Part shown: positions 1 to 37,773 of the stretch, piece by piece
Layout of the letters: every line of letters starts with the position of its first letter
Position numbering within the stretch: the first letter of the stretch is position 1
Source of the DNA: Saprospiraceae bacterium
GTDB taxonomy: Bacteria > Bacteroidota > Bacteroidia > Chitinophagales > Saprospiraceae
DNA: 37,773 nt
NCBI GenBank assembly: GCA_020627985.1
Contig: JAHDFV010000005.1
Coordinates: 1-37,773, forward strand
Direction of reading: 5' to 3'
The notes under the pieces: generated by a model
Database searches by the model: none
What the model was told of the DNA's origin: nothing
The model's input: only the letters and a program-made list of their open reading frames with translations
Made by a program: the position numbers and the translations under genes

Positions 1-2
1 CA

Positions 3-419
3 TTAGGCAATAATTTAACGGGTAAAACCATAGCACTGTGGGGATTAGCATTTAAACCAAATACCGATGATATTAGGGAAGCACCTGCGTTATATATTAT
101 AGATGGTCTATTAGCAGCAGGAGCAACAATCAAAGTATTTGATCCTGAAGCAATGCCAAATGTGAAAGAAATATATGGAGATAAGCTCCAATATACTGCT
201 GATCAATATGAAACATTAATAGATGCTGATGCATTAGCAATTGTAACTGAATGGAGTGTATTTAGAGCACCAAGTTTCAATGTAATGAAAGAATTAATGA
301 AATCTCCAGTCATCTTTGATGGAAGAAATTTATATGATTTGGAAAGAATTAGAGAAAAAGGATTTTATTACGAGAGTATCGGTAGAGGGAAGATAAATAA
401 TGAAGTTACAGTAAGCTAG
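3..419 (+). CDS. ugd: UDP-glucose 6-dehydrogenase, C-terminal part (5' end outside window)
   Basis: Open frame from base 3 reads LGNNLTGKTIALWGLAFKPNTDDIREAPALYIIDGLLAAGATIKVFDPEAMPN..., typical of the UDP-Glc/GDP-Man dehydrogenase C-terminal domain (GLAFKPNTDDIREAP). The ORF track only shows it from the internal ATG at 153. Confidence 0.92.
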   Translation, partial: LGNNLTGKTIALWGLAFKPNTDDIREAPALYIIDGLLAAGATIKVFDPEAMPNVKEIYGDKLQYTADQYETLIDADALAIVTEWSVFRAPSFNVMKELMKSPVIFDGRNLYDLERIREKGFYYESIGRGKINNEVTVS

Positions 420-422
420 AAA

Positions 423-896
423 ATGAATAAAGCATATGCAAAAGAATCTCACCTAAGATCTATTTTAAAAGGACTATCATGGAGGCTAGTAGCAATGCTA
501 GATACTTTTATAGTAGCCTTAATTATTACTTGGATTATTTATGGATCTCCTCAGTTAGAAAAGTCTTTATGGATCATGATAATAGAGACTCCTTTAAAAT
601 TGGTGATCTATTATTTTCATGAAAGATTTTGGCAGTTATTGTGGAAAAATAAAAACATTGAGAGCAAGGATATAATTTATAAAACTATTTCATGGAGATT
701 AATTGCAACTTCAATGACGTTTATTATATCAGGTTCAATATTAGGAAAAGGAGCAGAAGGAGCAGCTTTAGCAATAGCATTAACAGAATTAATTTCAAAA
801 ACAATTTTATATTTCTTTCACGAAAAATTGTGGCTTAAAATTTCAAGAGGCAAAATTAGAAATAAATTTAATCAATTAAAATCTAAGTTCATTTGA
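423..896 (+). CDS. DUF2061-family membrane protein with two tandem repeats
   Basis: Two related halves: LKGLSWRLVAMLDTFIVA...ETPLKLVIYYFHERFWQLL and YKTISWRLIATSMTFIIS...ELISKTILYFFHEKLWLKI; hydrophobic; directly upstream of and overlapping cysC. Confidence 0.8.
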   Translation: MNKAYAKESHLRSILKGLSWRLVAMLDTFIVALIITWIIYGSPQLEKSLWIMIIETPLKLVIYYFHERFWQLLWKNKNIESKDIIYKTISWRLIATSMTFIISGSILGKGAEGAALAIALTELISKTILYFFHEKLWLKISRGKIRNKFNQLKSKFI

Positions 897-1498
897 ATCA
901 TCGTAATAATAATATCCATCCAATTTTTGACAGATTAATTCAAAGAAAAGATAGGGAAGAAAGACTTCAACAAAATGCTAAAGTATTATGGTTGACAGGT
1001 TTATCTGGTTCAGGTAAAAGTACAATAGCCCAAGCTTTAGAACGCAAACTTTATAATGAAGGTTTTTTTCCTCAAGTCCTTGATGGAGATAATATTCGAA
1101 TAGGAATTAATAATAATTTAGGCTTTTCAATAGATGATAGAACAGAAAATATTCGAAGAATATCTGAAGTAGCAAAACTGTATTTAAATTCTGGTTTAAT
1201 TACAATAAATTCATTTATCAGTCCAACTAAAGAAATTAGAAATTTCGCAAAGCAAATAATTGGTTCAGAAAATTTCATTGAAATATTTATTAATACTCCT
1301 CTTGAAATTTGTGAAAAAAGAGATGTAAAAGGGCTTTATAAAAAAGCAAGAGCAGGAGAAATAAAAGGTTTCACAGGAATTGACTCCCCATATGAAGCTC
1401 CCGAAAACCCAGCACTTGAAGTCAAAACAGAAGATTTATCAATCGAAGAATCTGCACAAAAGATTTACGATTACATTTTACCAATCATAAGAATTTAA
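893..1498 (+). CDS. cysC: adenylylsulfate (APS) kinase
   Basis: P-loop WLTGLSGSGKSTIAQALE, DGDNIRIGINNNLGFS, KEIRNFAKQIIG, KGLYKKARAGEIKGFTGIDSPYEAPENPAL. TTG start overlapping the TGA of the upstream gene. Confidence 0.95.
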   Translation: MNHRNNNIHPIFDRLIQRKDREERLQQNAKVLWLTGLSGSGKSTIAQALERKLYNEGFFPQVLDGDNIRIGINNNLGFSIDDRTENIRRISEVAKLYLNSGLITINSFISPTKEIRNFAKQIIGSENFIEIFINTPLEICEKRDVKGLYKKARAGEIKGFTGIDSPYEAPENPALEVKTEDLSIEESAQKIYDYILPIIRI

Positions 1499-1528
1499 TT
1501 TCTAGAAATAGATAAATAATTATAAATA

Positions 1529-2431
1529 ATGAATTATCAGTTAAATCATTTAAAAGAATTAGAAGCAGAATCAATATTTGTATTGAGAGAAGTGGCTGCT
1601 CAATTTGAAAATCCTGTACTCATGTTTTCAGGTGGTAAGGATTCTATCCTTATGTCATATCTAGCATCAAAAGCATTTTATCCTGCTAAAGTACCCTTCC
1701 CATTGTTACATGTTGATACTGGACATAATTTTCCTGAAACAATTGAGTTTAGAGATAATTGGGTAAAAAGAATTGGCGCTAAATTAATAGTAGGATCAGT
1801 AGATAAAGCTATTGAAACAGGAATGGTAAGAGAAGAGCAAGGTGCAAATGCAAGTAGAAATGGTTTACAAACTGCTGTTCTTTTAGATGAATTAGAAAAA
1901 GGAAAATTTGATGCTGCTTTAGGTGGAGCGAGAAGAGATGAAGAAAAGGCAAGAGCAAAAGAAAGATTCTTTTCACATAGAGATGAATTCGGGCAATGGG
2001 ATCCTAAAAATCAAAGACCTGAATTATGGAATCTCTTTAATGGTAAAAAACATTTTGGTGAACATTTCAGAGTTTTCCCAATATCGAATTGGACAGAAAT
2101 GGATGTTTGGATGTACTTAGCTATGGAAAAAGTTGAATTACCAAACTTATACTACGCTCATGAAAGAGATGTCTTTGAAAGGGACGGAATCTTATTGGCC
2201 AATACAGACTATATCCAAAAGAAACCAGGTGAGAAAATCGTTCGTAAAAAAGTTCGATGTAGAACAATTGGTGATATGACTTGTACTGGGGTTTGGGAAT
2301 CAGAAGCTGATACCATCGATAAAATCATTACGGAAGTTTCAACGACAAGAGTAACAGAAAGAGGAGGAAGAACCGATGATAAAAGATCTGAAACTTCAAT
2401 GGAAGACAGAAAAAAGAAAGGTTATTTCTAG
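1529..2431 (+). CDS. cysD: sulfate adenylyltransferase small subunit
   Basis: PP-loop MFSGGKDSILMSYLA, HVDTGHNFPETIEFRD, GGARRDEEKARAKERFFSHRDEFGQWDPKNQRPELWNLFN, RGGRTDDKRSETSMEDRKKKGYF. Confidence 0.97.
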   Translation: MNYQLNHLKELEAESIFVLREVAAQFENPVLMFSGGKDSILMSYLASKAFYPAKVPFPLLHVDTGHNFPETIEFRDNWVKRIGAKLIVGSVDKAIETGMVREEQGANASRNGLQTAVLLDELEKGKFDAALGGARRDEEKARAKERFFSHRDEFGQWDPKNQRPELWNLFNGKKHFGEHFRVFPISNWTEMDVWMYLAMEKVELPNLYYAHERDVFERDGILLANTDYIQKKPGEKIVRKKVRCRTIGDMTCTGVWESEADTIDKIITEVSTTRVTERGGRTDDKRSETSMEDRKKKGYF

Positions 2432-2479
2432 CCAATACTTTTTTTTGTAAAACGATTTTAAATTCTAATTAAAAAACAT

Positions 2480-2497
2480 TGCAATTTTAAAATTGCA
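2480..2497. repeat. 18-nt perfect palindrome TGCAATTTTAAAATTGCA
   Basis: Exact self-reverse-complement in the cysD-cysN intergenic gap. Confidence 0.5.
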
Positions 2498-2515
2498 CTT
2501 CTTAATAATATTAAA

Positions 2516-3781
2516 ATGACACAACAGGAATACGAAAATATGGAATTACTACGATTCACAACTGCAGGTAGTGTGGATGATGGTAAAAGTACATTAATCG
2601 GACGATTATTATACGATAGTAAATCTATATTCGAAGATCAATACGAGCAAGTTAAAAAAACAAGTGAAAGAAGAGGTGAAGAAGGAGTTAACTTAGCATT
2701 ATTAACGGATGGATTAAAATCTGAAAGAGAACAAGGTATTACAATTGATGTAGCATATAGATACTTTTCTACTCCAAAAAGAAAATTCATTATAGGTGAT
2801 ACACCAGGTCATATTCAATATACAAGAAATATGGTAACAGGTGCTTCAACTGCAAATGTAGCCCTTGTATTAATTGATGCAAGAAATGGTGTAGTTGAGC
2901 AAACAAGAAGACATGCAATTATTGCTTCATTATTGCAAATTCCTCATTTAGTCGTTTGTGTCAATAAAATGGATTTAGTTGATTACAAAGAAGATGCTTA
3001 TGAAAAGATTAAAGATGAATTTTCAAATTGGGCCTCTAAACTCGATGTGAAAGATGTGAGTTTCATTCCAATGTCTGCTTTAGCTGGTGATAACGTAGTG
3101 GATCAATCTGTAAACATGCCTTGGTATAAAGGTTCTACTTTATTATACTATTTAGAAAATGTACACATAGGGAGTGATCACAATTTAATTGATGTTCGGT
3201 TTCCTGTTCAGTATGTTATTCGTCCTTACAATGATGAATTCCATGATTATAGAGGTTACTCAGGAAGAGTAGCAGGTGGAATTATGAAAAAAGGAGATAA
3301 AGTAACGGTTCTACCTTCAGGATTTACATCAACAATTGCTAAGATAGATACATTTGATGGTGAATTAGAAGAAGCACATGCACCGATGTCTGTAACAGTA
3401 TTGTTAGAAGATGATATTGATATCAGTAGAGGAGATATGATTGTTAGAGAAAACAATCAACCAGAAGTTTCTCAAGATATTGAAGTAATGATTTCTTGGT
3501 TTCATGAAAAACCAATGCAGCCTAGAGGAAAATATACAATTATGCATACAACTAGAGAAGCTAGATGCGTAATAAAGGAAATAAATTACAAATTAGATAT
3601 CAATACACTTCATAGAAATCTTGAAGATCAAGAAATTAGAATGAATGATATTGCAAGAGTAACTTTACGTACTACTGTCCCATTATTTGCAGATCCATAC
3701 AGAAGAAATAGAATTACAGGTAGTATCATTTTAATTGATGAAGGCACCAATGAAACTGTTGGAGCTGGAATGATTATCTAA
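2516..3781 (+). CDS. cysN: sulfate adenylyltransferase large subunit (GTPase)
   Basis: GTPase motifs TAGSVDDGKSTLIGRLLYDSK, GITIDVAYRYF, GDTPGHIQYTRNM, NKMDLVDY. Standalone CysN with no fused CysC domain (421 aa). Confidence 0.97.
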   Translation: MTQQEYENMELLRFTTAGSVDDGKSTLIGRLLYDSKSIFEDQYEQVKKTSERRGEEGVNLALLTDGLKSEREQGITIDVAYRYFSTPKRKFIIGDTPGHIQYTRNMVTGASTANVALVLIDARNGVVEQTRRHAIIASLLQIPHLVVCVNKMDLVDYKEDAYEKIKDEFSNWASKLDVKDVSFIPMSALAGDNVVDQSVNMPWYKGSTLLYYLENVHIGSDHNLIDVRFPVQYVIRPYNDEFHDYRGYSGRVAGGIMKKGDKVTVLPSGFTSTIAKIDTFDGELEEAHAPMSVTVLLEDDIDISRGDMIVRENNQPEVSQDIEVMISWFHEKPMQPRGKYTIMHTTREARCVIKEINYKLDINTLHRNLEDQEIRMNDIARVTLRTTVPLFADPYRRNRITGSIILIDEGTNETVGAGMII

Positions 3782-3814
3782 TTCTAATAGCAATACATTT
3801 TAATAAAGATTAAA

Positions 3815-4864
3815 ATGAAGATTCTTGTAACAGGCGGCGCTGGATTTATTGGTTCGCATGTCATACGTAGATTTGTAAATTTATATCCAAATTATCAAAT
3901 TTTTAATTTGGACAAGTTGACATATGCAGGAAATCTTGAAAATATAAAAGATATTGAAAACGTCTCAAATTATACATTCTTAAAAGGAGATATATCTGAT
4001 TTAGAATTTATAAGGAGTATTTTCAAAACATATAAATTTGATGCGGTAATACATTTAGCTGCTGAATCTCATGTTGATAGATCTATAACAGATCCATTAG
4101 CATTTGTTACCACAAATATGGTAGGTACGGCTGTATTATTGCAAGTCTTTAAAGAAACATGGAAAGATAATTTTAATGGAAAATTATTTTACCATGTTTC
4201 TACAGATGAAGTATATGGTTCATTAGGAGATACAGGATATTTTTTAGAAACAACTCCTTATGATCCTAAAAGTCCATATTCATCTTCTAAGGCAGGTTCA
4301 GATCATTTAGTAAGAGCTTGGGGGCATACCTATAAGATGCCGATTAAAATTTCAAATTGTTCCAATAATTATGGGGCAAATCAGTTTCCAGAAAAATTAA
4401 TACCCTTATTTATACATAATATTGTTCAGCAAAAACCATTACCAGTTTATGGTAAAGGAATTAATGTAAGGGACTGGTTATGGGTAGAAGATCATGCCGC
4501 AGCTATTGATGCAATTTTCCATAAAGGAACTTTAGGAGAAACCTATAATATTGGTGGAGATAATGAGTGGAAAAACATTGATTTAATTCATTTATTATGT
4601 GAATTAATGGATGAAAAACTCAAAAGAGAAAAAGGGAACTCGAAAAATCTAATCACTTATGTGACAGATAGAGCAGGGCACGATATGAGATATGCAATAG
4701 ATGCTTCCAAACTGAAAAATGAATTAGGCTGGACGCCCTCAGTTACATTTGAAGAAGGTTTATCGAATACAATTGATTGGTATTTGAATAATCAAGAATG
4801 GTTAGAAAGTGTTACTTCAGGTAACTATAAAGAATATTACAACAAACAATACACAAAAAGATAA
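3815..4864 (+). CDS. rfbB: dTDP-glucose 4,6-dehydratase
   Basis: MKILVTGGAGFIGSHVIRRF, HLAAESHVDRSI, VSTDEVYGSLGDTGYF, YSSSKAGSDHLVRAWGHTY, NCSNNYGANQFPEKLIP. Confidence 0.96.
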   Translation: MKILVTGGAGFIGSHVIRRFVNLYPNYQIFNLDKLTYAGNLENIKDIENVSNYTFLKGDISDLEFIRSIFKTYKFDAVIHLAAESHVDRSITDPLAFVTTNMVGTAVLLQVFKETWKDNFNGKLFYHVSTDEVYGSLGDTGYFLETTPYDPKSPYSSSKAGSDHLVRAWGHTYKMPIKISNCSNNYGANQFPEKLIPLFIHNIVQQKPLPVYGKGINVRDWLWVEDHAAAIDAIFHKGTLGETYNIGGDNEWKNIDLIHLLCELMDEKLKREKGNSKNLITYVTDRAGHDMRYAIDASKLKNELGWTPSVTFEEGLSNTIDWYLNNQEWLESVTSGNYKEYYNKQYTKR

Positions 4865-4877
4865 TTTGAGTTTATAA

Positions 4878-5747
4878 ATGAAAGGAATTATTTTAGCAGG
4901 AGGGTCAGGAACTAGGTTATATCCAATAACTAAAGCGATCTCAAAGCAATTAATGCCGATCTATGATAAACCGATGATTTATTATCCGCTTTCCATTCTT
5001 CTTCAAGCAGGAATTAGAGAAATCTTAATTATTACAACACCAGAAGATAATCCGCAATTTAAGCGATTATTAGGTGATGGTAAAAATTTAGGTTGTGAAT
5101 TCAAATACGCTATTCAAGAAATTCCAAATGGTTTGGCTCAAGCCTTTGTTATTGGAAAAGATTTTATAGGGGATGATGAAGTTGCTCTAATATTAGGGGA
5201 TAATATATTTTATGGAGCTGGCTTAACTCAATTACTTCAAGAAAGTGCTCAGTTAAAATCTGGAGCAAGAGTTTTTGCCTATCCAGTCAATGATCCAGAA
5301 CGATATGGTGTTGTTGAATTTGATAAGAACAACAAAGTAATATCAATAGAAGAAAAGCCTCAAAACCCTAAATCTATTTATGCCGTTCCTGGATTGTATT
5401 TTTATGATAATAATGTAGTAGAAATAGCTTCTAAAATTCAACCTTCAGCAAGAGGGGAATATGAAATAACAGATTTAAATAGAATCTATTTAGAAAAAAA
5501 TGAACTGGAAGTAGGTATCATGGATCAAGGAGTTGCCTGGTTAGATACAGGAACTTTTGATTCCTTAAATGATGCAACAGAATTTGTTCGGGTGATAGAA
5601 AAAAGACAATCTCATAAAATTGGTTGTATAGAAGAGATCGTTTGGAGAATGGGTTTTATTTCTGATGAACAATTAAATGATATTGCAAAACCATTAATTA
5701 AAAGTGGTTATGGAAAATATCTCTTGAATCTTTTGCAACGAAAATGA
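4878..5747 (+). CDS. rfbA: glucose-1-phosphate thymidylyltransferase
   Basis: [58 protein letters not shown]. Confidence 0.97.
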
Positions 5748-6277
5748 AAGCAGTAGAACAGAGCATTAAAGGTGTATTCTTAATTGAACCTCAAGTATTT
5801 GGAGATCAGCGAGGTTATTTTTTTGAATCTTTTAATAAAAAGAAATTTTTAGAACAAACAGGAATAGATGTTGATTTTGTACAAGACAATGAATCAAAAT
5901 CTGATCTAGGTGTATTAAGAGGATTACATTTTCAAAAGGCACCCTTAGAACAAGCAAAACTCATTCGAGTTATACAAGGAAAAATATTTGATGTCGCTGT
6001 TGACATTCGCCCAAATTCAAAAACATTTGGACAATGGACAAGTGCTGTGTTATCTGCTGAAAACAAACATCAATTATTTATTCCCAAAGGATTTGCTCAT
6101 GGATTTTTAGCTTTAGAGAATGAAACTATTATCAGTTATAAATGTGATGAATTTTATTCTAAAGAACATGAAGGCGCAATTCGATTTGATGATCCCGAAA
6201 TAGGGATTCAATGGAATTTAAAAAGGGATAAAATTATTTTGTCAAAAAAAGATCTTGAAGCAGGATTTTTAAAATGA
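5744..6277 (+). CDS. rfbC: dTDP-4-dehydrorhamnose 3,5-epimerase
   Basis: [56 protein letters not shown]; 4-nt overlap with rfbA stop. Confidence 0.95.
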
Positions 6278-6357
6278 ATTTGTTTAAAAGTAAAGCAGAA
6301 TACTGTTGGTCATTAAAACTAACAAAAAATCTTTACAGAAAATATATAGCTATTGTT

Positions 6358-6381
6358 GTGATTAATTAGAATCACTTTTTT
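6358..6381 (+). terminator. candidate intrinsic terminator: GTGATT-AATTAG-AATCAC followed by TTTTTT
   Basis: 6-bp perfect stem with 6-nt loop followed by six T, in the rfbC to UXS intergenic gap. The stem is short and AT-rich, so evidence is modest. Confidence 0.45.
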
Positions 6382-6420
6382 AAACGTCCTCGATCATTAA
6401 ATATAAAGAACTAATTTATT

Positions 6421-7371
6421 ATGGAAAAATCATCTGGTAGAGTATTAATTACTGGTGCAGCTGGCTTTCTAGGATCTCATTTATGTGATCGATTTTTAAA
6501 AGAAGGATACCATGTCATTGGTATGGATAATCTTTTAACAGGAAACATAAAAAATTTAGAACATCTTTTCCCAAGAAAAGATTTTGAATTTTATCATCAC
6601 GATGTTAGTACTTATGTACATGTGCCAGGAGAGTTAGATTATATTCTACATTTTGCTTCACCAGCTAGTCCTATAGATTACTTGCAAATGCCGATTCAAA
6701 CAATGAAGGTAGGATCTTTGGGGACTCATAATTTATTAGGTTTAGCAAAATCTAAAAGTGCAAGAATGTTGATTGCATCAACTTCAGAAGTATATGGAGA
6801 TCCATTAGAGCATCCTCAAACAGAATCCTATTGGGGTAATGTAAATCCAATTGGACCAAGAGGTGTTTATGATGAAGCAAAACGTTTCCAAGAAGCAATA
6901 ACCATGGCTTATCATACGTATCATGGATTAGAAACCAGAATAGTAAGGATTTTTAATACATATGGTCCTCGAATGAGAACCAACGATGGTAGAGTTTTAC
7001 CAGCATTTTTTTCTCAAGCAATTAGAGGAGAAGGCTTAACGGTATTTGGAGATGGAAATCAAACTCGTTCTTTTTGTTATGTTGATGATTTAATAGAAGG
7101 TATTTATAGATTGCTTTTTAGTGATTATCATTTACCTGTCAATATTGGGAATCCTTCAGAAATAACAATGAATGAATTCGGAGAGGAAATATTAAAATTA
7201 GTAGGAAATCCGAAATCAAAATTGATTTACAAACCTCTACCAAAAGATGATCCTAAAAGGCGTAGACCTGATATTTCTTTAGCAAAAAAAGTCTTGGACT
7301 GGGTTCCTCAAGTCGATAGAGTGGAAGGACTTAGAAGGACATACGAATACTTCAAAACTGTTGTGAAGTAA
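6421..7371 (+). CDS. UDP-glucuronate decarboxylase (UDP-xylose synthase type SDR)
   Basis: [110 protein letters not shown]. Confidence 0.93.
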
Positions 7372-7399
7372 GAAAGTATTGAAATAGAGTAATAGAAAT

Positions 7400-8770
7400 T
7401 TGATCGATAAATTTTACAAAGCATTTATTGCTACTAATTCTTTTTTATTTATTGCTTTAATCCTTTTCCAATGGTTTACATTGGTAGATTTAGGTCCATT
7501 AAACTTCAAACAATATCATATTTTTATGTTATTGATGTTGTTAGGATTGTTTTTTCAAGATTTTAGAACTTCTTTATTTGCTTTTTTAAAGCAATTTCAA
7601 GTCTTTCTTACGTCTTATTTTTTAGTATTACTTGCTTATGGTATCTCTATTACTTGGACTGCTGAAGTAGGAGCAGCAATAGCATATTTATTTAAGGTAT
7701 CAGTTTATTATTTAGTATTTATACTGTTTTCAATTTTTATTATTGAAATAGTGCGGCTAAAATTGACCAAAATAATGTGCTATTCCGCAACATTTGGTTG
7801 TTTTAGTTTTATAGTTTTTGCTCAATTAGTCTTGTATCTAGCAGGAGAAAATCTTTTTAAAACATTAGCGTTGGGTTTGTTAAGTGGGAATCCTGCAATT
7901 TTAATGTATAGTATCTTTAAAAAGATTTTCAATTTCGATATTTTCACTTTTACTTTTTTTAGTAAAATGGATCGAGATCTTGCAATATTAGTGAGCATGA
8001 AAAATAACTTAGCAACAGGTTTTTTGATACACTATTTTGTAATAGCTCTTTTTCAGAAAGGAAGGAATTTTTTGTTTTCTATAGCAAAATATACTTCAGC
8101 TGCATTAATATTTATTACCATTAGTCGATCAAATATTATTGGCTTTGCATTTTCTATTCTTCTTTATTTAATCTTAACAGCTGAAGAAAAAAAAATGCAA
8201 TACTTATTACAAGTATTAGGCATCATTAGTATTACTGGACTTGTATTTTTTACATTTGCTGAGGAAATAATGAGTGTTTTTAGCGCTTTGTTTAGCCGTT
8301 TTAGTGAAATTTCGGATAATTCAAGAATAGGAATGTTTGAATTAGTAATGGAGAAGATTAAGTTACATCCAATCAAAGGATATGGCTTAGCAACTAAAAC
8401 TGATTTAGGAGATGGTCATGAAGGATATGTTCATAATTTCTTTTTGAATATTTGGTACATGAGTGGACTCTTGGGAATAGTGGCGGGTTTAACCATGTAT
8501 TTAAGTTTAACTTATTTATTCTTAAAAAGAATGCTTCATTATTTATTAAGAAAAAATAGACTTAAAATGTCTTTTTCTATTGCTTGGATGCTTGTACTAC
8601 CTGCACAGCCATTATTCAGAATTTTAGTTTCAGGCGGTGCTGGAGATTTTGCTTTCATGGAATGGGTTATACTCAGTTTCTATTTTGGATTATTATATGT
8701 ACTAATAAATGATCTAAACGAGAATAAAAATTTAAAATTTAATTCCCTAAAACATTTAAAATCAAGTTAA
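7400..8770 (+). CDS. O-antigen ligase/polymerase-like (Wzy_C type) membrane protein
   Basis: Multi-TM protein with late motif HPIKGYGLATKTDLGDGHEGYVHNFFLNIWYMSGLLGIVAG, typical of Wzy_C/O-antigen ligase domains. TTG start. Confidence 0.8.
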   Translation: MIDKFYKAFIATNSFLFIALILFQWFTLVDLGPLNFKQYHIFMLLMLLGLFFQDFRTSLFAFLKQFQVFLTSYFLVLLAYGISITWTAEVGAAIAYLFKVSVYYLVFILFSIFIIEIVRLKLTKIMCYSATFGCFSFIVFAQLVLYLAGENLFKTLALGLLSGNPAILMYSIFKKIFNFDIFTFTFFSKMDRDLAILVSMKNNLATGFLIHYFVIALFQKGRNFLFSIAKYTSAALIFITISRSNIIGFAFSILLYLILTAEEKKMQYLLQVLGIISITGLVFFTFAEEIMSVFSALFSRFSEISDNSRIGMFELVMEKIKLHPIKGYGLATKTDLGDGHEGYVHNFFLNIWYMSGLLGIVAGLTMYLSLTYLFLKRMLHYLLRKNRLKMSFSIAWMLVLPAQPLFRILVSGGAGDFAFMEWVILSFYFGLLYVLINDLNENKNLKFNSLKHLKSS

Positions 8771-8834
8771 AAGAAAGTTACTTATCTTAACTACAAAGTC
8801 CTAATAAATGGAACTTAACTAAAATAAGAGTAAA

Positions 8835-9527
8835 ATGGATTTAAGACAGATCAATAAAATATATTCTGAAAAAAGCACAGAAGAAAGACTTCTCATGGCT
8901 TGGGAAGAATATGGAGGAGACATTTGTATGACATCTTCATTTCAGACACAAAGTGTACCGCTCTTATATTTAGTCGCTAAAACAATTCCTGAATTACCGG
9001 TTATATTTTTAGACACAGGTTTTCATTTTGCAGAAACATTAGCTTTTAGAGATCAACTAATTAATGATTATAATTTGAATGTCATTAATGTGAAAACAGG
9101 TATGGGGCACGATAATTTTAAAATGCAATATGGCAACCTGTATGAAATGGATCCAGATTTATGTTGCCATGTAAATAAAACATTACCCTTACAAGAAGAG
9201 TTAGATAAGTATAAGGCATGGATCGCAGGAGTAAGAGGAGATCAAACAGACAATAGAGCAGCAATGGATGTTGTGAATGTTCTAGAGGATGGGAAAGTAA
9301 AAATTTGCCCAATCATTGATTGGACAAAGAAAGATCTTTGGACTTTCCATACTAGAAATGAATTACCTTCTCATCCTTTATTTGTAAAAGGATTTATGAG
9401 TGTAGGTTGTGCGCCTTGTACAAGGGCTAGCAATGATGATACTGATGAGAGAGCAGGCAGATGGTCAGGAAATTGTAAAACAGAATGTGGTATTCATACC
9501 CACATTGGTAAAAAGAAAGACCAATAA
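8835..9527 (+). CDS. cysH: CysH-family reductase, APS reductase type ([4Fe-4S]-binding motif)
   Basis: SSFQTQSVPLLYL, FLDTGFHFAETLAFRD, CC motif (9162-9167, DLCCHVNKTLPL), AWIAGVRGDQTDNRA, CxxC (9408-9419, GCAPCTRASNDDTDERAGRWSGNCKTECGIH). CC...CxxC is the iron-sulfur signature of assimilatory APS reductases. Confidence 0.92.
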   Translation: MDLRQINKIYSEKSTEERLLMAWEEYGGDICMTSSFQTQSVPLLYLVAKTIPELPVIFLDTGFHFAETLAFRDQLINDYNLNVINVKTGMGHDNFKMQYGNLYEMDPDLCCHVNKTLPLQEELDKYKAWIAGVRGDQTDNRAAMDVVNVLEDGKVKICPIIDWTKKDLWTFHTRNELPSHPLFVKGFMSVGCAPCTRASNDDTDERAGRWSGNCKTECGIHTHIGKKKDQ

Positions 9528-10468
9528 TGCAAAAAATTTTAATAACGGGAGCTTGTGGTTACATCGGTTCTCAGTTACTAGATGAATTAAAACATTTTGA
9601 AGAAGCTGCACTTATTCGAATCTATGATAATTTTTCGACGGGTTCCTATAAGGCATTATTGGAATTACCTTCTCAACACACTTTTGAATTAATAGAAGGA
9701 GATATCTTAAATCCTCATGCACTGATAACTGTCATGAAAGATGTAGATATCGTTATACATTTAGCTGCAGTTGTATTAACTCCTATGGGTTTAGGTAGCA
9801 CAAAAATGGCAGAACAAGTCAATCATTGGGGTACTGTAAATGTATTAGAAGCTGCAATTAAGAATAAAGTGAAACATTTTATTCATGCAAGTTCAACGGC
9901 AGTATATGGTCCAATGATGGAAGGAAAACAGAAAGGAGAATTTAGACCTTTTGGAGCATATGCCAATTCTAAATATCATGCTGAACAAACGATTAAAGGA
10001 TATGTAGATCGGGGATTGGATATTACAATACTTAGAATTGGTACAGTATATGGTTTGGCAAAAGTAACAAGATTCGATGCAGTAATCAATAAATTTATTT
10101 GCACAGCTGGTACTAAAAAGATGATCAGTGTTCATGGAAAAGGGACGCAAAAAAGACCTTCAATACACATTAAAGATGCGGCTTCTGCCATCTTGTATGT
10201 TTTAAAAAATAAAGAAGATTTAAAAAATAGAAGTTTAGATGTGGTTGAGAAAGATTATTCTGTGAATAATATCGCTGAAACCATTGTAGAAATTTTCGAA
10301 AACATTAAACTTCGATACATAGATCAAGATATTAGAAATCATTATTCATTTGTAGCTGAAGGAAAAAAGCTAGATGAATATGGATGGAGCCCCACTTACA
10401 ATTTAGCATATGCTATTTCAAAAGATATACCTCAATTCAACGGCTTCAGAAAATTGAAATTAATTTAA
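9527..10468 (+). CDS. NAD-dependent epimerase/dehydratase (extended SDR)
   Basis: MQKILITGACGYIGSQLLDEL, HLAAVVLTPMG, ASSTAVYGPM, YANSKYHAE (YxxxK), LRIGTVYG. Confidence 0.88.
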   Translation: MQKILITGACGYIGSQLLDELKHFEEAALIRIYDNFSTGSYKALLELPSQHTFELIEGDILNPHALITVMKDVDIVIHLAAVVLTPMGLGSTKMAEQVNHWGTVNVLEAAIKNKVKHFIHASSTAVYGPMMEGKQKGEFRPFGAYANSKYHAEQTIKGYVDRGLDITILRIGTVYGLAKVTRFDAVINKFICTAGTKKMISVHGKGTQKRPSIHIKDAASAILYVLKNKEDLKNRSLDVVEKDYSVNNIAETIVEIFENIKLRYIDQDIRNHYSFVAEGKKLDEYGWSPTYNLAYAISKDIPQFNGFRKLKLI

Positions 10469-10486
10469 TTTAACAATACTTATTTA

Positions 10487-11509
10487 ATGGAAAGTAAATG
10501 GTCAGGCAAAAGTGTCCTTATCACAGGTGTCTGTGGTACAGTCGGTGCCGAGTTATTAAAACAGGTTTCCCAATTTAATCCTAAGGAAATAATTGGATTG
10601 GACAATAACGAAAGTGAATTGTTCTTTTTACAAAATTCCTACAGGGATAGAGATGATGTACATTTCTACATGTGTGATATTAAAAATAAATCACAATTGT
10701 CTGGATATTTCCAAGGAGTGGATATTGTATTGCATTCGGCAGCTAGAAAGCATGTAATCTTATGTGAGAAAGCTCCAAGTGAAGCAGTACAAACTAATAT
10801 TCTAGGTACACAAAATATTATAGATTGTGCACAAGAAGCAGGTGTAAAAAGAGTTCTATTTACTTCTTCTGATAAAGCAGTTAACCCAACAAATGTAATG
10901 GGTACAACTAAATTAATGGGAGAGCGTTTAATGACAGCTGCAAATGCTTCCAAAAGAAATAAATATCCAATTTTCGCTTCTACACGTTTTGGAAATGTAT
11001 TAGGTTCTAATGGATCTGTAATTCCTTTGTTTCAACGCCAAATTTTAGCAGGAGGACCTGTTACTTTGACCGATGAAAATATGTCAAGATTTGTCATGAC
11101 ATTAGAAGAAGCAGCAAGATTAGTGATGGAATCTGTTTTCTTAGCGAATGGAGGAGAAGTATTTGTAACGAAAATGCCTACTATTTCTATTAAAGATTTA
11201 GCCGTTTCTATGGTTGATATTTACAAAGAAAGAGATCAAGTAGATGGAGATATCGATATTAAAATTATCGGTGCTAAACCAGGAGAAAAATTATACGAAG
11301 AATTAATCAATGAAGAGGAAATTAGAAGAACCTTTGAAATCGATAATTACTTTGCTGTAATTCCTGCATTTAAATCTGTATATGGAGATATTAATTATGA
11401 TTTTGGTCCTAATTCTTCTCCAGTAGATAAAATTTACCGATCAGATTTAGAAGACTTCATGAGTGGAGATAATTTAAAGAATTATTTAACTGAAAATAAA
11501 CTAGTTTAA
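10487..11509 (+). CDS. Polysacc_synt_2-type nucleotide-sugar 4,6-dehydratase (CapD/PseB-like)
   Basis: GKSVLITGVCGTVGAELLKQ, HSAARKHVILCEKAPSEAVQTNILGTQNII, SSDKAVNPTNVMGTTKLMGERL, STRFGNVLGSNGSVIPLFQRQI. Confidence 0.9.
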   Translation: MESKWSGKSVLITGVCGTVGAELLKQVSQFNPKEIIGLDNNESELFFLQNSYRDRDDVHFYMCDIKNKSQLSGYFQGVDIVLHSAARKHVILCEKAPSEAVQTNILGTQNIIDCAQEAGVKRVLFTSSDKAVNPTNVMGTTKLMGERLMTAANASKRNKYPIFASTRFGNVLGSNGSVIPLFQRQILAGGPVTLTDENMSRFVMTLEEAARLVMESVFLANGGEVFVTKMPTISIKDLAVSMVDIYKERDQVDGDIDIKIIGAKPGEKLYEELINEEEIRRTFEIDNYFAVIPAFKSVYGDINYDFGPNSSPVDKIYRSDLEDFMSGDNLKNYLTENKLV

Positions 11510-11512
11510 ACA

Positions 11513-12664
11513 ATGAAAATAATAGTACTAGGAGCGGATGGTTATCTAGGATGGCCTACGTCTATGGACTTAGCCAATAAGGGACACCAAGTAATTGCAG
11601 TTGACAATTATTCTAGAAGAAATATTGCGATGCAAACATCTTCTGAAGGTTTAATGCATACGCCTAACTTAGAAGAAAGAGCTAAAATCTTTGAAGAAGT
11701 TTCGGGCAAAAAAATTGATGTAAGAATTGGTGATTTAAAGAATTACCGTTTTCTTGAAAATATGGTAAAAACGTTCAAACCAGATGCAATTGTGCATTAT
11801 GCTGAACAACCATCTGCACCATATTCTTTAAAAGGATACGAAGAAGCACACTATACTTTAAAGAATAACTTAGAAGTTACACACAATGTAATTTGGGCAG
11901 TATTAGAACATGCTCCTGATTGTCACCTTGTAAAATTAGGTACAATGGGTGAGTATGGTACTCCAAATATTGATATCGAAGAAGGTTGGTTAAATATCGA
12001 GCATAACGGTAGAAAAGGTAAATTCCTTTTCCCTCGTGCTGCAGGGTCATTATACCATACCACTAAAGTATTAGATACAGATTTACTTTGGTTCTATGTA
12101 AGAACATTTGGATTAAGAGTAACAGATTTAATGCAGGGACCAGTATATGGTTTATCTACAACAGAATCTGACATGGACGAAAGGTTATTACCTAACTTCC
12201 ACTATGATGATATCTTTGGTACAGTTGTAAATCGTTTCTTAGTTCAAGCAGTAGCTGGAGTTCCTTTAACTGTTTATGGAAAAGGAGGTCAAATTAGAGG
12301 ATACTTAAACCTTAAGGATACTTTACAATGTGTAGACTTAGCGTTAAATAATGTAGCTGACAAAGGAGAATTAAGAATCTTCAATCAGTTAACAGAAACA
12401 TTTACTGTAAATGAATTAGCTGAAAATGTACAAAAAGCAGGTGCTGCATTAGGATTAAATGTTGAAGTTAAATCTATTCCAAATCCAAGAAAAGAAGCGG
12501 AAGAACATTATTATAATCCAAAATATACTGGATTAATGGATTTAGGTTTAAAACCAAACTTAATGACAACTGAAGTTTTAGGTGAAATGCTTAAAATTAT
12601 CATCAAATACAAAGGAAATATCGATAATGAAAAGATATTCCCTCGTGTAAAATGGAATAAATAA
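11513..12664 (+). CDS. sqdB: UDP-sulfoquinovose synthase (SQD1/SqdB/Agl3 family)
   Basis: MKIIVLGADGYLGWPTSMDLANKGHQVIAVDNYSRR; DAIVHYAEQPSAPYSLKG; CHLVKLGTMGEYGTPNIDIEEGWLNIEHNGRKGKFLFPRAAGSLYHTTKVLDTD; YGKGGQIRGYLNLKDTLQCVDLA; FNQLTETFTVNELAENVQKAG; PNPRKEAEEHYYNPKYT. Candidate catalytic Thr144, Tyr181 and Lys185 align with the T/Y/K triad I recall for Arabidopsis SQD1. Confidence 0.92.
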   Translation: MKIIVLGADGYLGWPTSMDLANKGHQVIAVDNYSRRNIAMQTSSEGLMHTPNLEERAKIFEEVSGKKIDVRIGDLKNYRFLENMVKTFKPDAIVHYAEQPSAPYSLKGYEEAHYTLKNNLEVTHNVIWAVLEHAPDCHLVKLGTMGEYGTPNIDIEEGWLNIEHNGRKGKFLFPRAAGSLYHTTKVLDTDLLWFYVRTFGLRVTDLMQGPVYGLSTTESDMDERLLPNFHYDDIFGTVVNRFLVQAVAGVPLTVYGKGGQIRGYLNLKDTLQCVDLALNNVADKGELRIFNQLTETFTVNELAENVQKAGAALGLNVEVKSIPNPRKEAEEHYYNPKYTGLMDLGLKPNLMTTEVLGEMLKIIIKYKGNIDNEKIFPRVKWNK

Positions 12665-12683
12665 TTCCGAATCTATCCATCAA

Positions 12684-12714
12684 TATCAAACTGGGAGTTA
12701 CTCCCAGTTTGATA
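12684..12714 (+). terminator. 31-nt perfect palindrome / hairpin (TATCAAACTGGGAGT-T-ACTCCCAGTTTGATA)
   Basis: 15-nt arms are exact reverse complements around a single central T, located 20 nt after the sqdB-like stop. GC-containing stem, but the downstream T tract is weak (CTTTAATATG). Confidence 0.7.
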
Positions 12715-12730
12715 CTTTAATATGATATAA

Positions 12731-13723
12731 ATGAATTGGTTAATAACTGGCGGTTGTGGTTTCTTAGGTAGAAATCTAATAAAATCTTTGTTAGATGAAG
12801 GTAGAGATATTTCTATCCGAATTATTGATAACTTATCAGTAGGTTCTTTTGAAGATTTAAGTTATGCTACAGATAATGCTGTAGAAGTAAGCATGGCTGA
12901 TGCCAATTGGAACAAAAAAGAAATACAATTAGTCGTTGGCGACATCATGGATGAAAAATTAGCACTAGAAATAACTAAAGGTGCTAATGTGATCGTTCAT
13001 CTGGCAGCGAATACTGGGGTTGGGCCTTCTGTTGAAAATCCAAGAATGGATTGTGTAACCAATGTAATTGGTACATTTAATTACTTAGAAGGATGTAGAA
13101 TTAATAAAGTAAAGCGTTTTGTTTTTGCATCAAGTGGCGCACCAATTGGAGAATGTATTCCACCAATTCATGAAGAATTACCTTGTCATCCTGTATCTCC
13201 ATATGGCGCAAGTAAATTAGCTGGTGAAGCATATTGTTCTTCATACAATAAAACATTTGAAGTAGATACTGTTGCTCTTAGATTTGGAAATGTTTATGGA
13301 CCAGGCTCTACACATAAAAGTAGTGTTGTAGCGAAATTTATTCGCCAAGTATTTGCTGGAGAAACCTTAGAAATTTATGGTAGTGGAAAACAAACCAGAG
13401 ATTTTATTTATGTTGGTGATTTAGTGAGAGCCATATGGTTAGCAGCAACGAAAGAAAATGTTGGAGGTGAAATTTTCCAAATTGCAACCAATAAAGAAAC
13501 AACGGTTTTAGAAGTAACTGAAGAATTATTAAAAGCTTTAGCTCGTTTTAATTTTACAGATGTGAATATTATTCATGGAGAAAAAAGATTGGGTGATGTA
13601 ATGAGAAATTTCTCAGATACAAGCAAAGCAAAAGCAAAATTAGGTTGGGAGCCACTTACATTTATTGAAGACGGTTTAGATAAAACGATTTCTTGGTTTA
13701 TGAAAATTAATGGCAAAGCCTAA
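12731..13723 (+). CDS. NAD-dependent epimerase/dehydratase (UDP-glucose 4-epimerase-like SDR)
   Basis: MNWLITGGCGFLGRNLIKSLL, VHLAANTGVGPSVENPRMDCVTNVIGTFNYLEG, SSGAPIGE, YGASKLAGEAYCSSY, LRFGNVYGPGSTHKSSVVAKFI. Confidence 0.88.
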   Translation: MNWLITGGCGFLGRNLIKSLLDEGRDISIRIIDNLSVGSFEDLSYATDNAVEVSMADANWNKKEIQLVVGDIMDEKLALEITKGANVIVHLAANTGVGPSVENPRMDCVTNVIGTFNYLEGCRINKVKRFVFASSGAPIGECIPPIHEELPCHPVSPYGASKLAGEAYCSSYNKTFEVDTVALRFGNVYGPGSTHKSSVVAKFIRQVFAGETLEIYGSGKQTRDFIYVGDLVRAIWLAATKENVGGEIFQIATNKETTVLEVTEELLKALARFNFTDVNIIHGEKRLGDVMRNFSDTSKAKAKLGWEPLTFIEDGLDKTISWFMKINGKA

Positions 13724-13780
13724 TTTGATAAATTAAAGAATTTAATCTCTGCAATAAAGTTTTAAAGCGTCGACTAATTT

Positions 13781-15139
13781 TTGAATAAATTAATAGATAA
13801 AGTACTCAATTTATTGGGTAAAAAAGGTGGGGCAGATACTTCTGAAATTTTAAAAGGAGGTGCTACCGCTTTTTTACTTAAGATTTTTGGTATCCTTAGT
13901 ACTTATGCGCTAACACTATTAATTACCAACAAATATGGAGCAGACATTTATGGAAATTATTCCTTTTTTGTAGCTTCTATTCGTATTTTAGGAATTGTAG
14001 CGATTTGCGGAATAGATATTTATTTACTTCGCTATATTTCTAAAAATAGTACAAATAATGATTGGCGAGAAATCATAAATTTAAATCGCAAAGGAGTAAT
14101 TGCGGTTCTTTCCAGTTCTTTTGTATTCTTTTCAGTATTAATATTAGGGCAAGATTATTTTTCCTACAAATTAGAAGTAACAGATTTTTTTATTCTTCTT
14201 CTAGCTATTGGAATAATACCTTTTACCTTATTTAAAATACATAATCAATCTTTCAGAGCGAGAAAGAACACACTTTGGTTTTCGCTTTTTGATTATATAT
14301 CAATTCCTTTTTTTACGATACTGATTTTATTAGCTTGTATTCTATTCAATGTAGAAAAAGCTGAATTACCTGTTATTGCTTTTTTCTCTGCAGTTTGTTT
14401 AGCTGCAATTTTCTCCATGACAAAATGGAGATTTTCTATTTCCAAGGAAAAAGAAAATTTAAAATTAAGTTCTTTTAAAGAAAATGTCAAAGAAGTACCA
14501 CAGCTATATAAATTGGCTTTTCCTTTTTTATTAGCAAGTTCTTCTTTGTTAATTGGACATTGGATTGTTCAACTCATGTTGAAGGTGTATAGTGGAAATT
14601 CAGAGTTAGGTATTTATGATGCGGCATTAAAAGTTGCTCAATTAACTATGTTACCATTAATGGCAAGTAATATTATTGCTGCTCCTAAATTCTCGGAATT
14701 CTTTACCAAAAATCAATTCAATCGTTTAGCCAATACAGCAAAAAATATTACCAATAGTATTGTCTTCATTACAGTACCGATTTTGATTGTTTGTTTTTTG
14801 GGAGCTGACTTTATCGTGAGTATTTTTGGGAAAGATTTTGAAGGGGCTGCTTTGGCTTTAAGGATAATTATTGTAGGACAATTTTTTAATTCTTTAACAG
14901 GTCCTGTTGGAGTTATTCTACAAATGACAGAAAATCAAAGCACTTTTAAAAATATAATTATGTTTACTACTGTAATTAATATTGCAGTAGGTGTTTTATT
15001 GATACCTATTTTAGGAGCAGTAGGTGCTGCAATTACCAATATGATTTTTCAAATTTTAACCAATGGAACTTGTACTTATTTTGTCTATAAGAAATTTGGT
15101 TTCCTTCCTTTTGGTCGTAAAAAATCTGTAGTACAATAG
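13781..15139 (+). CDS. oligosaccharide flippase (Wzx/RfbX-like, MATE/MOP superfamily)
   Basis: Hydrophobic 452-aa protein; LKGGATAFLLKIFGILSTYALTLLITNKYGADIYGNYSFFVA start and repeated TM pattern typical of Wzx. TTG start. Confidence 0.87.
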   Translation: MNKLIDKVLNLLGKKGGADTSEILKGGATAFLLKIFGILSTYALTLLITNKYGADIYGNYSFFVASIRILGIVAICGIDIYLLRYISKNSTNNDWREIINLNRKGVIAVLSSSFVFFSVLILGQDYFSYKLEVTDFFILLLAIGIIPFTLFKIHNQSFRARKNTLWFSLFDYISIPFFTILILLACILFNVEKAELPVIAFFSAVCLAAIFSMTKWRFSISKEKENLKLSSFKENVKEVPQLYKLAFPFLLASSSLLIGHWIVQLMLKVYSGNSELGIYDAALKVAQLTMLPLMASNIIAAPKFSEFFTKNQFNRLANTAKNITNSIVFITVPILIVCFLGADFIVSIFGKDFEGAALALRIIIVGQFFNSLTGPVGVILQMTENQSTFKNIIMFTTVINIAVGVLLIPILGAVGAAITNMIFQILTNGTCTYFVYKKFGFLPFGRKKSVVQ

Positions 15140-16047
15140 TGCAAAGAAAATATGTATTTATCGCTGGAGCTAATAAATCAGGTACAACATCTGTATTCGA
15201 TAATTTAAGTGAACACCCAGAAATTTGTCCTTCCAAAATAAAGCAAACCAATTATTTTTTGGATGAAGACTATGGTGAAGATAAAATGAGAAGCATTTAT
15301 CCTTTTAGTGATAACATAAATGTTTTTAATCAATTTTTTAATGATCAAGGAGAGAAAATTTACTTAGAAGCATCTCCTGATTATATGTATTCAAAAGGAA
15401 CACCTCAGAAAATTAAATCAGTAATAGGAGATCATCCGTTTAAAATAATTTTTATTCTTAGAGAACCAATTGACCGTTTGAAATCTTGGTTTAATTTTTC
15501 CAAACAATTAGGGAAATTAGAAGAAGGAAAAACGCAAGATGATTATTTTAATGATCTATTGAAACAGAAAGAAAACGGGTTTTTATCAACAGGGAATTAT
15601 ATAAATTATTTAAAAGAGTATTGGAAGGTTTTTGGAAAAGAAAATGTAAGTATTCTTTTTTTTGAAGATTTAAAAAACACACCAAATAACTTTTACAAAG
15701 AATTGTGTAATGAAATAGATGTTGATGAAAATTTCTTTAATGCTTTTGAATTTAAACATTCCAATAAAAGTATAAAAGTAAAATCAAAGTTAATTAATGG
15801 TATTTACATTAAAGTAAGGAAGTTAGTTATAGGGAATTTATTGAAAATTAAAGGAGGTGAAAAATATGTCAAAGTATTAAAAGAAAAATTGCTTCCTTAT
15901 TATAAAAAAATGAATACCCAAAAGATTGAAACAAAAGCAGCTCCTGAAAATAAAGTAATTAATCAATTAATTGAATACTATAAACCCTTTGTTCAAGAAC
16001 TTTTTGAAAGTACGAATAAAAAGAATCCTTGGGGATATTATCAATAA
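15139..16047 (+). CDS. sulfotransferase (PAPS-dependent; NDST-like ST domain)
   Basis: 5'-phosphosulfate loop YVFIAGANKSGTTSVFDNLSEHPEICPS and 3'-phosphate motif IIFILREPIDRLKSWFNFSKQLG. GTG start overlapping the wzx stop. Confidence 0.88.
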   Translation: MQRKYVFIAGANKSGTTSVFDNLSEHPEICPSKIKQTNYFLDEDYGEDKMRSIYPFSDNINVFNQFFNDQGEKIYLEASPDYMYSKGTPQKIKSVIGDHPFKIIFILREPIDRLKSWFNFSKQLGKLEEGKTQDDYFNDLLKQKENGFLSTGNYINYLKEYWKVFGKENVSILFFEDLKNTPNNFYKELCNEIDVDENFFNAFEFKHSNKSIKVKSKLINGIYIKVRKLVIGNLLKIKGGEKYVKVLKEKLLPYYKKMNTQKIETKAAPENKVINQLIEYYKPFVQELFESTNKKNPWGYYQ

Positions 16048-17003
16048 TGAAGAAAGGTAAATTTGTCATATCATTAGATACAGAAATTGCTTGGGGTAGA
16101 ATAGAAGAATCAAATAAAGATTCTTATTTGCCTTTATTTGAAAAAACAAGAGAAGTTGTCAAAAGATTAGTAGACGTTTTTGATAAATATGAAATCCCAG
16201 CAACTTGGGCGATGGTAGGTAGGTTAATAGAAGATTCAGATAATTTGTCTATTTTTTCTAAAATGAAAATTGAAGATTATTATCCGAGTTTGACTTCAAA
16301 AAAAATATATGAAGATTCAATTTTAAATAATGAATCTAATTCATATGTTTTAGCAAAAGAATTTATGGATCAAGTAATGAATGCTAAAGTCATTCATGAA
16401 ATTGGTACACATTCATACCATCATATTTTATTTGGAAAAATTCCTAAAAGTGATAAATATTTAGTAGAGAAAGATGTAGAAGGAGCAAAAGGAATTTTAA
16501 AAAAATATGGAATAGATTGTCAATCTGTTGTATTTCCAAGAAATTTAATTGGCCATTTAGATGTGTTTCAAAAAAATGGAATTAATTGTTATCGAGGTCC
16601 AGATAAATTTTGGTTTGACAGAATGCCAAATGCAATTAAAAAACCCATATCATTATTAAATACATTTTTGCCGATTTCACCTACAGTTGTAGATGCAGAA
16701 AATAAAAACGGAATGGTAAATATTCCTGGAAGCTTATTTTTTAGAATCACACATTTTGGAATTAAAAAAAATGTACCCTTTTCTATTTTAGAAAAGAAAG
16801 CTATTAAAGGATTACAACAAGCTTCAAGTCAGGGTAAGATCTTTCATCTTTGGTTTCATCCATTTAATTTTGGATATAAAATGGATGAACATTTTAATGC
16901 TTTTGAAAAAGTATTAAAAGAAGCTAAACGATTGAGAGACATAGGAAAAATTGAAACCCAAACTATGAAAACAATTAAAGACGAAGTATTGTCGATAAAT
17001 TAA
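16047..17003 (+). CDS. polysaccharide deacetylase-like (NodB fold) protein
   Basis: FVISLDTEIAWGR (metal Asp region), EIPATWAMVG, EIGTHSYHH (HSxxH-type), VVFPRNLIGHLDVF, FHLWFHPFNFG. ATG at 16047 is a better start than the track's 16029. Confidence 0.78.
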   Translation: MKKGKFVISLDTEIAWGRIEESNKDSYLPLFEKTREVVKRLVDVFDKYEIPATWAMVGRLIEDSDNLSIFSKMKIEDYYPSLTSKKIYEDSILNNESNSYVLAKEFMDQVMNAKVIHEIGTHSYHHILFGKIPKSDKYLVEKDVEGAKGILKKYGIDCQSVVFPRNLIGHLDVFQKNGINCYRGPDKFWFDRMPNAIKKPISLLNTFLPISPTVVDAENKNGMVNIPGSLFFRITHFGIKKNVPFSILEKKAIKGLQQASSQGKIFHLWFHPFNFGYKMDEHFNAFEKVLKEAKRLRDIGKIETQTMKTIKDEVLSIN

Positions 17004-17033
17004 AAAGATTTTATTTTAATTTTTTAAATACTA

Positions 17034-17828
17034 ATGGGAAAAGATAAAAGAAGTAGACTACAAATTTGGAGTGCCAATTTAAAAAGACTCTATATGTGGC
17101 ACTTTAAAAACAAAAAATTAGGACTAGTATTAGTTACAGAATTTCCTAAATCAGGTGGGACATGGTTTTGTCAAATGTTAGAACAAGCAACGGGTATTCC
17201 TTTTCCTAGGAATGTAAGTCCTAATTTTGAAGAAGCAATAATGCATGGTCATAATATTTATCATAAGAATTACGGTAAAGTAATTTGTATTTTAAGAGAT
17301 GGACGAGACATAATGGTCTCAGCTTACTTTCATTTTTTATTTGAAAATGATAGGAATCCATCATTTAGCGTAAAAAATTACCGATCAAAAATGCCTTTTG
17401 ATGATTATGAGAATGTAGAAAAAAATATGCCTGAATTCATAAAATATATGTTTAATGGATATGCAGCAAAATGGAATCATAGCAGTTGGAGTCAAGTGGT
17501 AAATGCTAGTGTAGATAATTCAAATGTTTGTATTGTTAAATATGAAGAATTATTATCTGATGCACCTTCAGCAATGGATAGAGCTATTCGTTTTGTAGGT
17601 AAAACGCCTGTAAGTAGAGAAAAATTACAAGCAGTTGTAGATGATTTTTCTTTTAAAAAATTGACAAAGAGAAAACCTGGAGATGAAAATAAAAAGAGTT
17701 TCTTAAGGAAGGGAATAGCAGGAGATTGGAAAAATTATTTTAATCAAGAATCAATAGATCTATTTAAAAAATTAGCTGGAGCAGAATTAATTAAAGCTGG
17801 CTATGAAAAAAATATGGATTGGAAATAA
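17034..17828 (+). CDS. sulfotransferase (Sulfotransfer_1-like)
   Basis: VLVTEFPKSGGTWFCQMLEQATGIPFPRN (5'-PSB loop), KVICILRDGRDIMVSAYFHF (3'-PB), FLRKGIAGDWKNYFNQE (C-terminal RKGxxGDW motif). Confidence 0.93.
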   Translation: MGKDKRSRLQIWSANLKRLYMWHFKNKKLGLVLVTEFPKSGGTWFCQMLEQATGIPFPRNVSPNFEEAIMHGHNIYHKNYGKVICILRDGRDIMVSAYFHFLFENDRNPSFSVKNYRSKMPFDDYENVEKNMPEFIKYMFNGYAAKWNHSSWSQVVNASVDNSNVCIVKYEELLSDAPSAMDRAIRFVGKTPVSREKLQAVVDDFSFKKLTKRKPGDENKKSFLRKGIAGDWKNYFNQESIDLFKKLAGAELIKAGYEKNMDWK

Positions 17829-17841
17829 TCGAGGATAGAAG

Positions 17842-18999
17842 ATGAAAGTAATTAATATATTAGAAGAAGGTATTTATGGCGGACCACAAAGAAGAGTTCT
17901 TGAAGTAGCCAAAAGATTAAAATCCGATTATAATATAGAAACCGAAGTCCTTCTACCTGATAATCCAGATTCTGATCGTTTTATAAAAGAAATGACAGAT
18001 GCAGGAGTTCAATTTACTGCACTAAAAAGATTCAACAGGATTACAAAAGATAAGAAAAAACTTTTGATGTTTATTATCTTTTTTATTCCTGAATTGATTT
18101 ATATGTATCGATGGTTGAAAAAGAAAAAACCAGCAGTAGTTCATTGTAATGGAGCTTGGCAAATTAAAGGAGTTATTGCTTCTAGATTAGCAGGCGTGAA
18201 AAATGTTTGGCATTTAAATGATACTTCAATGCCTTGGTTTATTAGAGTATTATTTAAAATAGTAGCTAGGCTATTTACAGATTCATTTATTCTAGCTTGT
18301 GAAAGAACAAAAGAATATTACATTAATAGTCCTGCATTAGAAAAAAGGAAATGTAAAATAATTCAAGCGCCAGTTGATACAGTAAGATTTAATCCAGAAG
18401 TTGTAGAGAACAATGATGTTGATTTATTAAAATATAAAGACCATATAAAAGTATTAACCGTAAGTAATGTGAATTTTATGAAAGGGTTAAAAACATTTAT
18501 TCGTATGGCGCACCAAGTAACTCAAATGTTACCAAATGAAAAATTAATTTTTATTGTAGTTGGTGTTATTCGAGATAGTCAATTGGGATATTATAATGAA
18601 TTGCTTAAAATTCAAAAAGAATTAAAAGTAGATAATCTCATTTTTACAGGACCTAAAAATAATATTCCTGAAGTATTAAAAGGAACAGATATTTATGTTT
18701 GTTCTTCAAATTTTGAGGCATCACCTATCTCTGTCTGGGAATCTTTATCTATGGCAAAACCTGTAGCATCTACAGATGTAGGAGATGTGAAAAAGATTTT
18801 TGAAGAAAATAAATGTGGTTTAGTTGTTCCTACTCAAGCACCAAAAGAATTAGCTGAAATAGTAATAAAATTAATTCAAGATAAAACCTTAGCAGAGCAA
18901 CTAGGAAAACAAGCCAGAGAAACAGCATTAAATAAATTAGATATTAATGCATGTGTGAAAAGGCACAGTGAAATGTATAAAGAAATAGCAAAAGCATAA
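17842..18999 (+). CDS. GT4-family glycosyltransferase
   Basis: EEGIYGGPQRRVLEVAKRL, VHCNGAWQIKGVIASRLAG, VSNVNFMKGLKTFIRMA, DIYVCSSNFEASPISVWESLSMAKPVASTDVGDV (EX7E). Confidence 0.9.
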   Translation: MKVINILEEGIYGGPQRRVLEVAKRLKSDYNIETEVLLPDNPDSDRFIKEMTDAGVQFTALKRFNRITKDKKKLLMFIIFFIPELIYMYRWLKKKKPAVVHCNGAWQIKGVIASRLAGVKNVWHLNDTSMPWFIRVLFKIVARLFTDSFILACERTKEYYINSPALEKRKCKIIQAPVDTVRFNPEVVENNDVDLLKYKDHIKVLTVSNVNFMKGLKTFIRMAHQVTQMLPNEKLIFIVVGVIRDSQLGYYNELLKIQKELKVDNLIFTGPKNNIPEVLKGTDIYVCSSNFEASPISVWESLSMAKPVASTDVGDVKKIFEENKCGLVVPTQAPKELAEIVIKLIQDKTLAEQLGKQARETALNKLDINACVKRHSEMYKEIAKA

Positions 19000-19001
19000 T
19001 T

Positions 19002-19553
19002 ATGCAAAAACTGAATACTTTTAAATTACCTCCTAATTTTAGAGGAAGAAGTGGAATCGTAGTTCAACTATGGTGGTTAGTTCAAGCTGTCTTTTTTAGC
19101 CCTTCACCTCAAATACTTTATGGTTGGAGAAGATTTTTATTACGCTTGTTTGGAGCAAAAATTGGGAAAGGAGTAATCATTAGACCAACAGTAAGAACTA
19201 CATATCCTTGGAAAGTGAGTATTGGAGATTACAGTTGGATTGGAGATGATGTAGTTTTATATAGTTTAGGTGAAATTAATATTGGTAAAAATGTAGTGAT
19301 TTCTCAAAAATCATATATCTGTACAGGATCCCATGATTATACAAAAGAAAATTTTGAAATTTATTCAGAACCGATTGTAATTGAAGAAGAATGTTGGTTG
19401 GCTACAGATGTTTATGTGGCTCCCAATGTTACCATAGGAAAAGGCACAGTGGTTGGCGCAAGATCATCTGTTTTTAATGACCTTCCCGCAGGGAAAATAT
19501 GTATAGGAAGCCCTGCTAAAGTATTTAAAGATAGGTTAAGTTCAATCACTTAA
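19002..19553 (+). CDS. WcaF-like putative colanic acid acetyltransferase (left-handed beta-helix)
   Basis: GWRRFLLRLFGAKIGKGVIIRPTVRTTYPWKVSIGDYSWIGDDVVLYSLGEINIGKNVVISQKSYICTGSHDY; hexapeptide repeats; VTIGKGTVVGARSSV. Confidence 0.9.
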   Translation: MQKLNTFKLPPNFRGRSGIVVQLWWLVQAVFFSPSPQILYGWRRFLLRLFGAKIGKGVIIRPTVRTTYPWKVSIGDYSWIGDDVVLYSLGEINIGKNVVISQKSYICTGSHDYTKENFEIYSEPIVIEEECWLATDVYVAPNVTIGKGTVVGARSSVFNDLPAGKICIGSPAKVFKDRLSSIT

Positions 19554-19777
19554 TCTAATAAATTTTCATCATAAATTTGATACTGATTGGCTATATTAGC
19601 GAATGATTTTTAGATTAAAAAATAACTCTAAAAGTGCAATATATTACCAGTTTAATACATGAATTGAAGTATTGAATTCTCATTTAATTAATGTAATTTA
19701 GCTTTAAATATTTTAAAATTTATTGCGCAAAAACATTGAATCCAAACAGGATTACAAAAATAATTTAGGAAGAAAAA

Positions 19778-21019
19778 ATGCGAATATTGATATACGGCCT
19801 ACATTATCATCCAGACATGATCGGAATACCGAAGTACTCTGGAGAAATGTCAGAATGGTTTGCAGCGCAAGGACATGAAGTTGAAGTGATTACTGGAAAA
19901 CCATTTTATCCAGATTGGGAAATAAGTGATGAATACAAGAAAAAAGGATGGTTCTTTACAGAAATGTTGAACGGAGTAAAAGTAAGAAGATGTCCAACCT
20001 ATGTACCTAAAAATGCAACTGCTTCCAAGAAAATAATTCATGAAGGATTATTTGTTTTAGCATCAATGTTTTATTTTTTTAGAAAGATGTTTTCTAGACC
20101 AGATATTATTATTACTGTTTGTCCTCCTTTTCCATCTGGAATTTTAAGTGTCATTTACTCGAAAATTTTTCGAGTTCCCTTTATCTATCATGTACAAGAT
20201 TTACAAATTGATATTGCAAAAGATCTTGGAATGATAAAAAATAATGGATTGTTAAATTTATTATTTAAAATTGAAGGATTTATTATGAAAAATGCAACCC
20301 GCGTTTCAACAATAAGTGAAGGGATGTATAATAAAATAATGGAGAAAGGTATTCCTGAAAATCAAATGGTATTGTTCCCAAATTGGGTGGATGGAAAAGT
20401 CATTTACCCCATGACGAAAGAAGAGTCTCTGAAAAAAGAATTTGGATATACTTCAGAACAAAACATAGTATTATATTCTGGAAATTTAGGGCAAAAACAA
20501 GGATTAGAACATTTAATCGAAGTTGCTGAAAACTTAAAAGATAATGATAAAATCAGATTTATAATAGTTGGAAATGGAACAGGAAAAAAAGATTTGGTAG
20601 AATTGGCAAACAAAAAAAATCTTGAAAATGTCAAATTTTTTCCACTTCAACCTTATGAAAAACTATCAGCATTATTGGCTACGGGTGATGTCCATTTAGT
20701 CTTGCAGAAAAAAGATGTTTCTGATTTAGTATTACCCTCAAAACTGACGAGTATTTTAGCATCTGGAGGATGCCCAATTGTTACCGCAAACCCTAATTCT
20801 TCTCTAAAGGAAGTCGTAAATCAAAATAATATGGGTATTGTAATAGAACCTGAAAACACTTTAGAATTACAAAAAGCAATTTTGCAAACTATAGGAAGTG
20901 ATATGAAAACAATCCAAAAAAATGCTAGAAAATATTCTAAAGAAAATTTGGATAAAGACAATATACTTTCCAATTTTGAAAATGTACTAACCTTGATCAT
21001 TAATTCGAAGAGAAGCTAA
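19778..21019 (+). CDS. WcaI-like GT4 glycosyltransferase
   Basis: MRILIYGLHYHPDMIGIPKYSGEMSEWFAAQGHEVEVITGKPFYPDW, YHVQDLQIDIAKDLGMI, LYSGNLGQKQGLEHLIEVA, LVLPSKLTSILASGGCPIVTA. Confidence 0.9.
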   Translation: MRILIYGLHYHPDMIGIPKYSGEMSEWFAAQGHEVEVITGKPFYPDWEISDEYKKKGWFFTEMLNGVKVRRCPTYVPKNATASKKIIHEGLFVLASMFYFFRKMFSRPDIIITVCPPFPSGILSVIYSKIFRVPFIYHVQDLQIDIAKDLGMIKNNGLLNLLFKIEGFIMKNATRVSTISEGMYNKIMEKGIPENQMVLFPNWVDGKVIYPMTKEESLKKEFGYTSEQNIVLYSGNLGQKQGLEHLIEVAENLKDNDKIRFIIVGNGTGKKDLVELANKKNLENVKFFPLQPYEKLSALLATGDVHLVLQKKDVSDLVLPSKLTSILASGGCPIVTANPNSSLKEVVNQNNMGIVIEPENTLELQKAILQTIGSDMKTIQKNARKYSKENLDKDNILSNFENVLTLIINSKRS

Positions 21020-21022
21020 AAT

Positions 21023-22372
21023 ATGCTCCATTCAAAAAAAATAATAAGGATGTTAATAGATTTGATAGGTATAAACCTATCCTATTATATTTCCTTTTTT
21101 TTAGTAACAGGAGATCTTTATCCTAATAAAGAACATATATACTTAGGGATAATTATTAATCTTCTTTGGTTTTCAACTTTATCTTTAGCCAATAAATTAT
21201 ATGGTCGTTTTGAATACACCACATTTAGAGTTGAAATTCAAAGTGTCTTCAATAATTATCTATTACATTTTATAGGATTAACACTAATTTATCTCCTACT
21301 ATTTAGTATGGATTGGTCGTTTATACCTGTTTTCTATGTAACCTTAGCCATTCTTCTCCCTCTAGGTAGATTTTTATTAAAACGATATATCCCAAGTATG
21401 GGAAGAGTAGAAATGCTCAATTATATTGTTATTGGATATTGTGATGTATTGCAAAAAGTTGAAGGAACAATTGGAAATGCACACCTCGGAAAAGTAAAAT
21501 ATTTAGGATCTGTTGGTAATAATATACCTGAACCATATAAAAAAATAGGTACAGTTGATAAAATTTACGATTACATTAAAGAGCATAATGTCAATATGAT
21601 TATATATGCTTCTGATGAAATGAAAGGAAAAGATGTTAGAAGATTAATGAATTATTCATTATTAAATTTCATCGATTTTAAAATCATTCCATTAGAAGTA
21701 GATTTAATTTCTGGAGGGGTTAAAATGGAAGTTCACAACGGCTATCCAATTATTTCTGTCAAAGATGAAGATATTGCAAGATTAAGAAATCGTTTTCTAA
21801 AAAGATCTTTTGATATTGTATTTTCATTTTTAGTCATTGTATTTATTCTTTCTTGGTTATATCCCTTATTATCTTTTTTAATAAAATATCAATCGCCAGG
21901 TCCAGCCTTATTTAATCAAGCAAGAGTAGGCTATAGAAATAATAATTTCATCTGCCATAAATTTAGATCAATGGTCTTAAATACGGAGGAAGAAAAACAA
22001 GCAACAAAAGATGATGCTAGAATTACTAAAATTGGTGCATTTCTCCGAAAATCCAATTTAGATGAAATGCCTCAATTTTTCAATGTATTCAAAGGTGATA
22101 TGTCTGTAGTGGGTCCTAGACCGCACGCTATTTCTTTAGATAAAGAATTAGCAAATGAAATTGAAAGTTATATCTTAAGACATTACACAAAACCTGGAAT
22201 TACTGGATGGGCTCAAGTTAATGGTTTTAGAGGACCAACTGAAACCAAAGAATCAAAAGAAGGGCGAACAAGTCACGATATTTGGTATTTAAGAAATTGG
22301 TCATTCTTTTTTGATATCAAAATAATCTTCCTCACATTATTTGGTGGTAAAACACAAGATAATGCCTTTTAA
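21023..22372 (+). CDS. undecaprenyl-phosphate glycosylphosphotransferase (WcaJ-like initiating enzyme)
   Basis: N-terminal TM segments, CoA-binding-like middle, C-terminal KRSFDIVFSFLVIVFILSWLYPLLSFLIKYQSPGPALFNQARVGYRNNNFICHKFRSM...LDEMPQFFNVFKGDMSVVGPRPHA...KPGITGWAQVNGFRG. Confidence 0.95.
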   Translation: MLHSKKIIRMLIDLIGINLSYYISFFLVTGDLYPNKEHIYLGIIINLLWFSTLSLANKLYGRFEYTTFRVEIQSVFNNYLLHFIGLTLIYLLLFSMDWSFIPVFYVTLAILLPLGRFLLKRYIPSMGRVEMLNYIVIGYCDVLQKVEGTIGNAHLGKVKYLGSVGNNIPEPYKKIGTVDKIYDYIKEHNVNMIIYASDEMKGKDVRRLMNYSLLNFIDFKIIPLEVDLISGGVKMEVHNGYPIISVKDEDIARLRNRFLKRSFDIVFSFLVIVFILSWLYPLLSFLIKYQSPGPALFNQARVGYRNNNFICHKFRSMVLNTEEEKQATKDDARITKIGAFLRKSNLDEMPQFFNVFKGDMSVVGPRPHAISLDKELANEIESYILRHYTKPGITGWAQVNGFRGPTETKESKEGRTSHDIWYLRNWSFFFDIKIIFLTLFGGKTQDNAF

Positions 22373-22453
22373 TCCAAAGGTCAAATCTAAAAAAGGCAAG
22401 CTGTTCAAGTCTTCTGTTGTATCGAGATAACAATGATTTCTAATTTTATTAAC

Positions 22454-22474
22454 AGAGTTATTTCTTTTAACTCT
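22454..22474. repeat. small inverted repeat AGAGTTA-TTTCTTT-TAACTCT upstream of the wzi-like gene
   Basis: Exact 7-nt arms with 7-nt loop in the intergenic region. Confidence 0.4.
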
Positions 22475-22490
22475 TAATTAGTATAAAATA

Positions 22491-24161
22491 ATGAAAACGA
22501 GAATACTATATTTTATAGTTCTGATTCTAATATCCTTACCTATGAAGGGGCAGGATATATATCAACATATGTCAAAGCATTCGATATATGATTTTTTAAA
22601 TGAAGTTGCTGCTCAAAAACTCATTGAAATTAATTCAGCAATCCAACCTTATTCTAGAAAATTAATAGCATCGAAATTATCCGAATTAAATAATAATCGA
22701 GAATCATTAAATAAGAGACAGACAAAAGAATTAGAGTTTTTTCTTAGAGATTATAATAAAGAATTAAAAAGAGAAGAATTTAATGAACTATATAATAATG
22801 AAAAATTCTTCTCTAAAAAAACATGGTTTCATAAAAATGATTTAAAAAGATTAGATGCCATTTTCCATAGCTCTAAAAAATTTCAAGCAACAGTTAATCC
22901 TATTTTTGGAGTGGACTATATCGCTACAGAAAATATTTTTAGAAGATATTATGGAGGAGAAGTCAATACATATCTTGGAAAAGGATTTTCAGCTTTTTTT
23001 AGCTTTCGGGATGTTTCAGAAAATGAAGTATTAATTGACCCGCAATATTTTAATACATACCCTGTAGGAGCAAATAGACCTAATAGAGATAAAGACCTCA
23101 CAGATTTTAGCGAAGTAAGAGGAGGAATTACCTATGGTTGGGAATGGGGTACAATTGGTTTAGTTCAAGATCAATTTAGATGGGGGAATTCATATAAGAA
23201 TGCAAATATCTTTTCTGGTAATTTTCCAGCAATACCTCAAATAAAATTACAAGTAAAACCTACGAAATGGTTAGAATTTAATTATATACATGGTTGGTTA
23301 AATTCTGGGGTAATTGATAGTACCAGAACATATATCGCTGCAAACGGACAAGAAAGAGAAATCTTTAGAGAAAAGGCTATAGTTGCAAATATGTTTACGA
23401 TTAAACCATTTAAAAGTTTACATCTTTCATTTGGTAATTCTACTGTTTATTCTGATTCGAGCTTTGATCCTGCTTATTTAATTCCATTCTTTTTCTATAG
23501 ATCTGTAGATCATGCTCAAAGTAGTCAATCCAATAAAGCAGGTCAGAATGGACAACTCTTCTTAGATGTAAGTTCTAGAAATATTCCTTATTTACATTTA
23601 TATGGAACCTTATATATTGATGAACTAAAATTCTCAGTTGTTTTTGATAAGGAAAAACAACGTAATGAATTAGGATTTAAATTAGGAGCAGCCTCCTATA
23701 ATATTGCTAAAACCAATATTGGTTTTGTTGCAGAATATAATAGATCAAACCCTTACGCTTACCGACATGGATTGGACGCGACAACCTTGACAAATAATGG
23801 TTATAATTTAGGACATTATTTAAGAGATAATGCAGAAGAAATTTATTTCGAATTAAATTATAAACCAATCCAAAAATTAAAATGTAAAATTCATTATTTA
23901 AGGATAAAGAAAGGACCAGATGCAGACCAATACGGTTTCTTACCAGGTTTTGGGGGCATATCTGGAATTCCGTATCTAGAATCAATACAATATAAACAAA
24001 CAGAAATCGGATTAACCGTCCAATATGAAATATTCCATGATATTTATGCTAATGCAAGTTTAGTATCTTCAAAAATAACAGATGATACGAATTCATATAC
24101 ACCTCAATTTATGAGAGGACAACAAACTTTTGCAAATATTAGTTTGAATTGGGGATTTTAA
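22491..24161 (+). CDS. capsule assembly Wzi-like outer-membrane protein
   Basis: Signal peptide MKTRILYFIVLILISLPMKG, then DIYQHMSKHSIYDFLNEVAAQKLIEINSAIQPYSRKLIASKL; many beta-strand-like segments; terminal aromatic (SLNWGF). Confidence 0.75.
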   Translation: MKTRILYFIVLILISLPMKGQDIYQHMSKHSIYDFLNEVAAQKLIEINSAIQPYSRKLIASKLSELNNNRESLNKRQTKELEFFLRDYNKELKREEFNELYNNEKFFSKKTWFHKNDLKRLDAIFHSSKKFQATVNPIFGVDYIATENIFRRYYGGEVNTYLGKGFSAFFSFRDVSENEVLIDPQYFNTYPVGANRPNRDKDLTDFSEVRGGITYGWEWGTIGLVQDQFRWGNSYKNANIFSGNFPAIPQIKLQVKPTKWLEFNYIHGWLNSGVIDSTRTYIAANGQEREIFREKAIVANMFTIKPFKSLHLSFGNSTVYSDSSFDPAYLIPFFFYRSVDHAQSSQSNKAGQNGQLFLDVSSRNIPYLHLYGTLYIDELKFSVVFDKEKQRNELGFKLGAASYNIAKTNIGFVAEYNRSNPYAYRHGLDATTLTNNGYNLGHYLRDNAEEIYFELNYKPIQKLKCKIHYLRIKKGPDADQYGFLPGFGGISGIPYLESIQYKQTEIGLTVQYEIFHDIYANASLVSSKITDDTNSYTPQFMRGQQTFANISLNWGF

Positions 24162-24175
24162 AAGAGAGAAAAACG

Positions 24176-25474
24176 ATGTACCAAAAACTATTAAGAAAAG
24201 AAAGTAAAATTGCTGTAGTTGGATTAGGCTATGTAGGTCTTCCTATTGCTTTGGAATTTGCAAAACACTTTAGTGTTATTGGTTTTGATATCAACCAAGG
24301 TAGAGTTGATTTAATGAAACAAGGAATTGACCCTTCTAAAGAATTAGATTCTGCTGCATTTGAAAATACAGATATTGAATTTACAACAGATGTAGAAATA
24401 ATGAGAACAGCTAACTTTTTTGTAGTTGCAGTTCCTACAGATATCAATGAACATAAAGTGCCAGATTTAACACCTTTATTGAAAGCTTCAGAGAGTGTAG
24501 GAAAAGTGATTAAAAAAGGCGATTATGTCGTATTTGAATCTACAGTTTATCCTGGTTGTACAGAAGAAGATTGTTTACCAAGAATAGAAGAATTATCAGG
24601 TTTAAAAAGAAATGTAGATTATAAGTTTGGCTATTCTCCTGAGAGAATAAATCCAGGGGATAAAGAAAAAACTTTAACAACAATTTTAAAAATAGTTTCT
24701 GGAGGAGATGAAGAATCTGCAGAACAAATTGATAAAGTTTATTCACATATTATTACAGCAGGAACACATAGAGCTTCATCTGTAAAAGTTGCCGAAGCAG
24801 CAAAAGTGATTGAAAACACTCAAAGAGATTTAAATATTTCTTTAATGAATGAATTAGCAATCATTTTTGATAAAATGAATATTGATACACAAGAAGTGCT
24901 AAAAGCAGCAGGTACTAAATGGAATTTCTTAAAGTTTTTTCCTGGCTTAGTAGGAGGGCATTGCATTGGAGTAGATCCTTATTATTTAATGCATAAATCA
25001 AAGCAATTAGGTTATGATCCACAAGTCATAGCCGCTGGTAGAAGAATAAATGATCATATGCCTGCATTTATTGTTAAGAAATTAGTACAAATGCTCATTC
25101 AAAAAGGTAAAAACCCTAGTGAATGTAAAGTGCTTGTTAAAGGAATAACATTTAAAGAAAATGTATCAGACATTCGTAATTCTAAAGTAGCTACTTTAAT
25201 TAAAGAATTAATGGAATATTCTGTAGCCGTAGATGTGGTTGATCCATATGCTTCTCCAGAAGAAGTTGAACACGAATATAAAATACAATTAACTTCAGAA
25301 ATTAAAGATAATTACGATGCAATTATTGTTGCAGTAAGTCATAATGAATATGAAGGATTAAATAATCATTATTTTTCTTCGAAAATGGTCAAAGAAGGCA
25401 TTTTAATAGACTTAAAAGGAATGTACGGAAATGGCAAAATGAAAGAAAAAGATTTTGAATATTGGAAATTATAG
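24176..25474 (+). CDS. nucleotide-sugar dehydrogenase (TviB/WbpO-like, UDP-HexNAc 6-dehydrogenase type)
   Basis: KIAVVGLGYVGLPIALEFAKHFSVIGFDI, VAVPTDINEHKVPDLTPL, ESTVYPGCTEE, FGYSPERINPGDK, KVIENTQRDLNISLMNELAIIF, PGLVGGHCIGVDPYYL. ATG at 24176 preferred over the track's 24149. Confidence 0.93.
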   Translation: MYQKLLRKESKIAVVGLGYVGLPIALEFAKHFSVIGFDINQGRVDLMKQGIDPSKELDSAAFENTDIEFTTDVEIMRTANFFVVAVPTDINEHKVPDLTPLLKASESVGKVIKKGDYVVFESTVYPGCTEEDCLPRIEELSGLKRNVDYKFGYSPERINPGDKEKTLTTILKIVSGGDEESAEQIDKVYSHIITAGTHRASSVKVAEAAKVIENTQRDLNISLMNELAIIFDKMNIDTQEVLKAAGTKWNFLKFFPGLVGGHCIGVDPYYLMHKSKQLGYDPQVIAAGRRINDHMPAFIVKKLVQMLIQKGKNPSECKVLVKGITFKENVSDIRNSKVATLIKELMEYSVAVDVVDPYASPEEVEHEYKIQLTSEIKDNYDAIIVAVSHNEYEGLNNHYFSSKMVKEGILIDLKGMYGNGKMKEKDFEYWKL

Positions 25475-25485
25475 ATAAAAGGTAA

Positions 25486-26886
25486 TTGGAAATTTTAAAA
25501 GACATTTCAAATCTTGTTTTTCAAGGGGGAGACGAACGGCTAGATATTCTAGAAACAGGGAATAATAAATATCATATTAATCCTACTGTATATGATAATC
25601 TTTTTAATAGAGGTTCTTGTACCTGTTCTACTTTAAATCCCTTAACAGCAAAAGTTCTGGAAGAAACGGATTTATTCGAAACACCAGATAATATAATTGC
25701 TACAAGAGATCATCAAATAAAAAGAATTAAATCTTTATTAAATTATGAAGGTAAAGATGAATTTGATTTAGTCTTTGCTCCTTCAGGAAGTGATTTGGCT
25801 TATCTGCCCATTCTTTTTTCTAAAATCCTTAAACCGACAAAAGAAATTTTATTAATCTTGACTTGTCCTGAGGAATTAGGTTCAGGGAGTCAAATGGCAT
25901 ATTTAGGAAAATATTATGCCAATAGAAATCAGTTTGGAGAAGAAGTGGAAAAAGGAGAAGACATTAATTTAAGATATGATGTCAACTTAGCTCGTTTTAA
26001 AGCGAGAAACGATGAAGGACAAATTATAAAACATAGCAATGAAATTAGCGATGTTTTAATTCAAGATAAAAAGAAATCAAAAATAGGTGCTTTAGTAATT
26101 GGTAGTAAATCAGGAATAGAAGATGATATTTCTTTAATTCCAAAATTGGATAAAGATGTGATGTGGGTGGTGGATTTATGCCAATTTAGAAATTCTAAAA
26201 GTTTAGTAAATCATCTTTTGGGAATGGGCTGTATGGTAATGATTACAGGCTCTAAGTTTTATATGGCTCCGCCATTTTGTGGAGTAATGTTAGTTCCTAA
26301 ATCAATGACTCAAAAAATCAATGACTCAGAAATATTACCAAAATATACAGAAGGTTTTGATAAAATTTTTTCACAATATGATTTCACAAATGGATTTTCT
26401 AACTTGAAAAAACATTTTAGGAAAAAAATAAATAAAGGATTAATATTAAGATGGGAGATTGCTTTAAATGAAATGGAAAGATTTAATGATATTCCTAGAG
26501 CTAATTCTTCAAAATTAATTCAAAGTTGGAATGCTACCATTCGTAATTCTATTCTAGAAAGTAATTCTTTTGAATTAATGCCTCATCAAGAAAAAACGAA
26601 TCAAAGTATTATTTCTTTTAGAGTGAAATCTAGATTCGGTACTTATTTAAGTTATGATGATTTAAAGGGTTTCTATCAAGAAACGGTAAATGATAATTAT
26701 GAAATAGGTTCATACACAAAAATATTTTTTGGACAACCTGTTAAATATAGTTGTGGCGCATTTATTCGTGTAGCCTTAGGGGCAAATAATATTTATACCC
26801 TTTTACAAGAAGAAGAGAATACTAGATTTGATAATGATAAATTATTTATGAAAATCCTAGATGAAAAAGCCAATTCATTTATATAG
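25486..26886 (+). CDS. divergent PLP-dependent enzyme, fold type I (aminotransferase class V-like)
   Basis: FDLVFAPSGSDLAYLPILFSKIL (SGSD phosphate-site-like), MWVVDLCQFRNS (Asp of DxxQ-like motif), MVMITGSKFYMAPPFCGVMLVP (candidate Schiff-base Lys). TTG start. Family inferred only from motifs. Confidence 0.6.
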   Translation: MEILKDISNLVFQGGDERLDILETGNNKYHINPTVYDNLFNRGSCTCSTLNPLTAKVLEETDLFETPDNIIATRDHQIKRIKSLLNYEGKDEFDLVFAPSGSDLAYLPILFSKILKPTKEILLILTCPEELGSGSQMAYLGKYYANRNQFGEEVEKGEDINLRYDVNLARFKARNDEGQIIKHSNEISDVLIQDKKKSKIGALVIGSKSGIEDDISLIPKLDKDVMWVVDLCQFRNSKSLVNHLLGMGCMVMITGSKFYMAPPFCGVMLVPKSMTQKINDSEILPKYTEGFDKIFSQYDFTNGFSNLKKHFRKKINKGLILRWEIALNEMERFNDIPRANSSKLIQSWNATIRNSILESNSFELMPHQEKTNQSIISFRVKSRFGTYLSYDDLKGFYQETVNDNYEIGSYTKIFFGQPVKYSCGAFIRVALGANNIYTLLQEEENTRFDNDKLFMKILDEKANSFI

Positions 26887-28090
26887 GAATAACATAGAAA
26901 AATGTAGTCAAATTCTACAGAATAAATTTAAAGAAAATCCAAAATTGTCTGGAGAGAAATCGCTTTATTTTTATAATGTTTCATTATTAGAAAATAGATT
27001 AAATCATTTACGAGAAGTATTTACTTCTAATAATGTTCTTCATGCCGCAGCAATAAAAACCAATAATATCCCTGAAGTTTTATCTCATATTGTAAATCTA
27101 GGATATGGTTTAGAAGCGGCATCTTTTGAAGAAGTTCTATTAGCGAAAACTGCAGGATGCCCAAATGAAAAAATAATTTTTGATTCTCCAGTGAAAACAA
27201 GGAAAGAAATACAGACTTGTGATCAAGAATATCCAGGAATGTATTTAAATGCTAATTGTTTCGCTGAATTAGAAAGACTAAAAGAAACGAATAACTTAAA
27301 TATTGGAATAAGAATTAATCCTTTAGTCGATATTAAAGCACCAGATATTTTTAATGTAAGTAATAATCGTTCGAAATTTGGAATACCTATTTCTGAAAAA
27401 AAGAAAATTATTTTTTTTGCATTAAATACAAATAATATTTCTGGCTTACATGTACATGCAGGTTCTGAAATTGGTAATATTAAAGGGCACATAGAAGCTA
27501 TAGGAGTAGTATATGATTTGGCAAAAGAAATTAATCATGTACAAAAAGATAAAATACGTTTCATCGATATAGGAGGAGGTTTTCCCGCCAATACAAAAAA
27601 AGGAAAACAAGAAGGCTTAGATACTTTTGTAAAAGAATTAATAAATAGATGTCCTTCTATTTTTAATGATTTTAAAATCATGACAGAATATGGAAGATTT
27701 ATTCATACACATAATTCTTTTGTAGTTAGTCAAGTAGAGTATGTTCTTGATCATACTGATCCCAATATTATTTTAACTCATGTAGGAGGCGATTTATTTG
27801 TTCGGGAAATTTATAGTAGTCATCCACCTTTTCACGAGATATCTATATTAAATGAAAAAGGACAAGTGAAAGAAGGAAAACAGCAAGAGTATGATATAGG
27901 AGGACCACTTTGTTTTACAGGTGATTTTTTAAAGAAAAATATTTCCTTACCAAAAGTAGAAGAAAAAGACTTAGTTATTATTGCGGATACAGGATCAAAT
28001 TCCATTTCAATGTGGTCTGGACACTGCAGCAGAGAAAAAATAAAAGTTATTATTTTTTCAGAAATCAATAATATAAATCAAACGGGATAA
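26861..28090 (+). CDS. PLP-dependent decarboxylase, fold type III (DapDC/ODC family-like, possibly Y4yA-like)
   Basis: HAAAIKTNN (PLP Lys), SGLHVHAGSEIG, RFIDIGGGFP, TEYGRFIHTHNSFVVSQVEYV, DIGGPLCFTGDFL (GPxCxxxD). Overlaps the preceding gene by 26 nt. Confidence 0.8.
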   Translation: MKKPIHLYRNNIEKCSQILQNKFKENPKLSGEKSLYFYNVSLLENRLNHLREVFTSNNVLHAAAIKTNNIPEVLSHIVNLGYGLEAASFEEVLLAKTAGCPNEKIIFDSPVKTRKEIQTCDQEYPGMYLNANCFAELERLKETNNLNIGIRINPLVDIKAPDIFNVSNNRSKFGIPISEKKKIIFFALNTNNISGLHVHAGSEIGNIKGHIEAIGVVYDLAKEINHVQKDKIRFIDIGGGFPANTKKGKQEGLDTFVKELINRCPSIFNDFKIMTEYGRFIHTHNSFVVSQVEYVLDHTDPNIILTHVGGDLFVREIYSSHPPFHEISILNEKGQVKEGKQQEYDIGGPLCFTGDFLKKNISLPKVEEKDLVIIADTGSNSISMWSGHCSREKIKVIIFSEINNINQTG

Positions 28091-28116
28091 AAAGTAAATG
28101 ATTACTTACTTTTATC
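28086..28116 (+). terminator. AT-rich hairpin GATAAAAAGTAA-ATGATTAC-TTACTTTTATC (one bulged A)
   Basis: 11-bp stem with one bulge overlapping the stop codon of the decarboxylase-like gene; no strong T tract beyond it. Confidence 0.4.
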
Positions 28117-28144
28117 ACTTGAATAAATAAAACGAAAACAGAAT

Positions 28145-29104
28145 ATGAAAATTCTTGTCACAGGAGGTGCTGGATTTGTAGGTTCAAATATTGTTGAAGC
28201 ACTACTCCAAGATAAAAGAGTAACATTCGTAAGAGTTTTGGATGATCTCTCAACAGGATTTTTACATAACTTAGAAGAGTTTATGTCTAATCCAAACTTT
28301 GAATTTATCAAAGGCGATATAAGAAATTACCAAACCTGCTTAGATGCTTTTCAGGGGATTGATGCCATTACACATCAAGCAGCTTTAGGCTCTGTTCCTA
28401 GGTCAATAAATGATCCAATCAAAACGAATACAGTAAATATAGACGGTTTCTTAAACGTCTTTACTGCTGCGAAAGAATTGGGAATTAAACGAGTTGTTTT
28501 TGCAGCATCTTCTTCAACCTATGGTGATAACAAAGCTTTACCTAAAGTAGAAGATAATATAGGAAATCCATTATCACCTTATGCCGTTACTAAATTAGTA
28601 AACGAATTATACGCCAGAGTTTTTGGCGATATATATGGAATGGAATATGTAGGATTGCGTTACTTCAATATTTTCGGGCCTAGACAAGATCCAAACGGAG
28701 CGTATGCTGCTGTAATTCCTTTATTTATGAAAGCTGCTATCAACAACAATCCTCCAACAATAAACGGTGACGGATCTTTTAGTAGAGATTTTACTTATGT
28801 GAAAAATGCTGTACAAGCAAACTTATTAGCATTGTTTACAGAAAATAAAGAAGGCTTAAATCAAATTTATAATATTGCTTTAGGAGAAAGAACAACATTA
28901 AATGATCTGTGGACATCCATCAAAGATCATGCAGGTTGTGATAAAAAAGCAATTCACGGTCCTGAAAGAAGTGGCGATGTTCCTCATAGTTTAGCAGATA
29001 TTTCAAAGGCTAGAAAATTATTAGGATATAATCCAGAAATTAAAATAGATGAAGGATTAGGCTTAGCATACGAATGGTATACTAAATTTGTAGCCAATGT
29101 CTAA
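28145..29104 (+). CDS. UDP-N-acetylhexosamine(uronate) 4-epimerase-like SDR (WbpP/TviC type)
   Basis: MKILVTGGAGFVGSNIVEALL, THQAALGSVPRSINDPIKTNTVNIDGFLNV, ASSSTYGDNKALPKVEDNIGNPLSPYAVTKLVNELYA, RYFNIFGPRQDPNGAYAAVIPLF. Confidence 0.92.
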   Translation: MKILVTGGAGFVGSNIVEALLQDKRVTFVRVLDDLSTGFLHNLEEFMSNPNFEFIKGDIRNYQTCLDAFQGIDAITHQAALGSVPRSINDPIKTNTVNIDGFLNVFTAAKELGIKRVVFAASSSTYGDNKALPKVEDNIGNPLSPYAVTKLVNELYARVFGDIYGMEYVGLRYFNIFGPRQDPNGAYAAVIPLFMKAAINNNPPTINGDGSFSRDFTYVKNAVQANLLALFTENKEGLNQIYNIALGERTTLNDLWTSIKDHAGCDKKAIHGPERSGDVPHSLADISKARKLLGYNPEIKIDEGLGLAYEWYTKFVANV

Positions 29105-30110
29105 AGGAAAAGTTTTTATTATAGCTGAGATAGGTCAAGCACATGATGGCAGTTTAGGAATCCTCCATTCCTACATTGATGCGCTAGCGGAAACAGGGAT
29201 TGATGCCATAAAATTTCAAACGCACATAGCCGAAGCAGAAAGTAGTCAACATGAGCCTTTTAGAGTCAACTTTAGTTATGAAGATAAAACACGTTATGAC
29301 TATTGGGATAGAATGGGTTTTACCAAAGAACAATGGCAGGGTATCAAAAAACATTGTGATGAAGTTGGACTAGAATTTATGTCTTCTCCTTTCTCACAAG
29401 CAGCGGTTGATTTGCTTGAGGAAGTTGGAGTGAAGCGATATAAAATTGGTTCAGGAGAAGTAACAAATTACTTGATGTTAGAGAAAATTGCTAAGACGAA
29501 TAAACCAATTATTCTTTCTTCAGGAATGAGCTCTTTTCAAGAAATAGATGATGCCGTTGCTTTCATTCAAACCTTTGGAAATGATTTAAGTATTGTACAA
29601 TGTACCACAAGCTATCCGACACCTTATGACCGCTTAGGCTTAAATGTCATTACTGAATTGAAAGAAAAATATCCCAAATTAAAAATTGGTTTATCTGAAC
29701 ATACAGGATCTATTTATGCAGGAATAGCGGCAACAGCAATAGGAGCAGAATTATTAGAATTTCATGCCGTTTTTGATCGAAGAATTTTTGGACCAGATGC
29801 TAAATCATCTATGACCATTGATGAAATAAAACAGCTGGTAGAAGGAGTAAGAAACATTGAAGCTTCTTTAGCGAATCCCATTAATAAATCGGATAATTCT
29901 CAATATACAGACCTGAAGAAAATCTTTGAAAAATCGCTAGCGATTAATAAAGATGTAAAAAAAGGGCATACCATTCGATTTGATGATTTAGAAGCCAAAA
30001 AACCGAAAGGTTATGGAATTGATGCTTCTCAATTTAGAAATGTGATTGGAAAGAAATTAAAATCAGATAAATCCCAATACGATTTCATAAAAACGGAAGA
30101 TCTTGAGTAA
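29097..30110 (+). CDS. neuB: N-acetylneuraminate/nonulosonate synthase with SAF domain
   Basis: FIIAEIGQAHDGSL, DAIKFQTH, GLEFMSSPFSQAAVDLLEEVGVKRYKIGSGEVTNYLML, ILSSGMSSFQEI, CTTSYPTPYDRLGLN, GLSEHTGSIYAGIAA; C-terminal SAF-like IRFDDLEAKKP. Confidence 0.95.
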   Translation: MSKGKVFIIAEIGQAHDGSLGILHSYIDALAETGIDAIKFQTHIAEAESSQHEPFRVNFSYEDKTRYDYWDRMGFTKEQWQGIKKHCDEVGLEFMSSPFSQAAVDLLEEVGVKRYKIGSGEVTNYLMLEKIAKTNKPIILSSGMSSFQEIDDAVAFIQTFGNDLSIVQCTTSYPTPYDRLGLNVITELKEKYPKLKIGLSEHTGSIYAGIAATAIGAELLEFHAVFDRRIFGPDAKSSMTIDEIKQLVEGVRNIEASLANPINKSDNSQYTDLKKIFEKSLAINKDVKKGHTIRFDDLEAKKPKGYGIDASQFRNVIGKKLKSDKSQYDFIKTEDLE

Positions 30111-31260
30111 AAGAAAAATATGTGTTGTAGTAACAGCACGACCCAGTTATAGTAGAATAAAAACGGCTTTACAAGCAATTAAAGATCATCCCGATTTAGA
30201 ATTAATGTTAGTCGTAGCAGCTTCTGCTTTATTAGAACGATACGGTACAGCCGTCAATTATATGGAAAAAGATGGCTTTGAAATTAAAGCCAGAGTTTTC
30301 AATGTTTTAGAAGGAGAAAATCTAACAGCTCAAGCTAAAACAACAGGTTTAGGCATTTTAGAATTAGCAACAGTCTTTGAACGATTAGAGCCTGATGCAG
30401 TCGTAACCGTTGCAGATCGTTTTGAAACCATGTCTACGGCAATTGCAGCTTCTTATATGAATATTCCATTAGTACACATTCAAGGAGGTGAAGTGACTGG
30501 AAATATCGATGAAAAGGTAAGGCATGCTATTACTAAGCTTTCTGATTTGCATTTAGTAGCTACAGCCAAAGCAAAAGAACGATTGATTAAAATGGGAGAA
30601 TTCCCCAAAAAAGTTTTTGTAACAGGTTGTCCCTCTATTGATATTGCTCATGAAATTCTAGTCAATCACGAATTCGATTTTGATCTCTTTGGTAAATATG
30701 GAGGAGTAGGAATACAACCAGATTTATCCAATGGATACATTGTGGTAATGCAACATCCTGTTACCACAGAATATAAAATGTCAAGAGAACACATCGAATT
30801 GACATTAAATGCCATTAATGAATTAAAGATACCAACACTTTGGTTTTGGCCGAATGTAGATGCAGGTTCTGATGGTACATCCAAAGGAATAAGAAGTTAT
30901 AGAGAAAAATATAAAATGGAACACATCCATTTCTTTAAGAATATGGAACCATTAGATTTCTTGAAAGTCCTTAAAAACAGTAATTGTTTAATTGGTAATT
31001 CAAGTGTAGGAATTAGAGAGTGTGCTTATTTAGGAATACCCGTAGTAAATATAGGTTCTAGACAGAGTGGTAGAGAAAGAGGTAAAAATGTTCTAGATGT
31101 AACGTATGATAAAGATGCAATAAAAACAGCAGTTTTATCTCAAGTGAAAAACGGTCATTATTCACCCGATAAAATATATGGCGGTGGAGTATCAGGAACG
31201 GAAATAGCTGACCTTTTATCTACAGAAGAATTAACCTTCAGTAAAATATTGAGTTACTAA
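30103..31260 (+). CDS. neuC: UDP-N-acetylglucosamine 2-epimerase (hydrolysing type)
   Basis: RKICVVVTARPSYSRIKTALQAI, DRFETMSTAIAASYMNIPLVHIQGGEVTGNIDEKVRHAITKLSDLHL, CLIGNSSVGIRECAYLGIPVVNIGSRQSGRERGKNVLDV. TTG start inside neuB. Confidence 0.95.
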   Translation: MSKRKICVVVTARPSYSRIKTALQAIKDHPDLELMLVVAASALLERYGTAVNYMEKDGFEIKARVFNVLEGENLTAQAKTTGLGILELATVFERLEPDAVVTVADRFETMSTAIAASYMNIPLVHIQGGEVTGNIDEKVRHAITKLSDLHLVATAKAKERLIKMGEFPKKVFVTGCPSIDIAHEILVNHEFDFDLFGKYGGVGIQPDLSNGYIVVMQHPVTTEYKMSREHIELTLNAINELKIPTLWFWPNVDAGSDGTSKGIRSYREKYKMEHIHFFKNMEPLDFLKVLKNSNCLIGNSSVGIRECAYLGIPVVNIGSRQSGRERGKNVLDVTYDKDAIKTAVLSQVKNGHYSPDKIYGGGVSGTEIADLLSTEELTFSKILSY

Positions 31261-31264
31261 GAAT

Positions 31265-32206
31265 ATGAAAATCTTAATAGCGGAACCCGAAGATTTTAGT
31301 GAAGCGGTAATCGCTAAATTGAGAAAACATGCAACAGTAGATGTTGAACAATGTGAACCGCATAAAATAAAATGGGCATTAGAAAACTATGATGTTTTTT
31401 GGTTCAGATTAGCGCATAAAATGAACGCAGATGTTTTGACAGAAAACTCGCGCTGCAAAATTTTAGCGACTCCTGTTACAGGCATAGATCATATAGATAT
31501 TCCTTTATGTGAAAAGTTAGGGATTCAGATTGTTTGCCTTAAAGGCGAACGAGAATTTTTAAAAGAAGTAAGAGCGACTTCAGAAATGGCAATCGGTTTA
31601 GCCATGAGTGTAATGCGAAATATTCCTCGAGCAAACGAAGCGGTTAAAAAAGGAGAATGGGAAAGAGATCTGTATCGAGGGAATGAATTATACAAGAAAA
31701 CAATTGGTATCATTGGTTTCGGAAGACTAGGAGCGATTATGGCAGATTATGCCAAAGCTTTTGGAATGAAAATCGTTGCCGTTGAACCGAGAGAAGAAAC
31801 CAAGATCGGTGTAGAAGGAGTTGAGTTTTTATCATCTCTTGAAGAATTAGCAAGAGTATCCGATGTGATTTCTCTTCATGTGAATTACAATGAAGAAACA
31901 CATCATTTATTAAATGAGTCATTTTTTAAAGCGTGTAAAGCCAGCTCTTTTTTTATTAATACTTCAAGAGGTGGAATTGTAGATGAGAAAGCATTAGTGA
32001 AAGCTTTAGAAAATAAATGGATACAAGGTGCTGGATTAGATGTGCTACAAGGAGAACCAGAAGTACAAAATAACGTTCTAATCCAGTATGCTAAGAAGAA
32101 TAAAAATATAGTCATTGTACCACACATTGGTGGTAACACATATGAGTCTTTTGAGAAAACAGAACATTTTATAGCAGATAAAATTATTAAATTAATTGGC
32201 ACTTAA
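31265..32206 (+). CDS. D-isomer-specific 2-hydroxyacid dehydrogenase
   Basis: ATPVTGIDHIDIPLCEKLGI, KKTIGIIGFGRLGAIMADYAKAFGMKIVAVEP, FINTSRGGIVDEKALVKALENKWIQGAGLDVLQGEP, VPHIGGNT. Confidence 0.92.
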   Translation: MKILIAEPEDFSEAVIAKLRKHATVDVEQCEPHKIKWALENYDVFWFRLAHKMNADVLTENSRCKILATPVTGIDHIDIPLCEKLGIQIVCLKGEREFLKEVRATSEMAIGLAMSVMRNIPRANEAVKKGEWERDLYRGNELYKKTIGIIGFGRLGAIMADYAKAFGMKIVAVEPREETKIGVEGVEFLSSLEELARVSDVISLHVNYNEETHHLLNESFFKACKASSFFINTSRGGIVDEKALVKALENKWIQGAGLDVLQGEPEVQNNVLIQYAKKNKNIVIVPHIGGNTYESFEKTEHFIADKIIKLIGT

Positions 32207-32891
32207 ACACAACATACTAGGAGTAATCCCTGCCAGGGGAGGATCTAAAAGAGTCAAAGGCAAAAACAAGAAAAAATTAGCAGGTAAAGAACTCATCCGA
32301 TATGCAATTGAAGCAACTTTGGCTTCAAAAAAAATTACACAAATTGTCGTATCGAGTGATGATGATGATATTCTAAGTATAGCGAAAGAATATGCTAATG
32401 TTTTAGCTTTAAGAAGACCTGAAGAAATTTCTGGCGATAAAGCTCCTGCCATAACGTATATGCAACACGCCTTATCGGTAATCGATTCGGAGTTTGACTA
32501 TACCGTTATAATCCAGCCTAGCTCTCCTTTTACCTTAGGAGAAGATATCGATCAGACCATAAATTTATTAATTGAAGGAGAAGGAGATTCTTCTGTGAGT
32601 GTCATGCAATTAGATCATGCTATCCATCCTGTTAAATTAAAAACATTAGAAAATGATGTTTTAATTCCTTTCTTAGAAGAAGAAAATGGAAGAATGGCAG
32701 CACATGAATTACCTGAAATTTATGTAAGGAATTGCTCAGTATATGTTTCGTCAATTGAATTGATAAATGAAGGGGAAATTATTGGAAATAAATGTTTAGG
32801 CTATGTTATGCCAAGAGAAAGATCTATTGATATTAATGATCCAATAGATTTTGAATTTGCTGAATTTTTAATGAAGAAACATGTCAAGTAA
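32196..32891 (+). CDS. neuA: acylneuraminate (nonulosonate) cytidylyltransferase
   Basis: LGVIPARGGSKRVKGKNKKKLAGKELIRYAIEATLASKKITQIVVSSDDDDILSIA, LRRPEEISGDKAPAITYMQHAL, IIQPSSPF. TTG start. Confidence 0.95.
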   Translation: MALKHNILGVIPARGGSKRVKGKNKKKLAGKELIRYAIEATLASKKITQIVVSSDDDDILSIAKEYANVLALRRPEEISGDKAPAITYMQHALSVIDSEFDYTVIIQPSSPFTLGEDIDQTINLLIEGEGDSSVSVMQLDHAIHPVKLKTLENDVLIPFLEEENGRMAAHELPEIYVRNCSVYVSSIELINEGEIIGNKCLGYVMPRERSIDINDPIDFEFAEFLMKKHVK

Positions 32892-33726
32892 AGAACAAGG
32901 TAGCTACGACGGATGGAATAATGTCTGGGGAAAACAATCCGAAAAAGAATATTTAAATCCGATGTATACTGAAGAAACACCCAAAACAATATTTCAGTTT
33001 TGGCAAAAAGGATATGCAAACGATTTATTAGAAATGATAAAAGATCGTTCATATAAAACATTTTGTGAATTAGGATCGGGGAGAGGTACTACGAGCATGT
33101 ATCTTTCAAAAAATGGGTATACAGATATTACGATGGTTGACTTGGCTGAGGAAGGTTTTAAAGTAGCAGAATATAGTTTTCAACATTATGGATTACCCTT
33201 ACCAAAAATGAAATTAGCCAATGTAGAACAAACAGATTTTTCTGCAAACTCTTTCGATTGTATTTATAATATAGGATTATTAGAACATTTCGAAGATCCT
33301 AGTAAAACTTTAAAAGAAGCATATAGGTTATTAACCCAAGGAGGATTAATTTTTATGCCAATAGTTCCTGAATTACCATTTTCTAAAGCGATGAGTTTAC
33401 GTTTAAAATATAATCCTATTTCGGTAGTTAAATATTACGTAAAAGCAGTTTTAGGAAAAAATAAAAAACAAAATGAAACTGGTATTTTAAGAACAACATA
33501 TAATAAGGCTTATTATGAAAAAATTACTAAAGAATTAGGATATAAAAATGTAAAATGCCTTGCGTATAATCCATATTGGAAAGTGACAGAAACGGGTAGT
33601 ACTGCAGAGGATAAAATGTTGAATGAATATATTTCTCATTACAATGAAAATAAAGAGAAACAAAATCCTTCATTATTAACTACAGATAAAAAAGAACTTT
33701 GCTACTTATTAATTGGAGAGAAATAG
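32881..33726 (+). CDS. SAM-dependent methyltransferase (class I)
   Basis: FCELGSGRGTTSMYLSKNGYTDITMVDLAEEG, FDCIYNIGLLEHFEDPSKTLKEAYRLLTQGGLIFMPIVPE. Confidence 0.85.
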   Translation: MSSKEQGSYDGWNNVWGKQSEKEYLNPMYTEETPKTIFQFWQKGYANDLLEMIKDRSYKTFCELGSGRGTTSMYLSKNGYTDITMVDLAEEGFKVAEYSFQHYGLPLPKMKLANVEQTDFSANSFDCIYNIGLLEHFEDPSKTLKEAYRLLTQGGLIFMPIVPELPFSKAMSLRLKYNPISVVKYYVKAVLGKNKKQNETGILRTTYNKAYYEKITKELGYKNVKCLAYNPYWKVTETGSTAEDKMLNEYISHYNENKEKQNPSLLTTDKKELCYLLIGEK

Positions 33727-33727
33727 A

Positions 33728-35138
33728 ATGGTAGATATTGCTTACATTATTTCTCATGGATTTGCTGCAAGAATGGTTATGCAAACCAATTTGTTAGGGA
33801 AATTAGTGCAACAAGGAAAAAAAGTAGCCTTAATTTCTCCTGATAAAAATGATGAAAATCTGGTGAAATATTGCCAAGAAAATAGAGTAGAATTACATGA
33901 ATTTTATGATCCAAAATCTCAAAAAGGTTCTGAATATTTAGAAGCAAGAAAATATTATTTAGAAGATGTGAAAAATAATACGGCACTTTGGGAAAAACAT
34001 ATTAGAGCTACTAAATATAATCCATCCAAAAATCCCATAAAACACCTTAGACCCAGATGGTTGTATTTTATTCACCAATTAATTCAAAAATTCCCATTCT
34101 TAAGAGAGACTTATATTAAAAAGGAAAATGAATTTATTACGTCTTCCAAAGCAGAAGATTTTATAGAGCAATTACAACCCAAAATTGTAGTAGCTACATA
34201 TCCAGTTAATTTTTTAGAAGGGATGTTGCTAAAAGCAGCGAAGAAAAAAGATAAAAAAACAATCATTCATCTTTTAAGTTGGGATAACATTAGTTGTAAA
34301 GGAAGGTTCCCAGCACTAGCAGATGAATACATTGCTTGGGGACCCATTATGAAAGAAGAATTTCAATCCTATTATAATATTCCAGCTAAGAAAATTCATG
34401 CACTAGGTGTTCCTCATTTTGATTTGCATTTAGAAAGTAAAAAGAATCCAAATGCTTCAGTATATATTGAAAAATTAGGAATAAATAGTGAGTTGCCATA
34501 TATTTTTTTTGGGATGAGTTCTCCACGCTTTGCACCCAAAGAAATTGATATTGTAGAATGGATTGCTACTGAAATAAAGAAAAATACTTTTGGTGAAAAA
34601 ATGCAATTTATTATACGACCTCATCCACAAAATGTACAAGGAGGGATGGCTGATAAATCTTGGTTGCCAAGATTAAAAGCATTGCAAGGAAATAGAGTCG
34701 CTGTTGATTTTCCTGATTTAGCCGATAAAAGCAAAATGGCGTGGTCGATGCAAATGAATGATATTATTAGTTTGTCTCAGTTAATTGCAAGTAGTTCTGT
34801 TAGTTTAAATTAAGGAAGCAAGTATTGATGCATTAATGTGTGATACACCTGTTATATTAACATCTTTTGATGGAGATGCTCAATTAGAATATTGGGCTTC
34901 AGCCAGAAGATTAATTGATTATCCACATTTAAAAACATTAGTGGAAACGAAAGGAGTCGATGTTGTTGATTCTTATACAAAATTAGTGGAAACTATACAG
35001 AAATATATAAACGATCAAGATACTAATTTAGAGAATAGAATATCTTCTGTGAATCAATATTGTTCGAATTATCAGGAAATGTCAACAGAAAAAGTAGTAA
35101 ATTTATATATAAATACTTTAGGTCATGAGCAGAATTAA
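33728..35138 (+). pseudogene. GT-B-like surface-polysaccharide transferase, interrupted by an apparent 1-nt frameshift at about 34806-34813
   Basis: First ORF ends ...LIASSSVSLN-stop (34813). Omitting one A (34807-34809) joins to ...IKEASIDALMCDTPVILTSFDGDAQLEYW... through to 35138. Motifs LLSWDNISCKGRFPALADEYIAWGPIMKEEFQ and FIIRPHPQNVQGG suggest a CDP-glycerol glycerophosphotransferase/GT-B-like protein. Family confidence is low; frameshift observation is stronger. Confidence 0.65.
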
Positions 35139-35973
35139 TACCGTTTTATCCAGAGTACCTATACTAGATATTTTTAGTAATAAAAAATTAATAAAAAATA
35201 ATTTTATTAATCGATTAGGGACACAGCCATTTAGAATTTGGTTAGCAGATAAGAGATATGCATTACGTTCTAAGTTTTTAGATGAAAGTATAAAAGGGCA
35301 TATAGAAACGTTACAAAAAGATGGAGTAGTTGTGATTGAAAATTTCCTGCCTCAAGAAGTTTTTGATCAATTAGAAAAAGAATGTAAAGAAGCCTTAAAA
35401 AAAGAAGGTCGATCAAGAAGAAGACAAGATGGACCCAATGAATATTCTAATTTATCGATTCGAAACCTAGGAGATTATAAAACGATACAAGATGTTTTTC
35501 ATCATAAAGAAATAGAAAAACTATTTAAAGCTGCGGAACGTAGAAATTTAAATATTAATCAAATCACTCGTTTACTCTCTTGTCTGACTCAAGGTGAAGA
35601 TAATGGAACAATTGATCCTGAAACGAATCTTCATGAAGATACTTTTTTTAATACGCATAAGGCTTGGTTATACATTACAGATGTAGAAATGAAAAACGCT
35701 CCTTTTGTTTATGTTAAAGGATCCAATGATCATTCTAAAACGGACAGATTGAAAAAATCTTATGAATATAGTTTAGATAAAAACAATATTCATTCTCGTA
35801 GAATTTCAGAGGAACAACTAAAAGAATTAGGTTTAGAAGAAACGATCTTTACGGCAAAGAAAAATACATTAGTATTAGCCAATACTTTAGGCTTTCACAG
35901 AAGGATGAGGGGAGAAGCGGGGAATATTAGAATAGGAATGGCATTTAGTGCTCGATTTAATCCTTTTTTATAA
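35125..35973 (+). CDS. phytanoyl-CoA dioxygenase (PhyH)-like 2OG-Fe(II) oxygenase
   Basis: DGVVVIENFLPQEVFDQLEKECKEAL; NLHEDTFFNTHKAWLYITDVEMKNAPFVYVKGSNDHS (HxD metal site); TLVLANTLGFHRRMRG (distal His/Arg). Confidence 0.75.
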   Translation: MSRINTVLSRVPILDIFSNKKLIKNNFINRLGTQPFRIWLADKRYALRSKFLDESIKGHIETLQKDGVVVIENFLPQEVFDQLEKECKEALKKEGRSRRRQDGPNEYSNLSIRNLGDYKTIQDVFHHKEIEKLFKAAERRNLNINQITRLLSCLTQGEDNGTIDPETNLHEDTFFNTHKAWLYITDVEMKNAPFVYVKGSNDHSKTDRLKKSYEYSLDKNNIHSRRISEEQLKELGLEETIFTAKKNTLVLANTLGFHRRMRGEAGNIRIGMAFSARFNPFL

Positions 35974-35983
35974 AAGATAGAAA

Positions 35984-37414
35984 TTGATATTTAATTCCTT
36001 ACAATTTTTATTTTTTTTACCGATTGTATTCTTATTGTATTGGAAAGTCTTTAATAAAGATTTAACCGTACAGAATGTTTTATTATTAGCAGCTAGTTAT
36101 ATTTTTTACGGTTGGTGGGATTATAGATTTTTAGGTTTAATATTAATTAGTTCTGTAGTAGATTTTTTGGTTGCCCAACAAATTGAAAAAGAAGGAAAAG
36201 TATTTAAACGGAAAATGTTTTTAATGATTAGTATTCTAGTTAATCTTGGAATACTTTCCGTCTTCAAATATTTTAATTTTTTTATAGATTCTTTCGCTGA
36301 CCTACTCGGTCTTTTTAATTTACAAGTGAATCGATGGTCTTTACAATTAATACTACCTGTAGGGATAAGCTTTTATACCTTTCAAACATTAAGTTATACC
36401 ATAGATGTATATCGGAAAGAAATGAAAGCCTCGAAAGACTGGATTAGTTTTTTTGCTTATGTAAGTTACTTTCCTCAATTAGTGGCAGGGCCGATTGAAA
36501 GAGCAAAAAAATTATTACCTCAATTTGAAGTAGAGCGATCATTTAATTTAGAAACAGCCAAAGACGGTTTGCGTCAAATGCTCTTTGGTTTTTTTAAAAA
36601 AATAGTGATTGCAGATAATTGTGCAATTGCAGCGAATGCTATTTTTGACAATTATCAAGAAGCAGATTCACTAACTTTAATTTGGGGATCCATACTTTTT
36701 GCATTTCAGATATATGGAGATTTTAGTGGGTATTCTGATATCGCAATAGGAACCTCTAAATTATTTGGCATTCGATTATCTACCAATTTTGCTTATCCTT
36801 ATTTTTCAAGAGATATTGGAGAATTTTGGAGAAGGTGGCACATCTCTTTAAGCACATGGTTTAGAGATTATATTTACATTCCTCTTGGTGGAAGTCGAGT
36901 AAAAAATAAATGGTTTTTATTTAGGAATGTAATGATCATTTTTATTGTGAGTGGATTTTGGCATGGAGCAAATTGGACGTATATTGCTTGGGGTGGATTA
37001 AATGGATTACTCTTCTTTCCTTTGATTTTTCTAGATAAAAATAGAAGAAATTTAGATATCGTTGCTAAGGATTCATTTCTGCCAAGTATAAAAGATGCAT
37101 TTAGTATTCTAATTACATTTTTACTGGTTTGTTTGACTTGGATATTTTTTAGATCTGAAAATTTATTAGATGCATTTCTATATATCCAAAGAATATTCTC
37201 TTTTGATTTTAATGGCATTCCACAATATGTTAGTTGTTTACCTTATGTATTAGTGTTATTAATATTAGAATGGATTTTTAGAAGAGATGAACATCCTTTA
37301 AAATTAAAGAATATCAATAAGCCAGTGAGATGGTTAATCTATTATAGTTTCATTTTTTGTATATTTTATTTTATGCCATCTGAGGCAATTGACTTTATTT
37401 ATTTTCAATTTTAA
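35984..37414 (+). CDS. MBOAT-family O-acyltransferase (AlgI-like)
   Basis: MIFNSLQFLFFLPIVFLLYW, LPVGISFYTFQTLSYTIDVYR, SYFPQLVAGPIERAKKLLPQF, YGDFSGYSDIAIGTSKLFGIRLSTNFAYPYFSRDIGEFWRRWHISLSTWFRDYIYIPLGG, SGFWHGANWTYIAWG. Confidence 0.96.
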   Translation: MIFNSLQFLFFLPIVFLLYWKVFNKDLTVQNVLLLAASYIFYGWWDYRFLGLILISSVVDFLVAQQIEKEGKVFKRKMFLMISILVNLGILSVFKYFNFFIDSFADLLGLFNLQVNRWSLQLILPVGISFYTFQTLSYTIDVYRKEMKASKDWISFFAYVSYFPQLVAGPIERAKKLLPQFEVERSFNLETAKDGLRQMLFGFFKKIVIADNCAIAANAIFDNYQEADSLTLIWGSILFAFQIYGDFSGYSDIAIGTSKLFGIRLSTNFAYPYFSRDIGEFWRRWHISLSTWFRDYIYIPLGGSRVKNKWFLFRNVMIIFIVSGFWHGANWTYIAWGGLNGLLFFPLIFLDKNRRNLDIVAKDSFLPSIKDAFSILITFLLVCLTWIFFRSENLLDAFLYIQRIFSFDFNGIPQYVSCLPYVLVLLILEWIFRRDEHPLKLKNINKPVRWLIYYSFIFCIFYFMPSEAIDFIYFQF

Positions 37415-37773
37415 TGCCTAAAGATTTAATTAAGTCTGTAGTTATTTTTTTTATTCCAATACTTGCTGTAGCAGCTTTTTTGGAATATTATACACAGGTA
37501 AGATCTGAAAATGAAATTAATGCAAAATTAGAATTAATTGAAGAAAAAAGGGAAGATACGAAACTTGTCTTTTTTGGGAATTCACATGGGAGAAATGCTT
37601 TTGTACCTTCTCTTTTTGAAGAAGAAAATATAAACCTTTGTATTGGAGGTAGTAATTTATTTTATAATAAAGAATTTATAAAAGAAAATGTAAACTCCTT
37701 TCCTAATTTAAAAACATTGGTATTGAATGTATCATATCAAAGTTTATATTTTGATATGGATGAATTGCCTGAT
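37414..37773 (+). CDS. SGNH/AlgJ-like membrane-anchored protein, N-terminal part (3' end outside window)
   Basis: ATG overlapping the MBOAT stop; MPKDLIKSVVIFFIPILAVAAFLEYY...KLVFFGNSHGRNAFVPSLFEEENINLCIGGSNLFYN (GNSH block-I-like). No stop before the window end, so it is absent from the ORF track. Confidence 0.7.
   Translation, partial: MPKDLIKSVVIFFIPILAVAAFLEYYTQVRSENEINAKLELIEEKREDTKLVFFGNSHGRNAFVPSLFEEENINLCIGGSNLFYNKEFIKENVNSFPNLKTLVLNVSYQSLYFDMDELPD

Follow-up and report, generated by a model that had tools for sequence, protein, structure and literature searches.

Closest described systems

SQD1 and SqdB (structures 1qrr and 1i24) are the UDP-sulfoquinovose synthases of sulfolipid formation, and Agl3 of Sulfolobus acidocaldarius is an SQD1-type enzyme that provides UDP-sulfoquinovose for N-glycans, its product going to a glycan and not to a lipid. 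The active-site residues of Agl3 have been described, and the variant R101A is inactive (PMC4388408). When sulfite is left out SQD1 and Agl3 form the 5,6-ene of UDP-Glc, and the UDP-GlcNAc 5,6-dehydratase Pen of Bacillus thuringiensis has UDP-6-deoxy-GlcNAc-5,6-ene as its product (PMC8987622, PMC4388408).

The SQD1-like gene described here is located in a window of 37,773 nt, the whole stretch of DNA analysed, which is an entire contig of a 4.07 Mb Saprospiraceae-family MAG (82.7% complete), the contig ends being the window ends. Its product resembles SQD1 and SqdB in full-length homology, fold and the Tyr-x3-Lys, Thr, Met, Glu and Tyr residues, but differs from them by a separate lineage in the tree, Pro in place of Arg101, a PF02719 neighbour, a polysaccharide context and the lack of SqdD. 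Agl3 requires Arg101 whereas the present protein has Pro, as judged from the Agl3 residues described in PMC4388408, and the present gene is found in a Wzx/Wzy locus together with CysH and a dehydratase partner. We consider it likely that these genes form a sulfosugar module that is fed with sulfite, is assisted by the partner and serves a polysaccharide both sulfated and sulfonated.

Organization of the locus

The features are as follows, all on the + strand.

893-1498, + strand: CysC, APS kinase (PAPS supply); TIGR00455, 252 bits, above the cut-off
1529-2431, + strand: CysD, sulfate adenylyltransferase small subunit; TIGR02039, 414.5 bits, above the cut-off
2516-3781, + strand: CysN, sulfate adenylyltransferase large subunit; TIGR02034, 568 bits, above the cut-off
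7400-8770, + strand: Wzy polymerase; PF04932 (Wzy_C)
8835-9527, + strand: CysH, Fe-S PAPS/APS reductase, putative sulfite source; NF002537, 235 bits with a cut-off of 154; CC, CAPC and ECGIH
9527-10468, + strand: extended SDR between CysH and the partner, epimerase/reductase-like; gene order kept in relatives
10487-11509, + strand: partner SDR of PF02719, similar to Pen, WbpM and CapE; located 3 bp before the SQD1-like gene; motif SSDK..M..K; closest structure Pen (6bwc)
11513-12664, + strand: SQD1-type SDR, predicted sulfite-adding nucleotide-sugar enzyme; phmmer, Foldseek, NF041015; Pro100 at Agl3 Arg101
12731-13723, + strand: extended SDR similar to GalE and RmlB, which may epimerise the sulfosugar or a precursor of it; homologs in 32 of 80 loci
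13781-15139, + strand: Wzx flippase; PF01943/PF01554
15139-16047, + strand: PAPS sulfotransferase 1; PF00685, 67.6 bits; PAPS loop GANKSGTTS
17034-17828, + strand: PAPS sulfotransferase 2; PF00685, 82.8 bits; PAPS loop PKSGGTW
17842-18999, + strand: GT4 glycosyltransferase, candidate sulfosugar transferase; homologs in Saprospiraceae SQD1-like loci
21023-22372, + strand: priming sugar-phosphate transferase; PF02397, E 2.2e-60

With Wzx, Wzy, the priming transferase and further glycosyltransferases all present, the region is a Wzx/Wzy locus, and the placement of the SQD1-like gene in an EPS locus rather than among sulfolipid genes, proposed in a preliminary description of this DNA, is borne out. 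A Wzi-like protein at 22491 scores slightly below the cut-off. The five genes from CysH to the second extended SDR (8835-13723) are separated by only -1, 18, 3 and 66 bp, and the order CysH-SDR-partner-SQD1 is preserved in three other genomes of the family (G049, G115 and G042; G-numbers designate Saprospiraceae-family genomes, G000 being the source MAG, and L-numbers the loci and contigs compared), in Cyclobacteriaceae L025 and in Chloroflexota L034 and L053. Homologs of the SDR at 12731 are mostly found beside the SQD1/partner pair, and homologs of the GT4 at 17842 (44-50% identity) in four of the five other Saprospiraceae SQD1-like loci, in G115 directly after the SQD1-like gene. A nonulosonic acid block with NeuB- and NeuC-like genes and a cytidylyltransferase, into which a hydroxyacid dehydrogenase is inserted, is located at 28145-32891, and two ORFs inside the locus, 25486-26886 (466 aa) and 34836-35138 (100 aa), show no match in Pfam or NCBIfam.

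The SQD1-like protein

The ORF at 11513-12664, the boundaries of which are exact, starts with ATG and encodes 383 aa. By phmmer the product matches Arabidopsis SQD1 (1qrr) over its full length (residues 2-383) with 421 bits (E 5e-125). The SQD1 motifs listed in the preliminary description are all found in the translation, namely KLGTMGEYGTPNIDIEEG at 141-158, HNGR at 164-167, YHTTKVLD at 181-188, YGKGGQIRGYL at 255-265 and NPRKEAEEHYYN at 324-335. The Thr/Tyr/Lys catalytic set named there corresponds to Thr144, Tyr181 and Lys185, and His95, Met145, Glu147 and Tyr148 are also kept. The structure prediction and superposition on SQD1 that it had suggested gave an AlphaFold model (mean pLDDT 84.6, with an alignment of 31 related sequences) that in Foldseek has TM-scores of 0.93 and 0.91 to 1qrr and 1i24 at 48% identity, the next-best structures, which are GalE- and RmlB-like, reaching only about 0.65-0.71; the loop of residues 146-158 has low confidence. 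The score against NF041015, the NCBIfam model of UDP-sulfoquinovose synthase, is 463.5 bits with a cut-off of 575, a shortfall that was rejected as counter-evidence since the proven Arabidopsis SQD1 (484.7 bits) is likewise below the cut-off.

Pro100 occupies the position of Arg101 in Agl3. All SQD1-like proteins of the 80 closest loci carry Pro at position 101 and those of the SQD1/SqdB lineage uniformly Arg, and the replacement of a residue essential in Agl3 speaks against the sulfosugar module. That it proves a loss of activity was considered and rejected, Pro being usual in viral homologs and in partner-less haloarchaeal and some Chloroflexota outgroups; NF041015 prefers Arg by only 2 bits when a single-residue variant is scored against the profile alone. 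An IQ-TREE tree of 79 sequences, none of them cyanobacterial, places the Arg-type proteins (Arabidopsis, Chloroflexota and SqdB) in one group (97/93) and the relatives of the SQD1-like protein in a second (96/92), and the partner-linked SQD1-like proteins fall within a group of 41 that includes seven viral sequences (99/97). The Arabidopsis SQD1 sequence clusters with SqdB of proteobacteria and with homologs from Chloroflexota and Actinomycetota. Because Pro occurs also in viral and outgroup sequences, and is the common outgroup state, Arg looks like a derived mark of the sulfolipid lineage of SQD1 and SqdB.

The earlier designation as a UDP-sulfoquinovose synthase homolog thus stands as far as a full-length SQD1-type protein is concerned, but as a name for the enzyme it goes a step too far: the lineage is separate, the Arg needed by Agl3 is missing and a Pen/WbpM-like dehydratase neighbour is nearly constant, and the exact sugar may therefore differ. 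The product may be either UDP-sulfoquinovose or a different 6-sulfo sugar, such as one of GlcNAc, made jointly with the partner. A literature search found no reported activity for any member of the Pro-type, partner-linked lineage, a further point against the sulfosugar module. The two lineages can be distinguished by Arg or Pro and by the partner gene, where annotation may name both UDP-sulfoquinovose synthase.

The partner dehydratase

Of the 80 closest SQD1-like loci of the contig collection, which are not independent of each other, 67 have a PF02719 SDR as immediate neighbour of the SQD1-like gene on the same strand (58 upstream and 9 downstream) and six more have one elsewhere in the locus, and six of the seven loci without it are near a contig end. 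The loci belong to Bacteroidota, Chloroflexota, Actinomycetota, Pseudomonadota, Nitrospinota, Nitrospirota, Planctomycetota, Myxococcota and Thermodesulfobacteriota. No PF02719 partner was found within the fetched stretches of 63 Arg-type loci (Rhodobacteraceae and rhizobial SqdB, Chloroflexota and Actinomycetota). The distance matrices of the SQD1-like and partner proteins are correlated with r 0.44, the maximum of 999 shuffles being 0.245. Among solved structures Pen (6bwc) comes closest to the partner, with an identity of 41% and TMq of 0.88-0.90, and is followed by FlaA1, WbjB, CapE and PglF, and SSDK or STDK with Met-x3-Lys is found in 71 of 73 partner proteins. The partner is nearest to Pen in sequence and fold and shares the DK acid/base pair, but it has Met where the Pen motif [ST]DK..Y-x3-K has Tyr, and its neighbour is an SQD1-type enzyme whereas that of Pen is Pal.

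The partner might contribute to the polysaccharide without taking part in the sulfosugar pathway. In this sub-case of the sulfosugar module the SQD1-like enzyme alone would convert UDP-Glc to UDP-sulfoquinovose and the partner would make a 4-keto-6-deoxy-HexNAc, giving two sugars of one glycan. The characterised SQD1 homologs act on UDP-Glc alone (PMC4388408), and the Met-x3-Lys of the partner is as in the UDP-GlcNAc 4,6-dehydratases WbpM and PglF (PMC8987622). We regard two separate sugars as a serious possibility, though with somewhat less than even chances, as the solved structure nearest to the partner is that of Pen, a 5,6-dehydratase, and not that of WbpM or PglF, and the adjacency over many phyla, in otherwise unlike loci, exceeds what would be expected for independent sugars.

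As Pen makes a 5,6-ene, and SQD1 and Agl3 form one without sulfite, a hand-over of the 5,6-ene from the partner to the SQD1-like enzyme would by analogy be chemically reasonable. More tentatively, the partner could then convert UDP-GlcNAc to UDP-6-deoxy-GlcNAc-5,6-ene in a Pen-like manner and the SQD1-like enzyme, with sulfite from CysH, form UDP-6-deoxy-6-sulfo-GlcNAc. Two enzymes would in this case provide a sulfonated amino sugar for polysaccharides in many bacterial phyla, a reading to which we would give perhaps one chance in a few. A literature search that was thin on carbohydrate journals found nothing on sulfoquinovosamine or other sulfonated amino sugars in polysaccharides.

Supply of sulfite

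The cysteines CC and CAPC and the tail ECGIH of the CysH at 8835 are as in Fe-S APS/PAPS reductases. It thereby resembles assimilatory CysH but is located with the SQD1-like gene and not with a sulfite reductase, none being found in this genome. In the source genome (82.7% complete) PF01507 was found in no genes other than the CysD and CysH of the locus. A search for NIR_SIR sulfite reductase gave none in the source genome G000 (82.7% complete), in G074 (94%) or in G115 (100%), the same search being positive in four of seven genomes and 11 of 14 controls. G042, G049, G186 and G593 have one CysH a few kb from a sulfite reductase on the same contig and also a second CysH, which in G186 is on another contig and in the other three genomes inside the SQD1 cassette. 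The cassette CysH of G049 (L012:15906-16412) is shortened, with an ORF of 168 aa. Sulfotransferases require PAPS, not sulfite, and a CysH in the cassette without a sulfite reductase therefore points to a direct use of sulfite.

Within the fetched flanks CysH is found in 10 of the 80 closest SQD1-like loci where 0.4-0.6 would be expected by chance, an excess that is still large when the dependence among loci and the lower certainty of the weaker matches (27-31%) are allowed for. CysH is missing from the fetched flanks of most loci, so that sulfite there must come from elsewhere. This counts against the sulfosugar module, as does the fact that the source genome is 83% complete and the contig stops at the window, and it fits a different reading: an enzyme of SQD1 descent, acting as UDP-sugar dehydratase or epimerase, that has lost the use of sulfite, with CysH and CysCDN serving general sulfur supply and the sulfotransferases. 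Such a loss would agree with Pro at the position of the Arg essential in Agl3, and SQD1 enzymes without sulfite behave as 5,6-dehydratases (PMC8987622). It is nevertheless unlikely, as CysH is enriched near the SQD1-like gene, no sulfite reductase was found in the three Saprospiraceae genomes named above, which carry that gene, and Pro is common in outgroups, it being Arg that marks the derived sulfolipid lineage. CysH would then also be without a role in the locus, given the PAPS requirement of the sulfotransferases.

Proposed pathway and destination of the sugar

The sulfosugar module is the best explanation that we find for the homology, the fold, the gene set, the conserved neighbourhood and the distribution of CysH and sulfite reductase. 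The reaction and its substrate, and the parts played by partner and transferase, would be as follows. CysD and CysN should form APS and CysC PAPS, which CysH would reduce to sulfite on site. The SQD1-type SDR would add the sulfite at C6 of a UDP-hexose to give a UDP-6-deoxy-6-sulfo-sugar, with the steps of SQD1-type enzymes: bound NAD+ would oxidise C4, the C6 hydroxyl would be lost, sulfite added and C4 reduced. The Pen/WbpM-like partner is expected to act in the same pathway, either as maker of the precursor, e.g. a 5,6-ene, or as modifier of the product. The GT4 at 17842 would then probably incorporate the sulfosugar into the Wzx/Wzy polysaccharide, which the two sulfotransferases would also O-sulfate.

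The sulfonated sugar thus probably goes into polysaccharide rather than lipid. This destination, favoured already in the preliminary description, is supported by the Wzx, Wzy, priming transferase and glycosyltransferase genes, by the sulfite supply through CysH and by the absence of SqdD and of any SqdX-like (SQD2-like) gene from the 37,773-nt window, which had likewise been noted. In the genome-wide search for sqdD and sqdX that it had proposed, SqdD was not found in six Saprospiraceae genomes, with a query of limited reach that was positive in a Mesorhizobium control and not in two other Alphaproteobacteria. For SqdX the absence does not hold entirely, as the SqdX-like query, presumed to be such because it lies next to Arg-type genes in Rubrobacter and one Chloroflexota genome, matched one GT4 of 31% identity on another contig of the source genome (G000:C229) and a similar one in G042, with nothing comparable in G049, G074, G115 and G186. 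An SQDG pathway in the source organism is unlikely. That the gene makes ordinary UDP-sulfoquinovose for SQDG and is merely placed in a polysaccharide locus is highly improbable, for although the nearest characterised relative is SQD1, a sulfolipid enzyme, and the GT4 of G000:C229 is related to that beside the Arg-type homologs, this GT4 is distant, unlinked and without a strong counterpart in four genomes, SqdD is missing where its control is positive, and the Saprospiraceae SQD1-like loci are flanked by polysaccharide genes.

If the sulfosugar module is correct for this lineage, C-S sulfonates would have a second origin that has been overlooked, in non-photosynthetic bacteria belonging to many phyla, some of them with their own sulfite supply, and so would the strongly anionic, acid-stable charge of biofilm matrices.

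Distribution

The SQD1-like gene is rare, being present in 5 of 198 other genomes of the family and in none of 395 sampled from the rest of the phylum. This rarity, together with relatives scattered over phyla, suggests horizontal spread of the SQD1-like/partner pair. Among cultured bacteria the pair is carried by Thioclava indica, Parahaliea maris, Sneathiella chinensis, Rubrobacter marinus and Desulfatibacillum alkenivorans. A search of phage records gave no match, and plasmids no relative above 48%. None of the viral relatives of the partner adjoins an SQD1-like gene. Many SQD1-like proteins are encoded on the IMG/VR contigs L226-L313, with Pro at position 101 in 67 of 69 distinct ones, and on two of these contigs, L265 and L273, CysH adjoins the SQD1-like gene. 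A Pro-type gene without partner is found in Chloroflexota (L193:6622-10403), located between a semialdehyde dehydrogenase and a gene of the histidinol-dehydrogenase family.
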